Part shown: positions 1 through 64,000 of the stretch, one piece after another | How the letters are laid out: each line of letters starts with the position of its first letter | How positions within the stretch are numbered: the first letter of the stretch is position 1 | Source: Streptomyces sp. NBC_01446 | GTDB taxonomy: Bacteria > Actinomycetota > Actinomycetes > Streptomycetales > Streptomycetaceae | Reading direction: 5' to 3' | Assembly (NCBI RefSeq): GCF_026340095.1 | Contig: NZ_JAPEPO010000001.1 | Coordinates: 4,607,501 to 4,671,500, forward strand | DNA: 64,000 nt | Made by a program: the position numbers and the translations under genes | The notes under the pieces: generated by a model | The model's database searches: none | Seen by the model: the letters and a program-made list of their open reading frames with translations, nothing else | What the model was told of the DNA's origin: nothing

Positions 1-2
1 TT

Positions 3-623
3 CTGCGGTACCCGGAGAAGTCGGCGGTCGCGCAGCCGGTCACCGCGGGCTGCTACATCTCCACGTACTGGATCACCGACGGCCGCTACGACGACCACAT
101 GAAGTGGACCGTCGGCATCAACAAGCGGCTCAACCGGGACGGGCGCGTCTACCAGGACCGCACGCACGTCTTCACCGCGTTCCAGGACCACGCGGCGACC
201 GTGTACCGGGACGGGGCGGCCGGACCGCGCGACTACCACGCCCTCGATCACCCCTACCGGGGTCTGGTCGTGGAGGTCATCGACGCCGAAGGACCCGAGC
301 GGCGCGACGAGTTGCTGGAGTGGCTGCGCTCGCGGCACCTGCCGAAGCGGCTGGCCGGCTCACCGGCGGCGATGGTCACGGTCTTCCGCCCGACGCCGCT
401 GCCGGGCGACCGCATGTCGTACGTGAAGCAGGTCGAGGGCGTCGACACCCGCCTCACCCTGCTGTGGTTCCTGGAGGCGGACCCGGCCCTCTGCTGGGAG
501 GACCACTTCACGGGTCTGGACGCGACCGTTCACGAGTCGGGCCTCGGCCGCGTCGAGCTGGTGGCGCCGTTCATCCCGACGATCCCCGGCACCGACACGT
601 ACGTGGACCGGCTGCGCGGGTGA
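3..623 (+). CDS. Unrecognised cytoplasmic protein, 5' end outside window
   Basis: The reading frame is open from the first bases of the window and ends in TGA at 621-623. The first ATG inside (99) is internal, because the codons before it already translate as protein-like sequence with G/C third positions (RYPEKSAVAQPVTAGCY then ISTYWITDGRYDDHMKW). The visible 206 residues have no membrane segment or signal. Alternating hydrophobic strands and short helices are compatible with a dimeric alpha-beta barrel (EthD/NIPSNAP-like) fold, but this is a guess from pattern only. I do not recognise a family or catalytic motif. A stem-loop follows the stop. Confidence 0.75.
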   Translation: MRYPEKSAVAQPVTAGCYISTYWITDGRYDDHMKWTVGINKRLNRDGRVYQDRTHVFTAFQDHAATVYRDGAAGPRDYHALDHPYRGLVVEVIDAEGPERRDELLEWLRSRHLPKRLAGSPAAMVTVFRPTPLPGDRMSYVKQVEGVDTRLTLLWFLEADPALCWEDHFTGLDATVHESGLGRVELVAPFIPTIPGTDTYVDRLRG

Positions 624-638
624 TCCGGTGAAAAAGCC

Positions 639-679
639 GAGCCCCCTCGGCCAGGACGGCGGGCCAGTCGAGAGGGCTC
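639..679 (+). terminator. Stem-loop terminator after the first gene
   Basis: GAGCCCCCTCG (639-649) pairs with CGAGAGGGCTC (669-679) with one mismatch and is followed by TTTC. It lies 16 bases after the stop codon of the upstream gene and separates it from the convergent DUF397 gene. Confidence 0.6.
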
Positions 680-769
680 TTTCAGTACCGCGGTAGTGCT
701 CTGTTGGTGCCGAAATGGTGCTGTGATGCTGAGTTGGTGCTGTGCTGCGATGGGGAGCTCTCCGATGCC

Positions 770-979
770 TCAGGCGGCGTCGAAGGCGCCCCGGCCGACC
801 TCGGTCACGAAGGAGTTCCATGAATCGGGGGCGAAGCCGATCGAGGGCCCCTCGGGGGCCTTCGAGTCCCGCACCGCGATCGCGTGCAGGAGGGGGGACT
901 TGACCTCGACGCACGCGCCGTTCCCCGTCGAATAAGAGGACTTGGTCCAGGAATTCGTGCCGCCCTGGTGAATTGCCAT
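770..979 (-). CDS. DUF397 domain protein (small partner of XRE regulator)
   Basis: A 69-aa protein starting MAIHQGGTNSWTKSSYS and containing the DUF397 hallmarks W-x-K-S-S-Y-S, a central C-V-E-V and V-R-D-S-K followed by S-W-x-x-F. ATG at 979 is chosen because CCGGAG lies six bases upstream; the longer open frame to 1291 has poor coding character. In streptomycetes DUF397 proteins are usually encoded next to an XRE regulator and act with it (WhiJ/BldB-like pairs). Here the XRE gene is directly upstream on the same strand, 244 bases away. The role as antagonist or partner of that regulator is family knowledge, not shown by this sequence. Confidence 0.9.
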   Translation of the reverse strand: MAIHQGGTNSWTKSSYSTGNGACVEVKSPLLHAIAVRDSKAPEGPSIGFAPDSWNSFVTEVGRGAFDAA

Positions 980-1223
980 TTTTTGCTCCGGTTTAGCCAG
1001 TGGTCGAATCGCTGTCACCGCTCCTGCGAAGCGGTTTGCGCCAACGTGGTGCTTGATGGCGTGATCGACGCTACTAGCCAACATCGGTGCGCGAAGAGGC
1101 CATTCACTCGACCGGATGGCATATTCTAGTGGGGCCTTCCGCCCCGCCGCGGCGAAGGTGTACCGTGCGGCACTTTTCTCGCGCGGGGCGGATTCTGTCC
1201 CTCTGGACCCCTTTTGGATCTCC

Positions 1224-2093
1224 CTAGGCCGCTTCCTGGAGCGCGTATTCCTGGGCGATCTTCGCGATGAACTGTCGGGATTGTTCCACATTCAGCGCCT
1301 GTGCCCGCAGATGCTCGTACATCACGCTGTACTTCTGCACGTCGTTGGCCTTCTCCAGGTAGAGGTCACTGGTGACGCCCTCGATGTAGACGACGCTCGA
1401 ATCCGCGGCGTCCGGGAACTCCAGAATCGCGTACTGGCCGTTCAGACCCGGGTGCGCGCCCATGTCGAACGGAATGACCTGCACGGTCACATGGGGTAGC
1501 TGTGACTGCTCGACCAGGTGCTCCAGCTGTTCGCGCATGACGGCCCGGCTCCCGACGACGCGGCGCAGCGCCGACTCGTCGAGCACGGTCCACAGCCGCA
1601 GCGGGTTGTCCGGGGCCGCGATGCGTTCCTGGCGGCGGAGACGGACCTGGACCCGCTTGTCGATGTCGGTCGGCATGGTCTCCGGGAGTGCGCCCGTGAT
1701 CAGCGTCTCCGCGTACGCCCGGGTCTGCAGCAGGCCGGGCACGACCTGCGGATCGTAGACGCGCAGGCTCGCCGCGTCCGTCTCCAGTCCGATGTAGACG
1801 CTGTAGGGGATGTCGCCGAAGGAGTGCCACCAGCCCTGCTGGCGGGAGTCCTTGGCCATTTGCATGAGCGAGTCGACGATGCGGTGGTCCTCGACCTCGT
1901 AGACCCCGCACAGGTCGCGGACGTCGCGCTGGCTGATGCTGCGCCGCCCGTTCTCGAGCCTGCTGATCTTCGACTGTGAGACCAGGAGCCGCTCGGCCAC
2001 CTCTTCGGCGGTCATGCCTTTGAGCTCGCGGAGCCGGCGCAGCTCCTGGCCCAACCGGCGTCGCCTGACGGTGGGATTGACATTGGACGCCAC
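1224..2093 (-). CDS. XRE-family HTH regulator with DUF5753 domain
   Basis: A 289-aa protein. Residues about 14-70 form a helix-turn-helix (GQELRRLRELKGMTAEEVAE, then SQSKISRLENGRR). The remainder is the DUF5753 ligand/partner region, recognisable by VPGLLQTRAYAETLI and R-R-Q-E-R near the middle. The start is GTG at 2093 with GGAGG about 11 bases upstream. Members pair with DUF397 proteins and control development or secondary metabolism in Streptomyces; the DUF397 gene follows on the same strand. A perfect 9-bp inverted repeat 52 bases upstream of the start is a candidate autoregulatory operator. Confidence 0.92.
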   Translation of the reverse strand: MASNVNPTVRRRRLGQELRRLRELKGMTAEEVAERLLVSQSKISRLENGRRSISQRDVRDLCGVYEVEDHRIVDSLMQMAKDSRQQGWWHSFGDIPYSVYIGLETDAASLRVYDPQVVPGLLQTRAYAETLITGALPETMPTDIDKRVQVRLRRQERIAAPDNPLRLWTVLDESALRRVVGSRAVMREQLEHLVEQSQLPHVTVQVIPFDMGAHPGLNGQYAILEFPDAADSSVVYIEGVTSDLYLEKANDVQKYSVMYEHLRAQALNVEQSRQFIAKIAQEYALQEAA

Positions 2094-2415
2094 GGGACGT
2101 GCACCTCCGGCTGCGTGCCTCTGTGATTCTTTGCGTATCTTGCGAATCTGCTGCTCAGCAGATTGCCACCCTGGGCTTCATACCGCTGGGAAACGGCGGA
2201 TATGCGCAGCGGGCACGACAGTTGGGCATGCGGCCGGACGTGCGGGCGGACGTGTGGTCGGCGTGGCCGGACATGCGGCCGCGCGGGGCGCCGGTCCGTG
2301 GCGTCGTCCCGACGTCCGGATCCGGCACCCCGCGCGGCTCAGCGGCTCCCGGACCGGTCTTTGGGGACTGCGGTGCGGCGCTGTTGCGGTGCGGGCTGTT
2401 CAGTTGGTGCGGTGC
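2094..2415. other. Intergenic region upstream of the XRE regulator
   Basis: 322 bases without a convincing gene. Long open frames crossing it lack coding character and are shadows of the neighbouring minus-strand genes. It holds the palindrome at 2145-2164 and the downstream flank of the GPP34 gene. Short GGTGC-rich repetitive words near 2383-2420 resemble those near 690-760, but no defined repeat unit emerges. Confidence 0.5.
2145..2164. promoter_or_regulatory. Perfect palindrome, candidate operator of the XRE gene
   Basis: AATCTGCTG, CT, CAGCAGATT: 9-bp arms with a 2-bp spacer, 52 bases upstream of the GTG start of the XRE regulator. Symmetry and position suit autoregulation by a dimeric HTH protein. 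This is inference only. Confidence 0.45.
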
Positions 2416-3147
2416 TCAGTGCGCCACGGCGCGGGCCATCGGCCCGTGATGCGGCTGCATCGGAACCCTGCCGGGCTCCGGCGCTCCCCTGCCCGGCGGG
2501 GCCGGGCTGCGGCGTGGCTGAGCGGCCACGCCGTTCTGGACGTCCATCACGGCGTGCGCCACGAGGCCGCCCATGGGGTCGTGCCTGATCAGGTCCCGCA
2601 GCCGGGAGCGGGACGATCGTCCCTCGTTCCCCGGATACAGGTGCTTGCCGAGTCCGACCGCGTGGGCCAGTGCGGCGAGCGCCGCGGTCCGTGGGTCCGG
2701 CGGTACCCCGGTACGGATCGCGCTGTCCAGCCGGGACCTGATCTCCCGGCTGATGGCCGTCTCCGTCGCCTGGTAGCGAGTCGTCGGCAGCACCCCGCAC
2801 ATCTGGCCGGCCACGGCATGGACCATGCCGCACCTTTCCAGATGCGAGAGATACGTCTGGCGCAGCCCCAGTCGGGGCCCGCCGATCCAGTGCACCGCGC
2901 GTACCGGGGTGCCGCGCCTTCGCAGCAACTCCAGTGCGCAGTCCAAAGTCGGATCTCCGGTCGGCCGTGGTGCCACCACGGCGATACGATCCCCGTCTGG
3001 GGCTATCCGTCCGGCCAGCGCCAGCTCTACTAGCTGTGCTCCGGCCAGACCTAGGTCGAGCGACTGCGGCTGCGCTGTGGTACCCGTGGCCGGGTCCAGA
3101 GCGAGCAGCAGAAGCTCCTCCGGAATTGTTCTGCGGCTCCTGCCCAT
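2416..3147 (-). CDS. GPP34 (GOLPH3/Vps74-like) family protein
   Basis: A 243-aa protein with the GPP34 pattern: an N-terminal helix with PEELLLLALD, then L-G-L-A-G-A-Q-L-V-E-L-A-L-A-G-R-I, and further on a conserved arginine/leucine helix region. Eukaryotic members bind phosphatidylinositol-4-phosphate at the Golgi. Streptomyces has many paralogues, several beside conservon-like or regulatory genes, whose function is largely unknown. The start is ATG at 3147 with GGGGAGG five bases upstream. The last 45 residues are Pro/Gly/Arg-rich and probably disordered. It is divergent from the carboxypeptidase gene; the 195-base gap presumably holds both promoters. Confidence 0.85.
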   Translation of the reverse strand: MGRSRRTIPEELLLLALDPATGTTAQPQSLDLGLAGAQLVELALAGRIAPDGDRIAVVAPRPTGDPTLDCALELLRRRGTPVRAVHWIGGPRLGLRQTYLSHLERCGMVHAVAGQMCGVLPTTRYQATETAISREIRSRLDSAIRTGVPPDPRTAALAALAHAVGLGKHLYPGNEGRSSRSRLRDLIRHDPMGGLVAHAVMDVQNGVAAQPRRSPAPPGRGAPEPGRVPMQPHHGPMARAVAH

Positions 3148-3342
3148 CCATGCCTCCCCGCGTGGATGAATGACAGGGTGACCCCTCTCACATTGGTCTG
3201 TCGAGGGTGCGTGGGTGCTATGTACGGGAACCAGTAGGTATGTCGTTCTCGTCTACCACGTGGGTGAAGCCCCCACACAGGACACTGGTACATGGTTCGG
3301 ACAGCAGCGGCGTAGCGCGTGGCGCGTAGCGAGGAGGCATCG

Positions 3343-5835
3343 GTGGCGGGGACCCCCGACAGGTCGAAGCAGCAGGAGTCGTCGGGAGGACCGATCCCGG
3401 AGGAACGGGACCCGAGGCTGGCGATGGCGAGGCAGTCGCCGGAGCGGGTCGATCAGGCGACGGCGGTGTTCTCCGTCCGGGACGTTCCGGCGGCGACGGA
3501 ATCGGGTTCGGGTTCGGGTTCGGCGGAGAATTCCCCGGCGGGCTCGGATTCGGATTCGGACGCGGATGCCTCCGGCGCGGAGGACTCGGGCCCGGCTACC
3601 GGTTCGGCGTCGGCATCGGATTCCGGGGCGGACTCGGAGCCCGAGGCGGGTTCCGAGGACGGTACGGAGCCGGGCGCCGGCGACGAGGCGGGCGACGCGC
3701 GCCTGCGTGCCGCTGTGGCGGCCTGGGTGTCCGGTCCGCGGGACGGCGCCGCCGACGGGCCCGAGGCGGCCGGTGACGGTGCCGCTGACGTGGCGGAGAG
3801 TGCCGCGGAGGAGTCCGAGGCGGACGAGCCGGAGGCGGCAGACACAGCGTCGGACGCGGCGGAGGACGACGGTGACGGCGATGACGCCGTGGCCGACGCC
3901 GCTGAGGACTCGGCCGACGCCGAGGCCGCGGACGCCCCCGAGGGGTCCGGCGACGACGCGGACGCCGAATCGGCTGACGCCCCCGAGGCAACCAGCGACG
4001 ACGCCGAGCCGGCCGATGCCTCTGAGGCACCGGAAGCCGAGGCGCCCGACGCCGACGCGAAGTCGGCCGACGAGGCCAAGACGCCTGCCGACGAGGCCAA
4101 GACGCCTGTCGACGTCAAGTCGTCCGACGACGCGAAGGCACCGGCTGACGCGAAGCCGGCCGACGACGCGAAGGCTGACGCGAAGCCGGCCGACGAGGCC
4201 AAGGCACCCGCCGGCGAGGCCAAGGCGCCCGCCGACGCGAAGCCCGCCGGTGGCGATGCCAAGCCCCCCGTCGACCAGGCCACCGCCGTCTTCAAGGCCG
4301 TCAAGCCGCCCGTCGACCAGCCGACCCAGATGCTCAAGTCGCTCGGGTCCAAGCCCGCCGGTGCGGGCAAGGCCGAGTCCGATGCCGAGCGCACCAGCAA
4401 GTTCGTGCCCCTCAAGGGGCTCGATTCGGGCACCCCGGCCAAGCCCAAGGCGCAGCCCGAGGCACAGTCCAAGGCGCAGCCCACCGCCCCGCCGCCCGCG
4501 AAGCCCTACGTCGGGCCCGAGCGCACCACCCAGCAGCCGCTCCCGCCGCTGCCCCCGCTCGACCTCCTGGCCGAGCTCACGAACACGCCGCCGCCCGCGG
4601 AGACCCCGGTCCGCACGGCCGTGCGCAGGGTCAAGATCTGGACGCCGATCGTCCTGCTGCTCGCCGTCGTGTTTGCGGTCGTACAGGCCGTACGACCGCT
4701 GCCCGCGCCCACGCTGGCGCTGACCGCCAAGTCGACGTTCGCGTTCGACGGGGACAAGGTCTCGCTGCCGTGGCCGGCCGAGGGTCAGGGCGCGATGGAC
4801 GTCAGCGGTATCGGCTCGATGGACGGGTTCGGCGAGCAGAAGCCCGTACCGATCGGGTCCGTGGCCAAGGCCATGACGGCGTACGTCGTGCTCAAGGACC
4901 ACCCGCTGCAGCCGGGCAAGGACGGTCCGTCCATCGACGTGGACGCGAAGGCGGAGAAGGAGGGCGGCTACGACTCCGAGGGAGAGTCGACGCTGAACAC
5001 CGTCAAGGAGGGCGACAAGCTCAGCCAGAAGGACGCCCTTTCGGCCATCATGATTCCGTCCGCGAACAACATCGCGCGGCTGCTGGCCCGTTGGGACACC
5101 GGTTCCGAGGAGGCGTTCGTCAAGAAGATGAACGCCGCCGCCAAGGACCTCGGCATGACCGGCACGACGTACACCGACCCGTCCGGGCTGAAGGAGACGA
5201 CCGTCTCCACCGCTCAGGACCAGGTCAAGCTCGGCAACGAGCTGGTGAAGATCCAGGCCCTGATGGACATCACCAAGCTGCCGACGTGGAAGGACCCGTC
5301 GGGCAAGACGTGGCAGAACTACAACCGCCTCGTCCCGTACAACAACGCGGTCGGCGTGAAGACCGGTTCGACGACCAAGGCCGGCGGCAACCTGCTCTTC
5401 GCCGCGACGAAGGACGCCGGCGGCGAGACCGTGACGGTCGTCGGCGCGATCCTCGGGCAGCACCGGGCGCCGATCATCGACACCGTGAACGCGGTCAGCA
5501 AGACGGCGATGCTCGCGGCGCAGGACGCCGTGAAGGCGTCGACGATCCTGAAGAAGGGCGACGTCGTCGGCTACGTGGACGACGGGCTCGGCGGGCAGAC
5601 CCCGGTCGTGGTGACGAAGAACGTCTCGGCGGTCGGCTGGGCGGGCCTGACGGTGAAGCTGGAGCTGGCGGACGGCGCCAAGGGCGCAGCCATCCCGCAC
5701 AGCGCGAAGGCCGGTACGCAGGTCGGCGAGCTGAAGGTCGGAGACGGTTCGGGCGGTGCGGTCACCGTCCCGGTCGCCCTCCAGAAGGACCTGGCCGAAC
5801 CCGGCTTCGGCGCGAAGCTCACCCGCGTCGGCTGA
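3343..5835 (+). CDS. D-alanyl-D-alanine carboxypeptidase (peptidase S11) with long acidic N-terminal region
   Basis: The enzyme trims the terminal D-Ala from peptidoglycan stem peptides. The C-terminal domain has all three S11 motifs: S-V-A-K (506-509, nucleophile Ser506), S-A-N (573-575) and K-T-G (673-675). One membrane segment (about 432-452) anchors it, with the enzyme domain outside. The first 430 residues, presumably cytoplasmic, are a low-complexity Ala/Asp/Glu then Ala/Asp/Lys region with repeated A-D-E-A-K and A-D-A-K-P units. They also carry three copies of a D-Q-[AP]-T-x-[VM]-[FL] motif (37-43, 311-317, 325-331). Typical S11 enzymes are 300-450 aa, so this one is about twice the usual size. 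GTG at 3343 is chosen because GGAGG lies six bases upstream; an in-frame GTG at 3319 has no such site. Confidence 0.93.
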   Translation: MAGTPDRSKQQESSGGPIPEERDPRLAMARQSPERVDQATAVFSVRDVPAATESGSGSGSAENSPAGSDSDSDADASGAEDSGPATGSASASDSGADSEPEAGSEDGTEPGAGDEAGDARLRAAVAAWVSGPRDGAADGPEAAGDGAADVAESAAEESEADEPEAADTASDAAEDDGDGDDAVADAAEDSADAEAADAPEGSGDDADAESADAPEATSDDAEPADASEAPEAEAPDADAKSADEAKTPADEAKTPVDVKSSDDAKAPADAKPADDAKADAKPADEAKAPAGEAKAPADAKPAGGDAKPPVDQATAVFKAVKPPVDQPTQMLKSLGSKPAGAGKAESDAERTSKFVPLKGLDSGTPAKPKAQPEAQSKAQPTAPPPAKPYVGPERTTQQPLPPLPPLDLLAELTNTPPPAETPVRTAVRRVKIWTPIVLLLAVVFAVVQAVRPLPAPTLALTAKSTFAFDGDKVSLPWPAEGQGAMDVSGIGSMDGFGEQKPVPIGSVAKAMTAYVVLKDHPLQPGKDGPSIDVDAKAEKEGGYDSEGESTLNTVKEGDKLSQKDALSAIMIPSANNIARLLARWDTGSEEAFVKKMNAAAKDLGMTGTTYTDPSGLKETTVSTAQDQVKLGNELVKIQALMDITKLPTWKDPSGKTWQNYNRLVPYNNAVGVKTGSTTKAGGNLLFAATKDAGGETVTVVGAILGQHRAPIIDTVNAVSKTAMLAAQDAVKASTILKKGDVVGYVDDGLGGQTPVVVTKNVSAVGWAGLTVKLELADGAKGAAIPHSAKAGTQVGELKVGDGSGGAVTVPVALQKDLAEPGFGAKLTRVG

Positions 5836-5859
5836 CTTCCCGGCCGACCTCACGCGCAA

Positions 5860-5888
5860 GCGCCCCCACGGCACAGCCGTGGGGGCGC
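5860..5888. terminator. Bidirectional terminator
   Basis: GCGCCCCCACGGC, loop ACA, GCCGTGGGGGCGC: a perfect 13-bp stem between the convergent carboxypeptidase gene and the membrane-protein gene. Confidence 0.8.
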
Positions 5889-5905
5889 CTGCGTCGGAGG
5901 ACCGC

Positions 5906-7612
5906 TCACTTCGTCTTCGGCGGCACGCACTTGGGTGCCGTCTTGCCGGACGGCCCCCCGTACTGCGAGCTGATCTGGACGTCGCCCGGCTCCTTCACCG
6001 TCAGGCGCGTGAACTCGCCCTCCTCGCGCAGGCACCCGGTGTCCGCCCACAGCCACGGCGAGTACGCGATCCGCACGATGATCGAGCCGGCCTTCGGCAT
6101 CCGTACGACGAGGTTGGCGCCGTCGGAGCGGACCACCGAGCCGGGCGAGTCCACCAGCGGCACCGCGTTCTTCACGCGGTAGATCCGCCAGTTGGTGTCC
6201 TGCCACACCGATTCGAGGTAGTCCGGCTCACTGGACACCAGCTTGTGCTCCAGCTCCGCGGGGCCGTCCGGCTCGCCGTTGTAGACGACGACGAAGCCGA
6301 CGGCCCACTCGGAGAGCCACGCGTGGTACGAGGCGGAGGAGAAGGCGCCCTCGGGCACGTCGGTGCCGCCGTGTCCCTCGTAGAAGAGCCGTCCGCGCTC
6401 GACGTCGGCCTGCCGGTTCCAGCCGCGCGCCAGGTTGATGTAGGGCGCGAGGACGGCCGCCTCGCGGTGGTCGCGGGCGGGGACGACCTCCACACGGGTG
6501 CGTTCGGCGCCGAGCTTCTTGAGCGTGGAGACGACGCCGTCGGTCTTGATCGCCCACTCGGGGACCTCGGTGTTGGCGACGACATCGGCGATGGTCTTGC
6601 CGGACAGCCAGCCGAGGGAGAGGACGATGGCGACGATGCACATCACGCGCTGCCGGTGTGGCGGGAAGAACCCGCCGAGTCTGCCGTCGTAGCGGGGCCC
6701 GCGGTCCCGGTTCATCACGGCGGCGAGGAGCAGCGCGGGCCCCACGATCTCCGTGAGCCGCTCCACGTTCGTGCCGATCGGGGTGGCGATCAGATAGGTG
6801 AGCACCACGCCGAGCGCGTACACGCCGGTGCCGAGGCGTGCCACGCGCCAGGCGCGGGGCGCGCACACCAGGACGACCGCGCACAGGACGAGGGGCGGGA
6901 AGATCCGCCCGAACGGCATGGGCTGTTCGCCCTTGAACGGGAACAGCCAGGTCGTCACGCCCACGATGAGGACCGGCGGCAGGAGCAGCGACAGGGCCTT
7001 GCCCCACTGCCGGTCCAGGAGCCACGCGGCGCCGGCCACGACGAGGAAGAGCCCGGCGACGGGGCTCGCCATCGTGGACAGCGCGGCGCACACCGCGGCG
7101 ATGACGGTGCGCCGGCCGTTCATGTGCGCGAGGACGGCGCCGAGTCCGAAGGCCACGCCCAGCATGAACGTCGAGCGCCCCGACACGACCTGGCACCACA
7201 GCGAGAACCCGACCACGAGGGCCGGCCACAGTGGTCTTCGGATGCCGGTGCGCTCGACGATCGACGCGGCGAGCCAGGTGGACGAGACACCGGACAGGAG
7301 CGTGACGGGGACGACGCCGAACAGTGCCATCAGGTAGGGCGAGATGAGGCTGTAGTTGGCGATGTGGAGGCCGCCGTACCAGAACAGGTTGTACGCGGAG
7401 CCCGGGTACATCTTGGCGAACTCGGCCCACGCCACCTGTGCCGCGAGGTCGCCGCCGCCGGTCGCGAGGAACGCCAGCCACAGGACGTGCAGCGGCAGTA
7501 TGCAGGCGGTGACGAGCAGGGCGGTACGGTGCCGGCCGTGCCAGGGCTCGGGGATGTCCGGGGACCGGCGCGCGCGTGCGGCAGGGGGTGGAGACAGTTC
7601 GGCAGAGGCCAC
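5906..7612 (-). CDS. Polytopic integral membrane protein with C-terminal extracytoplasmic domain
   Basis: 568 aa from GTG at 7612. There are about ten hydrophobic segments between residues 25 and 360, then a roughly 200-residue soluble C-terminal part ending in a Cys/Lys-rich tail. Motifs such as W-A-E-F-A-K-M-Y-P-G-S-A-Y-N in the first loop recur in streptomycete proteins often labelled MFS or hypothetical. I see no MFS signature, and the architecture (acidic first loop, many helices, soluble tail) is closer to GT-C-type membrane enzymes. That is speculative. The frame extends upstream to a TTG at 7708 without a ribosome binding site, so I prefer GTG at 7612. It follows the glnH-like gene on the same strand after 127 bases and may be read with it. 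Confidence 0.8.
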   Translation of the reverse strand: MASAELSPPPAARARRSPDIPEPWHGRHRTALLVTACILPLHVLWLAFLATGGGDLAAQVAWAEFAKMYPGSAYNLFWYGGLHIANYSLISPYLMALFGVVPVTLLSGVSSTWLAASIVERTGIRRPLWPALVVGFSLWCQVVSGRSTFMLGVAFGLGAVLAHMNGRRTVIAAVCAALSTMASPVAGLFLVVAGAAWLLDRQWGKALSLLLPPVLIVGVTTWLFPFKGEQPMPFGRIFPPLVLCAVVLVCAPRAWRVARLGTGVYALGVVLTYLIATPIGTNVERLTEIVGPALLLAAVMNRDRGPRYDGRLGGFFPPHRQRVMCIVAIVLSLGWLSGKTIADVVANTEVPEWAIKTDGVVSTLKKLGAERTRVEVVPARDHREAAVLAPYINLARGWNRQADVERGRLFYEGHGGTDVPEGAFSSASYHAWLSEWAVGFVVVYNGEPDGPAELEHKLVSSEPDYLESVWQDTNWRIYRVKNAVPLVDSPGSVVRSDGANLVVRMPKAGSIIVRIAYSPWLWADTGCLREEGEFTRLTVKEPGDVQISSQYGGPSGKTAPKCVPPKTK

Positions 7613-7739
7613 TGCGGCGTTCCGTTCCGGTCGGACGGGCAATTGTGTTCGGAAAGACGCTAGCCGTGGCCCGAGAGTTGGTTGACGCGCCCCTGATGTT
7701 TGCGGCAAATCTACGCAGTGCAGTCGGAGTCAGACGCCG

Positions 7740-9056
7740 CTAGCCGCCCGGCGACGCGCAGATGTCGTCCGGCGCGTGCACCTGTCCCGACCGGCCCGAC
7801 GGTGTTCCGGCGATCTGGCTGCGCACGGTCTCCAGCTGCCCGAGGAGCGTGTCGAGCGTCCCCGTCCGCGGGTCCTGGAAGTACGTCAGGACGGCCCGGT
7901 AGAACGCGTCGCGCAGCACAGGCGGCATGACGTCCGACGCGTCGAAGCACAGGGTGTCCGCGTCGCGGGTCAGATACGAGGCGACGGCCCGGCCGGTCGG
8001 GTCGTCCGGCCGGGGGTCGGTCGCGTCGGGGAAGAAGGGCCGCAGGTGCGCGTCCGTTGACCGTGACCAGGTCTTGCGGCCGTCCTCGCTGGTCAGGAGC
8101 GTCACGAGGTCCTGTGCCGCCGGGTTGTCCGTGAGCACGGTGGCCATGTCGCCCGACACCTCGTACGTGTCCTTGTACGCGGCCCGCCCGTGCAGGAACC
8201 GCGCGGCCGGCTCCACGCGCAGGGTGTTGTCCGCCATGGCGCCGGGGTAGAGGGAGCGGATGAAGGAGCCCTGGTGTTCGTGGGTGCAGCCCGGGAGGGA
8301 GCCGCCGAGGAGTCCGCGCTTGGGGGCGTTCGGGTGCCTGGGGTCGGGTGTGCCCTCGAACGACATGGTCAGGGAGCGTTCGACGGACTTCGGCGACCGT
8401 GGGCCGAGGATCTCGGACCAGGTCGTGAATGCGCGACGCACGGCCGGGTCGTGCTTCCAGTCGAGGCGGCCGGTGGCCCACCGCGTGTACGTGTCGGGGC
8501 CCGCCTGGTGGAGGAGGATGTCCTCGATCCAGTCGGTGCCGGGCCATCCGGAGGTGGCCTGCGCGGCCATGCCCACGCACCAGTCGGGCGCCTTGGGCCC
8601 GGTGGCGCGCTTGCTCCACACCACGCTCTTGAGGTTGACCCGCAGCGGCACCCAGTAGGTGCGGTGCCTGCCGTCGAGGGTGAGGGTGGGGGACCAGGGC
8701 GGGTAGCCGCGTTCGGCGGCCTGTGGGGACAGTGGTTCGAGTTTGCCGTCGGCCGCGTACTCGGTGAGCTCGCCGATGCTGTTGAGGATCGCGACGTCGG
8801 GCGGGGCGCCGGCCTCCAGCTGCGCGACGAGGGTCTCGCGCAGGGAGCGGGTGCCCTTGTAGACGTAGTGGTGACCGCTGCGGTGCGACAGGCGGGCGAG
8901 GGCGTCCTCGAACGCGGCGCCCTCGGGTCCGGTCCACGGCCCGAGTACGACGACGGTCCGGTGCGCGTCGCCGCCCGCGCAGCCGCCGGTGAGCGCGGCG
9001 AGGGCGAGCAGGCAGGCGGCGAGCGCGAGCCGGAGCACCCTGGTCCGGCGCCTCAT
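7740..9056 (-). CDS. glnH: GlnH-like solute-binding lipoprotein of the PknG module
   Basis: 438 aa: N-terminal positively charged signal (MRRRTRVLR), hydrophobic core and Cys in A-L-T-G-G-C, an atypical lipobox because the -3 residue is Thr. The rest has the periplasmic binding-protein pattern: VVVLGPWTGPEGAAFEDAL at the start, LEAGAPPDVAIL near residue 85, then Trp-rich hinge regions. No ABC permease or ATPase gene accompanies it. Instead it is the last gene of a coupled operon after pknG and glnX; its ATG overlaps the glnX stop by 4 bases. In mycobacteria GlnH binds aspartate/glutamate/asparagine and signals through GlnX to PknG. I infer the same role here from gene order and architecture; ligand specificity is not readable. 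Confidence 0.85.
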   Translation of the reverse strand: MRRRTRVLRLALAACLLALAALTGGCAGGDAHRTVVVLGPWTGPEGAAFEDALARLSHRSGHHYVYKGTRSLRETLVAQLEAGAPPDVAILNSIGELTEYAADGKLEPLSPQAAERGYPPWSPTLTLDGRHRTYWVPLRVNLKSVVWSKRATGPKAPDWCVGMAAQATSGWPGTDWIEDILLHQAGPDTYTRWATGRLDWKHDPAVRRAFTTWSEILGPRSPKSVERSLTMSFEGTPDPRHPNAPKRGLLGGSLPGCTHEHQGSFIRSLYPGAMADNTLRVEPAARFLHGRAAYKDTYEVSGDMATVLTDNPAAQDLVTLLTSEDGRKTWSRSTDAHLRPFFPDATDPRPDDPTGRAVASYLTRDADTLCFDASDVMPPVLRDAFYRAVLTYFQDPRTGTLDTLLGQLETVRSQIAGTPSGRSGQVHAPDDICASPGG

Positions 9057-10291
9057 ACGGCGGTCCCCGGGCGCCCCACGAGCAGATACTCGCGCCGGTA
9101 GGCGTGGAGGGTGACGCCGGTGACGGCGGCGACGAGCAGTCCGGCGGGCGTCACCCAGGGGGCCACCCCGTCGACGGCGGCGAGCCGGCCGTTGTCCAGG
9201 ACGTCGTCCATCGAGTCGGCGAGCGTGACGACGGCGGTGTCACCGGGCGGGTCGATGCGGCGCTCCTCGACGGCGACCTCGGTGTCCGGCGAGGTCACCG
9301 CGTACAGGCTGCGGGCGATCGGCACGGTGTCCTCCTGGGCGGTGTACGCGTACAGCCCGTCGAGGGCGATCGCGGGCGCGGCGAGCAGCGGCAGCGCGGC
9401 GGCGAGGAGCGGCACGCTGGCCGAGATGCGGAAGCGGACCCGCAGGAAACGCAGGGTGCGCCACAGGCCGGCGATCAGCAGCACGAACGCGAGGGCCGAC
9501 ACGGCGGCGGCGGTGACGGCGGCGGGACCGAGCGCGGCGCGCGCCTCCAGACGGTCGCGCAGGGCGCGTTCGAGGTCCGAGATGCGGTCGACGACGGTCG
9601 TCCCGTCGCTGCCGGTGACGGGTGCGCAGCGGGGGTAGGTGGCGTAGCGGTCGGTGGCGGGTTCGTAGGTGTCGCCGGGATCGGGTGAGCAGAGCATGCT
9701 CTGGGCGTAGGAGAGTCCGGCCTTGCGCAGGGACTCGTCGGAGACGTTCGTCTGGGCCCAGGCGATCCAGCGCTCGTAGCCGTCGACGAGGCCGGAGACG
9801 ACGTCGAGTTCCTGGCGCTCGGCGGCGGTCAGGGCGCCGCTGCGCGCGACCTGGCTGAGGTCCTGGGCCGCGCCGGTGATCCGGGAGCCGTAACGGGGGG
9901 TGAGCCCGCTCAGCTCGACGGCGTCCCCGGCGTCGAGGCTCACCTCGGCCTCCCGCTGGGCGATGCGCAGCGAGATCCGCGCGTCGGCCAGGTCGCGCAG
10001 CGCGGGCGCGATGTGGCTGCGGATCTCGGCGGAGTCGTCGCGCAGGGACGCGGCGGTGAAGCCGAGTCCGGCGAAGGCGACGGCGGCGAGGAGGGGGAGG
10101 GCGACGAGCCGGTCGTGGAGGTAGGCGCGGTTGCGGGGCGGGTCCGCGGCCCGTGGGCCCGGCCGGCCCGTGGCCCGCACCGGCGGGGCCCACGCGTACC
10201 GCCACAGCATGCGCGCGCCCTTGAGCGCGGCGCGGGCGAAACGCTTCGCCGACGCCGCTGCCCGCCGGGACCGCCCCCGCGTGGACGTCAC
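9053..10291 (-). CDS. glnX: GlnX-like membrane sensor linking binding protein to PknG
   Basis: 412 aa. A basic cytoplasmic N-terminus (about 60 aa) is followed by a membrane segment (about 62-82), then a long extracytoplasmic helical domain (about 83-260, with DLADARISLRIAQREAEVSL resembling four-helix-bundle sensors). Three more hydrophobic segments follow, and a short basic tail. The start is GTG at 10291, whose TGA-overlapping GTGA links it to pknG; a longer frame upstream lies inside pknG and is a shadow. This topology and position match mycobacterial GlnX, a membrane protein that relays GlnH ligand binding to PknG. Function is by analogy. Confidence 0.82.
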   Translation of the reverse strand: MTSTRGRSRRAAASAKRFARAALKGARMLWRYAWAPPVRATGRPGPRAADPPRNRAYLHDRLVALPLLAAVAFAGLGFTAASLRDDSAEIRSHIAPALRDLADARISLRIAQREAEVSLDAGDAVELSGLTPRYGSRITGAAQDLSQVARSGALTAAERQELDVVSGLVDGYERWIAWAQTNVSDESLRKAGLSYAQSMLCSPDPGDTYEPATDRYATYPRCAPVTGSDGTTVVDRISDLERALRDRLEARAALGPAAVTAAAVSALAFVLLIAGLWRTLRFLRVRFRISASVPLLAAALPLLAAPAIALDGLYAYTAQEDTVPIARSLYAVTSPDTEVAVEERRIDPPGDTAVVTLADSMDDVLDNGRLAAVDGVAPWVTPAGLLVAAVTGVTLHAYRREYLLVGRPGTAV

Positions 10292-12570
10292 CGGTCCGCC
10301 GCCGGTCGCCGTCCGGTGGGCCAGGGCCGCAGGAAGGGCGGCCGGGACCGGTCTCGGCGGTGCCACAGCCCGAGGGGCCTGACCAAGTAGGCGCGGTCCA
10401 GAAGGCGTTCGGCGACGGCCTCGGCGTGCGGGCTGTCGGAGCGGGCGGCCTGCCGGGCGAGCGCCCGGTAGAACTGCGAGAGCTGACGCCTCAACGTGAT
10501 GTCCTCGTCCGGGAATTCGAGCCGTCCGCCCGCGTCCCGCGCGTCCTGGTCGCGCCGGGCCGCCGCCGCCGAGAGCCGCCCGAGCGCCTCCGCCCCCACC
10601 GTCCCGTCCGCCACGAGGCGCTGCGCGGCCTCCCACACCTCGGCCTTCATCCGTACGCGGGCCTGTTCGTCGGTGAGCCCGTGCTCGTTGAAGAGGCGGG
10701 CGAGCCTGGTGAGCGCGGTGCGCAGCCCGTCGGCCGTCGTCGCGTACTCGACGGCGACGCGTACCGTCGCGGTGCGCGCGCCGGTGCGGTGGCGCGAGTG
10801 CTGCGGCACCGCGTCGAGCGCCTCGATGGCGTACGCGTCGGGGGTGGCGCCCCCGAGCGCGAGGCGGGCCCGTGCCGCGCCGAACGCCGCGCTGCCGAGC
10901 GAGGGGTTGCGCAGCCGTACGGCCTCGTAGAAGGTCAGCGCCTCGTGCCAGTGGCCGAGCCGCTCGGCGCAGTGGCCGAGGGCGAGCTTGGGCGCGTACT
11001 CGCCGGGGATGGCGCCGTAGACCTGGTCGAAGTAGTCGCGCGCGGACGCCACGTCGCCGGCGGCGAGGTCGAGGAGGCCGCGGTGCCAGTCGATGCGCCA
11101 GTCGTGCCGGGACAGGTCGCGCCCGATGCCGTCGACGGCGCCGCGCAACTCCTCGGCGGCGGACGCCAGGTCCGGCCCTTCACCCTCCGCGCGTTCGGCC
11201 CGTACGGCGACGCGCAGCCGGAGCCTGCACCGCAGGAGCCGCACCTCGGGGGAGTCCCGCCAGTCACCGGTGTGCTGGAGGAGCGCGGCGGGGTCGGCGT
11301 CGGCGAGGCGGCTGAGGCCGTCGTGGTGGGCGTCGTGCGGGTCGGGGCGCGGCACGGGCAGACGGGCCGCGACATCGGCGGCGGACGGCGGCTCGTGCAG
11401 CGGGGCGGGCGGGACGCCCCCGGCGGGAGTCGCCCACCGGGGCAGGACCGGCGCGACCCCGAGCGCTCCGTCCAGGGCGTACGGCGACTGCATGAACAGC
11501 GGCGACGGCTCGAACGTCTCCTGCCCGGTCCGCAGTGACCTCAACTCCCGGAAGCCACCGCGCAGTTGGTCCGCCATCTCGCCCGCGTCCGCGTACCGCT
11601 CGGCCGGTTCGGGGCGGGTGGCGCGGCGCAGGGCGCGGGCCAGCGAGACGAGGCCGAGGCCTTCCGGGGCCGGGGTCGTGGTCAGCGCGGCGGCCTGCGC
11701 CGTCACCGGGTCGCCGTCGTGCATCCGGTCCAGGGCGCCGAGTTCGGCCAGCGAGTGGGGTCCGATGCCGAGTCCGCTCAGCGTGCGCAGCGTCTCGCCC
11801 AGGCTGAACAGGTCATCGCGCGGGGTGGACGCGCCGGACAGGGCGGGCGGGGCGAGCGGCACGTTCGGCGCGCGGAAGCCCTCGGTCGTCAGGCCGGGCG
11901 CGCCTTCCTCGCGGATGGACCCCACGTCGATGACCTTGGTGGTGGCGCCGTCGTGCATCACGTTCTGCGGCTTCAGGTCGCCGTACACCTTGCGGGGGCC
12001 GGGCCGCGCGTGCAGATGGTCGAGTGCGGACAGGACGCGCAGCCCGTACGCGAGCACGAACTCGTGGAAGCGGGCGCCGCCGAACCGGTCCGGGTCGTGC
12101 AGGGCCAGTGCGCGGATCTCGTCGAGGTTGAGCCCGTCGACGTACGGCAGGACGAGGAAGGGGCCGACACGGGCGTGGCGGCCGTAGTTGAAGACGGGGA
12201 TGATCCCCTCGTGGTGGAGGTCGGCGAACGCCTGCCGCTCGTCCTCCAACGAGCCCAGCCGCGGGGCGAGTTGTTCCGGCCGCAGGGTCTTCACGGCGAC
12301 CTCGCGGTCGTCGACCTTCCGGTCGAGCGCGAGATACACGTCGCCCATGCCGCCGCGCCCGAGACGCCGTACGACCTCATACTGCCCGGCCAGTAACTCG
12401 CCCTGTTCCAGGGCGGCTTCAACGGGAGCCTCAGCCCGGCCCCGGTCGTCGCGCGGCCTGACCTCGGGCAGCGCCGTCGGATCGGGCCCCTCGTCGGGCA
12501 GCGTGACCCAGGCGTCCCGCGGCCCGTCCGGAGGCGGCATGACGAACAGCGGACCGGAGGACGCCGTCAT
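10288..12570 (-). CDS. pknG: Serine/threonine protein kinase, PknG family, with TPR domain
   Basis: 760 aa from ATG at 12570 (AGGGGCGG upstream). The kinase domain begins near residue 62: glycine loop G-R-G-G-M-G-D-V (71-78), Lys94 in V-A-V-K, Glu111. The catalytic loop is Y-G-D-L-K-P-Q-N (196-203) and the metal site is D-V-G (215-217) instead of D-F-G. Tyr in place of the usual HRD histidine and the altered DFG are PknG hallmarks. Residues about 430-760 are helical TPR-like repeats. Mycobacterial PknG has an N-terminal rubredoxin-like C-x-x-C domain; the 60-residue N-terminus here has no cysteine pair, so redox gating looks absent. It is a soluble kinase with no membrane segment, first gene of pknG-glnX-glnH. 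Leu59 is encoded by TTA (12396-12394), so translation should depend on bldA tRNA-Leu(UUA). Confidence 0.93.
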   Translation of the reverse strand: MTASSGPLFVMPPPDGPRDAWVTLPDEGPDPTALPEVRPRDDRGRAEAPVEAALEQGELLAGQYEVVRRLGRGGMGDVYLALDRKVDDREVAVKTLRPEQLAPRLGSLEDERQAFADLHHEGIIPVFNYGRHARVGPFLVLPYVDGLNLDEIRALALHDPDRFGGARFHEFVLAYGLRVLSALDHLHARPGPRKVYGDLKPQNVMHDGATTKVIDVGSIREEGAPGLTTEGFRAPNVPLAPPALSGASTPRDDLFSLGETLRTLSGLGIGPHSLAELGALDRMHDGDPVTAQAAALTTTPAPEGLGLVSLARALRRATRPEPAERYADAGEMADQLRGGFRELRSLRTGQETFEPSPLFMQSPYALDGALGVAPVLPRWATPAGGVPPAPLHEPPSAADVAARLPVPRPDPHDAHHDGLSRLADADPAALLQHTGDWRDSPEVRLLRCRLRLRVAVRAERAEGEGPDLASAAEELRGAVDGIGRDLSRHDWRIDWHRGLLDLAAGDVASARDYFDQVYGAIPGEYAPKLALGHCAERLGHWHEALTFYEAVRLRNPSLGSAAFGAARARLALGGATPDAYAIEALDAVPQHSRHRTGARTATVRVAVEYATTADGLRTALTRLARLFNEHGLTDEQARVRMKAEVWEAAQRLVADGTVGAEALGRLSAAAARRDQDARDAGGRLEFPDEDITLRRQLSQFYRALARQAARSDSPHAEAVAERLLDRAYLVRPLGLWHRRDRSRPPFLRPWPTGRRPAADR

Positions 12571-12697
12571 CGGCCGCCCCTGAATTCTCCGGTTGCTCCC
12601 GCGTCCCCCTGCATGCTGCCTCAGGATAGGGGCGCGGCGTCCCGATGGCGCCCGTGTGTATGCCTCCGACCTGATCGTGGAATGGAGGCCCCGGCCA
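12571..12697. promoter_or_regulatory. Shared intergenic region of pknG and flavohaemoprotein genes
   Basis: 127 bases between two divergent starts must hold both promoters. I see no clear -35/-10 pair or strong dyad on either strand. Both flanking genes contain a TTA codon. GGAGG at 12684-12688 serves the flavohaemoprotein GTG at 12698. Confidence 0.55.
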
Positions 12698-13945
12698 GTG
12701 ACGACGAGAACCGGCGCTAGACCGTACGCCGCCCTCAACCCTGCCCTGATCCGCTCCAGCCTCGCCGTCGCGGAACGCCGCGCGGAGGCGCTGACCAAGT
12801 ACTTCTATGCCCATCTGTTCAAACACAACCCCGGTGTCCGGGCCATGTTCCCGGAGCGCATGGAGGAGCAGCGCGACCGCCTCTTCGCCGCGCTGACCAC
12901 GGCGATCCTGAACCTGGAGGACACCGACGCCCTCGTCGACCACCTGCGCACGCTCGGCTTCGACCACCGCAAGTTCGGGGCCGGCACCGAGCACTACCCG
13001 GCCGTCGGACGCAGCCTGATAGCGACCCTGAAGTTCTTCTCGGGCAGCGCCTGGACGCCCAAGACGGAGGCCGCCTGGCGCGCGGCGTACGAACTCATCT
13101 CCAAGATCATGATCGCCGGAGCGGAGTCCGTGCCGGAGTCGGAACCGGCCTGGTGGAACGCGGAGGTGCTCCGCCACGAGCGCCGTGCCGAGGACATCGC
13201 CGTCCTCACCGTGCGCCCGGACCAGCCGTACCTCTTCGTGCCGGGCCAGTACGCGACGCTGACGGCCCCCGAGGTGCCGCAGGTCTGGCGCCCGTACTCG
13301 ATCGCGAACGCCCCGCGAGCCGACGGCACCCTCGACTTCCACATACGCCGCGTCGAGGGCGGCCTCCTGAGCACCGCCCTGGTCGACGAGGTCGCCCCGG
13401 GAGGCACCGTCCGCCTCGGCCCGGCACTGGGCACGACGACGCTCCCGAAAGCCCCGGAGGGGGAGCTGCTCTTCGTCGCCGGGGGGACGGGCTGGGCGCA
13501 GATCAAGGCGCTGATCGAGGAGTTCGCCGTCCGCCGCGGCTCCGCGACCGCCACGCTGCTCATCGGCGCCCGCACGGAAGACGACGTGTACGACCTCGGC
13601 GTCCTGGAGCTCCTCGGCGGCGCGCACCCGTGGCTGCGCCTGGTCGGCGCCCTGCCCGCGCGCGACCGGTCCGACGCGGACGCGACGCTCCTGCGGGAAC
13701 TGACGCGTTACGCCACCGCGCAGAGCCTGCGCCACGCGCCCGCCGAGTGGCCGCACGTGTACGTCAGCGGTCCCCCGGCCATGGTCGACACGGTGGAGAC
13801 CCAACTGGCCATGCTGCACCGCTTACCGCCCGACCGCGTCCACCACGACCCGTTGGCCCACCACGACACGGGCGAGCGCCCGGAGACGGCGGCGGAGTGG
13901 TTCCTGATGAAGCGCCAGGTTCCTTGGATCCGGCCCCGCCCGTGA
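12698..13945 (+). CDS. hmp: Flavohaemoprotein (globin plus FAD/NAD reductase)
   Basis: 415 aa. Globin domain about 1-135: Tyr37 aligns with the B10 tyrosine and His90 with the proximal haem ligand of Hmp. The FAD domain has R-P-Y-S-I-A-N and the NAD(P) domain G-G-T-G-W-A-Q-I near 260-270, followed by P-H-V-Y-V-S-G-P-P-A-M-V. Such enzymes oxidise nitric oxide to nitrate and protect from nitrosative stress. The start is GTG at 12698 with GGAGG nine bases upstream; longer starts lack a site. Leu376 is a TTA codon (13823-13825), so full-length translation should need bldA. The last 35 residues after the NAD domain are Arg/Pro-rich and longer than in Hmp. Confidence 0.93.
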   Translation: MTTRTGARPYAALNPALIRSSLAVAERRAEALTKYFYAHLFKHNPGVRAMFPERMEEQRDRLFAALTTAILNLEDTDALVDHLRTLGFDHRKFGAGTEHYPAVGRSLIATLKFFSGSAWTPKTEAAWRAAYELISKIMIAGAESVPESEPAWWNAEVLRHERRAEDIAVLTVRPDQPYLFVPGQYATLTAPEVPQVWRPYSIANAPRADGTLDFHIRRVEGGLLSTALVDEVAPGGTVRLGPALGTTTLPKAPEGELLFVAGGTGWAQIKALIEEFAVRRGSATATLLIGARTEDDVYDLGVLELLGGAHPWLRLVGALPARDRSDADATLLRELTRYATAQSLRHAPAEWPHVYVSGPPAMVDTVETQLAMLHRLPPDRVHHDPLAHHDTGERPETAAEWFLMKRQVPWIRPRP

Positions 13946-13987
13946 CGGCCCCGGCGGTGACGGTGCCGGCGTGACCGGACCGGGCCG

Positions 13988-15163
13988 TCAGAGGCAGTGG
14001 ACGGGGATGCGCTGGACGAGGTTGTTGGCGAAGCCGCCGCGGTTCCACGGCTGGGTGAGCGGCTGGGTGCGGCCGGTGGCGTCGGTGGCGCGGGCGCCGA
14101 GGACGTGGGTGCCGGGCGCGGCGGTCCACGGGGCGTGCCAGTGGCGCCAGGCCGCCGCGTGCCCGTCCGACGGGCCTCCGTCCGACGGGTCGTCGTCCGC
14201 CGGGTCCAGCGCGGCCTCGCTCCACGTGGCGCCGTCGTCCGTGGTCACGTCGACCCTGGTCACGGGTCCGTGCCCGGACCAGGCCCGGCCTTCGAGGAGT
14301 ACCGGCCCGGGGCGGACGACGCGGGCGCGCGACATGAAGTCGGGGAACCCGGGCGGGATCATCAGGGCGCGCGGCAGGATCCGGGTGACGGGCTCGCCGG
14401 GATCGTCGGCGTCCCAGCGGAAGCGGTACGCGACGGCCTGCTGGAACCCGTCGAAGGGGGCGTCGACGAGGGTGATCCCGCGCAGCCACTTCACATGCGC
14501 CATGCCGTACCAGCCGGGGACGACGAGCCGCAGCGGGTAGCCGTGCTGCGGGGGCAGGGGAGCGCCGTTCATCGCGTACGCGACGAGGACGTCACCCGCG
14601 GCCACCGCGAGGGGCAGGCTGCGCCGGTAGTCCTGCTCCACGCCGCGCTCGACCCCGTGGTCGGCGCCGGTGAAGACGGCCTCGACGGCGCCGTCGTCCA
14701 CCCCGGCCTCGTCGAGGAGCACGCGCAGCGGCACACCGGTCCAGTCCGCGGTGCCGACCGCCTCGACCAGCCAGGGCTGGCTGACGGGCCGGGGCGTGAG
14801 CAGGGCGCGCCCGTTGCCCGCGCACTCCAGCGTGACGCGGTGGGTGACGGCGGGCAGGGACCTCAGGGCCGCCAGGCCGAGGGTCAGTGGCGTCCTGACC
14901 AGGCCGTCGACCGTGAGCCGCCAGTCGTCGGCGCTCGCGTCCGGGATGTCGTAGTGGACGAGGACGTAGTGCAGGCCGGGCGGGGTGACGTCGTAACGGA
15001 GGGCTTCGAGGGGGAGGCCGTGATTACGCGTGGCGAGCGCGAGTTCATCGGGCGTGATGCCTTCGCCGGGGGCGGCGAGCCGGCCGGGACGACTGACGCC
15101 GCCGAGACCGTCAGGTCCGTCAGGTCCGTCAGGTCCGTTCATGACGTGGTCCGCTCCGTCCAT
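13988..15163 (-). CDS. Sulfite-oxidase-family molybdopterin oxidoreductase
   Basis: 391 aa. Cys114 in T-L-E-C-A-G-N-G-R is the molybdenum ligand of the family. Further fold markers are Y-A-M-N-G-A-P-L-P-P-Q-H-G-Y-P-L-R near 205-225, G-W-Y-G-M-A-H-V-K-W-L and a C-terminal Ig-like dimerisation domain (about 270-391) with W-x-x-A. No Tat signal or haem domain, so it is probably cytoplasmic; the true substrate is unknown. The N-terminus has three Gly-Pro-Asp repeats encoded by a 9-bp tandem repeat. Cofactor genes moaC, mogA and glp/moeA lie 38 kb away in this window. ATG 15163 is used; ATG 15142 is an alternative. Confidence 0.9.
   Translation of the reverse strand: MDGADHVMNGPDGPDGPDGLGGVSRPGRLAAPGEGITPDELALATRNHGLPLEALRYDVTPPGLHYVLVHYDIPDASADDWRLTVDGLVRTPLTLGLAALRSLPAVTHRVTLECAGNGRALLTPRPVSQPWLVEAVGTADWTGVPLRVLLDEAGVDDGAVEAVFTGADHGVERGVEQDYRRSLPLAVAAGDVLVAYAMNGAPLPPQHGYPLRLVVPGWYGMAHVKWLRGITLVDAPFDGFQQAVAYRFRWDADDPGEPVTRILPRALMIPPGFPDFMSRARVVRPGPVLLEGRAWSGHGPVTRVDVTTDDGATWSEAALDPADDDPSDGGPSDGHAAAWRHWHAPWTAAPGTHVLGARATDATGRTQPLTQPWNRGGFANNLVQRIPVHCL
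15110..15136 (+). repeat. 9-bp tandem repeat (3 copies)
   Basis: Three exact copies of GTCAGGTCC within the 5' end of the molybdoenzyme gene encode its (Gly-Pro-Asp)n stretch. Copy number could vary by slippage without a frameshift. Confidence 0.85.
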
Positions 15164-15369
15164 GTCTTCATGGTGCTCCGCGATTGCGGGGCCTGCCGGG
15201 CGGGCGGATCCTTGAAGTGTCAGCCGGCGCTCGATGAGGTCTGTCGGTGGCTGACGGGGGTGCCCGCACGCCGGCGTACGAACCGCTCACCGACGCCCGC
15301 CGGGAGGCGGGAAGACGGGACGGGGGGACAGCGGTCCGGCCAGCGATGCGTCCCGTCGAGGAGAGCGCC

Positions 15370-16839
15370 ATGAACGAGACCGACACCGGTACCAGTACCG
15401 AGACCGGCACCCCTGCCACGGACCCGACCGCCACGGACCCGACCGCCACGGACGTCGTCGGCCTGATGCGAACCGAGCTGCGTGGCCCGGTCATTGCGCA
15501 GGGCGACCCGGAGTACGACGAGGCGCGCAAGATCTACAACGGGATGATCGACCGGAAGCCGACCGCGATGGTGCGCTGCTCGGACGCGGCGGACGTCATG
15601 ACGGCGGTCGACTTCATCCGCGACCATGGACTGGAACTCGCCGTCCGCGGCGGTGGCCACAGCGGCGGCGGCCTGTGCCTCGTCGACGACGCGATCACGA
15701 TCGACCTGTCACCGATGCGCTGGGTGCGCGTGGACCCCGCGCAGAAGACGGCGTGGGTGGGTGGCGGCAGCCAACTCCGCGACCTGGACCACGCGGCGCA
15801 CGCGTTCGGCCTGGCGATTCCCGCCGGAATCATGTCGACGACCGGCATCGGCGGCCTGACCCTCGGTGGCGGCCACGGCCACCTGACGCGCAAGTACGGC
15901 CTGACGATCGACAGCCTGCTCAGCGTGGACATGGTCCTCGCGGACGGCAGCTTCGTCACGGCGAGCGAGACCGAACACTCCGACCTGTTCTGGGCGTTGA
16001 GGGGCGGCGGCGGAAACTTCGGCATCGTCACCGCGTTCAAGTTCCAGCTGCATCCGGTGCACACGGTGGGCGTCGCGCTGACGCTGTGGCCGGTCGAGAA
16101 GACGCGTGAAGTCCTGGAGTGGTACCGGGAGTTCCTGCCGCAGGCACCCGAGGACCTGAGCGGCTTCTTCGCCGCGCTGACCGTGCCGCCGGGACCGCCC
16201 TTCCCCGAGGAGATCCACGGCAAGAAGATGTGCGGGGTGGTGTGGTGCTGGACCGGAGACCTGGCCCGCACGGACGAGGCGATCGCGGCGGTGGCGGAGG
16301 TGGAGGCGGGCCCGCCCGCCTTCCGGTTCACGGCACCGATGCCGTACCCGGCGCTGCAGAGCATGTTCGACGAGCTGCTCCGCAAGGGCCTGCAGTGGTA
16401 CTGGCGCGGTGACTTCTTCGACCGCATCACGGACGAGGCGATCGACGTACACGTCAAGTTCGCCGAGAACCTCCCCACCGCGCTGTCGACGATGCACCTC
16501 TACCCGGTGAACGCGGCCGCGGCCCGGGTCTCCGAGGACGCGACGGCCTGGGGCTACCGGGAAGCGGTCTGGTCGGGCGTCATCGCGGGCATCGACCCGG
16601 ACCCGGCGAACGCGGACGCGGTCAAGCAGTGGGCGAGGGCGTACTGGCACGACCTGCACCCGTACTCGATGGGCGGCGCCTACGTGAACTTCATCGGCGA
16701 GGACGAGCACCAGGACCGCGTCCAGGCGACGTACCGCCACAACTACGACCGCCTGGCGGAGGTCAAGCGCAAGTACGACCCGAACAACCTGTTCCACGCC
16801 AACCAGAACATCGAGCCGGCGGCAGGGAAGGCCGCGTAG
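15370..16839 (+). CDS. FAD-binding oxidoreductase, berberine-bridge type
   Basis: 489 aa from ATG at 15370 (GAGGAG seven bases upstream). The PCMH FAD domain has VRGGGHSGGG, whose His is the usual covalent 8-alpha-histidyl site, then TTGIGGLTLGGGHGHLTRKYG and RGGGGNFGIVTAFKF. The C-terminal BBE segment is Y-D-P-N-N-L-F-H-A-N-Q-N-I. No Cys is placed convincingly for bicovalent attachment. A secretion signal is absent. The N-terminus carries a duplicated DPTAT encoded by an 18-bp repeat. Substrates in the family include sugars, alkaloids and polyketides; nothing here fixes which. It is convergent with the SARP gene. Confidence 0.9.
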   Translation: MNETDTGTSTETGTPATDPTATDPTATDVVGLMRTELRGPVIAQGDPEYDEARKIYNGMIDRKPTAMVRCSDAADVMTAVDFIRDHGLELAVRGGGHSGGGLCLVDDAITIDLSPMRWVRVDPAQKTAWVGGGSQLRDLDHAAHAFGLAIPAGIMSTTGIGGLTLGGGHGHLTRKYGLTIDSLLSVDMVLADGSFVTASETEHSDLFWALRGGGGNFGIVTAFKFQLHPVHTVGVALTLWPVEKTREVLEWYREFLPQAPEDLSGFFAALTVPPGPPFPEEIHGKKMCGVVWCWTGDLARTDEAIAAVAEVEAGPPAFRFTAPMPYPALQSMFDELLRKGLQWYWRGDFFDRITDEAIDVHVKFAENLPTALSTMHLYPVNAAAARVSEDATAWGYREAVWSGVIAGIDPDPANADAVKQWARAYWHDLHPYSMGGAYVNFIGEDEHQDRVQATYRHNYDRLAEVKRKYDPNNLFHANQNIEPAAGKAA

Positions 16840-16858
16840 AAACGTGGGTTCGCGGGCT

Positions 16859-16879
16859 CGGTGACCACCCGGGTCACCG
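16859..16879. terminator. Stem-loop between convergent genes
   Basis: CGGTGACC, loop ACCCG, GGTCACCG: an 8-bp perfect stem overlapping the end of the SARP gene and 20 bases after the flavoenzyme stop. Confidence 0.55.
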
Positions 16880-19825
16880 TCGGCCGGGGCCGTGAGTGTG
16901 TTGCGCACGGCCACCGGGCAGGTCGAGTACGGCCTGGAACTCCCGGCTCGCCTCCCGCAGGCGGCCCGCCGTCGCGTAGGCGCTCCCGAGCCGGTTGCGG
17001 ATGTCCATCTCCAGCCAGTCGTAGTTGGGTTCGGTGAGCGGGGACATCAGCCGGCGCTGGAGGAGAAGGGCCTGGTGGTGCAGGGCGATGGCCGACTCCG
17101 GGTTTCCCTCGGCCTCCTCGGCCGTGCCGAGCCGGGTCAGGCTGCGGGCGCAGAGGAAGGCGTCCCCGGTGTGCAGCACCTGGTCGATCGCCCGGCGCAG
17201 CAGCCGCTTGGCTTCACCGTAGTGGCCGAAGTGGAGGTGGGCGTCGGCGGCGCAGCTCAGGGCCCTGCCGAGCATGTGTGGCCTGGCGGCCTTCTCGGCG
17301 TGAGTGCAGGCATCGTCGAAGCAGGCCAGCGCCTCCGCGTCCCGTCCCTCCAGCTGGTGCGCGAGACCCAGGAAGAGGAGCACGATCCAGGTGAGCCAGT
17401 CGTTGCGCAGCCGTCGTGACAGGTCGACCGCCGCCAGGAGAGGGGGCATTGCCGCGTCGCCGTCGCCGCGACGCAGATGGACCGTACCGAGACCGGCGAG
17501 GGCCCGCGCCTCCTCGCCCGGTTGGGAGAGCCGCCGGCCGAGGTCCAGGGCTTCGGTCGCGTAGGTGAGGACGACTTCGTAATTGCGCTGGTGTCCGGCG
17601 GTGTACATCACGCAGTTCCGCAGCGAGGCGGCCATCCGACGGTCGGTGGCCTCGCCCTCGTGCGCGAGCGCGATCTCCAGAGCCGTCTGGGACTCGTGAT
17701 AGCGGCCCCGGCGCATGAAGTAGTCGCACAGCGCCTCGGCGATCCAGCACGCGTAGTCGGCCTCACCGAGGGCCGCGGCGTATCCGACGACGTCGACGAG
17801 TTCTCCGGCTGCCCCGTCCAGCCAGGCCTCGGCCTCCTGCCAGTGCGCGAAGCGCGACGCGGTGAGCCGGGGTCCGGTGGCGAACCCGGCAGGCCCCCAG
17901 TCGCTCGCGGTCCGGGCCGCGTCCAGGAAGAGGCCGAGTGCGGCCCGGCGCGCGGCTCCGGCCTCGTCGGGGAGGGCGTCCGCGAGGCGCCGGGCGTGCA
18001 CGCGGACCAGGTCGTGCAGCCGGTAGCGGCCCGGTCGCGGCTGCTGCACCAGGCTCGTGTCGACCAGGCTCTCCAGGATCCGCTCGGTGTCGACAGCAGG
18101 CCGGTCGAGCAGCGTCGCCGACGCCAGTACGTCGAACTCGACCGTCGGAGCGAGGCCGAGCGCGCGGAACCCGCGCTGCTGCTCGGCGGCGAGCTGGTCG
18201 TACGACAGGCGGAAGGCCGCCTCCACGCTGCGGTCACCGACGCTCAGCTCGCCGAGCCGGTGGTCGTCGCCCGCCATGCGGCCCACCAGGTACTCCACCG
18301 TCCACGTGTCCCGGTTCTGCAGCCGCGATCCGGCGATGCGCAGGGCGAGCGGCAGCCCGTCGCACAGCCCGGCGAGGCGCTGCGCCGCCTGAGGCTCCCG
18401 GGCCGCGCGCTCCTCCCCGATGAGGTGCGTGAGCAGGGACACCGAGGCGTCGCTCGCCAGGGGCTCCAGGGTGACGCGCCGGTCGGCGTCGAGTCCGGCG
18501 AGGCGCCGCCGGCCCGCCACCAGCACGCGGCTTCCGGCCCCGGCGGGCAGCAGTGGCCGTATCTGGTCGGCGTCCAGGGCGTCGTCGAGGACGAGGAGCA
18601 GCCGCAGTGGGCTGGTCGCCGCGCGCCAGACGGCGGTGAGTTCGTCGAGGTCGCCGGGCAGCTCACCGGTGGCCGCGCCGAGGGAACGCAGCAGCCGCTG
18701 GAGCGCCTGCTCCGGCGACTGGCGCCGGCGCGTGCTGTGCGCGCGCAGGTCCACGTACAGGCAGCCGTCCGGGTACCGGTCGCTGAGCTCGCGGGCCGCG
18801 CGGACGACGAGTGCGGTCTTGCCGACGCCCGCCGTACCGTCCACCGTCACGACCGACACGGATCCGGGCGCGGAGGGTGCGGTCAGCTGCGCCAGCTCGG
18901 CGTCCCGCCCGACCAGGCGGCCGGCGTCGCCGGGCAGTTCGTTGACGGCGCGGCGGGGGCGGATCCCCGGCGGCCCGGCCGCGGCGGAGTTTCCGGGTCT
19001 TCCGGAGTCGCCCGGGTATCCGGAGCGGCGGGCGGCCGCCCCGAGGAGGCGCTCGTCGTCCCGGCGCAGCACCGCCTCCTGCACGCGCCGGAGTTCCTCA
19101 CCGGGTTCGACCCCGAGTTCGTGGCGCAGGAGCGCGCACATGTCCCGGTAGACGCCGAGCGCGTCCACCGGCCGTTCGCTGCCGTACAGGGCGCGCATGC
19201 GCAGGGCCGCGAGCGACTCGTCGTACGGGCCGGACCCGGACAGGGTGGCGAGACCGTCGAGGGCCTCGGCGAACCTGCCGAGCAGGACGAGGCACTCGAG
19301 GCGTTCCACCCGCACGGTGCGCAGCCGCTCCAGGAGTCGCTGCCGCTCCACGTCGGCGAACGGTCCGGGCAGCCCGGCCAGCGGTTCGCCGTCGAACAGG
19401 GCGAGCGCGGCCGAGAGCCGTTCCACGGCGGTGTCCGGATCGCCGGAGACCTTCGCGCGCCGGGCGGCGTCGGCGTGTTCGGCGAGGTCCGTGGCGTCGA
19501 GCTGGACCTCGCCCACGAGGAGGCGGTAACCGCCCGGCTCCCCGCGGATCAGGGACTGTGCGGGGCCGGCGGTCTCGGCGTCGAGGGCCTGGCGTAGCGC
19601 GTAGACGTAGCTGGGCAGTACCTTGCGGCCGGAGTTCGGGGGACGGGCGCCCCAGATGCCGTCGAGCAACTGCTCGTGGCTGACGAGGAATCCGGGCCGC
19701 AGGGCCAGCGCCGCAAGGACGGCCTGGCGCCGGACATGGCCGAGCGGCAGCGGCGTACCGCCGCGCCAGGCACGCACCGGTCCGAGCACGGCGAGCCGGA
19801 CCGCCCGACGAGAGCCGTCGCCCAC
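16874..19825 (-). CDS. Large SARP/AfsR-type transcriptional regulator (wHTH-BTAD-NB-ARC-TPR)
   Basis: 983 aa from GTG at 19825, preceded by GGAGG at six bases; a GTG at 19843 or 19849 would add six to eight residues. The OmpR-like winged helix (about 10-90: LAVLGPVRAW, then Q-L-L-D-G-I-W-G) is followed by the BTAD domain (about 100-245), ending in R-H-E-L-G-V-E-P-G-E-E-L-R. An NB-ARC domain follows with Walker A G-T-A-G-V-G-K-T, Walker B L-L-L-V-L-D-D and G-L-P-L-A-L. TPR repeats fill about 650-983. AfsR-like regulators activate secondary metabolism, but no biosynthetic cluster sits beside this one, so the targets may be distant. The small gene at 20018 is divergent from it. Confidence 0.93.
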   Translation of the reverse strand: MGDGSRRAVRLAVLGPVRAWRGGTPLPLGHVRRQAVLAALALRPGFLVSHEQLLDGIWGARPPNSGRKVLPSYVYALRQALDAETAGPAQSLIRGEPGGYRLLVGEVQLDATDLAEHADAARRAKVSGDPDTAVERLSAALALFDGEPLAGLPGPFADVERQRLLERLRTVRVERLECLVLLGRFAEALDGLATLSGSGPYDESLAALRMRALYGSERPVDALGVYRDMCALLRHELGVEPGEELRRVQEAVLRRDDERLLGAAARRSGYPGDSGRPGNSAAAGPPGIRPRRAVNELPGDAGRLVGRDAELAQLTAPSAPGSVSVVTVDGTAGVGKTALVVRAARELSDRYPDGCLYVDLRAHSTRRRQSPEQALQRLLRSLGAATGELPGDLDELTAVWRAATSPLRLLLVLDDALDADQIRPLLPAGAGSRVLVAGRRRLAGLDADRRVTLEPLASDASVSLLTHLIGEERAAREPQAAQRLAGLCDGLPLALRIAGSRLQNRDTWTVEYLVGRMAGDDHRLGELSVGDRSVEAAFRLSYDQLAAEQQRGFRALGLAPTVEFDVLASATLLDRPAVDTERILESLVDTSLVQQPRPGRYRLHDLVRVHARRLADALPDEAGAARRAALGLFLDAARTASDWGPAGFATGPRLTASRFAHWQEAEAWLDGAAGELVDVVGYAAALGEADYACWIAEALCDYFMRRGRYHESQTALEIALAHEGEATDRRMAASLRNCVMYTAGHQRNYEVVLTYATEALDLGRRLSQPGEEARALAGLGTVHLRRGDGDAAMPPLLAAVDLSRRLRNDWLTWIVLLFLGLAHQLEGRDAEALACFDDACTHAEKAARPHMLGRALSCAADAHLHFGHYGEAKRLLRRAIDQVLHTGDAFLCARSLTRLGTAEEAEGNPESAIALHHQALLLQRRLMSPLTEPNYDWLEMDIRNRLGSAYATAGRLREASREFQAVLDLPGGRAQHTHGPGRR

Positions 19826-20017
19826 CCGCAGCCTCCGCTCCACGCTCACCGAGCGTCCGATCCGCGCATCATCAGAATTTCATTGGCATTGCAGCGTGTG
19901 CCGCGATGGTTTGCAAGTGCCCATCGGACCCCGGGAGTTCACCGGCGGCCGGGGCGCGCTGGACCGGCGGCGGCCGTAGCCGGGGAACGGCCGCCGCCCC
20001 TGCGGAAGGAGCGGAAC

Positions 20018-20314
20018 ATGCAAGCAGCGAGCAGCCCTGTGGAGCGCCTGCTGAAAGGACGCGGACTCTTCCTCAGCGTGGAGCGGCGCGACGCCGCCGA
20101 GGTGGTGTACGTCTGCGTGGACGACGGCCTTCCCGGCGGCTACCCGGTCGGCTACGTCATCTCGTCCCGCACGGGAACCTGGAGCGCCTACGCACGGGTC
20201 CGCCCCGGCCGGATCTTCACCACGGACGAGATCTCCTCGGGCCTGGAGAGCGTCGACGAAGCGGTACGCGCGGTGGTCGCCCACGCCCGCTACGAGGACG
20301 TCCTGACCGCGTGA
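20018..20314 (+). CDS. Small hypothetical protein (98 aa)
   Basis: Starts MQAASSPVERLLKGRGLFL with GGAAGGAG seven bases upstream. It has short beta-strand-like stretches (V-V-Y-V-C-V-D-D-G and G-Y-V-I-S-S-R-T-G-T-W-S-A-Y), then an acidic helix ending D-V-L-T-A. No membrane segment or known motif. It is divergent from the SARP regulator with a 192-base gap, so it may be a direct target. Coding bias is clear. I do not recognise the family. Confidence 0.8.
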   Translation: MQAASSPVERLLKGRGLFLSVERRDAAEVVYVCVDDGLPGGYPVGYVISSRTGTWSAYARVRPGRIFTTDEISSGLESVDEAVRAVVAHARYEDVLTA

Positions 20315-20335
20315 GGCAGGGGGAACCGCCTCACG
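20310..20335 (+). terminator. Stem-loop at the end of the 98-aa gene
   Basis: CGTGAGGC (20310-20317) pairs with GCCTCACG (20328-20335) and overlaps the stop codon. Confidence 0.55.
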
Positions 20336-20657
20336 CCCGACGCCTGGGGGTGAACTCCCGCCCCGGCATCCCCAGCAGAACGTACCCTCGCGCCGGTGAC
20401 CGGCCCCGATGGTGGCGCCGCCGTACTCGAACACTCCGGCACGCGGATCGGCGCGGTACCGGCGGACTTCCGGGGCGGGGGGCTGGCCAACGCGCGGCGA
20501 GGGTGGGGGCCCGCACAGCCGATGGCCAACTTCTGCCAATCGCCTCTTAGGCGGGTGCTCGCCCGCTCGGTCACGAGCCGTTTCACGGGCCAACAGCGCG
20601 CAGCGCCCGGGTGACCTACGTACGGATTGGCACAAGCCGGCCACATGGGCCTGACCG
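20336..20657. other. Gene-free stretch beside a truncated hydrolase
   Basis: 322 bases. The only open frames (for example 20396-20614 plus) lack a ribosome binding site, recognisable domain or consistent third-position bias. Short direct repeats such as GCCAAC occur around 20490-20590. I see nothing functional. Confidence 0.5.
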
Positions 20658-21089
20658 CTACAGCCGATCGGCGAGGAAGCCGCCGACCGCGGTCCGGAAG
20701 CCGTCCGGTGCCTCGGCCCACGGAAGATGCCCAGCGCCCTGCAACACCTTCCGCGACACCCGAGGAAGAGCCTGTTCCAGCGAATCGACCGCCCGGCGCG
20801 GCCGAATGTCCTCCGCCCCGTCCACGATCAGCGTCGGGACGTCAAGCCCCTCGCATGCCGCGCGCAGAGCTGTCGTGCCCCAAGTGCGCTTGCCCTCGGC
20901 GTTGATGGCGGCGTTGCACTCGAAATTCACGCCGAACCAGGGCGTGGCCATGCGCTCGGCGCGCTCGATCGCACGCTTCCGTTCGCTGAAGTCCGCCGAC
21001 CACTGCAGCACCGAGTACTCACGGTCTTCCGCGTCGGAACGCTCTCCCCGGCCCTTCAACTCCTCCCAGCGACCCAGGTGGGCCCCGAG
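20658..21089 (-). pseudogene. Alpha/beta hydrolase, C-terminal remnant
   Basis: The frame encodes about 140 residues that look like the C-terminal half of an alpha/beta hydrolase. It has the cap helix (W-F-G-V-N-F-E-C-N-A-A-I-N), strand P-T-L-I-V-D-G-A-E-D with the acid Asp, and G-A-G-H-L-P-W with the catalytic His. The upstream half with the oxyanion loop and G-x-S-x-G nucleophile is missing. Homology-like sequence runs upstream to L-G-A-H-L-G-R-W-E-E-L and then stops at TGA (21090-21092). The only start is a TTG within the remnant. Without the serine it cannot be an active hydrolase. It sits next to tRNA-Arg. Confidence 0.75.
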
Positions 21090-21247
21090 TCACCTCGCTC
21101 GCCCGAGTCGCCGACGTCCTCGCGTCGCAGGTCATCGCCACCCTGCTGCCGGCCTCCGGCACCGACGCCGCCTTCTGCCTGACCGCCGGGCCGGAATTCG
21201 CCTTCGCCCTGCTCGCCGACTCTGTCGTCCTGGACCGAGATGCCCGT
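21089..21247 (+). other. Start-less coding-like fragment, unassigned
   Basis: The plus-strand frame V-T-S-L-A-R-V-A-D-V-L-A-S-Q-V-I-A-T-L-L and onward has nearly all G/C third positions up to about 21235 but no start codon and no ribosome binding site. It begins exactly where the hydrolase remnant on the other strand ends. I read it as an internal piece of another lost gene; the family is not recognisable. Confidence 0.35.
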
Positions 21248-21340
21248 GGCGTCGCCATTCATCGGCCGCACTCAGCCGTCGCACGGCTCGGCGCGGACCC
21301 GACGCGGGGCCCTGAGCGTGGGTTCAGAAGCAGATACCAA

Positions 21341-21370
21341 AGGCCCCGGACCATGATCGGCCCGGGGCCT
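21341..21370 (-). terminator. Terminator of tRNA-Arg
   Basis: On the minus strand AGGCCCCGG pairs with CCGGGGCCT (21362-21370 with 21341-21349) and is followed by TTTGGT, nine bases after the tRNA 3' end. Confidence 0.75.
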
Positions 21371-21379
21371 CTGCGTCGG

Positions 21380-21452
21380 TGCCCCCGGCAGGATTCGAAC
21401 CTGCGACACCCGCTTTAGGAGAGCGGTGCTCTATCCCCTGAGCTACGAAGGC
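21380..21452 (-). tRNA. tRNA-Arg (anticodon CCT)
   Basis: A 73-base cloverleaf on the minus strand. The acceptor GCCTTCG pairs with CGGGGGC, the anticodon loop is CTCCTAA within stem CCGCT/AGCGG, and the T arm is GCAGG TTCGAAT CCTGC. The discriminator is A and CCA is not encoded. It reads AGG codons. The flanking 20.3-21.3 kb region is a decayed scar, and tRNA genes are frequent integration targets, but I see no direct repeat of the tRNA 3' end nearby. Confidence 0.95.
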
Positions 21453-21613
21453 GTGCGACCACTGACAGGGTAGCGGATGCGATCGTCGGGGCTCGCTCGT
21501 GTTTCGCCGTCCGGGCCGAGGCCGGTTCGGGCGTGCGTCGAGGTGGCCGACGCGAGGGCTCGCGGAAATCTCGGGATCCCCCTGTGGCACGCGTCCCCGG
21601 CGACGTAGCGTCC

Positions 21614-21680
21614 GTAACGCCTGCGGATCGTGAACGCCTGCGGATCGGGAACGCCCGTAGATCGTGAACGCCCGTAGATC
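21614..21680 (+). repeat. Four tandem 17-bp repeats upstream of the acyl-CoA synthetase gene
   Basis: Units at 21614-21629 (16 bp), 21630-21646, 21647-21663 and 21664-21680 follow the consensus GTGAACGCCYGYRGATC. Units 1-2 share CTGCGGATC and units 3-4 share CCGTAGATC, suggesting stepwise duplication. The array ends 30 bases before the ATG at 21711, in the leader or promoter. Confidence 0.85.
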
Positions 21681-21710
21681 GTGTCCGGCCAGTTGGAAGG
21701 GGCCTTGTCC

Positions 21711-23435
21711 ATGGAGCCGCAACCCGCCGACCCCGCTGTCGACCTGCTCACCTCACCCGGTGCGCCCTTCGCCGTCGTGCGCAGCGAGAGCGGTGGGCTC
21801 GAGTACGCCGACGGGCCGCGCACCCTGCGCGAGTTCGTCGAGACGACCTGGGCCTACGGGGACACGCCCTTCCTGATCGCCGGGAGCGGGCGGCTCACCT
21901 ACGGGGAGTTCTTCGCCGAGGCGTCCGGGCTCGCCCGCCGGTTCGTGGACGTGTACGGGCTGCGGCCCGGCGACCGCGCCGTGGTCGCCATGCGCAACCA
22001 CCCCGAGTGGCAGATCGCCTTCTGGGCCGCCCAGCTGGCGGGCCTGGTCGCCGTTCCGCTGAACGCGTGGTGGACCGCCGGCGAGTTCACGTACGCCCTC
22101 GACGACTGCGAGCCGGGCGTGCTCCTCGTCGACGGCGAGCGGCTGGAGCGCGTCCAGCCGTGGCTGGACGGGGCGGAGGGGGAGGGGCGGCGGCCTTGGA
22201 CCCTTGTCTTCCATCACGACGGAGACCTCCCCGGCGACCGCGTCGAGCGGTACGAGGACCTGCCCGCCGCCGATCCCGCGCTCGGGCCGCCCGACGTCGA
22301 CGTGACACCCGACGACGACGCCACCATCATCTACACCTCAGGGACGACCGGGCGGCCCAAGGGGGCCGTCGCCACGCACCGCGCGCATGTCGGTGCCATC
22401 GCCAACCCCCGTTATTTTGCGGCGCTTTCGGCTCTGCGGCGCGGGCAGATTCCCGGGCAGGGGCCCGCGCCCGTCGCGTTGCTCACCTTCCCCTTCTTCC
22501 ATGTCGCCGCCTTCACCGGGTTCTACGCGGCGATGGCGGCGGGCGGCACGCTCGTCCTGCTGCGCAAGTGGGACGCGGACAAGGCGCTCCAGGCGATCCG
22601 CGAGCACGGGATCACCAACTACGGCGGTGTGCCCGCGACCGCGCTGCAACTGCTCGAAGCCGCCGAGGCCGCGGGCGACGAGATGCCGACGCTCGCCATG
22701 TTCAACACCGGGGGCGCCGCCGCGCCGCCCGACCTGGTGGCCCGGCTCACGGCCCGGTTCGGGGAGCGCGTGGAGCCCCGTAACGGATACGGGCTCACCG
22801 AGACGCTCGGCGGGGTCACCGCCAACTTCGGTGCGGAGTACCGGGCCCACCCGGAGAGTGTGGGCAGGCCCGCGCCCGCCCTGGAGGTGCGGGTCGCCGG
22901 GCCCGGCGGCGAGGCTGTCGCCGACGGCGAGGTGGGGGAGCTGTGGCTGCGCGGGCAGTCGGTGATCCGCGGTTACTGGCGCGACGAGGCGGCGACGGCC
23001 GCGGCGTTCGCGCCGGAGGGCTGGTTCAGGACCGGGGATCTGGCGACGCTGCGGGACGGGCGGGTCAGCGTGGTCGACCGGATCAAGGACATGGTGATCC
23101 GGGGTGGCGAGAACGTGTACTGCGTGGAGGTGGAGGCCGTCCTGCACGACCATCCGGACGTCCTCGACGCGGCGGTGCTCGGCGTGCCGCACCCCGTGCT
23201 CGGCGAGGAGGTCGCCGCGGTCGTGCAGGTGCGGCCCGGGTCGGAGCTGGACGCCGACGCGGTCAGGGCGCACGTCGCCAAGTCGCTCGCGGCGTTCAAG
23301 GTCCCGGCGCATGTGCTCCTGCGGGACGCCCCGCTTCCGCGCAACGCCACGGGCAAGCTCCTGAAGCGGGAACTGCGCGGGCCGGTGGGGGAGGCCGTCC
23401 GCCCGGCGCCGGGTACCCCGGCTGCCCCCGCCTAG
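21711..23435 (+). CDS. Acyl-CoA synthetase (AMP-forming, class I adenylating enzyme)
   Basis: 574 aa. The P-loop-like A3 motif is Y-T-S-G-T-T-G-R-P-K-G, then F-P-F-F-H-V-A, N-G-Y-G-L-T-E-T (A5) and G-W-F-R-T-G-D-L-A (A7). D-R-I-K-D-M-V-I-R-G-G-E-N-V-Y is A8, and A10 is P-R-N-A-T-G-K-L-L-K with the catalytic Lys. It activates a carboxylic acid, probably a fatty acid, as the acyl-adenylate and transfers it to CoA. ATG at 21711 with GGAAGG ten bases upstream is preferred over GTG 21681, which immediately follows the 17-bp repeat array. Convergent with the M6 protease gene, only six bases apart. Confidence 0.93.
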   Translation: MEPQPADPAVDLLTSPGAPFAVVRSESGGLEYADGPRTLREFVETTWAYGDTPFLIAGSGRLTYGEFFAEASGLARRFVDVYGLRPGDRAVVAMRNHPEWQIAFWAAQLAGLVAVPLNAWWTAGEFTYALDDCEPGVLLVDGERLERVQPWLDGAEGEGRRPWTLVFHHDGDLPGDRVERYEDLPAADPALGPPDVDVTPDDDATIIYTSGTTGRPKGAVATHRAHVGAIANPRYFAALSALRRGQIPGQGPAPVALLTFPFFHVAAFTGFYAAMAAGGTLVLLRKWDADKALQAIREHGITNYGGVPATALQLLEAAEAAGDEMPTLAMFNTGGAAAPPDLVARLTARFGERVEPRNGYGLTETLGGVTANFGAEYRAHPESVGRPAPALEVRVAGPGGEAVADGEVGELWLRGQSVIRGYWRDEAATAAAFAPEGWFRTGDLATLRDGRVSVVDRIKDMVIRGGENVYCVEVEAVLHDHPDVLDAAVLGVPHPVLGEEVAAVVQVRPGSELDADAVRAHVAKSLAAFKVPAHVLLRDAPLPRNATGKLLKRELRGPVGEAVRPAPGTPAAPA

Positions 23436-23441
23436 GCCAGG

Positions 23442-24779
23442 TCACTTCCGCGTGACCAGCACCCGGTAGTCCCCCTTCGGATCCGCCCCCGCGACCTTGA
23501 TCTTCACCCCTGTCCTGGGGTCCTTGAAGGTCTCGCCGGGGGCGAAGGCGGCATCGGAGAGTTCCGCGTGGACGTTCGGGCTGCGGGTGCAGCCTCCGCT
23601 GTCCTTGGTGGCGTCCTCGACGGTGATCGGGCCGTCGCCGGTGTCGACTCCGGCGTCGACCCGGTAGATGAGGACGCCGGGCCGGCACACGGCCTCGTCG
23701 TTGCCCGCGCGCGTGCGGACCTCGATCGCGTACCCGGTCTTGGCGGTGAGCGGTACGAAGGTGAGCTTCAGGCCGCCGAGGCGGCCGAGCGGGGAGAGTA
23801 CGTGCTCGCTCGTGCCATGCGCCGACGCGCAGCTGATCTGGTCGTCCCCGAGCCAGCCGAGCTTCCACTTGTGCCAGCCGAGGAGGTCGTTGTCGGCCCC
23901 CCAGTCCTCGCTCATGATGTCCCAGTGGCCGACGGCGCCGCCGCCGTCCTGGGTGTAGAGGTCGGGCAGGCCGAAGGTGTGGCCGTTCTCGTGGGGGAGT
24001 ACGCGGTAGCCGGTCTCGGCGTACGAGCCGGAGCCGTCGTCCTGGCGGCTGTAGACGAACGACGCGTTGGCGATCGGGACGCCGTCGGCGACCGGCGCAT
24101 CGTGGTTGCCGGCGAACGTCACGGACAGCACCGTGTCCAGGGCCGAGGGGCCGGCGTTCGGGGTGACCAGGATGTTGACGAGGTCGTAGTCGCGGAAGTC
24201 CACGTCCGGGTCGGCCTTGGCCACGATGTCGTCGATGAGGTCGCGGTAGCCGGGGTCGAAGGGCGCGCCCCGTTCTATCCCGTAGGCGGCGAACGTCTTC
24301 GGCATGCGCAGCCAGTGCCGTATCGGCGCCTCCGGACGGTAGTCGAGCTTCCCGTACGACGCGGTGCGGAACCAGTCCCGGGTCTGCGGGAAGAACTCGC
24401 CGAGGCGGTCGAGCGCGGGGCCCTGGCCGCGGGCGTCGGGGAAGTCGACCATGAGGTTCAGGGCGTGGACGGTGCCCGTGGATCGGGCGTAACCCGCCTG
24501 TGTGGGCATGCTCTCCGACATCTGTACGCCCAGTGCGCCCTGGATCATGCAGGGGTTCAGCGCGGCCGGCCGGGATCGGGACGTGGAGCCCGAGCTGGAC
24601 GGGGACGGGGACTGTTCCATGAAGCGGCCCGTACTCGCAGAGGTGGTGACGGCGAGGGCCACGGCGGCGAGCCCCGCGAGCCCCGCGCTGCGCCGGGCCC
24701 TGCGTATGCGGTGCCGCAATGAGATCGCCTCGCCCTCGGTCCCCGGCAGCTCCGGGAGCGGGCTGCGTCCTTCGATCAC
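23442..24779 (-). CDS. Secreted M6-family metalloprotease
   Basis: 445 aa from GTG at 24779; a TTG at 24836 would add 19 residues. A twin-basic N-terminus (R-I-R-R-A-R-R) precedes a hydrophobic export segment (about 25-45), then a Ser/Pro-rich linker. The catalytic zinc motif is H-E-N-G-H-T-F-G-L-P-D, with the Met-turn-like G-H-W-D-I-M-S-E-D. These define the M6 (immune inhibitor A-like) domain. A C-terminal beta-rich part about 340-445 follows. It is predicted extracellular, with protein or peptide substrates. The divergent TetR gene starts 205 bases away. Confidence 0.9.
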   Translation of the reverse strand: MIEGRSPLPELPGTEGEAISLRHRIRRARRSAGLAGLAAVALAVTTSASTGRFMEQSPSPSSSGSTSRSRPAALNPCMIQGALGVQMSESMPTQAGYARSTGTVHALNLMVDFPDARGQGPALDRLGEFFPQTRDWFRTASYGKLDYRPEAPIRHWLRMPKTFAAYGIERGAPFDPGYRDLIDDIVAKADPDVDFRDYDLVNILVTPNAGPSALDTVLSVTFAGNHDAPVADGVPIANASFVYSRQDDGSGSYAETGYRVLPHENGHTFGLPDLYTQDGGGAVGHWDIMSEDWGADNDLLGWHKWKLGWLGDDQISCASAHGTSEHVLSPLGRLGGLKLTFVPLTAKTGYAIEVRTRAGNDEAVCRPGVLIYRVDAGVDTGDGPITVEDATKDSGGCTRSPNVHAELSDAAFAPGETFKDPRTGVKIKVAGADPKGDYRVLVTRK

Positions 24780-24984
24780 CCTGTGACGGGGTGTTCCGGG
24801 TCGCTCGCTGGGTGCGCCGATCGTGGGGTTTTCCAAAGATGTGACTCAGGTCACACGAATGGCGGGAAATAACCGGGGACGCCTTCCCCGTTTAGCCCTG
24901 TGTCCGCACGAAACGGGGAGCGATTCCCCGGAACTTGCAGGCAACGGAGAATGACCGCAACGTCCGCCGGAAGGAGCCAGAATC

Positions 24985-25653
24985 GTGAGCGCCGCAGCCA
25001 CCACCGCACCCGCGACGGGAAAGCGCGTGCCCAAGCCGCGCGCCGACGCCCTGCGCAACCGGGAGCGGATCGTCGCCGCCGCGCGCGAGATGGTCGTCGA
25101 GTTCGGGGCCGAGGTGCCGATCGACGAGATCGCCCGCCGCGCGGGCGTCGGCAACGCCACGGTCTACCGGCACTTCGCGGACCGCGCCGACCTGCTCCGG
25201 CACGTCGTCCTCTCCGTCATGGACAGCGTCACCGAACACGCCGAACGGGCGCTCGCCGTCGCGGACGCCGACCCGGACGCCTCCTTCGGCGCCCTGCGCA
25301 CGTTCGTGCACGCGGCCGCCGACGAGCGGATCGGCGCCCTGTGCCCGATGCTCACGGCCGGCTTCGACAAGGACCATCCCGATCTGCTGGCCGCCCGCGA
25401 CCGGCTCGAGGCCGGCACCGAGGGCCTCATGGAGCGGGCCCGCGCGGCCGGTCAGCTGCGCACCGACATCGCCGTCGGGGATCTGATGGTCGCCCTCTCC
25501 CAGCTCACCCGGCCGCTGCCCGGCATCGCCTGCCTCGGCATCGACCGCTTCGTCCACCGTCATCTGCAGCTGTTCCTCGACGGCCTGATGGCACCGGCCC
25601 GCTCGGAGCTTCCGGGTGCGCCCGCGACTCTGGAGGACCTCCGGCAGGCCTGA
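24985..25653 (+). CDS. TetR-family regulator of the adjacent MFS exporter
   Basis: 222 aa. The HTH is at about 25-70: R-E-R-I-V-A-A-A-R-E-M then I-D-E-I-A-R-R-A-G-V-G-N-A-T-V-Y-R-H-F. The C-terminal ligand domain resembles those of drug-responsive repressors (F-V-H-A-A-A-D-E-R-I-G-A-L near 105-120). The GTG at 24985 has GGAAGGAG upstream. The DHA2 transporter follows 109 bases downstream on the same strand, the usual repressor-pump arrangement. Confidence 0.92.
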   Translation: MSAAATTAPATGKRVPKPRADALRNRERIVAAAREMVVEFGAEVPIDEIARRAGVGNATVYRHFADRADLLRHVVLSVMDSVTEHAERALAVADADPDASFGALRTFVHAAADERIGALCPMLTAGFDKDHPDLLAARDRLEAGTEGLMERARAAGQLRTDIAVGDLMVALSQLTRPLPGIACLGIDRFVHRHLQLFLDGLMAPARSELPGAPATLEDLRQA

Positions 25654-25762
25654 TCCACCCCGCGCCCCGCCGTCGCCGGCTCGTCGGCGGAGCCCACAAG
25701 CATCCTCAGCAGCTTCCGTAACACCCGATATTTCACGCTTATTTGAGACTTGGAGTGCCGCA

Positions 25763-27292
25763 GTGGCTACCCCCTTGCCAAAAATAGATCTGCCCAAGGC
25801 AGACCCCATGCGCTGGAAGGCGCTCGTCTTCATCGCGCTCGCCCAGCTGATGGTCGTGCTCGACGCGACCATCGTGAACATCGCGCTGCCGTGGGCCCAG
25901 CAGGACCTCGGCATCTCCGACGGAAACAAGCAGTGGGTCATCACGGCCTACGCGCTCGCCTTCGGCGGACTGCTCCTGTTCGGCGGCCGGATCGCCGACA
26001 TGTGGGGCCGTAAGCGGACCTTCGTCACCGGCCTGCTCGGCTTCGCCTTCGCGTCCGCGCTCGGCGGCGCGGCCCAGGGCGAGGCGATGATGCTCGGCGC
26101 CCGCGCCCTCCAGGGCGTGTTCGGCGCGCTGCTCGCGCCCGCCGCGCTCTCCCTGCTCGCGGTGATGTTCACCGACGCCAAGGAGCGCGCCAAGGCGTTC
26201 GGCATCTACGGTGCGATCGCCGGTGGCGGTGGCGCCGTCGGCCTGATCCTCGGCGGCTTCCTCACCGAGTACCTGGACTGGCGCTGGACGTTCTTCGTGA
26301 ACATCCCCTTCGCGATCATCGCGGCCGCGGGTGCCTACTTCGTCATCCGTGAGCCGGCCGGCTCCCGCAACCGCTCGTCGCTCGACATCCCGGGCGTCGT
26401 CCTGTCGACCCTCGGCCTGGTCTCCCTCGTGTACGGCTTCACGCGCGCCGAGTCCAACGGCTGGTCCGACGCCACGACGGTCGGCATGTTCGTGGCCTCC
26501 GCCGTGCTGCTGCTCGCGTTCGTGTTCACCGAGTCCAAGGTCCGCTCGCCGCTGCTGCCGCTGCGCGTCCTGCTCGACCGCAACCGCGGTGGCGTCTACA
26601 TGTCGCTCGGTCTCGCCGTCATCTCGATGTTCGGCCTGTTCCTCTTCCTGACGTACTACCTCCAGGTCGTCCGCGGCTACTCGCCGGTGACCACCGGCTT
26701 CGCGTTCCTGCCGATGATCGTCGGCATGATCACGGGCTCCACGCAGATCGGCGCCCGGCTGATGACCCGGGTCCGCCCGCGGCTGCTCATGGGCCCCGGC
26801 TTCCTGGTCGCCGCGCTCGGCATGCTGATCCTGACGCAGCTGGAGATCGACTCCTCGTACCCGTTCCTGATCCTGCCGGCGCAGCTGCTGCTCGGCCTCG
26901 GCATGGGTACGGCGTTCATGCCCGCCATGTCCCTGGCCACGCACGGTGTCGAGCCGCGTGACGCCGGTGTCGCCTCCGCGATGGTCAACACCTCGCAGCA
27001 GGTCGGCGGAGCGATCGGCACGGCCCTGCTGAACACGATCGCCGCGTCGGCGACCACCGCCTACGTCGCCGCGCACGCGGCCGGCGCCACCAACCCCAAG
27101 CTCCTCCAGGCGCAGGCCATGGTGAACGGCTACACCCACGCCATCTGGTGGGCCGTCGGCATCCTGGCCGCGGCGGCGACGATCGCCCTCACCCTCATCA
27201 ACACGGGTGTCCCGGGCAGTGCCGCCCCGAAGGCCTCCGGCTCCACGGAGGGCGCTCAGGACGAGGTGCAGATCCCGGTGATCGCGCACTGA
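25763..27292 (+). CDS. MFS drug efflux transporter, DHA2 family (14 TMS)
   Basis: 509 aa from GTG at 25763 (GGAG seven bases upstream). Fourteen hydrophobic segments. Motif A-like G-G-R-I-A-D-M-W-G-R-K-R lies in the loop after TMS 2, L-D-A-T-I-V-N-I-A-L-P in TMS 1 is motif D1 of the DHA2 group, and motif C-like residues sit near G-A-I-A-G-G-G-G-A-V-G-L-I-L-G-G. It exports hydrophobic compounds by proton antiport. Substrate unknown; probably repressed by the preceding TetR protein. Confidence 0.92.
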   Translation: MATPLPKIDLPKADPMRWKALVFIALAQLMVVLDATIVNIALPWAQQDLGISDGNKQWVITAYALAFGGLLLFGGRIADMWGRKRTFVTGLLGFAFASALGGAAQGEAMMLGARALQGVFGALLAPAALSLLAVMFTDAKERAKAFGIYGAIAGGGGAVGLILGGFLTEYLDWRWTFFVNIPFAIIAAAGAYFVIREPAGSRNRSSLDIPGVVLSTLGLVSLVYGFTRAESNGWSDATTVGMFVASAVLLLAFVFTESKVRSPLLPLRVLLDRNRGGVYMSLGLAVISMFGLFLFLTYYLQVVRGYSPVTTGFAFLPMIVGMITGSTQIGARLMTRVRPRLLMGPGFLVAALGMLILTQLEIDSSYPFLILPAQLLLGLGMGTAFMPAMSLATHGVEPRDAGVASAMVNTSQQVGGAIGTALLNTIAASATTAYVAAHAAGATNPKLLQAQAMVNGYTHAIWWAVGILAAAATIALTLINTGVPGSAAPKASGSTEGAQDEVQIPVIAH

Positions 27293-27313
27293 CCCCGTAG
27301 AAGACGCGGGGCA

Positions 27314-27826
27314 CTACCGGAGCCAGGGGAGATCCGCCCCCGCCTCCTTCGGCTGAAGTCCCTCGGCGACGATCCTCATGATCTCGCCGAGGGACTTCTG
27401 CTGTTCCGGGGAGAGCCGGTCGAAGAGCGCCTGCCGGACGGCGCTGACATGACCGGGCGCCGTCCGCGTCAGGACCTCGTACCCCTCGTCCGTGAGGCAC
27501 GCCAGCTGGCCGCGCTTGTCGGAGGGGCAGTCCTCGCGGCGCACCCAGCCGTTCTTCTCCAGGCGCGCGATGGCGTGGGAGAGGCGGGAGCGGGTGATCT
27601 TCGCGTTCATGGCCAGCTCGGTCATGCGCAGACGCCGGCGCGGCGCCTCGGAGAGCTGGACGAGCAGCCCGTAGTAGATGTGCGGCATGCCCGCGTCCCG
27701 CTGGAGTTGGCGGTCGAGGTGGTCCTCCAGCAGCGTGGTCGCATGGAGATACGCCTGCCAGGTGCGCTGTTCCTCGTCCGAGAGCCAGCGAGGGGCTTGG
27801 GTGCGTGCCGTCGTCATGGGTTCCAC
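27314..27826 (-). CDS. MarR-family regulator
   Basis: 170 aa from GTG at 27826 with AAGGAGG eight bases upstream. The winged helix lies about 65-120 (M-T-E-L-A-M-N-A-K-I-T-R-S-R-L-S-H-A-I-A-R-L-E-K-N-G-W-V then D-K-R-G-Q). It is divergent from the extradiol-dioxygenase gene; the short gap has a CTTGA/TCAAG dyad that fits a MarR operator. It is convergent with the MFS gene. The likely inducer is a small phenolic, by family knowledge. Confidence 0.92.
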   Translation of the reverse strand: MEPMTTARTQAPRWLSDEEQRTWQAYLHATTLLEDHLDRQLQRDAGMPHIYYGLLVQLSEAPRRRLRMTELAMNAKITRSRLSHAIARLEKNGWVRREDCPSDKRGQLACLTDEGYEVLTRTAPGHVSAVRQALFDRLSPEQQKSLGEIMRIVAEGLQPKEAGADLPWLR

Positions 27827-27841
27827 TGTACGTACCTCCTT

Positions 27842-27895
27842 CTTGAAGATTAAACAACCCCGAGCTACCCTGTTGGTATAGCTTGAGACTTCAAG
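27842..27895. promoter_or_regulatory. Candidate MarR operator region
   Basis: CTTGA-GACT-TCAAG (27882-27895) is a perfect 5-bp-arm dyad, and a related half site CTTGAAG lies at 27842-27848. Both fall in the 102-base gap between the divergent marR and dioxygenase starts, where one dimeric repressor could control both. Confidence 0.5.
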
Positions 27896-27928
27896 TAATC
27901 CAGGGTCACGTCATCCAGGAGTGTCGCC

Positions 27929-28696
27929 ATGCGTATGCCCGCCCTCTATCTCAGCCACGGCGCGCCGCCGCTCGCCGACGACGACCTGTGGACCGGCCAG
28001 CTCGCCGCGTGGTCGGCCGAACTGCCGCGCCCCAGGGCGATCCTGATGGTCTCCGCGCACTGGGAGGAGGCCCCGCTCGCCCTCGGCGCCACCGAGACCG
28101 TGCCGCTCGTGTACGACTTCTGGGGCTTCCCCGAGCACTACTACCAGGTGCGGTACGAGGCCCCAGGCGCCCCCGAACTGGCCGATTCCGTACGGAAGCT
28201 GCTGCGTGGACCCGGCACCCCCGTCCAGGACATCCCGGACCGCGGCCTCGACCACGGCGCGTACGTCCCGCTCGTCGAGATGTACCCCGGAGCCGACATC
28301 CCGGTCCTGCAGATCTCCATGCCGACGCTCGACCCGCAGAAGCTGATGGACATCGGGCGCAAGCTCGCGCCGCTGCGTGACGAGGGGGTCCTGATCGTCG
28401 GCTCGGGCTTCTTCACGCACAACCTCGCCGCGCTGCGGCAGGGCGGGATCCCGGCCTGGTCGGCGGAGTTCGACGACTGGGGGCACCGTGCCCTGGAGAG
28501 CGGCGACGTGGACGGTCTGCTCGACTTCACCCACAAGTCCCCGGCGGGTGCGCTGGCGCACCCTCGGACCGAACACTTCGCGCCACTGTTCGTGGCGATG
28601 GGGGCGGCGGACCAGGCCGGGGAGCTGGACGCGCAGCGGAGCGTGATCGACGGGTTCTGGATGGGGCTGGCGAAGCGGTCGGTGCAGTTCGGTTAG
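27929..28696 (+). CDS. ygiD: Class III extradiol ring-cleavage dioxygenase (DODA/YgiD family)
   Basis: 255 aa from ATG at 27929 with CAGGAG seven bases upstream. Metal-binding and catalytic histidines are seen in L-S-H-G-A-P (His10), V-S-A-H-W-E (about 45), D-H-G-A-Y-V-P-L (about 111) and H-P-R-T-E-H-F-A-P-L (about 210-220). The family opens catecholic rings such as DOPA using a non-haem metal. A divergent MarR regulator points to induction by aromatic compounds. Confidence 0.92.
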   Translation: MRMPALYLSHGAPPLADDDLWTGQLAAWSAELPRPRAILMVSAHWEEAPLALGATETVPLVYDFWGFPEHYYQVRYEAPGAPELADSVRKLLRGPGTPVQDIPDRGLDHGAYVPLVEMYPGADIPVLQISMPTLDPQKLMDIGRKLAPLRDEGVLIVGSGFFTHNLAALRQGGIPAWSAEFDDWGHRALESGDVDGLLDFTHKSPAGALAHPRTEHFAPLFVAMGAADQAGELDAQRSVIDGFWMGLAKRSVQFG

Positions 28697-28710
28697 TGAG
28701 TGTCGGGTGC

Positions 28711-28760
28711 GGGGCTGCGGGGCTGGTCGCGCGGTTCCCCGCGCCCCTTCGGGGGCGCTT
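28711..28760. repeat. Streptomyces-type dispersed intergenic repeat with terminator stem
   Basis: The segment contains the word GGGCTGGTCGCGCGGTTCCC followed by CGCGCCCCTTC. I recognise it as one of the commonest short repeats between streptomycete genes. Its last part, GCGCCCC-TTC-GGGGCGC-like (28741-28758), is a strong hairpin between convergent genes and probably terminates both. Confidence 0.65.
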
Positions 28761-28798
28761 CTGGGCCCCGGGCCGACAGGCGCACTCACCCGCGCCGC

Positions 28799-29323
28799 TC
28801 AGACCCCGTTCAGCGGCTTCTCGTACCAGGCCACGTCCCAGTAGCGGTCGAACTTGCGGCCGACCTCGCGGTACGTGCCGACGTGGGTGAAGCCGCATCG
28901 GGCGTGCAGGCGGACCGAGGCCTCGTTCGGCTGGGTGATGCCCGCATACGCGCGGTGGACGTCCTCGCCCGCGAGCGCCTCGAAGAGCGCGTCGTAGAGC
29001 AGGGTGCCGATGCCGCGGCCGCCCGAGTCGGGCGCGCAGTAGACGCTGACCTCCACCGAGGTGTCGTACGCCGCCTTCGCGCGGAAGGGGCCCGAGGTCG
29101 CGTAGCCGAGGATGCGGCCGGAATCGCGCTCCTGGGCAACCAGCAGCAGGTGCCGGCCGTCTTCAAGGTGGGAGAGCAGCCAAGGACGGCGCTCCTGCGG
29201 GGTGAAGGCGGCCGTGTCAAAGGTGATCGGCGTCTCACGCACATAGTGGTTGTAGAGGTCGGTGAGAGCGTCGAGATCCGCTTCGCCGCCAGGCCTGACC
29301 AGCACTTCTGTGGACTCCGTCAC
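28799..29323 (-). CDS. GNAT N-acetyltransferase, phosphinothricin-acetyltransferase-like
   Basis: 174 aa from GTG at 29323 (GGGGAGG eight bases upstream); the upstream extension to 29662 runs over the hrdD promoter and is a shadow. It matches the PAT/bar pattern: Y-N-H-Y-V-R-E-T-P-I-T-F near 22-35, E-V-S-V-Y-C-A-P then G-R-G-I-G-T-L-L-Y for acetyl-CoA, and L-H-A-R-C-G-F-T-H-V-G-T-Y-R-E-V-G-R-K. Members acetylate phosphinothricin, methionine sulfoximine/sulfone or similar amines. Divergent from hrdD. Confidence 0.9.
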   Translation of the reverse strand: MTESTEVLVRPGGEADLDALTDLYNHYVRETPITFDTAAFTPQERRPWLLSHLEDGRHLLLVAQERDSGRILGYATSGPFRAKAAYDTSVEVSVYCAPDSGGRGIGTLLYDALFEALAGEDVHRAYAGITQPNEASVRLHARCGFTHVGTYREVGRKFDRYWDVAWYEKPLNGV

Positions 29324-29397
29324 GCTGTGGACCTCCCCGTATCCGGCCGGTGGCGGCACAGGGTACTGCATGATCACGAAAATCGATGGTCCGCTTG

Positions 29398-29423
29398 GGA
29401 ATTCTGTCCGGATTCCAGTCGTT
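29398..29423 (+). promoter_or_regulatory. Sigma-R-type promoter of hrdD
   Basis: GGAAT (29398-29402), exactly 18 bases, GTT (29421-29423) matches the sigma-R consensus GGAAT-N18-GTT. It lies about 100 bases upstream of hrdD. From memory, hrdD belongs to the thiol-oxidative-stress sigma-R regulon in S. coelicolor, which agrees. Confidence 0.75.
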
Positions 29424-29523
29424 GTTTCCATCGGATGCAGGGCACCCGGGAGGGTGTGCCACACCACAGGACCACAGGACCTGTCCACCGCAGGCCCCCG
29501 CCCACCATCGCAAGGGAGCACGC

Positions 29524-30528
29524 ATGGCAACCCGTGCCGTCGCCCGTCGTAAGTCCGCCGTCTCCGGCGAGACCGACGGCGGACGCAGTGTTCGCGCCGT
29601 AGGCGGCGAGATCGCCGACCGCGACCTGGTCGGCATGTACCTCGACGAGATCGCGCGTACACCGCTGCTGGACGCTGCCAAGGAAGTCGAACTGTCCCAG
29701 ACCATCGAGGCGGGCGTGTACGCCCGGCAGATCCTCGACGGCGAGGCGGAGAGCGAAGCCGCGGGCAAGGCGTCCCGCGAGGAGCTCGAAGCGCTCGTCG
29801 CCGCGAGTGAGCGGGCCAAGGACGTCTTCATCAAGTCCAATCTGCGCCTGGTCGTGGCCGTCGCGCGCCGTTACCCGAGGAGCGGTCTCCCGCTCCTCGA
29901 CCTCATCCAGGAGGGGAACGCGGGCCTGGTGCGCGCGGTCGAGAAGTTCGACTACCGCAAGGGCTTCAAGTTCTCCACGTACGCGACGTGGTGGATCCGG
30001 CAGGCCATCACGCGCTCGATAGCCGACCAGTCACGCACGATCCGGCTCCCCGTCCACCTGGTGGAGGAGCTGGGGCGCATCCGTCGCGTGCAGCGCGAGT
30101 TCAACCGGAAGAACGGGCGGGATCCCGAGCCCGAGGAGATCGCCGCCGAGCTCGAATCCAAGCCCGCGCGCGTGGTCGACGTCCTGGACTGGGCCCGCGA
30201 CCCGGTCTCACTGAACATGCCGGTGGACGACGAGGGCGAGACCCAGTTCGGCGACCTCCTGGAGGACACGTCCGCCGTGTCGCCCGAGCAGTCCGTCCTC
30301 ACGCTGCTGCGCAGTGAGGAGCTGGACGACCTCATCGGACGCCTCGACCAGCGCACGGCGTCCATCATCAAGATGCGGTACGGGATCGACGACGGCCGTG
30401 AGCGCACGCTCACGGAGGTCGGCAAGGAGCACGGGCTGACCCGCGAGCGGATCCGTCAGATCGAGAAGCACGCTCTTCTCGAGCTGAAGAAGCTGGCTCG
30501 GGACACCGGGTTCGATGCCGCCGCGTGA
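29524..30528 (+). CDS. hrdD: RNA polymerase sigma factor HrdD (group 2 sigma-70)
   Basis: 334 aa. Region 1.2: D-L-V-G-M-Y-L-D-E-I-A-R-T-P-L-L. Region 2: N-L-R-L-V-V-A-V-A-R-R-Y, L-L-D-L-I-Q-E-G-N-A-G-L-V-R-A-V-E-K-F-D-Y and F-S-T-Y-A-T-W-W-I-R-Q-A-I. Region 3: the E-L-G-R-I-R-R block. Region 4: L-T-E-V-G-K-E-H-G-L-T-R-E-R-I-R-Q-I-E. The short N-terminus lacks the long acidic region of HrdB, and the opening MATRAVARRKSAVSGETDGG is characteristic of HrdD. Dispensable principal-like sigma factor, induced by stress through the upstream promoter. Confidence 0.97.
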   Translation: MATRAVARRKSAVSGETDGGRSVRAVGGEIADRDLVGMYLDEIARTPLLDAAKEVELSQTIEAGVYARQILDGEAESEAAGKASREELEALVAASERAKDVFIKSNLRLVVAVARRYPRSGLPLLDLIQEGNAGLVRAVEKFDYRKGFKFSTYATWWIRQAITRSIADQSRTIRLPVHLVEELGRIRRVQREFNRKNGRDPEPEEIAAELESKPARVVDVLDWARDPVSLNMPVDDEGETQFGDLLEDTSAVSPEQSVLTLLRSEELDDLIGRLDQRTASIIKMRYGIDDGRERTLTEVGKEHGLTRERIRQIEKHALLELKKLARDTGFDAAA

Positions 30529-30534
30529 GGTTCC

Positions 30535-30549
30535 GGGGGCGCCGCCCCC
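30535..30549 (+). terminator. GC stem-loop after hrdD
   Basis: GGGGGC/GCCCCC stem starting seven bases after the hrdD stop, followed by an A/C run. Next to it, near 30570-30590, is the phrase CGCCGGACGGGCCGGAT, another frequent Streptomyces intergenic word. Confidence 0.5.
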
Positions 30550-30570
30550 AACCCCCCGCGCCGCTCGTCG

Positions 30571-31566
30571 TCAAGCGCCGGACGGGCCGGATGTCACCGG
30601 CCCGTCCGTGGCGCGGGCCAGACGGCTGCTCAACTCTCTCAGGTAGTCCGCCAGTTCATCCGGCCCGTGCACCGTGAACTCGCAGTCCACGAGCGCGAGC
30701 CGCAGCGCCAGCCACTCCACCGAGTCGGTCGCCGTCGCGCGCAGCCGGCAGGTCCCGTCGGGCTGCGCCTCGGGCGCGCCCAGCGCCGAGGGCAGCCGCG
30801 CCACCACGAAGTCCGCCGGCGCTTCGAACGTCACGTCGATGGCGTACGAGGGCCGGCCGCGCCCCGACATGGACCGCCGCAGATACTCCGCCGCGTCCCC
30901 CGTCGGCAGCTCCCGCGGAACGAACCGCGCGCCCGTGGCGAACGGCTCCTCGACCCGGTCCACGCGGAAGGTGCGCCAGTCGTCCCGGTCGATGTCGTAC
31001 GCCACCAGATACCAGCGCCGCCCCGTGGACACCATCCGGTACGGCTCCGTCAGACGGCGTGACTCCGTGCCGTCGCCCGAGCGGTAGCGGAACCGCAGCC
31101 GCTCCTGCCCCGCCGTCGCCGACGCGAGGACCGTGAGCGTCTCCGTCGCGATGGACGCGCCGTCCCCGCCGGTCAGCGGCATCGTGGCGGCCTGGAGCGT
31201 GGAGACCCGGTGCCGCAGCCGCGAGGGCAGCACCTGCTCCAGCTTGGCGAGGGCCCGTACGGACGCCTCCTCCACGCCCTCGACGGCGTGCCCCGCCCCG
31301 GCCCGCAGGCCGACCGCGATCGCCACCGCCTCCTCGTCGTCCAGGACCAGCGGGGGCAGCGCCTTGCCGGCGACCAGCCGGTAGCCGCCCTCCGCGCCCA
31401 TCGACGCCTGCACCGGATAGCCGAGATCACGCAGCCGGTCCACGTCCCGGCGCACCGTGCGCCGCGAGACGCTCAGGCGCGCGGCGAGCTCGCCGCCGGG
31501 CCACTCGCGCGGGGTCTGGAGCAGGGAGAGCAGTTGAAGCAGCCGGGCCGGGGTGTCGGTGGTCAT
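30571..31566 (-). CDS. WYL-domain transcriptional regulator (DeoR-type HTH)
   Basis: 331 aa. HTH_11 at about 8-60 (L-A-A-R-L-S-V-S-R-R-T-V-R-R-D-V-D-R-L), followed by G-G-Y-R-L. The WYL domain is at about 140-215 with R-R-W-Y-L-V-A-Y-D and D-W-R-T-F-R-V-D-R. A C-terminal WCX-like part ends at 331. WYL domains sense ligands, often nucleic acid or small effectors. Start ATG 31566 with GAGGGGAC upstream. Divergent from the DHA2 transporter gene (154 bases), which is its probable target. Confidence 0.9.
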   Translation of the reverse strand: MTTDTPARLLQLLSLLQTPREWPGGELAARLSVSRRTVRRDVDRLRDLGYPVQASMGAEGGYRLVAGKALPPLVLDDEEAVAIAVGLRAGAGHAVEGVEEASVRALAKLEQVLPSRLRHRVSTLQAATMPLTGGDGASIATETLTVLASATAGQERLRFRYRSGDGTESRRLTEPYRMVSTGRRWYLVAYDIDRDDWRTFRVDRVEEPFATGARFVPRELPTGDAAEYLRRSMSGRGRPSYAIDVTFEAPADFVVARLPSALGAPEAQPDGTCRLRATATDSVEWLALRLALVDCEFTVHGPDELADYLRELSSRLARATDGPVTSGPSGA

Positions 31567-31719
31567 GGTGCGTCCCCTCTCGTTCGCGTCCCGTCATCGT
31601 GTCCGTCCCGCTCGTGGCGCCCTCGCTTGTGGCTTTCGCGGCGCATTCGTTATCGGGAGATTCCAGGGTGCGCGCCATCTAGGACATGGTGTGACCTACA
31701 TGCCTCCTAGTCTCCCCGT

Positions 31720-33222
31720 ATGACTTCACCCGTGACCACCCCCGACAGGCGACGCTGGTTCGCCCTGGCCATCGTGATGACCGCCGCCTTCATGGACCTG
31801 GTCGACGTCACGATCGTCAACATCGCGATCCCGTCCATCCAGCGCGACGCCGGCGCCACCGTGAGCCAGATCCAGTGGATCACCGCCGGATACGCGCTGG
31901 CGTTCGCCGCGGGCCTGATCACCGGCGGGCGGCTCGGCGACATCTACGGCCGCAAGCGGCTCTTCCTGATCGGGATCGCCGGCTTCACGCTCGCCTCGGC
32001 GCTCTGCGGCTTCGCCGCGAACCCCGAGATGCTGGTCGCCTCGCGCATCCTCCAGGGCGGCATGGCCGCGATGATGGTGCCGCAGGTCCTGTCGATCGTG
32101 CACGCCACGTTCCCCGCGGAGGAGCGCGGCAAGGTCTTCGGCCTCTTCGGCATGATCGTCGGCCTGGGCGCGGTCTCGGGCCCGCTGCTCGGCGCGCTGC
32201 TCACCGAGTGGAACCTGTTCGGTCTCGAATGGCGCCCGATCTTCCTGATCAACCTGCCGGTCGGCATCGCCGGACTGCTCCTCGGCCGCAGGTTCATCAG
32301 CGAGTCCAAGGCGCCCCGCGCCCTCAAGCTGGACCTCGTCGGCGTCGTGCTGGTCACGCTCGGCCTGCTCATGCTGATCTACCCGCTGACGCGCGGCCGC
32401 GAGCTGGGCTGGCCCGTGTGGGGTCACGTCGTGATGGGCTCCAGCGTCCTCGTCTTCGGAGCGCTCGTCGCGTACGAGAAGTACAAGACGCGACGCGACG
32501 GTTCGCCGCTGGTCGAGCTGTCGCTGTTCAAGGTGAAGAGCTTCGCGGCCGGTATCGCCGTGCAGGTCGTCTTCGGTGTCGCGCTCGGCGTGTTCTTCCT
32601 GGTGTGGACGATGTACATGCAGGTCGGCCTCGGGTGGACGGCTCTGCACGCGGGTCTGACCGGGGTGCCGTTCTCCATCGCCGTGTCGGCTGCGGCCGGG
32701 ATCTCCGTGCAGAAGCTCGTGCCGAGGTTCGGGCGCAAGGTGCTCCAGACCGGCGCGCTGGCGATGATCGCCGGACTGCTGATCTACATCTGGGAGGCCG
32801 GACGTTACGGCGCCGGGATCACGTCCTGGCAGATGGCGCTGCCGCTCGTCGTGATGGGCGTCGGCATGGGCCTCATCGTCGCCCCGCTGACCGACGCGGT
32901 GCTCTCCGACGTGCCGCGCGAGCACGCCGGTTCGGCGTCCGGGCTGATCAACACCACGCAGCAGATGGGTACGGCGCTCGGCCTCGGCCTCGTCTCCGTG
33001 GTGTTCTTCGGGACGATCGGCGACCACCTCGCGCCGACCGAGGTCGGGCAGGCGTTCACCGACGCGTTCAGCAACTCGCTGTGGTACGTCGTCGGCGTGC
33101 TCGCCGTGATCTTCCTGCTGATGTTCGCGCTGCCGGGGCGGCCCGCGCAGCACGTCGAAGGCGGCGCGCAGGACGCGGACCCGGAGGCCGGACCGGTGGA
33201 GAAGACGCCGGAACTGGTCTAG
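31720..33222 (+). CDS. MFS transporter, DHA2 family
   Basis: 500 aa with 14 predicted membrane segments. D-L-V-D-V-T-I-V-N-I-A-I-P-S-I-Q (motif D1) is in TMS 1 and G-G-R-L-G-D-I-Y-G-R-K-R (motif A) in loop 2-3; the C-terminal tail is acidic. No ribosome binding site precedes ATG 31720, and TAGTCT lies just upstream, so the message may have a very short leader. Probably an efflux pump under the divergent WYL regulator. Confidence 0.9.
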   Translation: MTSPVTTPDRRRWFALAIVMTAAFMDLVDVTIVNIAIPSIQRDAGATVSQIQWITAGYALAFAAGLITGGRLGDIYGRKRLFLIGIAGFTLASALCGFAANPEMLVASRILQGGMAAMMVPQVLSIVHATFPAEERGKVFGLFGMIVGLGAVSGPLLGALLTEWNLFGLEWRPIFLINLPVGIAGLLLGRRFISESKAPRALKLDLVGVVLVTLGLLMLIYPLTRGRELGWPVWGHVVMGSSVLVFGALVAYEKYKTRRDGSPLVELSLFKVKSFAAGIAVQVVFGVALGVFFLVWTMYMQVGLGWTALHAGLTGVPFSIAVSAAAGISVQKLVPRFGRKVLQTGALAMIAGLLIYIWEAGRYGAGITSWQMALPLVVMGVGMGLIVAPLTDAVLSDVPREHAGSASGLINTTQQMGTALGLGLVSVVFFGTIGDHLAPTEVGQAFTDAFSNSLWYVVGVLAVIFLLMFALPGRPAQHVEGGAQDADPEAGPVEKTPELV

Positions 33223-33237
33223 TTCCCGCGGGACTTC

Positions 33238-33280
33238 GAGTGGGCGGGCCCTCGCGCATGGCGCGGGGGCCCGCCCACTC
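33238..33280. terminator. Strong bidirectional terminator
   Basis: GAGTGGGCGGGCCC pairs with GGGCCCGCCCACTC, and an inner CGCGC/GCGCG pair extends the stem. It lies between the convergent MFS and binding-protein genes. Confidence 0.8.
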
Positions 33281-33298
33281 TCCGTTTCAGCGCGTCGT

Positions 33299-34558
33299 TC
33301 AGCCGGCCGTGCGGATCTCCGCGCGGCTCGCCGTCGTGTCCAGGGCCTGGAGCACCGCGCGCGGGCTGCCGCCCCGGACGACCGCCGAGCCGATGTCCTC
33401 GCGGATCGCGGCCCGCACGTCGGGCCAGGACGCCTGGTTCACCGGCTGGAACTCCGCCCGCGGCATCTGGTCGATGAACTTCCACAGCGGGCGCTGCGCC
33501 GGGTCGGAGCGCAGGGAGTCCGACGCGGAGGCCGTCACGGGCAGCGCCGCCTGGCCGCCCCCGTACGTCCGGGCCGACTTACGGCCGTAGAGGTACGTCA
33601 GGAACTCGCCGCACTCGGCCTTACGGCCGTTCTGCCTGAACGCGAGCAGCCAGTCGCTCAGCCCGAGCGGAGCCGCCGCGCCCCCGTCCCGCTGCGGGAA
33701 CGCCGCGTGCGCGTACGGGACCTTCGCCTGGTCGGCCGCGCTCATCAGGACCGGGTGGGCGATCATCATGCCGATCTGCCCGCGCAGGAACTGCTCGTAC
33801 GCGGCCGTCCGGTCGAGGAGCTGCGGCGCGGCGCCGGCCAGGCCCTCGCCGACGAGGCGGTCGCGCAGCCAGGTCAGCGTCGCGATGTTGCTGTTGGTCG
33901 CGAAGTCGTAGCCGGTGACGCCCGCGTAGGTGCCACCGCCGGCCAGCAGCCAGGCGAGCGCCTCGTCCTCGGCGGCCTCGGGGCCGAGCTGGAGCCCGTG
34001 CGGCGTCGTCACGCCGATGGCCTTCAACGCCTTTGCCGCGGAGTGCAGTTCGTCCCACGAGCCGGGTGCGGATATGCCCGCGCGCTCGAAGAGCGTCGTG
34101 TTGTAGAAGAGGCGCGGGGTGCTCGCCAGGAACGGGATGCCGTACTGGACGTAGTGCGCCGTGCCCGCCTGGGCGAACGACTGGGTGAAGTCGGCCTGGG
34201 TGGGGATGTCGAAGAGCTCCGACACCGGGTAGAGCTTGCGCTGGTCGGCGAACGTCGCGAAGACGTTGGACTGCGCGATGTCGGGCGCCCTGCCGTCCTT
34301 CACCCGCTGGGCGAGGGTCCGATCCAGCTTGGCGAACGGGATCCGCTCGACATGCACCGTGACGTCCGGCTTCACCTTCTTGTACGCCTTGACGACCTGG
34401 TCCCACTGGTCGCCGATCGAGGAACCGACGCTCTGGTCGTAACTCGCCACCATCAGGTTGAGGGAGGACTTCGACGAGCCGGAACCGCAGCCGCTGAGCC
34501 CGTAGGCCGCGGCGCCGGCGAGCCCGGCCGTCTGAAGAAGGAAACGTCGCCGCCGCAC
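33299..34558 (-). CDS. Extracellular solute-binding lipoprotein, family 1 (sugar-type)
   Basis: 419 aa from GTG at 34558. The start R-R-R-R-F-L-L-Q-T is a Tat-like signal and the lipobox is L-S-G-C. The body has the family 1 fold: W-D-Q-V-V-K-A-Y-K-K-V-K-P-D-V-T-V, G-R-A-P-D-I-A-Q-S-N, Y-G-I-P-F-L-A-S-T-P-R-L-F-Y-N-T-T-L-F. ATG 34618 is possible but has no ribosome binding site and would bury the signal. Permease genes are absent on both sides, so it is an orphan receptor for a distant or shared carbohydrate ABC transporter. Confidence 0.9.
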   Translation of the reverse strand: MRRRRFLLQTAGLAGAAAYGLSGCGSGSSKSSLNLMVASYDQSVGSSIGDQWDQVVKAYKKVKPDVTVHVERIPFAKLDRTLAQRVKDGRAPDIAQSNVFATFADQRKLYPVSELFDIPTQADFTQSFAQAGTAHYVQYGIPFLASTPRLFYNTTLFERAGISAPGSWDELHSAAKALKAIGVTTPHGLQLGPEAAEDEALAWLLAGGGTYAGVTGYDFATNSNIATLTWLRDRLVGEGLAGAAPQLLDRTAAYEQFLRGQIGMMIAHPVLMSAADQAKVPYAHAAFPQRDGGAAAPLGLSDWLLAFRQNGRKAECGEFLTYLYGRKSARTYGGGQAALPVTASASDSLRSDPAQRPLWKFIDQMPRAEFQPVNQASWPDVRAAIREDIGSAVVRGGSPRAVLQALDTTASRAEIRTAG

Positions 34559-34629
34559 TGCTCTCGCCCACCCCTTGGTTGCACGCCAGATCGGTGGCAG
34601 ATTCTGCCACATAGGCATACCATGACTTC

Positions 34630-35277
34630 ATGCCCGGTAGCTCTACGACTGAGACGCTGACGGAACGACGCAAGGCCGCCACCCGCCTGGACATCGCCCG
34701 CACAGCGGCGGCGCTCTTCGTGGAGGACGGCCTGCGCGCCACCCGCGCCGAGGACATCGCCCGCGCCGCGGGGGTCGCCCCGCGCACCTTCTACCGCTAC
34801 TTCGCGACCAAGGAAGAAGCGGTCGCCCCGCTCTTCGCCGCGGGAGCCCAGCAGTGGGCGGAGGCCGTGCGTGACGCCCCGGCCGCACTCTCCGTGCCCG
34901 AGGCGCTGCGGCACGCGGTCGCCCGGTCGCTCACCGCGGACGACGCGGCGAACATGGAATCCCTGGAGTGGGTCAGGTCCCTGCTGCGCATGGCGGCGGA
35001 GAGCCCGGCGCTGCAAGCGGTGTGGGGCACCGCCTGCCACGCGTCGGAAGCCACGCTGCTGGCGGCTCTTGAGGAGCGGGTGGGCGGCGGGGGTGACAAG
35101 GGGGTACCCCCGTCGCTTGCCCTGCGCCTGGCCGCCGGAGTCGCCTGCACGGCCATCCGCGTAGGCGTGGAGACCTGGGCGGCGAGCGACGCCCCGGCCG
35201 GCGGGAAGCTCGGGCCCGCGGCGCTCGCCGCGCGCTGCCTCGCGTCGCTCGGCGACTTCCCGTGGGCCCCGGCCTAG
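34630..35277 (+). CDS. TetR-family regulator
   Basis: 215 aa. HTH at about 18-62 (R-L-D-I-A-R-T-A-A-A-L-F-V-E-D-G-L then I-A-R-A-A-G-V-A-P-R-T-F-Y-R-Y-F). It is followed 78 bases later by the hydroxysteroid dehydrogenase gene on the same strand, so it may control or accompany it. The binding-protein gene is divergent with a gap of only 71 bases. Confidence 0.9.
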   Translation: MPGSSTTETLTERRKAATRLDIARTAAALFVEDGLRATRAEDIARAAGVAPRTFYRYFATKEEAVAPLFAAGAQQWAEAVRDAPAALSVPEALRHAVARSLTADDAANMESLEWVRSLLRMAAESPALQAVWGTACHASEATLLAALEERVGGGGDKGVPPSLALRLAAGVACTAIRVGVETWAASDAPAGGKLGPAALAARCLASLGDFPWAPA

Positions 35278-36120
<843 letters not shown>

Positions 36121-36149
36121 GTGCCGCAGGCACGGTAGGGACCCCCGAG

Positions 36150-36180
36150 GGGCCCGGTTCTCCGCGAGGAGGCCGGGCCC
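36150..36180 (+). terminator. Terminator after the SDR gene
   Basis: GGGCCCGG (36150-36157) and CCGGGCCC (36173-36180) form a perfect 8-bp stem 30 bases after the stop, followed by TTCT. Confidence 0.75.
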
Positions 36181-36303
36181 TTCTGCCTGTACGGCTACGT
36201 GCGCACCGGAGAGGCAGCGGAGATCCTCCGCCTCGCGCGTGACGGCGGAGAGCGCGCCGATTACTCGACGCGTTTCGCTGCTGGGTCCGTCGCCCGCACC
36301 GTG

Positions 36304-36627
36304 CTACTCGGGCCGAACGTCGTTCAGACTGTTGACGATAGTCACGGACGGCGGCTGTGCAGGCGCAGGCACCTGAATGAGCATCGGCACATAGACCATT
36401 TCGCCGTGCCTGAACTCGGCCTTCGCTGAAAACCGGTAGCAGGTGATCGCGTCCGGACTGCTGTGCGTCGCATAGCACCGAAGTGTCGACTTCATTGGTG
36501 CAGCCTGCGACTTCTGCGGCAGGCCACCTGACTCACTCGCTGATGCGCCCCATTCACCGAGCGCGAAACAGCAGGAGGCTGCGGCGACAATGGTGACAGT
36601 CCGCAATGCTGCCTGCTTCATCCTCAT
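36304..36627 (-). CDS. Small secreted protein, unknown function
   Basis: 107 aa. The N-terminal signal is MRMKQAALRTVTIVAAASCCFALGE-like with an A-S-A-S cleavage region; two Cys follow in the mature part (R-C-Y-A-T and T-C-Y-R-F). The mature part is about 80 residues with Pro-rich end V-P-A-P-A-Q-P-P. ATG 36627 or ATG 36621 could start it; GGGG lies just upstream. Third-position GC is clearly lower than in neighbours, suggesting recent acquisition. It lies where other streptomycetes carry different genes. No family recognised. Confidence 0.65.
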   Translation of the reverse strand: MRMKQAALRTVTIVAAASCCFALGEWGASASESGGLPQKSQAAPMKSTLRCYATHSSPDAITCYRFSAKAEFRHGEMVYVPMLIQVPAPAQPPSVTIVNSLNDVRPE

Positions 36628-37154
36628 CACCCCAAAAGCTGTGAGTGAACTGAGTTGTTCTATCGTCGCACCCCGGCAAGGGACGCGCGAGGCGCTTAGG
36701 GGCCGTCGTGCGTGAGAGGCAGTCAGGGCTTCGACTTGATTTTGGTCCCGCCGCGAGGCGCTCCCGGAAACCGCCGACGTGGGATGCCGACAGCCACGGC
36801 ATCCGGTCGTGACTCCACAGGTCACGGCGGCGACCGGTCTGGTGCGCTGCCGAGGGCGCGGGACCGGCTCCCGAGAGAAGCGGGGGGAGCGCGTCCTGCG
36901 CCTGGCATCCTTGACCCGATGTGAGGCACCCAGACCGAAGTGGTCCGGCTCTCCGCAGCACTCCGAGGGAAGCTCACCTCAAAATGCCTGGAACGCCGGG
37001 ATGGCTGCCGGATGGAAATGTGCATAGGTGACCTGTATTTTGTCGACCCGCATTTACGCGCTGTCCCGACCCCCTTCGAGAACATTAGTTGAATGAGCGT
37101 TGTCGTATAGATCCAGGAACTTCAGAGCTCGTAAGGCCCTCGCTGGAGTTTTTC
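36628..37154. other. Low-coding region, possible rearrangement scar
   Basis: About 530 bases with lower GC (for example 36930-37110) and no convincing gene. Open frames here lack ribosome binding sites and normal codon bias. It leads directly into the fruA remnant and looks like junk left by insertion and deletion. Confidence 0.5.
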
Positions 37155-37289
37155 CGGGACTCTTTCCTCACCGAGGGTGCGACCCCGTTCGCCGCGACGG
37201 ACCCGCTGCGCATCATCCCCGCCTCGATGGTGGGCGGCGCGGTCACCGGCGGCCTGTCGATGACCTTCGGCTGCACCCTCCGCGCGCCT
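37155..37289 (+). pseudogene. Fructose PTS permease (fruA, EIIC) remnant
   Basis: About 45 residues read as the conserved EIIC-fructose segment: [19 protein letters not shown], then [13 protein letters not shown], then L-R-A-P. In intact FruA this is followed by H-G-G, but here the frame departs into unrelated residues, and everything upstream (EIIA, EIIB and most helices) is missing. The open frame 37089-37361 around it has no plausible start for a PTS protein. It is therefore a decayed internal fragment. Confidence 0.8.
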
Positions 37290-37324
37290 GACAGTTCGGA
37301 ACTGTCCGCTCATGCGAGATACGT

Positions 37325-37354
37325 CACGGTCCGGGACCAAAGTCCAGGACCGTG
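37325..37354. promoter_or_regulatory. DosR/OsdR-like dyad upstream of small membrane-protein gene
   Basis: CACGGTCCGGGAC-CAAA-GTCCAGGACCGTG has 13-bp arms with one mismatch. Its core GGGAC-CAAA-GTCC resembles the mycobacterial DosR box GGGACTWWAGTCCC and the related motif of Streptomyces OsdR. It ends 15 bases before the ATG at 37370, so it would overlap the promoter or leader. Confidence 0.5.
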
Positions 37355-37369
37355 GTGTTGACTGGGCCC

Positions 37370-37603
37370 ATGCCTGAACACCTGTCGTACTTCCAGCAGA
37401 TAGGCGTGGCGTTCCTCGCGGCCGCCACCGTGGTGTGGGTCGTGGGTCTCGTCCGGCTGGTGCGCCATGTGGGCTGGGGCGCCGAGCAGCCCCTCGCCTC
37501 GCTGCCGGTCCAGGGCGGTCCGCCCGCCCAGGAGTCCGTGCCGCTGACGCCGGGCGAGCGCGACGCGTTCGCGGGCCTGGTACGACAGTTCAGCCGCCGT
37601 TAG
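37370..37603 (+). CDS. Small single-pass membrane protein
   Basis: 77 aa starting MPEHLSYFQQIGVAFLAAA. One membrane helix (about 9-32) is followed by an R-L-V-R-H-V-G-W-G cytoplasmic edge and a tail ending in T-P-G-E-R-D-A-F-A-G-L-V-R-Q-F-S-R-R. Good G/C third positions. No ribosome binding site is clear. A strong dyad similar to a DosR/OsdR box lies immediately upstream. I do not recognise a function. Confidence 0.7.
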   Translation: MPEHLSYFQQIGVAFLAAATVVWVVGLVRLVRHVGWGAEQPLASLPVQGGPPAQESVPLTPGERDAFAGLVRQFSRR

Positions 37604-37631
37604 CCGCCGGCCGCGGCCGGCGCTTGTGAAG

Positions 37632-38402
37632 CTAGCCGCAGCTGGGGCGGGAGCGGTCGGTGGCGCGGCGCTGCATCGCCGCGCGGGCCTCGTCCTGCGT
37701 GGCGTACACCTCGCACATGTGACGGCCGTCCGGCGTCGCCGTGTGTTCGATCTCCCAGAGACTGATCTCGCTGCCGTCGTGCAGCAGGAACGCGTGCTCG
37801 TACAGCGTGAAGCCGAGGCGCGGGCGGCCGAACGCCTGCGTGATCTGGTGCGCGTACGCGGTGTGCAGGAGCCGGACCGTGTCGGGTCCCGGGCGGTCCT
37901 CGTTCTCCGCGCGGCGCAGCAGGCGGCGTGCGTGGTCCGCCGAGTCGTCGGCCGCGTAACTGCGGCGCGGCTCGGGGATCGACGGGAGCTGGAGCGGGAG
38001 CGGCAGCTCGAACTCGGGGGCGGCCTCGCGGGGCAGCGGGAGGCGGTCCGTCGCCAGGCGGAGGTCCTCCTCCGACGTATACACCTCGTGCTGGGTCCCC
38101 CGCTGGGGCATCGTGTTGTGGACGAGCTCCCAGAGGGTGAGCGCGCTGCCGTCCGCGAGCAGCCACGTGTGCCGGTACGTCTCGCGGTGCAGGCCTGCGC
38201 TGTGGTGTGCGGAGTGCAGCGAACTGTCGTACGCGAGCGCGCAGTCGAGACGAGCGAGGGCCTCGTCGGGCAGCTCGAAGGAGTTCAGGGCCCGGCCCAG
38301 CAGGCGCCCGAGGTGCTCATCCGGCTGGTGAGTGCCGTCCGGCTGATGCGACTCGTGCGACTCGGGTGGCTCGTACGCTGCGGTGTCGTACGGAACGCTC
38401 AA
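37632..38402 (-). CDS. Conserved streptomycete protein with internal duplication (DUF6227-like)
   Basis: 256 aa from TTG at 38402 (GGGAG five to six bases upstream). Two halves repeat the same block: Y-R-H-T-W-L-L-A-D-G-S-A-L-T-L-W-E with H-E-V-Y about residues 76-110, and Y-E-H-A-F-L-L-H-D-G-S-E-I-S-L-W-E with C-E-V-Y about 200-235. The N-terminal R-L-L-G-R-A-L-N-S-F-E-L-P also has a counterpart A-R-R-L-L-R-R-A-E-N. Soluble, no signal. The DUF6227 label is from memory. Function unknown. Confidence 0.8.
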   Translation of the reverse strand: MSVPYDTAAYEPPESHESHQPDGTHQPDEHLGRLLGRALNSFELPDEALARLDCALAYDSSLHSAHHSAGLHRETYRHTWLLADGSALTLWELVHNTMPQRGTQHEVYTSEEDLRLATDRLPLPREAAPEFELPLPLQLPSIPEPRRSYAADDSADHARRLLRRAENEDRPGPDTVRLLHTAYAHQITQAFGRPRLGFTLYEHAFLLHDGSEISLWEIEHTATPDGRHMCEVYATQDEARAAMQRRATDRSRPSCG

Positions 38403-38489
38403 GGCATCTCCCGGCGTTGCTACATGTCACCTTGTGGGTGCATACCGTAGCCCCTAGGTCGGACATCGTGTCCTCGAAATCAGAAACGA

Positions 38490-38523
38490 ACGGGCCGCGC
38501 AGGGAAGTTCCCGCGCGGCCCGT
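38490..38523 (-). terminator. Terminator of the L,D-transpeptidase gene
   Basis: ACGGGCCGCGC pairs with GCGCGGCCCGT, an 11-bp stem starting 12 bases after the transpeptidase stop. Confidence 0.8.
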
Positions 38524-38534
38524 CCTGAGGAGCG

Positions 38535-39806
38535 TCAGATTGCGCTGCCCGCCGTCCACTGGCTCCACGACATGTTCCAGCCGTTGAGGCCGTTGTCGGG
38601 CGCGATGGTGGTGTCGGGGGAGTGCTTGACGGTCACCACGTCGCCGACGAGCGAGTTGTCGTAGAACCACTTGGCGATCGTCGCGCCACCCGCGCCCTGG
38701 ACGTCCGCGAGGCCGATGCAGCCGTGGCTGGTGCCGGAGCGGCCGAAGGGCGGATTGCCCTTCGGGTACCAGTAGTTGCCGTGGATGAACGTGCCGGACG
38801 AGGACAGGCGCATCGCGTGCGGGACGTCGGGGATGTCGTACTCGCCGCCGAAGCCGACCGTCGACCCGTTCATCCGGGTCTGTACGAACTTCTCGGAGAT
38901 CACCATCTGCCCGTTGTACGTGGTGTGCTGCGCGCTGCCGGCCGAGATCGGGATCGTCTTCATCGTCCTGTCGTCCCGTACGACCGTCATCGTCTGGGTG
39001 TTGACGTCGACCGTGGAGACCTGGGAGCGGCCCACGGTGAAGGTGACCGTCTTGTTCTGGACGCCCGTCACACCGTTCGCGCCCCGCACGCCGTCCAGGT
39101 CGATCTTCATCGTGACCTTGGAACCGGCCTTCCAGTACTCCTCGGGGCGGAAGTCGAGCCGCTGCGCGCCGAACCAGTGGCCCACGATCTGCTGGCCGCT
39201 GCTGGAGGAGACCGTGATGTGCGACTGCACGGCCTTCCTGTTCGTGATCGCCTTGTCGAAGGTGAACGAGACCGGCATGCCGACGCCGACGGTGGTGCCG
39301 CCGTCCGGCGTGTACGTGCCGATGAAGCTGCCCGACGTGGTGACCGTCGTGAAGATCGAGTTGGCGGCTGCCGTCCGGCCGTCGGAATCCTTGGCGGTGG
39401 CCGAGATGCGGTACTTCGTCCCGCGCTCGAGCTGTTCCTTGGGCTCCCACGCCGAGCCGTTGGCGGTGAGGGAGCCCGGCACGGTCTTCCCGCTGTCGGG
39501 CTCCGTCATCTTCACGGCGGTGAGCTTGCCGGACTTGACCTTCACGCCCGTCGCGTTGATGGACGCCCCCGTCGAACCGTCCTTGGCCGAGATCGTGATC
39601 TGCGCGGCGGACGAGCCGTTGGTCTTGGTGTCGCCGTTCTTGCCGTCTGCGTTCTCCGCGTTGGCGCTGCCGCCGCAGGCGGTGAGGGCGAGCGCGCCGA
39701 CGGCGACCGCGGCCGTCGCCACCAGGACCCGCCGCGCGGTACGCCTGCGGCCCCGCTCGGGCTGCCGGGGATGCTGCTGGTGCGCGGCCGTGTCCGGGGT
39801 TGTCAC
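38535..39806 (-). CDS. L,D-transpeptidase lipoprotein (YkuD) with Ig-like domains
   Basis: 423 aa from GTG at 39806, which has GGAG six bases upstream (ATG 39818 is less well placed). Twin-Arg-rich signal, lipobox L-T-A-C. Two Ig-like/bacterial cell-wall domains (about 50-270) precede the YkuD domain. The catalytic motif is H-G-N-Y-W then S-H-G-C-I-G-L with nucleophile Cys. It makes 3-3 cross-links in peptidoglycan, as LdtMt2-type enzymes do. With the D,D-carboxypeptidase at 3.3 kb, which supplies tetrapeptide donors in principle, it bears on wall maturation. Confidence 0.95.
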   Translation of the reverse strand: MTTPDTAAHQQHPRQPERGRRRTARRVLVATAAVAVGALALTACGGSANAENADGKNGDTKTNGSSAAQITISAKDGSTGASINATGVKVKSGKLTAVKMTEPDSGKTVPGSLTANGSAWEPKEQLERGTKYRISATAKDSDGRTAAANSIFTTVTTSGSFIGTYTPDGGTTVGVGMPVSFTFDKAITNRKAVQSHITVSSSSGQQIVGHWFGAQRLDFRPEEYWKAGSKVTMKIDLDGVRGANGVTGVQNKTVTFTVGRSQVSTVDVNTQTMTVVRDDRTMKTIPISAGSAQHTTYNGQMVISEKFVQTRMNGSTVGFGGEYDIPDVPHAMRLSSSGTFIHGNYWYPKGNPPFGRSGTSHGCIGLADVQGAGGATIAKWFYDNSLVGDVVTVKHSPDTTIAPDNGLNGWNMSWSQWTAGSAI

Positions 39807-40037
39807 GAGATGCTCCATGATTCGTCAGTTACTCCAGTGTGTGTAGAGAGGGCGAACTGACCGTAAAGGTTCCTTCGGGAAGATGTGAACGGAGACACAG
39901 GTCACGTCAGGAACCGGGCGGGCCGGACGCTACGTGGATCCTGGGCTTCGCGAGGCATGAGTTCCGTGAGTCGTGTGCTCCGTGGGACGTATGTTCCGTG
40001 TGCCTTGGCGCGCCCCCGAGTGGTGGGCGCCCGTGCC

Positions 40038-41126
40038 TCAACTCCCGTACAGATCCCCGTACGAGAGGAACGTCCCGCCCGGCCCCCGCACCGACTCCGC
40101 CGCGAGCACCGCCCGCACGATGGCCCGTGTCACCATGTCCGCGCCCGCCGTGAGGATGTCGTTCAGCGCGAGGGGGTTGGCCTCGTCGAGCGGGCGCGTA
40201 CCGGTCGCGACGGCGAAGACGGTGTCCCCGTCGTTGAGGAGGTGCACCGGACGGACGGCGCGCGCGATGCCGTCGTGCGAGGTGCCCGCGAGCTTGTGCG
40301 CCTGGGAGCGGGTGAGCACCGCGTCCGTGGCGACGACGGCGAGCGTGGTGTTCATCGGCGGCGCCTGTCCGGCGGCCTCCGCCTTGGTCCGCGCGATCCG
40401 TTCCTGCGCCGCCGCGTGCGCCTCCGGCGAGGGGTACGGATACGGGTGCGAGTGCGGGTGGGGTCCGCCGTCCCGCGCGTCTGCGAGGTCCGGGGCGAAG
40501 AACCGCCCGTAGAGCGCGCCCGTCGCCGGATCGACCGCGGAGCCCACCGCGTTGGCCACGACCAGTGCCGCGACCGTCACCCCCGAGTCGAGCATCGTGC
40601 TCGCCGTGCCCACGCCGCCCTTCAGCCCGCCGATCACCGCGCCCGTGCCCGCGCCCACCGAGCCCTCCGCGACAGGCGAGCCCGGCGCGGAGGCGGCCGC
40701 CGCCTCCACCGCCGCGCGGCCCGTCGCCGCGTCGGGCCTGGCCCGGAACTCCCCTCCGCGCCCCAGATCGAAGACGCACGCGGCGGGGACGACCGGCACC
40801 ACCTCGCGCGGCCCGGCCCCCACGCGTACGCCCCGGCCCTGCTCCTCCAGCCACGCCATGACACCCGACGCGGCGTCCAGGCCGTAGGCGCTGCCGCCCG
40901 TCAGGGTCACGGCGTCGATGCGCCGGACCACATTGCGCGGGTCGAGCGCGTCCGTCTCCTTCGTGCCCGGGCCGCCGCCTCGCACGTCCACAGCGGCGGT
41001 CATTCCGCCCTCGGGCGCGAGCACCACCGTCGTCCCGGTCAGCCAGCCGCCCTCGCCGGCGCGGGTGGCATGACCGACCCGCAGGCCGGCGACATCGGTC
41101 AGGGCATTGCGCGTGGGCGTCGTCAT
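40038..41126 (-). CDS. P1-family (DmpA/NylC-like) N-terminal nucleophile peptidase
   Basis: 362 aa. Family marks: L-T-D-V-A-G-L-R-V-G-H near the start, G-G-S-A-Y-G-L-D-A-A-S-G-V-M near 75-88, and the self-cleavage site M-N-T-T-L-A-V-V-A-T-D. Thr260 after Asn259 would be the N-terminal nucleophile as in NylC. A His/Pro-rich loop (P-H-P-H-S-H-P-Y-P-Y) precedes it. Members hydrolyse beta-aminopeptides or omega-amino-acid oligomers. ATG 41126 overlaps by four bases the stop of a 59-aa ORF upstream, so the two are probably translationally coupled. Confidence 0.92.
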   Translation of the reverse strand: MTTPTRNALTDVAGLRVGHATRAGEGGWLTGTTVVLAPEGGMTAAVDVRGGGPGTKETDALDPRNVVRRIDAVTLTGGSAYGLDAASGVMAWLEEQGRGVRVGAGPREVVPVVPAACVFDLGRGGEFRARPDAATGRAAVEAAAASAPGSPVAEGSVGAGTGAVIGGLKGGVGTASTMLDSGVTVAALVVANAVGSAVDPATGALYGRFFAPDLADARDGGPHPHSHPYPYPSPEAHAAAQERIARTKAEAAGQAPPMNTTLAVVATDAVLTRSQAHKLAGTSHDGIARAVRPVHLLNDGDTVFAVATGTRPLDEANPLALNDILTAGADMVTRAIVRAVLAAESVRGPGGTFLSYGDLYGS

Positions 41127-41302
41127 ACGGCATGCGTATCACGTGAGTTGGGCCCCGGGGCCGCCTCCGCGCACGCCCCCGTGGGCGTGACGTTCACGCC
41201 CACGGCGACGGTGAGCGCGGCCACGATGCCCGCCGGCGATGTCCGCGAACTTCGCCGTGACCAGCTAGCTACCTCTGGTGCTTCGTGGGCTTCTACGGTC
41301 AC
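41123..41302 (-). CDS. Small ORF (59 aa) coupled to the P1 peptidase, one hydrophobic segment
   Basis: The frame runs from GTG 41302 to TGA at 41125-41123 and shares ATGA with the peptidase start. It encodes MTVEAHEAPEVASW, basic R-R-S-S-R-T-S-P, a hydrophobic stretch A-G-I-V-A-A-L-T-V-A-V-G-V-N-V, then T-G-A-C-A-E-A-A and a polar tail. The arrangement resembles a small secreted, lipoprotein-like or membrane peptide. Third positions are mostly G/C, but the ribosome binding site is weak. Overlap coupling is the best support. Confidence 0.45.
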   Translation of the reverse strand: MTVEAHEAPEVASWSRRSSRTSPAGIVAALTVAVGVNVTPTGACAEAAPGPNSRDTHAV

Positions 41303-41410
41303 GTGCGTCGCCGTCTGCTGGTCGTTCTACGCCCGCAAGGGCGCCGAATCCCCCAGCTGCCCCCACGACCCGAGCGACGACGACCCGAGCGTCCTGCACC
41401 CCGGCACCCC

Positions 41411-41500
41411 GGCACCCCTGCGCCCGGCACCCCTGCGCCCTGTACCCCTGCGCCCTGTACCCCGACACCCGGCACCGCTGCGCCCCGCACCGCTACGCCC
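41411..41500. repeat. Six 15-bp C-rich tandem repeats
   Basis: Units are variants of GGCACCCCTGCGCCC; units 1 and 2 are identical and the others differ at one to four positions. Degenerate copies continue to about 41555. The array lies 86 bases upstream of the 60-aa gene. Confidence 0.8.
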
Positions 41501-41586
41501 CGGCACCCCGCACCCCTGCTCCCGGCACCCCGGCCCCCTGCACCCGCTCCCGACGCTCCGCCCCCCGACGGACGTACGCTGGGGGC

Positions 41587-41769
41587 ATGAGTACCGCCCC
41601 CGACCCCGAACCGCGCGATCCGAAGAGCGCGCTGGTCTTCGACGATCCGCTGAGTACGCAGTCCTCGGACGACACGGACCAAGGGTGGGGTGAGCGGCCC
41701 ACCCACAGCGGCGACAGCGCCGCCGACCTGGCACGCTTCCTCGACGAGAAGCCGCCCCACCACCTCTGA
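41587..41769 (+). CDS. Small acidic conserved protein (60 aa)
   Basis: Begins MSTAPDPEPRDPKSALVFDD and ends A-D-L-A-R-F-L-D-E-K-P-P-H-H-L. GCTGGGGGC is upstream of the ATG. Very acidic, no Cys or membrane segment, probably disordered with an amphipathic C-terminal helix. Proteins of this type occur widely in Streptomyces without known function. Convergent with mscL, six bases apart. Confidence 0.7.
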   Translation: MSTAPDPEPRDPKSALVFDDPLSTQSSDDTDQGWGERPTHSGDSAADLARFLDEKPPHHL

Positions 41770-41775
41770 GCCCGG

Positions 41776-42234
41776 CTACTGCTCGCTGTGCCCAGAGCCG
41801 CGCTGCGCCACCAGGGCGTCGCGGATCTCCTTCAGAACCTCCAGCTCGGACAGCTCCACGATCTCCGCGGCGCCTTCCTTCGCGGCATCCCGGGCCGCCT
41901 TCCTGGCGAGGTACTTGGCCATCGGCAGCACCATCAGGAAGTACACGACCGCGGCCGTGATGAGGAACGTGAGGGTGGCGCTGAGCACCGAGCCCCACAG
42001 GATCTCGATGCCGTCGTCGCCCGGGCAGGTGCCCTTCAGGCACGACGTGTAGCCGTTCAGGTCCTTCGTGCCGAACGCGCCGACCAGTGGGTTGATGACG
42101 CCCTTCACGACGGAGTTCACGATGTTGGTGAACGCGGCTCCGATGACGACGGCGACCGCAAGGTCGATCACATTGCCGCGCATCAAGAAGGCCTTGAAGC
42201 CCTCCCACAGACTCGGCTTCTTCTTCTCGCTCAC
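41776..42234 (-). CDS. mscL: Large-conductance mechanosensitive channel MscL
   Basis: 152 aa from GTG at 42234 with AGAGG eight bases upstream. F-L-M-R-G-N-V-I-D-L-A-V-A-V-V-I-G-A-A-F is the N-terminal helix and TM1 pore signature. TM2 is T-F-L-I-T-A-A-V-V-Y-F-L-M-V, followed by a charged C-terminal helix. The periplasmic loop is longer than in E. coli and contains two Cys (S-C-L-K-G-T-C) that could form a disulfide. It opens on hypo-osmotic shock. Confidence 0.95.
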   Translation of the reverse strand: MSEKKKPSLWEGFKAFLMRGNVIDLAVAVVIGAAFTNIVNSVVKGVINPLVGAFGTKDLNGYTSCLKGTCPGDDGIEILWGSVLSATLTFLITAAVVYFLMVLPMAKYLARKAARDAAKEGAAEIVELSELEVLKEIRDALVAQRGSGHSEQ

Positions 42235-42384
42235 CAGAAGGCCTCTCTTCACTTGTGCAGGATGTGGAGCAAACAGCTCCGCAACCTACGACAGCGCCTG
42301 GCCGGCCTGTCCAATGCGCCAACTCGAACGAGGGACTTGACTTCGAAACCGTGCGGACCGGCCCGTCCGGGTACCCGAAAATGA

Positions 42385-42969
42385 TCACCACAGGGTCACC
42401 GCCAGCCGCGAGGTGGCACCGGCCCCGGCGAGCCGCGCCGCCGTCTCTCGAGGCACGGACAGGACGACCAGAGCGCCGCCCTCCGCGGCGACTTCGCCGG
42501 CGGACTCCGCCGACTCCGCAGAATCCGGCACGGAACTGACCCGCGCCCCCGCCGCGACGACCCTGCCGCCCCGGCCCCCGGATCCCTGCCCGTCAGCGGC
42601 TCCCGCCCCCGCCGCCACCACGTCGACCCGGTCACCGGGCCGCAGCAGCCGCACCGCCGCCGCGTCCGCGATCCGCACCGGCGCGGACACCGTCACGGCC
42701 GACCGCCGCACCCGCTCCCGCCCGGAGCCCGAGAACTCGGAGCCTGCGGAGCCGGCTCCTGAAGCGCCCGCGCCGGAGGACCCGGCACCGGAGGACCCCG
42801 CCCCCGACGGCCCCGCGGCCACCAGCACCGCCGCCGTCACGGCGAGCCCCGCAGCGACCGCCCGCCGCCGGTGCCGGCCCGCACGCCGTGGCCGCCAGCG
42901 CGCACCGCGCACCCGCAGCGGCGTGAAATGCGGGACCTCGCATGTCGGGGGAGTGCTGAACGGGGACAT
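42385..42969 (-). CDS. CpaB/RcpC-like SAF-domain protein
   Basis: 194 aa from ATG at 42969 with AGGTGG upstream. A basic segment (R-W-R-P-R-R-A-G-R-H-R-R-R) precedes one membrane helix (about 45-60), a Gly/Ser/Ala-rich linker (S-S-G-A-G repeats), then the SAF-like unit. That unit contains P-V-R-I-A-D-A-A-A-V-R-L-L-R-P-G-D-R-V-D-V-V and ends S-V-P-R-E-T-A-A-R-L-A. The family assembles Flp/Tad pili, but no tad genes are visible here; in streptomycetes this gene commonly stands alone next to mscL. Confidence 0.8.
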   Translation of the reverse strand: MSPFSTPPTCEVPHFTPLRVRGARWRPRRAGRHRRRAVAAGLAVTAAVLVAAGPSGAGSSGAGSSGAGASGAGSAGSEFSGSGRERVRRSAVTVSAPVRIADAAAVRLLRPGDRVDVVAAGAGAADGQGSGGRGGRVVAAGARVSSVPDSAESAESAGEVAAEGGALVVLSVPRETAARLAGAGATSRLAVTLW

Positions 42970-43138
42970 GGGCGACCACCACCTGGATCGAGAGGCATCG
43001 GAGAACATCGAAAAGCCTCGGAACGCGCAAGCTCGAAAGCTCGCCTCGCGCTCCACGATCCAGGCCCGCGCCGATTCCCGCTGAGCCCCGTGCACTACTC
43101 GCCGGTTGTGGACAACTCCCTCACCCGAAGGCGAAGTT

Positions 43139-43208
43139 CAGCACCGGCCAGCACCGGCCAGCACCGGCCAGCACCGGCCAGCGCCAGCCAGCACCGGCCA
43201 GCACCGTT
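43139..43208. repeat. Seven 10-bp tandem repeats (CAGCACCGGC)
   Basis: Four exact copies, then CAGCGCCAGC, one exact copy and CAGCACCGTT. It sits in the 249-base gap upstream of the CpaB-like gene and just past the MTA-phosphorylase stop. The period equals about one helical turn. Confidence 0.85.
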
Positions 43209-43218
43209 CCGCACGCCG

Positions 43219-44094
43219 CTACGGCAGCACGATTCCCGGATCCATCCCCCCGAGCGCCCTCACGCACACGCAGTCCCGCTCGCCCTCCGCCGGCAGCCCC
43301 GCCACCGCGTCGAAGAGCACCGTCCGCAGCCGGTCCACATTGGCGGCGAAGACCTGGAGAACCTCGTGGTGCGACACGCCCTCGCCCGACTCGGCGCCCG
43401 CGTCGAGGTCGGTGACCAGGGTCAACGACGTGTAGCAGAGCTCGAGTTCACGCGCGAGCATCGCCTCGGGGTGCCCGGTCATGCCGACCACCGACCAGCC
43501 CTGAGAGGCATGCCAGCGGGACTCGGCGCGGGTCGAGAACCGTGGCCCCTCGACGACCACGAGCGTCCCGCCGTCCACCGGCTCCCAGTCGCGGCCACGC
43601 GCCGCCTTCACGGCGACCCGGCGCCCGGCCGGGCAGTACGGGTCGGCGGGCGACACATGCACCACGTTCGGCACGGTCCCGTCCGCCAGCGGCTCCCCGT
43701 CGAAGTACGTCTGCGCGCGGGCCTTCGTCCGGTCCACGAACTGGTCCGGCACCAGAAGCGTCCCCGGTCCGAACTCGGGCCGAAGGCCGCCCACGGCGCA
43801 GGGGCCGAGGACCTGCCGGACGCCCACGGAGCGCAGGGCCCAGAGGTTGGCGCGGTAGTTGATGCGATGCGGCGGCAGATGGTGGCCGCGGCCGTGGCGG
43901 GGCAGGAAGGCGACCTTGCGGCCCGCGATCTCGCCGAGGAAGAGCGAGTCGCTCGGCGCTCCGTACGGGGTGTCGACCTGGACCTCGGTCACGTCGTCCA
44001 GGAACGAGTAGAAGCCGGAGCCGCCGATGACGCCGACCTCGGCCGTGACCTGTGTGTTCGCCGTGTGAGCCGTGCCCGGAACTGTATTCGCCAT
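43219..44094 (-). CDS. mtnP: S-methyl-5'-thioadenosine phosphorylase
   Basis: 291 aa from ATG 44094; GTG 44103 is an alternative. Pattern: V-G-V-I-G-G-S-G-F-Y, L-P-R-H-G-R-G-H-H-L-P-P-H-R-I-N-Y-R-A-N-L-W-A-L (phosphate and dimer contacts), and V-V-E-G-P-R-F-S-T-R-A-E-S near 195. G-M-T-G-H-P-E-A-M-L-A-R-E-L carries the substrate-site residues. It phosphorolyses methylthioadenosine in methionine salvage. Residues T-L-V-T-D-L-D-A-G decide base selectivity and suit 6-aminopurines. Confidence 0.93.
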   Translation of the reverse strand: MANTVPGTAHTANTQVTAEVGVIGGSGFYSFLDDVTEVQVDTPYGAPSDSLFLGEIAGRKVAFLPRHGRGHHLPPHRINYRANLWALRSVGVRQVLGPCAVGGLRPEFGPGTLLVPDQFVDRTKARAQTYFDGEPLADGTVPNVVHVSPADPYCPAGRRVAVKAARGRDWEPVDGGTLVVVEGPRFSTRAESRWHASQGWSVVGMTGHPEAMLARELELCYTSLTLVTDLDAGAESGEGVSHHEVLQVFAANVDRLRTVLFDAVAGLPAEGERDCVCVRALGGMDPGIVLP

Positions 44095-44126
44095 GTACGG
44101 CACAGTATCCGCCCGGGAACGCCGAA

Positions 44127-44182
44127 AACCCCGTCGTCGGAGGACGACAGGGTTCCGTAAGAACTCGGCCGAAGGGGCCGAG
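44127..44182 (-). terminator. Two hairpins after the FmdB-like gene
   Basis: CTCGGCC/GGCCGAG (44164-44182) and AACCCCGTCGTC/GACGACAGGGTT (44127-44154) follow the fmdB-like stop at 44188. The second is 33 bases upstream of the mtnP start and overlaps its promoter area. Confidence 0.65.
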
Positions 44183-44187
44183 CGGCC

Positions 44188-44532
44188 TTACGCGGCGGAA
44201 GAGCTCGAGGACGAGCTCGAAGAGGATGACGAAGCGGAGGCCGAGGACGTCGATGTGGAGGACGACGACCCGGACGACTTGGAGTCCGCGGACGAAGACT
44301 TCGTGTCCGAGGCCGACTTCGCGGACGACGGCGCCGGCGAGCTGCTCGACGAGGAGCCGCGGCTGTCGTTGCGGTAGAAGCCCGATCCCTTGAAGACGAT
44401 GCCGACCGCCGAGAACACCTTCTTGAGGCGTCCGTCGCAGTTGGGGCACACGGTCAGGGCGTCATCGGTGAACTTCTGCACCGCCTCGAGGCCCTCGCCA
44501 CATTCGGTGCACTGGTACTGGTACGTCGGCAC
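44188..44532 (-). CDS. FmdB-family zinc-ribbon protein with polyserine tail
   Basis: 114 aa. Residues 1-45 are the ribbon: Y-Q-C-T-E-C-G, then V-C-P-N-C-D-G-R-L-K-K-V, a C-x-x-C pair on each side. The last 55 residues are almost only Ser with some Ala, Lys, Asp and Thr, ending in an uninterrupted run of serines. FmdB-like proteins are thought to be regulatory; the long Ser tail is disordered and offers many phosphorylation sites. Start ATG 44532 with AGGAGG upstream. Confidence 0.9.
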   Translation of the reverse strand: MPTYQYQCTECGEGLEAVQKFTDDALTVCPNCDGRLKKVFSAVGIVFKGSGFYRNDSRGSSSSSSPAPSSAKSASDTKSSSADSKSSGSSSSTSTSSASASSSSSSSSSSSSAA

Positions 44533-44599
44533 TTGCTTCCTCCTGGCACTCTCACTCGATGAGTGCTAACGACAATCCATACTGACGTATTCCGAGAGA

Positions 44600-45886
44600 T
44601 CAGTCCACTGACACGGGCACTCGGTGACCGACGCCACGCGCCACGGTCAGGCCTGTCGATGGCGGGACGAGGCGGGATCGCAGGGTCGCCAGGAGCAGCA
44701 GGGCGAGCACCGTGCCGCCCATCGGGACGAGGAATCCGGCGCCGTCCCAGAGGCGGTCCTCCAGCTGGCCGGCGACCGTGACGGCTGCTGCCTGGCCGAG
44801 CGCTACCGCGCCCGTGAGCCACGTGAAGGCCTCGGTGCGGGCGGTCGGGGGGACCAGCTTCTCGACGAGCGTGTATCCGGTGATCAGGGCCGGGGCGATG
44901 CACGTGCCCACCAGCAGGCCGATCCCGGCGAGCAGGAGAACGGACTGCGCGGCCCAGAGGCCGGAGGCGGTCACGGCGAGGGCGGTGTAGGCGAGCAGGA
45001 GGCGGCGCTGGGGCGCGATCTTCCAGGCGACGGCTCCGCAGACGATGCCGGAGAGCATGTTGCCCGCGGCGAACGTCCCGTACAGGACACCGTTCAGGCC
45101 GGGCTCGCCGATCGACTCGGTGAAGGCGGCCAGGGCGACCTGCATGCCGCCGAACACGGAGCCGATGCCGAGGAACGCCACGATCAGGATGCGCACTCCG
45201 GGGACGCGCAGCGCGGAAACGTGCTCCACGCGTGCGTGGACGTCGCCCGCGGATCGCGAGGGGCGGGGCTGTGTGCCGCGCTGCGCGGCGAACAGGAGGC
45301 CGCCCACGAGCGTCAGGGACGCCTCCGTGACGAGACCGGCGGCGGGGTGCACGCCGGTGCACAGGGCGGTCGCGAACAGCGGGCCGAGCACGAACGTGAA
45401 CTCGTCCGTGACCGACTCGAAGGCGGCGGCCGTGGTCATCAGGGGCGAGCCCTGGAGCTTGACGCCCCAGCGGGCCCGCACCATGGGTCCGATCTGCGGG
45501 GTGGAGGCGCCGGTCGGGACCGCAGCGACGAACAGGGCCCACAGGGGGGCGTCGCTGAGTGCGAGCAGCGTCAGCAGGAGCACGGACGCCGTGTGCAGCA
45601 GGACGCCGGGCACGAGGACGGCGCGCTGCCCGCAGCGGTCGGCGAGCTTGCCCGTGAAGGGGGCGAACAGCGCCATGGAGACGCCGGTGGTGGCGGAGAC
45701 GGCGCCGGCTGTGCCGTACGAGCCGGTGGTGTGCTGCACGAGCAGGACTGTCGAGATGGTCAGCATCGCGAACGGCTGCCGGGCGGCGAAGCCGGGGAGC
45801 AGGAACGTCCAGGCGCCGCGGGTGCGCAGCAGCTGTCCGTATCCGGGGCGCTTGTCGGTGACCGTGGCCGTGTAATTCTCTGGCAC
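44600..45886 (-). CDS. MFS transporter
   Basis: 428 aa with 12 hydrophobic segments and a motif A-like G-K-L-A-D-R-C-G-Q-R in loop 2-3. G-T-F-A-A-G-N-M-L-S-G-I begins the second half. The start is GTG 45886. It resembles uncharacterised actinobacterial MFS proteins. Direction and substrate are unknown; there is no neighbouring regulator. Confidence 0.85.
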   Translation of the reverse strand: MPENYTATVTDKRPGYGQLLRTRGAWTFLLPGFAARQPFAMLTISTVLLVQHTTGSYGTAGAVSATTGVSMALFAPFTGKLADRCGQRAVLVPGVLLHTASVLLLTLLALSDAPLWALFVAAVPTGASTPQIGPMVRARWGVKLQGSPLMTTAAAFESVTDEFTFVLGPLFATALCTGVHPAAGLVTEASLTLVGGLLFAAQRGTQPRPSRSAGDVHARVEHVSALRVPGVRILIVAFLGIGSVFGGMQVALAAFTESIGEPGLNGVLYGTFAAGNMLSGIVCGAVAWKIAPQRRLLLAYTALAVTASGLWAAQSVLLLAGIGLLVGTCIAPALITGYTLVEKLVPPTARTEAFTWLTGAVALGQAAAVTVAGQLEDRLWDGAGFLVPMGGTVLALLLLATLRSRLVPPSTGLTVARGVGHRVPVSVD

Positions 45887-46277
45887 GGCCCTTGCCTTTC
45901 TGCCGCCTGGTAGCGCTGACCCGGTGGGGTGCGCCGAGAGCCGTCCTCATGCGCCGGGAACCGAGTGATACCGGGGTCCGCGCCAGGAGGGCCTGGGCCA
46001 TGCAGGGTATGCAAGGGAACCGCGGCCGCTTTGCGGTCGCGCCGGCTCTACATCAGGCAGAGTCGGTGGAACTTCAAGTGTGTACCGTCCATGCTAACGG
46101 GCGGACGGGCCTCTTTCTTCCGCGTAGCGGAACTTCATCCAGCGGGAATCGACCCGCCATCCGCCCGTCGGCTCCCGCAAGGAGTCCCGGCTTCCGCCCC
46201 GGCACCCCAGTTCCCGACCCGGCGCCCTCGCTCCCGCCCAGGCGCCCAAGTTCCGGCCCGGAGCCCCCGTTCCCCGC
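45887..46277. other. Intergenic region before the MFS gene
   Basis: 391 bases between two minus-strand genes. No gene is supported. The part 46180-46260 is built of imperfect CCGGC/TTCC-rich words of about 15 bases, reminiscent of a decayed tandem repeat. The part near 46020-46090 is more AT-rich and probably holds the MFS promoter. Confidence 0.45.
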
Positions 46278-47798
46278 CTACTGAGCCCGCCGTCCGCGCC
46301 CCGGGGTCCCGTTCCCCGAGAGCCATCCGGCGAGCTTGCCGCCCTGTGCCACGGCCCGCAGCCGGGCCTCGGCCTCGTCCCGCACCTGGTCCGTCGCCAC
46401 CACGAGCAGTTCGTCACCGTGCCGCAGGACGGTCGTCGGCAGCGGCACGAAGGACTGCTTCTCGCGCACGACGAGCGTGACGGCGGCACCCGAGGGCATC
46501 CGCAGCTCGCTGACCTCGACGCCGTGCATCCGGGACTCCTCGGGGATCGTCACGGACAGCAGATGTCCGCGCAGTCGCTCCAGGGGCGCCGATTCGATGC
46601 CGAGGTCGGCGGCGGACGCGGAGTCGCTGCCGAGCCGCAGCATCCGGGCGAGCCAGGGCAGCGTCGGCCCCTGGACGAGCGTGTAGACGACGACGAGGAC
46701 GAAGACGATGTTGAAGATCCGGGTGCTGTCGTCGACGCCGTTCACCATGGGGATGGTCGCCAGGATGATGGGCACCGCGCCGCGCAGTCCGGCCCAGGAC
46801 ATGAGGGCCTTCTCCTGCCAGGGCATCCGGAACGGCAGAAGGCTCAGGACGACACTGAGGGGGCGCGCCACCATCGTCAGGACGAGGCCGATGACGATCG
46901 CGGGCCATGCGTCGTCCACGAGGTCGTGCGGGGTGACGAGCAGGCCGAGCAGAACGAACATGCCGATCTGCGCGATCCAGCCGAGCCCTTCGGCGAAGCC
47001 GCGCGTGGCGGGCCAGTGCGGCAGTTTCGCGTTGCCGAGGACCATCGAGGCGAGGTACACGGCCAGGAATCCGCTGCCGTGGGCCATGGCTCCGGCCGCG
47101 TACGCGGTGACGGCGATGGCCATGACGGCGATCGGGTAGAGGCCGGAGGCGGGCAGCGCGACGTGCCGCAGGCCGAAGGAGCCGAGCCAGCCCACCGCGA
47201 TCCCGATCGCGGCGCCGATCGCGAGTTCGAGGGCGATCTCGCCGACGAGGGCGTACCAGTGCTCGACGGGTCCGGCCGTGGAGAAGGCCACCACCAGGAT
47301 CACCACAGGGGCGTCGTTGAAGCCGGACTCGGCCTCCAGGACGCCCGTCACGCGGGACGGCAGCGGCACCTTGCGCAGCACGGAGAAGACGGCCGCGGCG
47401 TCCGTCGAGGACACCACCGCGCCGATGATGAGCGCCTGCCGCCACTCCAGGCCCACGACGTAGTGCGCCCCGGCGGCCGTCACGCCCACGCTGACGGCGA
47501 CTCCGACCAGCGACAGCATGACGGCGGCCGGCAGCGCCGGTTCGATCTCTTTCCACTTCGTGCCGAGGCCGCCCTCGGCCAGGATCACGACGAGGGCCGC
47601 GTAGCCGATGACCTGCGTCAGCTCGGCGTTGCTGAACGACACGTTGCCGATGCCGTCCTGACCCATGGCCACCCCGATGCCGAGGTAGAGGAGCAGGCTC
47701 GGCAGACCGCTGCGCGAGGAGATGCGCACGGCGGCCACGGCGATCAGCAGGACCAGCGAACAGACGAGCAGGAGCTGGTTGAGGTGGTGGACAGTCAG
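46278..47798 (-). CDS. Potassium/proton antiporter (CPA1/NhaP2 type with TrkA-C domain), CTG start
   Basis: 506 aa if begun at CTG 47798. The transporter part (about 1-390) has V-S-S-T-D-A-A-A-V-F and E-A-E-S-G-F-N-D-A-P, the ion-binding segments of NhaP-type exchangers. The C-terminal RCK_C/TrkA-C domain (about 400-490) may bind a nucleotide such as c-di-AMP, by family knowledge. GTG 47738 would delete half of the first helix. In contrast CTG 47798 is preceded by GGAGGAAGG, and the residues L-T-V-H-H-L-N-Q-L-L-L-V-C-S-L-V-L-L-I complete helix 1. This is a likely non-AUG start. Confidence 0.9.
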   Translation of the reverse strand: MTVHHLNQLLLVCSLVLLIAVAAVRISSRSGLPSLLLYLGIGVAMGQDGIGNVSFSNAELTQVIGYAALVVILAEGGLGTKWKEIEPALPAAVMLSLVGVAVSVGVTAAGAHYVVGLEWRQALIIGAVVSSTDAAAVFSVLRKVPLPSRVTGVLEAESGFNDAPVVILVVAFSTAGPVEHWYALVGEIALELAIGAAIGIAVGWLGSFGLRHVALPASGLYPIAVMAIAVTAYAAGAMAHGSGFLAVYLASMVLGNAKLPHWPATRGFAEGLGWIAQIGMFVLLGLLVTPHDLVDDAWPAIVIGLVLTMVARPLSVVLSLLPFRMPWQEKALMSWAGLRGAVPIILATIPMVNGVDDSTRIFNIVFVLVVVYTLVQGPTLPWLARMLRLGSDSASAADLGIESAPLERLRGHLLSVTIPEESRMHGVEVSELRMPSGAAVTLVVREKQSFVPLPTTVLRHGDELLVVATDQVRDEAEARLRAVAQGGKLAGWLSGNGTPGRGRRAQ

Positions 47799-48066
47799 GG
47801 GCTGTTTCCTTCCTCCGAAGGCCGTACGGGAGGGCCCGTACGGGTGTACGGGGCGCCGCGGAACGACCAGGTACTTCGTTACCTTACCTAATCGTTAACG
47901 CTTTCTTGACGCCGTCCGGGGTGACCTCGGACGGTTTGGGGCCCCGGGTTCTTGACACCGCGTCCGAGGCCGCCGAGCCCTGCGCCTATGGTTGCTCCAG
48001 CGCTCCGTGACCCCACAGCCCGCCTGCAGCCCGCTCTGCCGCTCGCGAAGGACAGCAAGGACAGCG

Positions 48067-50841
48067 ATGCCCTCGAACACCAACGCCTCTTCCGGCCATT
48101 CGTCCGGCAAGAAGAAGGGCCGCAGAGCCCGACTGATCGTGATCGTGCTCGTCCTGGCCATTGTCGCGGGCATCGGCTACGGCACGTACTGGAGCGTCAG
48201 TACCGTGCGTGCCTCCTTCCCGCAGACGAAGGGCTCGATCAAGCTCGACGGGCTCTCCGGTCCAGTGGACGTGAAGCGGGACTCCTACGGGATCCCTCAG
48301 GTCTATGCCTCGTCCGACGAGGACCTGTTCATGGCCCAGGGCTATGTGCAGGCGCAGGACCGCTTCTGGGAGATGGACGTCCGCCGCCATATGACCTCCG
48401 GCCGGCTCTCCGAGATGTTCGGCAAGAGCCAGGTCAAGACCGATGAGTTCCTGCGGACGCTCGGCTGGCACCGGGTGGCGCAGAAGGAGTACGACTCCAA
48501 GCTCTCGCCCGAGACGAAGAAGTACCTCCAGGCGTACGCCAAGGGAGTCAACGCCTACCTCGCCGGCAAGAACGGCGGGGACATCTCCGTCGAGTACGCG
48601 GCGCTCGGGTTCACCAACGACTACGCGCCGCAGAAGTGGACGCCCGCCGACTCCGTGGCCTGGCTCAAGGCGATGGCGTGGGACCTGCGCGGCAACATGC
48701 AGGAAGAGATCGACCGCTCGCTGATGACGAGCCGCCTCGGCCCGCAGCAGATCGCGGACCTGTACCCGGACTACCCGTACGACCGGAACAAGGCGATCGT
48801 CCAGTCGGGCTCCTACGACAGCGCGACCGACTCCTACGGGGAGGGCTCCGGCGGGTCCGGAAATCAAACCGGTACGGGTGCCGGAACCGGAACGGGTGCC
48901 TCCACCGGCACCGGTCTCGCCGGCAACACCGAGGCCCCCAACGGCCTCCAGAGCCAGCTGACCGGGCTCTCCGACGCCCTGGACCAGGTCCCCGCGGCCG
49001 TCGGCCCGAACGGCAACGGCATCGGCTCCAACTCGTGGGTGGTCTCCGGAGCGCACACCATCACCGGGAAGCCGCTGCTCGCCAACGACCCGCACCTGTC
49101 GCCGCAGCTCCCGTCGGTCTGGTACCAGATGGGCCTGCACTGCCGGAGCCTGTCGGCCTCGTGCCAGTACGACGTCACGGGTTACACGTTCGCCGGGATG
49201 CCCGGCGTGATCATCGGCCACAACCAGGACATCTCCTGGGGCATGACGAACCTCGGTGCCGACGTCACCGACCTGTACCTGGAGAAGCTGAACAGCGGCG
49301 GCGGGTACCAGTACGACGGCAGGACGGTCCCGTTCAAGACCCGCAAGGAGACCATCAAGGTCGCCGGCGGCGACGACAAGACCATCACCGTCCGCGAGAC
49401 CAACAACGGTCCGCTGATCTCCGACCGGGACGACGAGCTGGTCAAGGTCGGCAAGAAGGCGAAGGTCGACGCGGCCGCCCCCGACCGGGGCGACGGCTAC
49501 GGGGTCTCGCTGCGCTGGACCGCGCTGACCCCCGGCAAGTCCATGGACGCCGTGTTCGAGCTGAACAAGACGAAGGACTGGAAGCAGTTCCGCAAGGCCG
49601 CCGCCGACTTCGAGGTGCCCTCGCAGAACCTGATCTACGCCGACACCAAGGGCAACATCGGCTACCAGGCGCCCGGCAGGATCCCGGTCCGCGGCAAGGG
49701 CGACGGCTCGCTGCCCGCCCCCGGCTGGGACGCCGCGTACCGCTGGAAGAGCTACATCCCGCAGTCCGCGCTGCCGTACGAGTACAACCCCAAGCGCGGC
49801 TACATCGTGACCGCCAACCAGGCTGTCATCGACAAGGACAAGTACCCGTACCACCTCACCTCCGACTGGGGTTACGGCACGCGCAGCCAGCGCATCACCG
49901 ATCTGATCGAGTCGAAGATCGCCGGCGGCGGCAAGATCTCCACCGACGACATGCGCACCATGCAGATGGACAACAGCAGCGAGATCGCCAAGCTGCTCGT
50001 GCCCAAGCTGCTCAAGATCGACGTCTCGGACAAGTACGTCCGTGAGGCACAGAAGCTCCTGGAGAACTGGGACTACACCCAGAGCCCGGACTCGGCGGCC
50101 GCCGCGTACTTCAACTCGGTCTGGCGCAACATCCTCAAGCTGTCCTTCGGCAACAAGCTCCCCAAGGAGCTGCGGGTCAAGGGCCAGTGCCTGAGTGTCG
50201 AGCCGGCCGGTGACACCGGCCCGGCGGACGAGGACCGCCGGGTGCGCGAGTGCGGCGAGCGCGACGCGGACTCGGCGCAGCCGGACGGCGGCGACCGCTG
50301 GTTCGAGGTCGTCCGCAAGATCATCAACGATGAGAACAACGACTGGTGGAAGGCCCCGGCCACTCGCACCGACGCCGAGACCAAGACCCGCGACCAGCTG
50401 TTCGCGCGGGCCATGGAGGACGCGCGCTGGGACGTGACGGCCAAGCTCGGCAAGGACATCGACACCTGGAGCTGGGGCCGGCTGCACCAGCTGAGCCTGA
50501 AGAACCAGACCCTCGGCACCGACGGGCCCGGCTGGCTCCAGTACGTGCTCAACCGCGGCCCGTGGAAGCTCGGCGGCGGCGAGGCGGCCGTGGACGCGAC
50601 CGGCTGGAACGCGGCCGGCGGCTACGGCGTCATCTGGGTCCCGTCGATGCGCATGGTGGTCAACCTCGCGGACCTCGACAAGTCCAAGTGGATCAACCTC
50701 ACCGGAGCCTCGGGGCACGCGTTCAGCGCGCACTACACCGACCAGACCGAGAAGTGGTCCAAGGGCGACCTCCTCCCGTGGGTCTCCTCGGAGAAGGCGG
50801 TCGGCGCGAACACGAAGGACACCCTGGTGCTGCGACCCTGA
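48067..50841 (+). CDS. Penicillin acylase family N-terminal nucleophile hydrolase, membrane-anchored
   Basis: 924 aa. Ser/Lys-rich start, then one membrane or signal-anchor helix (about 20-42). Alpha chain markers: R-D-S-Y-G-I-P-Q-V-Y-A and Q-G-Y-V-Q-A-Q-D-R-F-W-E-M-D. A Gly/Thr/Ser-rich spacer (about 260-295) precedes the autocatalytic cleavage point G-I-G-S-N-S-W, with Ser321 as N-terminal nucleophile of the beta chain. Beta chain markers are P-L-L-A-N-D-P-H-L and Y-D-V-T-G-Y-T-F-A-G-M-P-G-V-I-I-G-H-N. Family enzymes hydrolyse penicillins, acyl-homoserine lactones, or cyclic lipopeptide and echinocandin side chains. Substrate not deducible. Confidence 0.93.
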   Translation: MPSNTNASSGHSSGKKKGRRARLIVIVLVLAIVAGIGYGTYWSVSTVRASFPQTKGSIKLDGLSGPVDVKRDSYGIPQVYASSDEDLFMAQGYVQAQDRFWEMDVRRHMTSGRLSEMFGKSQVKTDEFLRTLGWHRVAQKEYDSKLSPETKKYLQAYAKGVNAYLAGKNGGDISVEYAALGFTNDYAPQKWTPADSVAWLKAMAWDLRGNMQEEIDRSLMTSRLGPQQIADLYPDYPYDRNKAIVQSGSYDSATDSYGEGSGGSGNQTGTGAGTGTGASTGTGLAGNTEAPNGLQSQLTGLSDALDQVPAAVGPNGNGIGSNSWVVSGAHTITGKPLLANDPHLSPQLPSVWYQMGLHCRSLSASCQYDVTGYTFAGMPGVIIGHNQDISWGMTNLGADVTDLYLEKLNSGGGYQYDGRTVPFKTRKETIKVAGGDDKTITVRETNNGPLISDRDDELVKVGKKAKVDAAAPDRGDGYGVSLRWTALTPGKSMDAVFELNKTKDWKQFRKAAADFEVPSQNLIYADTKGNIGYQAPGRIPVRGKGDGSLPAPGWDAAYRWKSYIPQSALPYEYNPKRGYIVTANQAVIDKDKYPYHLTSDWGYGTRSQRITDLIESKIAGGGKISTDDMRTMQMDNSSEIAKLLVPKLLKIDVSDKYVREAQKLLENWDYTQSPDSAAAAYFNSVWRNILKLSFGNKLPKELRVKGQCLSVEPAGDTGPADEDRRVRECGERDADSAQPDGGDRWFEVVRKIINDENNDWWKAPATRTDAETKTRDQLFARAMEDARWDVTAKLGKDIDTWSWGRLHQLSLKNQTLGTDGPGWLQYVLNRGPWKLGGGEAAVDATGWNAAGGYGVIWVPSMRMVVNLADLDKSKWINLTGASGHAFSAHYTDQTEKWSKGDLLPWVSSEKAVGANTKDTLVLRP

Positions 50842-50860
50842 CGACGGGCGACACCGCATG

Positions 50861-50894
50861 AAAGGGCCCTCCACGCACGCGTGGAGGGCCCTTT
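50861..50894. terminator. Perfect bidirectional terminator
   Basis: AAAGGGCCCTCCACG, loop CACG, CGTGGAGGGCCCTTT: a 15-bp perfect stem with A and T flanks, between convergent genes. Confidence 0.92.
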
Positions 50895-50914
50895 CGGTCA
50901 CCGGGGCGGACGGT

Positions 50915-51517
50915 TCACCGGAAGCGGCGCACTCCCGAAGGCGTCACCACGGCGTGCACAGGACGGTCGTGCGGCTCCTCGGGGACGCGCTCCACGACCT
51001 CGCCGTCGTACAGGAGCACCACGAGCGCCGGATCCGCGTCCGCCCGCTCAAGGCGCGCGAGGACCCTGTCGTACGAGCCGCCGCCGCGGCCGAGCCGCAT
51101 GCCGCGCCCGTCGACCGCGAGGCCCGGCAGCAGCACCGCGTCGGCCTCCACGACGGCCTCGGTGCCGAGCGGCTCCCCGGAGGGCTCCAACAGGGCCATC
51201 TTTCCCGCATGTTGCACGCGCGCGAGGGACCCCTGTCCGTCGTAGGCGCCCCAGTCCAAGTCGTTGTCGTCGAGGAGCACAGGAAGCAGGACGCGTACCC
51301 CGCGCGCGTGGAGCGCGTCGAGCAGCGCGCGGGTGCCCGGTTCCCGGCCGACGGAGACGTACGCGGCGACGGTCCGCGCCCCGGCCAGCTCGGGAAGTTC
51401 AAGCGCCTGGCGGGCGAGCGCCCCGGCCGCCGTCTCGACGTCATCGGCGGGCAACCCCGATCTCACCTGGAGGAGTTCTGCCCGCAACGCGTTCTTGTCA
51501 GCCTTTGACAAACACAT
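50915..51517 (-). CDS. 5-formyltetrahydrofolate cyclo-ligase
   Basis: 200 aa. K-A-D-K-N-A-L-R-A-E-L-L at the start, Y-V-S-V-G-R-E-P-G-T in the middle, and the nucleotide/substrate loop G-R-G-G-G-S-Y-D-R-V-L-A-R-L near 150 define the family. ATP-dependent conversion of 5-formyl-THF to 5,10-methenyl-THF. A good -35/-10 promoter is seen 20-48 bases upstream. Divergent from galU. Confidence 0.93.
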   Translation of the reverse strand: MCLSKADKNALRAELLQVRSGLPADDVETAAGALARQALELPELAGARTVAAYVSVGREPGTRALLDALHARGVRVLLPVLLDDNDLDWGAYDGQGSLARVQHAGKMALLEPSGEPLGTEAVVEADAVLLPGLAVDGRGMRLGRGGGSYDRVLARLERADADPALVVLLYDGEVVERVPEEPHDRPVHAVVTPSGVRRFR

Positions 51518-51536
51518 AGCCAGCTCACAAACCCCT

Positions 51537-51565
51537 CATATAGGCATCAAGTTAACTGGAAGCAA
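51537..51565 (-). promoter_or_regulatory. Housekeeping-type promoter of the folate cyclo-ligase gene
   Basis: On the minus strand TTGCTT (51565-51560), 17 bases, TATATG (51542-51537). Transcription would begin about 13 bases before the ATG. Confidence 0.6.
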
Positions 51566-51601
51566 ATCTTCCGCCCAGACGCTACGGATATGGTTCACCG
51601 C

Positions 51602-52504
51602 ATGACTGAGTCGCACCCCAGGATCAGCAAGGCTGTCATCCCCGCCGCGGGCCTCGGCACCCGGTTCCTGCCGGCCACCAAGGCAACGCCCAAGGAGATG
51701 CTGCCGGTCGTCGACAAGCCGGCGATCCAGTACGTCGTCGAGGAAGCCGTGTCCGCCGGCCTCGACGACGTACTCATGATCACAGGCCGCAACAAGCGGC
51801 CCCTGGAGGACCACTTCGACCGCAACTACGAGCTCGAGTCGGCTCTCCAGAAGAAGGGCGACGCCGGCCGCCTCGCCAAGGTCCAGGAGTCCAGCGACCT
51901 CGCGACCATGCACTATGTCCGCCAGGGCGACCCCAGGGGCCTCGGTCACGCCGTCCTGTGCGCGGCTCCCCACGTCGGCCAGGAGCCCTTCGCGGTCCTC
52001 CTCGGCGACGACCTGATCGACCCGCGCGACCCCCTGCTCGCCCGCATGGTCGACGTCCAGGAGCAGCGCGGCGGCAGCGTCATCGCCCTCATGGAGGTCG
52101 AGCCCTCGCAGATCCACCTCTACGGCTGCGCCGCCGTCGAGGCGACCGAGGACGGCGACGTCGTCAAGATCACCGGCCTCGTCGAGAAGCCCGACCCCGC
52201 GGACGCCCCGTCGAACTACGCGATCATCGGCCGCTACGTCCTCGACCCCGCGATCTTCGAGATACTCCGCCGGACCGAGCCGGGCCGCGGCGGCGAGATC
52301 CAGCTCACCGACGCCCTCCAGCAGCTCGCCGACGACGAGAAGGCCGGCGGGCCCGTCCACGGCGTCGTCTTCAAGGGCCGCCGGTATGACACCGGAGACC
52401 GTGGCGACTATCTGCGTGCCATTGTCAGACTCGCGTGCGAACGTGAGGACCTGGGCCCGGACTTCCGCGCCTGGCTTCGCAGTTACGTCACCGAGGAGAT
52501 GTAG
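51602..52504 (+). CDS. galU: UTP-glucose-1-phosphate uridylyltransferase
   Basis: 300 aa from ATG 51602 (ATG 51590 is also in frame). G-L-G-T-R-F-L-P-A-T-K-A-T-P-K-E-M-L-P is the nucleotide loop. D-K-P-A-I-Q-Y-V-V-E-E-A, G-R-N-K-R-P-L-E-D-H-F-D and L-L-G-D-D-L-I follow, with V-E-K-P near 190. It makes UDP-glucose for glycogen, trehalose and wall polymers. It is followed after four bases by glp/moeA and so likely heads the operon that runs to the GNAT gene. Confidence 0.96.
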   Translation: MTESHPRISKAVIPAAGLGTRFLPATKATPKEMLPVVDKPAIQYVVEEAVSAGLDDVLMITGRNKRPLEDHFDRNYELESALQKKGDAGRLAKVQESSDLATMHYVRQGDPRGLGHAVLCAAPHVGQEPFAVLLGDDLIDPRDPLLARMVDVQEQRGGSVIALMEVEPSQIHLYGCAAVEATEDGDVVKITGLVEKPDPADAPSNYAIIGRYVLDPAIFEILRRTEPGRGGEIQLTDALQQLADDEKAGGPVHGVVFKGRRYDTGDRGDYLRAIVRLACEREDLGPDFRAWLRSYVTEEM

Positions 52505-52508
52505 CACC

Positions 52509-53858
52509 TTGAGCAGCACGACCACGCACGTCACCGGTCAGCAGCACGTCTGGTCGGTGGCGGAGCACCTGGAGGACATCCTCGCCACGGTCCGCCCGCT
52601 GGAGCCCATCGAGCTCCAGCTCCTCGACGCACAGGGCTGCGTCCTCGTCGAGGACATCTCGGTGCCGCTCTCGCTGCCCCCCTTCGACAACAGCTCGATG
52701 GACGGGTACGCGGTCAGGGCCGCCGACGTGGCGGGCGCGAGCGAGGACTTCCCCGCGGTGCTCACGGTCGTGGGGGACGTCGCCGCGGGCCAGGCCCGGC
52801 TGCTCCGCGTCGGGCCCGGCCAGGCCGCCCGCATCATGACCGGCGCCCCGCTCCCGCCCGGCGCCGAGGCCGTCGTCCCCGTCGAGTGGACCGACGGCGG
52901 CCTGGGCGAGGGCCCGGTCTCCGGGATGCGCGCCCACAGCGCCGCCCCCGAGGGCGCCTCCGGCGAGGTCCGTGTGCACCGCCCCGCCGAGGCACGCGCG
53001 CACGTGCGCGCCAAGGGCAGCGACGTGAAGGCGGGCGACCGCGCCCTGGAGGCCGGCACGGTCCTCGGACCGCCCCAGATCGCCCTCCTCGCCGCGATCG
53101 GCCGCGGCAGCGTACGCGTGCGCCCGCGCCCGCGCGTCGTCGTCATGTCCACCGGCAGCGAACTCGTCCAGCCGGGCGAGGAGTTGGCCGCGGGCCAGAT
53201 CTACGACTCCAACAGCTTCGCCCTCACCGCCGCCGCCCGCGACGCCGGAGCGATCGCGTACCGCGTCGGCGCGGTCGCCGACGACGCGGAGACACTGCGC
53301 TCCACCATCGAGGACCAGCTGATCCGCGCCGACCTCATCGTCACCACGGGCGGAGTCAGCGTCGGCGCGTACGACGTCGTGAAGGAGGCGCTGACCTCCG
53401 TCGGCGACTCCGAGGACGAGACCGGCATCGGAGCCGGCAGCGGCGTCGAGTTCCGCAAGCTCGCCATGCAGCCGGGCAAGCCCCAGGGCTTCGGCACCAT
53501 CGGCCCCGAGCACACCCCGCTCCTCGCCCTGCCGGGCAACCCCGTCTCCTCGTACGTCTCCTTCGAGCTGTTCGTACGCCCCGCGGTGCGTACTCTCATG
53601 GGCCTGCCCGCCGCGGACGTGCACCGGCCGTCGGCCCGCGCGGTCCTGAAGTCGGCCAAGGCACTCAGCTCGCCCGCGGGACGACGTCAGTTCCTGCGCG
53701 GGACGTACGACGCCGAGGCCGGGACCGTCACCCCCGTGGGGGGCTCCGGATCCCACCTCGTCGCCGCGCTCGCCCACGCGGACGCGCTGATCGTCCTGCC
53801 CGAGAAGACCACCTCGGCCGAGCCCGGCGTGGAAGTGGACGTGGTCCTCCTCGGCTGA
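52509..53858 (+). CDS. glp: Gephyrin-like molybdotransferase Glp (MoeA family)
   Basis: 449 aa from TTG at 52509 with GAGGAG ten bases upstream (inside the galU end). MoeA domains: [11 protein letters not shown] near 60, [18 protein letters not shown] near 110, and the MPT-binding domain with [26 protein letters not shown] and P-G-N-P-V-S-S-Y-V. Domain II is enlarged. The enzyme inserts molybdate into adenylated molybdopterin. In actinobacteria this paralogue, called Glp, also binds FtsZ and the membrane receptor GlpR; here glpR/sepX is five genes downstream, supporting the assignment. Confidence 0.9.
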
Positions 53859-53943
53859 GCGCCCCGTCCGCGCGATACCGTGTCGCGCACAACAGGCCGC
53901 GCGCCGCACCGCGCGGCCCACGGACCGGGAGCGCCAGAGCACC

Positions 53944-54438
53944 ATGAGCAGTTCGCAGGACCGACTGACGCACATCGACGAGGCGGGCGCGGCCCGCATG
54001 GTCGACGTGTCCGCCAAGGACGTGACCGCGCGCACCGCCCGTGCCAGCGGCCGCGTCCTCGTATCGCCCCGCGTGGTGGAGCTGCTGCGCGGCGAGGGAG
54101 TGCCCAAGGGTGACGCCCTCGCCACGGCGCGCATCGCCGGGATCATGGGTGCCAAGCGCACCCCCGATCTCATCCCGCTCTGCCACCCGCTGTCGGTGTC
54201 CGGAGTGAAACTGGACCTGTCCGTCGCCGACGACGCGGTCGAGATCCTCGCCACGGTGAAGACCACCGACCGCACGGGCGTCGAGATGGAGGCCCTGACG
54301 GCCGTCTCGGTGGCCGCGCTCACGGTGATCGACATGGTGAAGGCCGTCGACAAGGGCGCCGTCATCACGGACGTACGCGTCGAGGAGAAGACGGGCGGCA
54401 AGTCGGGCCACTGGACCCGCCCGGAGGCCGGGGAATGA
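53944..54438 (+). CDS. moaC: Cyclic pyranopterin monophosphate synthase MoaC
   Basis: 164 aa. [41 protein letters not shown] and [24 protein letters not shown] are the full signature, including the catalytic Lys residues. Converts the GTP-derived 3',8-cyclo product of MoaA to cPMP. Its stop overlaps the mogA start (ATGA). Confidence 0.96.
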
Positions 54439-54935
54439 GCCCCTACCGCGCCCTGGTCGTCACCGCCTCCAACCGCGCCGCCGCCGGGGTCTACGCCGAC
54501 ACGGGCGGCCCCCGGATCGCGAAGGGCCTCGAAGCCATGGGCTTCCAGGTCGACGGACCGCAGGTCGTGCCCGACGGGGACCCGGTGGCCGAGGCGCTGC
54601 GGGCCGGTGTCGACGCCGGGTACGACGTCATCCTCACCACCGGCGGCACCGGCATCTCGCCCACCGACCGGACCCCCGAGGCCACCCGCAGCGTGCTCGA
54701 CCACGAGGTGCCCGGCATCCCCGAGGCCATCCGCGCGTTCGGGCGCGAGAAGGTGCCCACGGCCGCACTCTCCCGGGGCCTCGCCGGCGTCGCCGGACGC
54801 ACCCTGATCGTGAACCTGCCCGGGTCGTCCGGCGGGGTCAAGGACGGCCTCGCCGTGCTCGGCACCCTGCTGACCCACGCCGTCGACCAGCTGCGCGGCG
54901 GCGACCACCCCAGACCTGACGGGGGTGCGAGCTGA
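54435..54935 (+). CDS. mogA: Molybdopterin adenylyltransferase (MogA/MoaB)
   Basis: 166 aa. [18 protein letters not shown] at the start, [18 protein letters not shown] near 70-87 (MPT-binding loop), and [12 protein letters not shown] near 130. Adenylates molybdopterin before molybdate insertion by MoeA/Glp. Translationally coupled to moaC upstream and, through a CTGA overlap, to the acetyltransferase downstream. Confidence 0.95.
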
Positions 54936-55603
54936 ACAGCCCATCCTGGCCGGTCGAGCTGACGGACGGTGACGTCTGTCTGCGCCCGATAAAACTGCGC
55001 GACCAACGGGCCTGGCGCGAGGTCAACCGCCGCAACCGCGACTGGCTGCGCCCCTGGGAAGCGACCATCCCGCCGCCCACGCCCAGCGGCCCCATCGCCC
55101 ACCGTCCGACCTACCGTCAGATGGTCCGCCACCTGCGCGCCGAGGCGAGCGCGGGGCGCATGCTGCCCTTCGTCATCGAGTACCAGGGGCGCCTGGTCGG
55201 GCAGTTGACGGTGGCGGGGATCACCTGGGGCTCGATGTGTTCGGGTCATGTCGGCTACTGGGTCGACGAGTCGGTGGCCGGGCGCGGCGTGATGCCGACG
55301 GCGGTGGCGCTCGCGGTCGACCACTGCTTCCGCACGGTGGGCCTGCACCGTATCGAGGTCTGTATTCGCCCGGAGAACGGGCCGAGTCGCCGGGTCGTCG
55401 AAAAACTCGGATTCCGCGAGGAAGGGCTGCGGCCCCGCTATCTCCACATCGACGGCGGGTGGCGCGACCATCTCGTCTTCGCGCTCACCGCGGAGGAGGT
55501 CCCGGAAGGCCTCCTGAGCCGCTTGCGTCGCAAGCGTGGCGGCAACACCGCTGGTCCGGGTGGTCCGAGCAGCGCGGAGCGCCCCGGCACATCGCCAAAA
55601 TGA
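54932..55603 (+). CDS. RimJ/RimL-type GNAT acetyltransferase, probable CTG start
   Basis: 223 aa when started at CTG 54932, which overlaps the mogA stop as CTGA. The first ATG (55121) would remove the conserved N-terminal region V-E-L-T-D-G-D-V-C-L-R-P-I-K-L-R-D-Q and N-R-R-N-R-D-W-L-R-P-W-E, typical of RimJ-like enzymes. No ATG, GTG or TTG occurs between the upstream in-frame stop (54917-54919) and that region. G-R-G-V-M-P-T-A-V-A-L-A-V-D is the acetyl-CoA site and E-N-G-P-S-R-R-V-V-E-K-L-G-F-R-E-E-G follows. Likely acetylates a protein N-terminus. Confidence 0.88.
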   Translation: MNSPSWPVELTDGDVCLRPIKLRDQRAWREVNRRNRDWLRPWEATIPPPTPSGPIAHRPTYRQMVRHLRAEASAGRMLPFVIEYQGRLVGQLTVAGITWGSMCSGHVGYWVDESVAGRGVMPTAVALAVDHCFRTVGLHRIEVCIRPENGPSRRVVEKLGFREEGLRPRYLHIDGGWRDHLVFALTAEEVPEGLLSRLRRKRGGNTAGPGGPSSAERPGTSPK

Positions 55604-55774
55604 AATAAGTGTTCGAAACTGATCGGGGATCGTCCGCCTCGGGCATTAAATTCGCTCGACGGATGGCGCGTTGATGCCTCAGTCGGAAAAAAAGCTCGAA
55701 ATATCAGCCAGATCGTGCGACACACCGGCTCAATTGGCGGATGCCCCCACGCAAACCCCTCTACCGTGTGAGAC

Positions 55775-57142
55775 GTGAGCAGCAGCGGCCTCATCTACGC
55801 AGTCATCGTCGGGGCCTGGGCCGCCTACTTGGTGCCGATGTGGCTCCGTAGGCAGGACGAGCTGAACGAGGCCCGTCCGACGGAACGCTTCAGCACCGCC
55901 ATCCGGCTGCTGTCCGGACGGGCGGGCATGGAGCGCCGATACGCCAAGGACCTGCAGACGCGCTCGCCCGAAGGGGAGGAGCAGCGCAGCGACCCGTCCG
56001 TCCCGGACGCGGCCACCGACTCGGTGGACGTCCGGGCCTTCGCCGCGCCCCCGGTCCGAGGGGAGCGCAGGAACGAGAACCGGGACGCCCGCCACGAGCG
56101 GCACCCCGGACCCGAACCCCGCCCCGAGCCCCGGCCCAGGACCTCGCCCGCCCGGCAGGCACCCGACCGCCAGGTCTCCGCCCGGACCCCCCACGACCAG
56201 CAGGCGCACGACCGGCCGCACCACGACCGGCCCGCCAACGACCCGCACACGAACGGCAGGTCCGCAACCGGACGCCAGGGCCCCGACCGCCAGAAGTCGG
56301 ACCGTCAGGCGTCCGACCGCCAGCCGTCCGACCGGTCCGCGGCCGAGCGACAGGCCGCTTCGGCGGACGCCGCCGCCCGTGCCCGCCGCTCCAAGGTGCT
56401 CGCGCGCAGGCGCCGTACGACCGTCATGCTCTTCCTCGCCTTCACGGCCGGAGCGGTCGTCGCCGCCGTCGGCGGGCTCGCGTTCCTCTGGGCACCCGCG
56501 GTGCCCGCCGTGCTGCTCAGCTCGTACATCTTCTATCTGCGCGCCCAGGAGCGGCGGCGCTTCGCGTACACGATGGACCGGCGCCAGGCCGAGGTCGCGG
56601 CGCAGCGGCTGCGCGAACGGCAGCCCCGCAGGCGCCAGCCCACCGCGGGCCGGTCCGCCGCGGAGGAGGCCGAAGAGGGGCCTGCGCCAGAGGTGGAGAC
56701 CGACCCCGGTCTCGAGGCGCTCGCGGCCGACCGGCGCGCGCTCGTCGAGCAGACCGACCACGCCGAGTGGGTCGACCAGCAGCGCGAGCGGCAACGCGGC
56801 CCCGGCCACGGCGACAGCTGGGACCCGGTCCCGGTGCCGCTGCCGACGTATGTGACCGCCCCGGTCGCCCCGCGCGCCACGGGCAGCGTCGACCTCGGCG
56901 CCCCCGACGCGTGGAGCTCGGCCCGCTCCAGCACGGCGGGCGCGGCGCAGCAGGAGCCGGACGGGCACACCGGCGAGGAGCCTGCGGCGGCGTCCGAGGA
57001 GAGCGACGGCGCGGACGAGATCGGGGACGAGCGCTGTGACGCCCGCCGGGCCGCCTCCGCGCGCCGCTCGCGCGAGCGCGGCCGCACCCCGCTCTTCGAC
57101 CAGTACGACGACGGCGGCCGCCCCCGCGCGGCCAACGAGTGA
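55775..57142 (+). CDS. sepX: Divisome membrane protein SepX / Glp receptor GlpR
   Basis: 455 aa from GTG 55775. The N-terminal membrane helix G-L-I-Y-A-V-I-V-G-A-W-A-A-Y-L-V-P-M-W-L is followed by R-R-Q-D-E-L-N-E-A. Next comes a long Pro/Arg/Asp/Gln-rich disordered stretch (about 80-205) with repeated D-R-Q motifs, then two helices (about 213-262), and an Arg/Glu-rich tail. This matches the actinobacterial protein known as SepX in Streptomyces, needed for proper septation, and GlpR in Corynebacterium, the membrane partner of Glp. TACCGT seven bases before the GTG suggests a leaderless transcript, separate from the operon. Confidence 0.9.
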   Translation: MSSSGLIYAVIVGAWAAYLVPMWLRRQDELNEARPTERFSTAIRLLSGRAGMERRYAKDLQTRSPEGEEQRSDPSVPDAATDSVDVRAFAAPPVRGERRNENRDARHERHPGPEPRPEPRPRTSPARQAPDRQVSARTPHDQQAHDRPHHDRPANDPHTNGRSATGRQGPDRQKSDRQASDRQPSDRSAAERQAASADAAARARRSKVLARRRRTTVMLFLAFTAGAVVAAVGGLAFLWAPAVPAVLLSSYIFYLRAQERRRFAYTMDRRQAEVAAQRLRERQPRRRQPTAGRSAAEEAEEGPAPEVETDPGLEALAADRRALVEQTDHAEWVDQQRERQRGPGHGDSWDPVPVPLPTYVTAPVAPRATGSVDLGAPDAWSSARSSTAGAAQQEPDGHTGEEPAAASEESDGADEIGDERCDARRAASARRSRERGRTPLFDQYDDGGRPRAANE

Positions 57143-57228
57143 GACCCGTCCGGGGCCACCCTGGCTGACCAGCCAGGAACGGATTTCCGAGCACCCCGAT
57201 CGGGATGCTAGAGTTTCACTCGTTGCAA

Positions 57229-57302
57229 GGGCCTGTGGCGCAGTCTGGTAGCGCACCTCGTTCGCATCGAGGGGGTCTGGGGTTCAAATCCCCACAGGTC
57301 CA
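57229..57302 (+). tRNA. tRNA-Ala (anticodon CGC)
   Basis: A 74-base cloverleaf: acceptor GGGCCTG pairs with CAGGTCC, anticodon stem CCTCG/CGAGG with loop TTCGCAT, T arm TGGGG TTCAAAT CCCCA. CCA is not encoded. It reads GCG codons, which are abundant in this genome. Confidence 0.95.
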
Positions 57303-57310
57303 CCGCAATT

Positions 57311-57344
57311 AAGAGCCCCACCGGATTCGTCCGGTGGGGCTCTT
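57311..57344 (+). terminator. Terminator of tRNA-Ala
   Basis: AAGAGCCCCACCGGA, loop TTCG, TCCGGTGGGGCTCTT: a 15-bp perfect stem with a stable tetraloop, eight bases after the tRNA. Confidence 0.93.
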
Positions 57345-57397
57345 GCCTTGCCCGCTTGCTCCCTCCCCGTGGCGCCCTTTCCGCGATGTTGGGCGCG

Positions 57398-57895
57398 TCA
57401 CAGCGCCTTGGCGAAGCAGCGGCTCAGTTCCTCGAAGCGGTAGTGGCCGAACTTGCTGCAGGCCGTGTAGCCGCTCGACGCGTAGAGAGCGATGGCCTCC
57501 GGCTGCTTGAGGCCCGTCTCCAGGACCATGCGGGAACGGCCGGCGGCGCGGGCGTCGTCCTCCAGGGCCGCGAGTATGCGCCGGGCCAGACCCAGCCCCC
57601 GGGCCTCGGGTGTGACGTACATCCTCTTCAGCTCGGCGTCGCCGTCCGAATATCCCTCGTCGTTCTGCTCCTGGGTGCGCCAGCCGCCGGTGGCGAGCGG
57701 GGTGCCCCCGTCGTCGTACGCGATCAGATAGAGGCCGCGCGGGGCGTCGAACATCGTCGGGTCGAGCGGGGTGACGTCGCCGTCGTCGCCGTAGCGCTCG
57801 GCGTATTCGAGCTGGACGCGGTCGTTCAGCTTGATCGCGTCGGGGTGTCCGAAGGAGACGCGCTGGAGGGTGGGCGCCATGGGCTGAATAGTCAT
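57398..57895 (-). CDS. GNAT family N-acetyltransferase
   Basis: 165 aa. L-K-R-M-Y-V-T-P-E-A-R-G-L-G-L-A-R-R-I-L-A-A-L-E is the acetyl-CoA binding motif A. L-E-T-G-L-K-Q-P-E-A-I-A-L-Y-A-S-S-G-Y follows. A minus-strand TTGAAA, 17 bases, CATAGA pair upstream could be its promoter, giving a short leader. Divergent from xthA, 65 bases apart. Substrate unknown. Confidence 0.9.
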   Translation of the reverse strand: MTIQPMAPTLQRVSFGHPDAIKLNDRVQLEYAERYGDDGDVTPLDPTMFDAPRGLYLIAYDDGGTPLATGGWRTQEQNDEGYSDGDAELKRMYVTPEARGLGLARRILAALEDDARAAGRSRMVLETGLKQPEAIALYASSGYTACSKFGHYRFEELSRCFAKAL

Positions 57896-57960
57896 GCTGA
57901 GTATCGTATCTCTATGCTGGCGTGCGGCTGTCCTTTCAAGTGTGCCGGTATGGTGCCCCG

Positions 57961-58764
57961 GTGCTGACTGTGACGAGTGTCAACGTGAACGGGCTGCGGG
58001 CCGCCGCCAAGAAGGGCTTCGTGGAATGGCTGGCCGGGACCTCCGCGGATGTCCTGTGCCTCCAGGAGGTGCGGGCGGAGCCCCAGCAGCTGCCCGACGA
58101 GGTGCGCGAGCCCGAGGGGTGGCACGTCGTGCACGCCCCCGCCGGCGCGAAGGGGCGGGCCGGTGTGTCGCTCTACACACGCCGTGAGCCGGAGCGCGTA
58201 CAGATCGGCTTCGGGTCCGAGGAGTTCGACGGGAGCGGGCGGTACGTGGAGGTGGACCTCCCCGGCGTCGTCGTCGCCAGCCTCTATCTGCCCTCCGGCG
58301 AGGTCGGGACCGAGCGTCAGGACGAGAAGATCCGCTTCATGGGCGAGTTCCTGGCCTATCTGAAGGGCCTGCGCGAGCGGGCCGCCGCCGAGGGCCGCGA
58401 GGTGCTCGTGTGCGGCGACTGGAACATCGCCCACCGCGAGGCGGACCTCAAGAACTGGAAGTCCAACAAGAAGAACTCCGGCTTCCTCCCCGAGGAGCGC
58501 GACTGGCTCGGACAGGTTCTCGACGAGACAGACGGTGGCTACGTCGACGTGGTGCGCTCCCTGCACCCCGACGAGGAGGGCCCGTACTCGTGGTGGTCGT
58601 ACCGGGGGCGGGCTTTCGACAATGATTCAGGATGGAGGATCGACCTCGCGGTCGCGACGCCTGGGCTCGCTCGGCGGGCGGTCAAGGGGTTCGTCGAGCG
58701 AGCTGCAAGTCACGGGGAGCGGTGGTCGGACCACGCTCCCGTGACCGTGGTGTTCGAGACGTGA
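57961..58764 (+). CDS. xthA: Exodeoxyribonuclease III
   Basis: 267 aa from GTG 57961. V-N-V-N-G-L-R-A-A, L-C-L-Q-E-V-R-A (metal Glu), C-G-D-W-N-I-A-H near 160, W-W-S-Y-R-G-R-A-F-D and S-D-H-A-P-V form the endonuclease/exonuclease/phosphatase active site. AP-endonuclease in base-excision repair. TATGGT seven bases before the start suggests a leaderless mRNA. From about 58611 codon use changes (AAT GAT TCA GGA, AGG, GCT GCA AGT), unlike the GC-biased 5' part, although the protein is intact. Confidence 0.95.
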   Translation: MLTVTSVNVNGLRAAAKKGFVEWLAGTSADVLCLQEVRAEPQQLPDEVREPEGWHVVHAPAGAKGRAGVSLYTRREPERVQIGFGSEEFDGSGRYVEVDLPGVVVASLYLPSGEVGTERQDEKIRFMGEFLAYLKGLRERAAAEGREVLVCGDWNIAHREADLKNWKSNKKNSGFLPEERDWLGQVLDETDGGYVDVVRSLHPDEEGPYSWWSYRGRAFDNDSGWRIDLAVATPGLARRAVKGFVERAASHGERWSDHAPVTVVFET

Positions 58765-58767
58765 CAG

Positions 58768-58808
58768 GTGTGAGGGGCGCGCCGAGAATCTCGGCGCGCC
58801 CCTCACAC
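58768..58808. terminator. 20-bp inverted repeat between xthA and the integrase gene
   Basis: GTGTGAGGGGCGCGCCGAGA and its exact reverse complement are separated by one base. It begins three bases after the xthA stop and ends 17 bases before the integrase stop on the other strand, so it should stop both transcripts. Confidence 0.88.
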
Positions 58809-58825
58809 TCTCAGCCCTTCACGCC

Positions 58826-60172
58826 TCAGTTGCTCAGTCGCGTACCGGGGGATCTCCCGAGCGAGAACGCCAAGCGGGAGGTATCCGGCCCGGACCGTCG
58901 GGCGCGACCTCCGCCAGGACGACCCTTGGTGACGTCGATGCGGACGCAGGTGCGGAGAAGGTCCTCTCGCGTTACTTCACCCTCTGTTCCGATCGCCTGG
59001 AGATAGCGGTCGACCGCGTACGCCTCAAGCCAGTCGGAGCGCATGCCTGCGGCGGCGGGGCAGGTTTCGCCTCGGGCGGTCGCGCGGCACATGTAGTCCC
59101 CGTACGGATAGCCCTTCCGGGCGGCGAAGTACATGCGTCCGCCACAACCCATGCAGTGCACGACTCCGACGAGCAGGGCGGTCGTACGGCTGCGGGCGTG
59201 GCGGGTGCCGTTGGAGCGTGCCTGGAGCAGGTCTTGCAGGTCACGGAACTCCTCCTCGGTGAGCAGTGGAGGGCCGATCAGGACGGGGGCGCCCTCGGGG
59301 TCGCGGACAGTCCGGCCTTGGTGTACTCGATGCCCGGCAAGAGACGGGCTGCGCAGCACTTTGGAGAGGGTGCCGGACGTCCAGCGGAACCGTTCGAAGT
59401 CCCGGCCGTGGCGACGACCGCCTGTCGGGCGCCCCTGGAGTCGCGCGTGGTGGTCGCGCGGGACGAGCACCGATGCTTCGTTGAGCTTGCGCGCGATGGC
59501 GATGAGAGACAGGCCCGCGTGGACCTCCTTCACAATCATGCTGACGAGGTCTGCAGACTGGGGATCCGGGGCCAGGCACCACCCGCTGCCGGAAGGGTGC
59601 GGTGATTTCCGGTAGCCGAAGGGAACCAGGCCGCCTCCGTACCGGCCGGCTGCTCGCAGCGCTTCGTGGCTGCTGGAGAGCCGGTCGGAAATGGTGCGGG
59701 ACTCTTGCTCAGCGGCGTACCCCAGGTCCATGCATCGCCGGATGGTGGCACCGCCTGCCTGTGGTGTCACCACGAGCGCACGGTCTTCGTCAGGAAGACC
59801 GAAGATGAATGAACGAGCATGCCTCCGGCCCCACGTGATCAACTCGGCCATGTGTGCCACGGACCGAACGGCGCGGTCCACGTGTGACCACGCGATGGCG
59901 TCGTAGTCGTCAGGGCGACGTAGCCAGGCCGACAGGGATGGCCGTTCGAAGGGGGATGCCCTACGGGCCGAGACGCCGAGGTCTGTGGCCTCGGCGACCA
60001 GCGTGAAGCCGAGCCGATCGACGCAGAGTTGGATTGTGGCGCGCTGACGGCCCGGCGACGTGGTGACGCTCGTGAGTTGGCTGAGGCGAACTGCTGCGAG
60101 GTCCCTTGGCTGTCCGGTGGCGGTCGCGGAGGGCGAAGTCGGCACGGGATGTTGAGGTCTAGTCTTGGGCAT
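58826..60172 (-). CDS. Large serine recombinase (phage/ICE-type integrase), solitary
   Basis: 448 aa from ATG 60172 with AGGAG seven bases upstream; frames extending to 61390 are shadows. Resolvase domain about 25-170 with nucleophile Ser31 in A-A-V-R-L-S, and S-P-G-R-Q. The Recombinase domain about 185-290 opens with G-G-G-L-V-P-F-G-Y-R. A zinc ribbon follows, with C-M-G-C-G-G-R-M-Y-F, then Y-M-C-R-A and E-T-C-P-A-A-A. The enzyme catalyses attP x attB integration of phages or conjugative elements. No phage or transfer gene is beside it. Codon bias is weaker than in neighbours, consistent with acquisition. Confidence 0.93.
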   Translation of the reverse strand: MPKTRPQHPVPTSPSATATGQPRDLAAVRLSQLTSVTTSPGRQRATIQLCVDRLGFTLVAEATDLGVSARRASPFERPSLSAWLRRPDDYDAIAWSHVDRAVRSVAHMAELITWGRRHARSFIFGLPDEDRALVVTPQAGGATIRRCMDLGYAAEQESRTISDRLSSSHEALRAAGRYGGGLVPFGYRKSPHPSGSGWCLAPDPQSADLVSMIVKEVHAGLSLIAIARKLNEASVLVPRDHHARLQGRPTGGRRHGRDFERFRWTSGTLSKVLRSPSLAGHRVHQGRTVRDPEGAPVLIGPPLLTEEEFRDLQDLLQARSNGTRHARSRTTALLVGVVHCMGCGGRMYFAARKGYPYGDYMCRATARGETCPAAAGMRSDWLEAYAVDRYLQAIGTEGEVTREDLLRTCVRIDVTKGRPGGGRARRSGPDTSRLAFSLGRSPGTRLSN

Positions 60173-60448
60173 GTCGACGCTCCTGGCTGGTGTCGGCCGT
60201 ACCCCGGGGCTGGTGACACAGTCGCCGGGGCTTTCGATCTCACTCTCGGAGTGGGAACGGCCTTCCGTCTGCCATTTATCGGAAAAGCGCCTCATGGGGT
60301 GAATGTTCCGACGGCGTAAGGGATGTGATGGCTCATCGACCGAAAGTCCGGTAGAGGACTGTCCGTATGTTCGAGTGGCGTGGCAGATTTCGGCGTGTGC
60401 GTGACGAGTGGTCCGAGTGGTCAACTGGCAACGTTGCGGGGGGACTTC

Positions 60449-61459
60449 ATGTCCGTGCTTCCTTCCAGGCGTCGTGTGCTGCTCGGGGCCGCCGGGGCCG
60501 GGGTCGCGGCTGTGGTGGCGCCGGGGGCGGCCCGCGCGGTGGCCTCGGGGCCGCCCGCGGTCATGGTCACCGAGCAGGCGAGCAAGCGGATCCTCGTGCT
60601 CGATCCGGGGCGGACCGTCTGGGATCCGGCGGCCGATCCGTCCTGTGTGCGGTGGCAGTTCTCGCCCGTCGGGGACCCGCGGTATCGGGATCTCGTGCCG
60701 GACGAGAGCTGGGTGTACCCCGCCGAGGCGAAGGTCCGGGTGCATCGCGGGCGGACGTATCTGCTGACCACGGCGTCCTTCGGGTTCGCGGCCGTCGTCT
60801 CGTATCCGTCGGGGCGGCGGTACTGGGGTGCGACGCTCGGGCCCGGCGACGATCTCCTCAACCCCCACAGCATCGAGATCCTGCCGGACGGGAACGTGGC
60901 CGTCGCGTGCAGTACGGGGGCGCTCGTCAGGCTCTACGCCGCGTCGCTCGGCCCGCACTCGCGGCGGTTCGCCGAGGTGACGCTGAAGGGTGCGCACGGG
61001 ATGCACTGGGACGCCCGGCGCGAGGTGCTGTGGGCGCTGGGCGATGACGAGCTGGTCGCGTACCGGGTGGGTGGCAGTCGGGTGCGGCCCGCGCTGGCGA
61101 GGCTGTCGTCGGTGGGGCTGCCGGTCGCCAAGCCGGGGAAGTCGCCCGGCGGGCACGACCTGTTCCCGGTGGCGGGGCGCCCGGGGCGGCTGTGGGTGAC
61201 CACGAGCGCTTCGGTGTTCCAGTACGACATCGCGGGCGGGGCCTTCGTGCAGGACTTCGCCGGTGCGGCCGAGATCGTGCGGCCCGGGGTGAAGGCGATC
61301 GGGGACGATCCGCGGACCGGGCAGGCGCTCAGTACGGTGCCGGAGAGCGGCCTGGGTGAGACGTGGTGGACGACGAGGGTGGGCGTGCACCGGCCGCCGG
61401 GCTCGTACACCCTCGTCAACGGCGGGATCTACAAGGCGCGTTGGTGGTTGCCGAGGTAG
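60449..61459 (+). CDS. Tat-exported beta-propeller-like protein (DUF6528-like)
   Basis: 336 aa from ATG 60449 with GGGGGG upstream. The twin-arginine signal S-R-R-R-V-L-L-G-A-A-G-A-G is followed by A-R-A cleavage residues. The mature part begins V-M-V-T-E-Q-A-S-K-R-I-L-V-L-D, then repeats of Asp/Gly-flanked strands (N-P-H-S-I-E-I-L-P-D-G-N-V-A-V-A, G-A-H-G-M-H-W-D) suit a propeller. It is extracellular and folded before export. The DUF6528 name is from memory; function unknown. Confidence 0.85.
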   Translation: MSVLPSRRRVLLGAAGAGVAAVVAPGAARAVASGPPAVMVTEQASKRILVLDPGRTVWDPAADPSCVRWQFSPVGDPRYRDLVPDESWVYPAEAKVRVHRGRTYLLTTASFGFAAVVSYPSGRRYWGATLGPGDDLLNPHSIEILPDGNVAVACSTGALVRLYAASLGPHSRRFAEVTLKGAHGMHWDARREVLWALGDDELVAYRVGGSRVRPALARLSSVGLPVAKPGKSPGGHDLFPVAGRPGRLWVTTSASVFQYDIAGGAFVQDFAGAAEIVRPGVKAIGDDPRTGQALSTVPESGLGETWWTTRVGVHRPPGSYTLVNGGIYKARWWLPR

Positions 61460-61472
61460 GCGGCGGGGCTGC

Positions 61473-62180
61473 TCACTCTCCGGGTTTCTTGGCCAGGGCG
61501 CGGTCCAGGGCCAGGGACAGTTCCGCCTCGATCACGCTCTTGGCGAGCGGGCGCAGGCGCTGGAGGTCGTGTTCCGTGGCGTGCGAGAGGACCAGGTCGG
61601 TGAAGAGTTCGGCCAGGTCCTCCGCGTGGGCGCGGACGCGTTTGGCGGCCGAGAGGACGTCGGCGAGCGGGACGCCCTCGCGGACCAGGGCGGCCGACAC
61701 GTCGAGCAGGCGCCGGCTGACGTGGACGATCTCCTCGCCGTCCACGCCGACGTAGCCGAGGTCCATCGCGGCTTCGAGGTTGTCCGGGGTGACCTGGCCC
61801 GCGAAGTAGTCGGCCAGTTCCTCGGGGGTGAGGCGGACGGGGATCTCCTCGGACGGTTCGCCGAGGCCGAGGAGTTCGCCGACGTCGCGCCCACGGTCGA
61901 AGGCCTCGGAGAGTTCGGCGATGCCGCTGAGGGTGTGGCCGCGTTCGAGGAGGGCGGCGATGGTGCGCAGGCGGGCCAGGTGGCTCTCGTCGTACCAGGC
62001 GATGCGGCCCTCGCGGCGCGGCGGCCGGATGAGCTTGCGTTCGCGGTAGAAGCGCAGGGTGCGCACGGTGATGCCGGCCTCCCGCGCGAGCTCCTCCACG
62101 CGGAACTCCCGGGTGCCGGTGCCTTTCGCCGCCTCTTCCGCCGCTTCTTCCACGGGTGCTTTCGCCGCTTCCTTCGCCAC
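61473..62180 (-). CDS. MerR-family regulator
   Basis: 235 aa from GTG 62180. An Ala/Glu/Lys N-terminal tail (about 22 aa) precedes the MerR HTH: F-R-V-E-E-L-A-R-E-A-G-I-T-V-R-T-L-R-F-Y-R-E-R-K-L-I. The effector part (about 95-235) has no metal-binding Cys, so it is probably a small-molecule sensor. It is divergent from the BVMO gene with a TACCG-C-CGGTA dyad between them, so regulation of that operon is likely. Confidence 0.92.
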   Translation of the reverse strand: MAKEAAKAPVEEAAEEAAKGTGTREFRVEELAREAGITVRTLRFYRERKLIRPPRREGRIAWYDESHLARLRTIAALLERGHTLSGIAELSEAFDRGRDVGELLGLGEPSEEIPVRLTPEELADYFAGQVTPDNLEAAMDLGYVGVDGEEIVHVSRRLLDVSAALVREGVPLADVLSAAKRVRAHAEDLAELFTDLVLSHATEHDLQRLRPLAKSVIEAELSLALDRALAKKPGE

Positions 62181-62197
62181 GCGAGAACCCTATGTTG

Positions 62198-62208
62198 TAC
62201 CGCCGGTA
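62198..62208. promoter_or_regulatory. Short dyad between MerR and BVMO genes
   Basis: TACCG-C-CGGTA, 18 bases upstream of the merR-type start and about 100 bases before the BVMO start. Suited to MerR binding in a long-spacer promoter; inference only. Confidence 0.35.
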
Positions 62209-62310
62209 ACTTTCGTGCTCCCGCCCCCTACCCATCAGTACGCAGCTGCTCTACTCTCCCCATTGCGCCAGTGTTCACTGGCAGGGTCGTGCGGCTAGGG
62301 AGGCGCCGGG

Positions 62311-63864
62311 ATGACTGAGCACGAGCATGAACACGTACGGGTGGCGGTGATCGGGTCCGGGTTCGGCGGCCTCGGGGCCGCGGTCCGGCTGCGGCGCGAA
62401 GGCATCACCGACTTCGTGGTCCTGGAGCGGGCGGGCGCCGTGGGCGGCACCTGGCGCGACAACAGCTACCCGGGGTGCGCGTGCGACGTGCCCTCCCACC
62501 TGTACTCCTTCTCCTTCGCGCCCAACGCCGACTGGCCGCGCACCTTCTCCGGCCAGGAGCACATCCGGGAGTACCTGGAGCGCGTCGCCGACACCTTCCG
62601 GCTGCGCCCGCACATCCGCTTCGACCACGAGGTGAAGCAGGCGCGCTGGGACACCGAGAAGCTGTGGTGGGAGGTCGAGACGTCGCAGGGGACGCTCACC
62701 GCCGACGTCGTCATCTCGGCGACCGGCCCGCTGTCCGACCCGAAGATGCCGGACATCAAGGGCCTCGACGCCTTCCCCGGCAAGGTCTTCCACTCCGCGC
62801 GCTGGGATCACGACTACGACCTGCGCGGCAAGCGCGTCGCCGTGATCGGCACCGGCGCCTCCGCCATCCAGATCGTGCCGGCCATCCAGCGCGACGTGGC
62901 GCAGCTGACCCTCTTCCAGCGCACCCCGCCGTGGGTGATGCCGCGCGCCGACCGCGCCATCACGGGCGCCGAGCGCTGGCTGCACCGTCAGCTGCCGTTC
63001 ACCACGCAGGCCCGCCGCGGTCTGCTGTGGGGCATCCGCGAGCTCCAGGTGCAGGCGTTCACGAAGCGGCCCAACGAGCTGGGCCTGGTCGAGCAGCTCG
63101 CCAAGCGCAACATCCACCGGTCGATCAAGGACCCGGCCCTGCGCGCCAAGCTCACCCCGAACTACCGCATCGGCTGCAAGCGCATCCTGCTGTCCAACGC
63201 CTACTACCCGGCGCTCGCGCAGCCGAATGTCGATGTCGTGGCCTCCGGGCTCAGCGAGATCCGCGGCTCCACGCTGGTCGCCACCGACGGGAGCGAGGTG
63301 GAGGTCGACGCGATCGTCTTCAGCACCGGCTTCCACGTCACGGACATGCCGATCGCCGACCGGGTCGTGGGCGCCGAGGGGCACACGCTCATGGAGTCCT
63401 GGAAGGACGGCATGAAGGCGCTGCGCGGCGCGACGGCGGCCGGGTTCCCGAACTTCATGACCGTCATCGGGCCGAACACCGGCCTCGGCAACTCCTCGAT
63501 GATCCTGATGATCGAGTCCCAGCTGAACTATCTGGCCGACTACGTACGCCAGTTGGACGTGCTCGGCGGCCGCGTCGCCCTGGACCCGCGCGCCTCCGCG
63601 GTGAACGCGTGGAACCGCCGCGTGCAGGACCGGATGGAGCGCACGGTGTGGAGCTCCGGCGGCTGCAGCAGCTGGTACCTCGACGAGAGCGGCGTGAACA
63701 CCACGCTGTGGCCGGGCACGACGACCGAGTTCCGGTCCGCCACGCGCCGGGTCGACCTCGGCGAGTACGAGGTGGTCAGGGCGCCGGCGGCGAAACCGGC
63801 CGCGGTACCCGCGGCACGTACGAAGAAGGGCCGGGGCGGCAAGGTGGAGGCGGGAGCGGCATGA
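62311..63864 (+). CDS. Flavin-containing Baeyer-Villiger-type monooxygenase
   Basis: 517 aa from ATG 62311 (GGAGG six bases upstream). FAD Rossmann motif V-I-G-S-G-F-G-G-L-G near 13-22, the BVMO fingerprint F-P-G-K-V-F-H-S-A-R-W-D (F-x-G-x3-H-x3-W-D) near 152-163, and NADPH motif V-I-G-T-G-A-S-A near 176. The C-terminal 30 residues are Ala/Lys-rich. Converts ketones to esters or hydroxylates; the next gene, a hydrolase coupled by ATGA, could cleave the ester product. Confidence 0.94.
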   Translation: MTEHEHEHVRVAVIGSGFGGLGAAVRLRREGITDFVVLERAGAVGGTWRDNSYPGCACDVPSHLYSFSFAPNADWPRTFSGQEHIREYLERVADTFRLRPHIRFDHEVKQARWDTEKLWWEVETSQGTLTADVVISATGPLSDPKMPDIKGLDAFPGKVFHSARWDHDYDLRGKRVAVIGTGASAIQIVPAIQRDVAQLTLFQRTPPWVMPRADRAITGAERWLHRQLPFTTQARRGLLWGIRELQVQAFTKRPNELGLVEQLAKRNIHRSIKDPALRAKLTPNYRIGCKRILLSNAYYPALAQPNVDVVASGLSEIRGSTLVATDGSEVEVDAIVFSTGFHVTDMPIADRVVGAEGHTLMESWKDGMKALRGATAAGFPNFMTVIGPNTGLGNSSMILMIESQLNYLADYVRQLDVLGGRVALDPRASAVNAWNRRVQDRMERTVWSSGGCSSWYLDESGVNTTLWPGTTTEFRSATRRVDLGEYEVVRAPAAKPAAVPAARTKKGRGGKVEAGAA

Positions 63865-64000
63865 GCCGGTTGATGCATGTGGTGAGCGGTCCCTACGCGC
63901 CGCCCGCGGCCGCGCGTGAGCTGACGGCGGTCTCCGCCGACGGCGCCAGGCTGCACGTCGAGGTGCACGGCCCCGAGGGGGCGCCCACCGTGGTGCTCGC
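63861..64000 (+). CDS. Alpha/beta hydrolase, 3' end outside window
   Basis: Begins MSRLMHVVSGPYAPPAAARE and continues with V-S-A-D-G-A-R-L-H-V-E-V-H-G-P-E-G-A-P-T-V-V-L, the first strands and the turn before the oxyanion loop of alpha/beta hydrolases. ATG overlaps the BVMO stop (ATGA), so the two are co-translated. The catalytic residues lie beyond the window. Confidence 0.75.
   Translation, partial: MSRLMHVVSGPYAPPAAARELTAVSADGARLHVEVHGPEGAPTVVL

Follow-up and report, generated by a model that had tools for sequence, protein, structure and literature searches.

We identified in Streptomyces sp. NBC_01446 a three-gene operon that probably represents a paralogous branch of the PknG-GlnX-GlnH signaling system, with a sugar-type receptor substituted for the amino-acid one, and which would constitute a receptor-transmitter-kinase chain with a carbohydrate input. 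The operon occupies positions 7740-12570 of the window, by which we mean the whole 64,000-nucleotide stretch of DNA analysed here, as three open frames on the minus strand:

10288..12570, minus strand: PknG-like Ser/Thr kinase gene, 760 aa; a short N-terminal segment precedes the Hanks kinase domain and the PknG-type TPR domain
9053..10291, minus strand: GlnX-like membrane-protein gene, 412 aa; begins with GTG, overlapping the stop of the kinase by 4 bases
7740..9056, minus strand: family-1 (sugar-type) solute-binding lipoprotein (receptor) gene, 438 aa; begins with ATG, overlapping the stop of the membrane protein by 4 bases

These frames and their overlaps, GTGA between kinase and membrane protein and ATGA between membrane protein and binding protein, are as given in a preliminary description of this DNA, and its observation that an ABC permease and ATPase are lacking also holds, as judged by eye, among the listed open frames of 4000-17000. 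The operon itself showed no substrate gene.

The same description presented the locus as a PknG-GlnX-GlnH operon with the gene order of the mycobacterial module. However, the genome's own operon of this kind lies elsewhere, 0.67 Mb from the window on the same contig; it has the order glnX-glnH-pknG, which is also that given for C. glutamicum in the relevant part of PMC9769921, with a helical gene ahead of pknG, whereas the window order is kinase, membrane protein, binding protein. The canonical locus further holds vWA and PP2C genes and codes for a GlnH with an SBP_bac_3 domain (98.8 bits). The window locus was accordingly rejected as the genome's PknG operon. The proposal of a signaling module survives insofar as one operon combines a rubredoxin-free PknG-type kinase with a GlnX-like protein and an orphan receptor, most likely as a signaling chain; this receptor is a protein other than GlnH, and the order is different. 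With the PknG-GlnX-GlnH-GarA/OdhI system of Mycobacterium and Corynebacterium the locus has in common a PknG-type kinase with TPR, a transmitter with putatively four membrane helices, an orphan extracytoplasmic receptor and operon linkage, but it differs in the receptor family (SBP_bac_1, theirs SBP_bac_3), in a transmitter that falls below the GlnX threshold, in gene order and in being a divergent paralogue beside a retained canonical system.

The kinase and the membrane protein

The window kinase joins the PknG family through a TPR domain adjoining the Hanks kinase domain: it scores 134.6 bits with PF16918 (PknG TPR; cut-off 27) and 55.9 bits with PF00069 (Pkinase; cut-off 31.7), and its best solved matches are the PknG-type chains 7mxb and 2pzi. 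The motifs Y-G-D-L-K-P-Q-N and D-V-G, singled out earlier, are both present, and K94, E111, D198, N203 and D215, which we take to be the catalytic residues, are invariant in all 23 aligned kinases. The absence of the N-terminal rubredoxin part was likewise borne out, with neither a PF16919 match nor a CxxC ahead of the kinase domain; a rubredoxin search of the genome, in which 150 of 242 candidates were scored, returned a single match, in the canonical PknG. To the latter the window kinase is 32% identical over 741 columns. By these sequence comparisons it is best classed as a PknG-type kinase devoid of rubredoxin and a paralogue of canonical PknG. Orthology to PknG was considered and rejected, since a canonical PknG is present elsewhere in the genome and the kinase tree (see below) places the window protein in a separate clade. 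The rubredoxin is also absent from the PknG of Corynebacterium and is therefore not obligatory for the family (PMC8546545, in its part on this kinase); the generalisation printed there, that within Actinobacteria only Corynebacterium has lost it, is in conflict with loci of the window type.

For the second gene product, previously described as GlnX with four membrane helices, three segments exceed the hydropathy cut of 1.6 and the fourth (370-388) reaches only 1.48; its structural model is all-helical (pLDDT 86), with a helix at 377-405 in the region of this weak fourth stretch. Against the curated GlnX model NF058618 the window protein scores 18.2 bits (E 0.0011; curated cut-off 250), and 20 of the 24 members of its family match that model at E <=0.1 (best 1.7e-21). 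A profile-profile comparison of the family with 20 GlnX-family rows gave a probability of 97.1 and E 5.5e-11 over 203 columns, the match spanning residues 79-321, with the last outer segment and helix outside it. Hence the GlnX assignment is retained as remote homology and dropped as membership: judged on sequence profiles, the protein is a distant GlnX homologue that is a non-member by the curated threshold. Foldseek searches with the model recovered no solved relative at E 0.001, only long-helix noise, and a tblastn search of the plasmid collection gave no match. A scan of genome contigs retrieved three loci (L031-L033), and a GlnX-like HMM detected the membrane protein in five of seven type III loci (no match at L058 and L061).

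The receptor

The window receptor is a member of SBP_bac_1 (35.7 bits; cut-off 26), as are all 24 aligned receptors (the window protein and 23 relatives), none of which matched SBP_bac_3 at E 0.01. It has a lipobox (LTGGC), as befits the lipoprotein described earlier, but its identification as GlnH fails, the genome's GlnH being SBP_bac_3 and the receptor-family profile showing no match to GlnH; the grouping with GlnH was rejected on both counts. A placement outside the GlnH family had been named beforehand as refuting the proposal, and since the binding protein falls outside that family the label 'amino-acid sensing' is left without support. Among the aligned receptors the Trp residues W41, W171 and W176 are invariant. 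The structural model (pLDDT 87) has the sugar-receptor fold and is nearest to AcbH and the glucose/galactose-binding protein, with AcbH as the best VIA match (3oo6_A; Z 35.5, rmsd 2.5 over 353 residues). AcbH, whose ligand is galactose, and other family-1 sugar binders have this fold in common with the receptor (14% identity to AcbH; 9-16% among the structural matches), a likeness that does not fix the ligand. AcbH-type proteins serve ABC importers, whereas the genomic partners of the window receptor are a kinase and a GlnX-like protein. Almost all SBP_bac_1 members are predicted to be sugar binders, as stated in PMC9602780 in its treatment of the family, and the best reading of family and model is a predicted carbohydrate ligand. 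In 8 of the 24 receptors a hydrophobic N-terminal anchor devoid of the lipobox Cys is apparent by eye, which fits with tethering; a scripted lipobox motif matched a Cys in 18 receptors, some of these being positioned too early for a lipobox.

These data bear on the alternative of a duplicated canonical PknG-GlnX-GlnH system, with Asp/Glu/Asn sensing and control of GarA both retained. The homology of kinase and membrane protein, the orphan receptor and the overlapping genes speak for it, as does the presence in the genome of one GarA-like FHA protein with an ETTS motif (L097), which is unlinked to the window operon. Nevertheless, with an SBP_bac_1 receptor that finds no profile match in GlnH, a separate canonical operon and a different gene order, we regard such a duplicate as decidedly unlikely.

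Phyletic distribution and the five-gene form

Profile searches recovered a family-1 receptor of the window type in at least 31 of the 91 genomes surveyed within the genus, with a PknG-like kinase at the same locus in 30 of the 31; these counts are lower bounds, as the search scores only part of the candidates (11 per genome in the genus survey and 4 per genome in the wider survey). Across 150 genomes the receptor scores form separate groups, with 25 genomes above 420 bits, eight at 281-298 and the remainder at or below 191, except for one partial match at 244 bits (G033). A PknG-like kinase adjoins the receptor in 24 of the 25 and in seven of the eight, and kinase, membrane protein and receptor occur together in 24 of the 25, a grouping that exceeds chance. 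At L065, in the 281-298 bit group, the receptor had no kinase within 12 kb. The exceptional 25th receptor of the upper group (L057) occupies the terminal part of a 4.8 kb contig, and one internal TGA was flagged in three of the 33 high-scoring receptor matches (G069, G047 and G143).

Outside the genus, six SBPs score 225-240 bits; no PknG-like kinase was found in the stretches around them, and three are surrounded by permease-like frames, the trehalose synthase TreT, GH57 or GH65 enzymes (read by eye). The occurrence of some of these nearest kin in apparent ABC sugar-uptake loci, together with the sharing of ATPases between sugar permeases in Streptomyces, would favor a binding protein that feeds an ABC sugar permease encoded elsewhere, with the kinase operon regulating uptake rather than being driven by the receptor. 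We consider this unlikely, given that no permease was seen by eye in the window operon or the frames of 4000-17000, that 24 of 25 loci have the receptor alongside the kinase and the membrane protein and that eight of 24 relatives are apparently fixed by an N-terminal helix (by eye).

A fuller form of the locus codes for a trypsin-like protein, the kinase, a vWA protein, the GlnX-like protein and the receptor. PF13365 was detected in all three trypsin-like proteins scanned (L048, L053 and L039), the other loci being assigned by gene position; the trypsin-like designation relies on these two features, because an iterated HMM also caught kinase and helical parts. In the kinase tree, from which L032 and L034 (truncated kinases) and L131 were left out, the 32 kinases of family-1-linked loci form one clade (SH-aLRT 99), with 15 canonical-type kinases outside it, 12 of which have a GlnH match nearby. 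The trypsin-like, vWA and rubredoxin parts are missing in the window and its five nearest tree neighbors; searches of the window genome recovered only the canonical-locus vWA and, in a search that had no positive control, no trypsin-like partner. L034 possesses a vWA gene, and its membrane protein is 55% identical to that of the window, vs 53-55% for vWA-less loci; vWA loss is thus not a single clean step, or the loss reading is too simple.

Comparisons among the window, L031 and L033 gave dN/dS values of 0.24-0.28 for the kinase, 0.33-0.49 for the receptor and 0.60-0.74 for the membrane protein, whose gene is the least constrained of the three. A role of the five-gene form in responding to damage or to invaders, with the window form as a decaying remnant of it, seems very unlikely to us: the conflict systems proposed for multicellular bacteria in PMC7159879 do include trypsin-like and vWA proteins, the occurrence in the genus (at least 31 of 91 genomes) is patchy and parts are missing in some branches, but the canonical PknG locus also has vWA and PP2C genes, all three window genes are open with kinase and receptor apparently constrained in the closest relatives, and PknG is unnamed in the main text of PMC7159879.

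A predicted carbohydrate-input signaling chain

For the paralogous branch with a sugar-type receptor we infer the ligand class, the signaling direction, the docking and the substrate as follows. The lipoprotein, on the outer face of the membrane, would close around a carbohydrate ligand and dock in its closed state onto the GlnX-like protein at its extracytoplasmic helical part; the resulting movement would be relayed across the membrane and reach the cytoplasmic kinase at its TPR domain, and the kinase would then phosphorylate a substrate, possibly the FHA protein GarA/OdhI. A tentative and rather doubtful extension is that Streptomyces operates two parallel PknG-type receptors, the canonical one for Asp/Glu and the new one for an external carbohydrate, with both kinases converging on GarA or a related FHA protein such that carbon and nitrogen are weighed at the 2-oxoglutarate node, and with the trypsin-like and vWA proteins as cytoplasmic regulators in the five-gene form. 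Under such parallel reception the ligand could perhaps be an alpha-glucoside, for example trehalose or maltose, a suggestion by analogy with the neighborhoods of some of the closest kin outside the genus, in which TreT, GH57 and GH65 genes occur.

Loci of the window type suggest that the receptor arm of PknG-type systems is exchangeable and that one branch within Streptomyces has likewise lost the rubredoxin, a loss for which there is a likely intermediate. A signaling module has seemingly been re-wired to a different nutrient, this soil Streptomyces sp. carrying a second, stripped-down kinase operon beside the canonical one. Should the kinase indeed be driven by the sugar-type receptor, Streptomyces would allow the receptor, rubredoxin and vWA inputs to be compared cleanly on one kinase type, and the path of carbon signals into the central metabolism of antibiotic producers to be studied.

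We found no description of linkage between a family-1 receptor and a PknG-type kinase in the portions of the open-licence PMC literature that were available. In its section on kinase-linked binding proteins, PMC6069109 predicts those linked to PknG to be all amino-acid binders, a printed generalisation with which the window-type loci conflict, and names SGR_4432, SCO1468 and MSMEG_1200 as examples beyond PknG; these likewise combine a Ser/Thr kinase, by linkage or fusion, with a solute-binding protein, and are likened to the window locus by description only.

A paralogous PknG-like operon with a family-1 receptor

The module in the window comprises three genes, all with uninterrupted reading frames (3/3), lying between two neighbors:

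12570-10288, minus strand: PknG-like kinase, first gene of the module
10291-9053, minus strand: GlnX-like membrane protein, second gene, GTGA overlap with the kinase
9056-7740, minus strand: binding lipoprotein, third gene, ATGA overlap with the membrane protein
7708-5906, minus strand: 600-aa membrane protein frame downstream of the operon (31 bases below it, counted from the listed start); NCBIfam gave no match at 1e-5
12593-13945, divergent from the operon: flavohaemoprotein-like gene, upstream

In Pfam, the kinase hits PknG_TPR with 134.6 bits and Pkinase with 55.9 bits, and the solved structures that match it best are chains of the PknG type; the absence of a PknG_rubred match in Pfam bears out the preliminary description of a rubredoxin-less kinase. 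K94, E111, D198, N203 and D215 are invariant in all 23 aligned kinases, and the nearest named kinase is that of Streptomyces sp. CB01635 (94% identity over the tree columns).

The second product is predicted to be all-helical, with three clearly membrane-like stretches and a fourth, weaker one. Its earlier assignment to GlnX holds as homology, in that the membrane-protein family profile aligns with 20 GlnX-family rows (probability 97.1, E 5.5e-11, residues 79-321), but not as membership, for the window protein scores only 18.2 bits against the NCBIfam GlnX cut-off of 250. This model is matched by 20 of the 24 aligned membrane proteins with E values of 0.1 or lower, down to 1.7e-21.

The binding protein had been taken for GlnH, which we reject: it belongs to SBP_bac_1, as do all 24 aligned members, whereas the genome's canonical GlnH is an SBP_bac_3 protein (98.8 bits), to which the receptor family profile gave no match. 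Its structural model (pLDDT 87) is closest to AcbH (Z 35.5, rmsd 2.5, 353 residues), followed by other sugar receptors. The lipoprotein form of the window-clade receptors differs from the N-terminus of those in L043, L045, L046 and L049-L053 (loci from related genomes), which by eye resembles a membrane anchor lacking the lipobox Cys.

The canonical cluster lies about 0.67 Mb away on the same contig, and the window module is therefore its paralogue; most of the preliminary observations stand, but the operon cannot be titled the PknG-GlnX-GlnH operon of this streptomycete. The canonical locus (L006, G000:C3:5282000-5295000) encodes GlnX (522.7 bits), GlnH and a rubredoxin-bearing PknG, with additional genes for a helical protein without a Pfam match, a PP2C phosphatase with a zinc ribbon and a vWA protein. 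The two kinases share 32% identity over 741 columns. Elsewhere in the genome, we found no second vWA partner, and a search for the trypsin-like partner, run without a positive control, gave no match. An FHA protein frame (L102) directly follows the canonical cluster, and a GarA/OdhI-like FHA protein that carries an ETTS motif (L097; likeness by eye) is encoded elsewhere. A third GlnX-family protein (L007, 5589-7352, minus strand; 241.7 bits, just below the cut-off) adjoins a gene that by eye encodes a KdpB-like ATPase; the 13 kb fetched contained neither a PknG-like kinase match nor a receptor match.

Distribution and locus architectures

Among 150 relatives searched, at least one PknG_TPR match occurs in 87 of the 91 genomes of the genus, and the receptor profile matched at least 119 of the 150 at E 1e-20; all receptor counts over these genomes are lower bounds (11 candidates scored per genome). 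The scores form a first group above 420 bits (at least 25 genomes, all of the same genus) and a second at 281-298 bits (at least eight: six of the genus, one of the order and one of the class). The other listed matches reach at most 191 bits and resemble ordinary SBP_bac_1 proteins, save a partial match of 244 bits (G033:C29:42006-42743) within a 1355-codon open frame, which could be a fused receptor.

Using home-made HMMs, we mapped the window, 23 further first-group loci and all eight second-group loci. Kinase, membrane protein and receptor occur together in 24 of the 25 first-group loci, the remaining one (G050, L057) being a receptor alone on a 4.8 kb contig. Of these 24, 16 carry a vWA gene between the kinase and membrane-protein genes, and the window, L035-L037 and L039-L042 are the eight that do not; L039-L042 encode long proteins with a trypsin-like part fused to the PknG-like kinase (Pfam-confirmed in L039 only). 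Seven of the eight second-group loci display the order trypsin-like, kinase, vWA, receptor, five of them with a GlnX-like match; L131, found later, is an eighth locus with this order. In 7 of 36 loci compared (L031-L034, L043, L045, L053), both vWA-bearing and vWA-less, the module is flanked by homologues of a dacA-like gene and of the gene for the 600-aa membrane protein; relatives of the 600-aa protein lie on the opposite strand in some. In another family of the order, 14 genomes (G092-G105) have two to six GlnX-model matches each, suggesting that GlnX multiplied there as a general transmitter.

Kinase phylogeny and probable rubredoxin loss

In a tree of 47 kinases, one branch (support 99) separates 15 canonical-type rows, 12 with a nearby GlnH match (exceptions: L110, L112, L117), from 32 rows of family-1-linked loci. 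The window clade has seven rows, including L038 (support 100). Pfam detects rubredoxin in 11 of 23 aligned kinases; judged by CxxC motifs, it is absent from 11 rows, namely those of the window clade plus the trypsin-kinase fusions, joined by an unstarred branch (support 89). Since these rows group together and their sister L044 (support 100 for the 12) carries a degraded rubredoxin, the simplest reading is a single loss with an intermediate. The history of the vWA and trypsin-like genes is less tidy: both are present in L038, within the window clade, and a vWA gene also in L034, where the membrane protein shares 55% identity with that of the window.

Receptor origin and predicted function

Among 396 genomes drawn from the phylum, 11 had a receptor match at E 1e-65: five of the same genus and six small genomes. 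The stretches around the latter, several of which reach contig ends, contain no PknG-like kinase; around three of the six, we read permease-like frames (one Pfam-confirmed, in L132), alongside TreT trehalose synthase (L132, L136), GH57 (L132), GH65 (L135) and a LacI-type regulator (L136). These neighbors weakly hint at recruitment of the receptor from an alpha-glucoside-type importer.

PknG activation is reported to need GlnH and GlnX, and rubredoxin-less PknG still complements (PMC6069109); the binding proteins linked to PknG are predicted in that paper to be amino-acid binders throughout, and Corynebacterium is described as the only rubredoxin-less PknG lineage within Actinobacteria (PMC8546545). 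These passages concern PknG orthologues and are silent on the window's paralogous family, of which we found no description in the open-licence PMC literature. We infer that the module is best read as a putative receptor-transmitter-kinase chain as in PknG signalling, in which the receptor, its ligand likely a carbohydrate, would dock on the transmitter and the kinase would act on a substrate. By simple Nei-Gojobori dN/dS in these high-G+C genomes (window, L031 and L033), constraint is strongest on the kinase (0.24-0.28), followed by the receptor (0.33-0.49), and weakest on the membrane protein (0.60-0.74).
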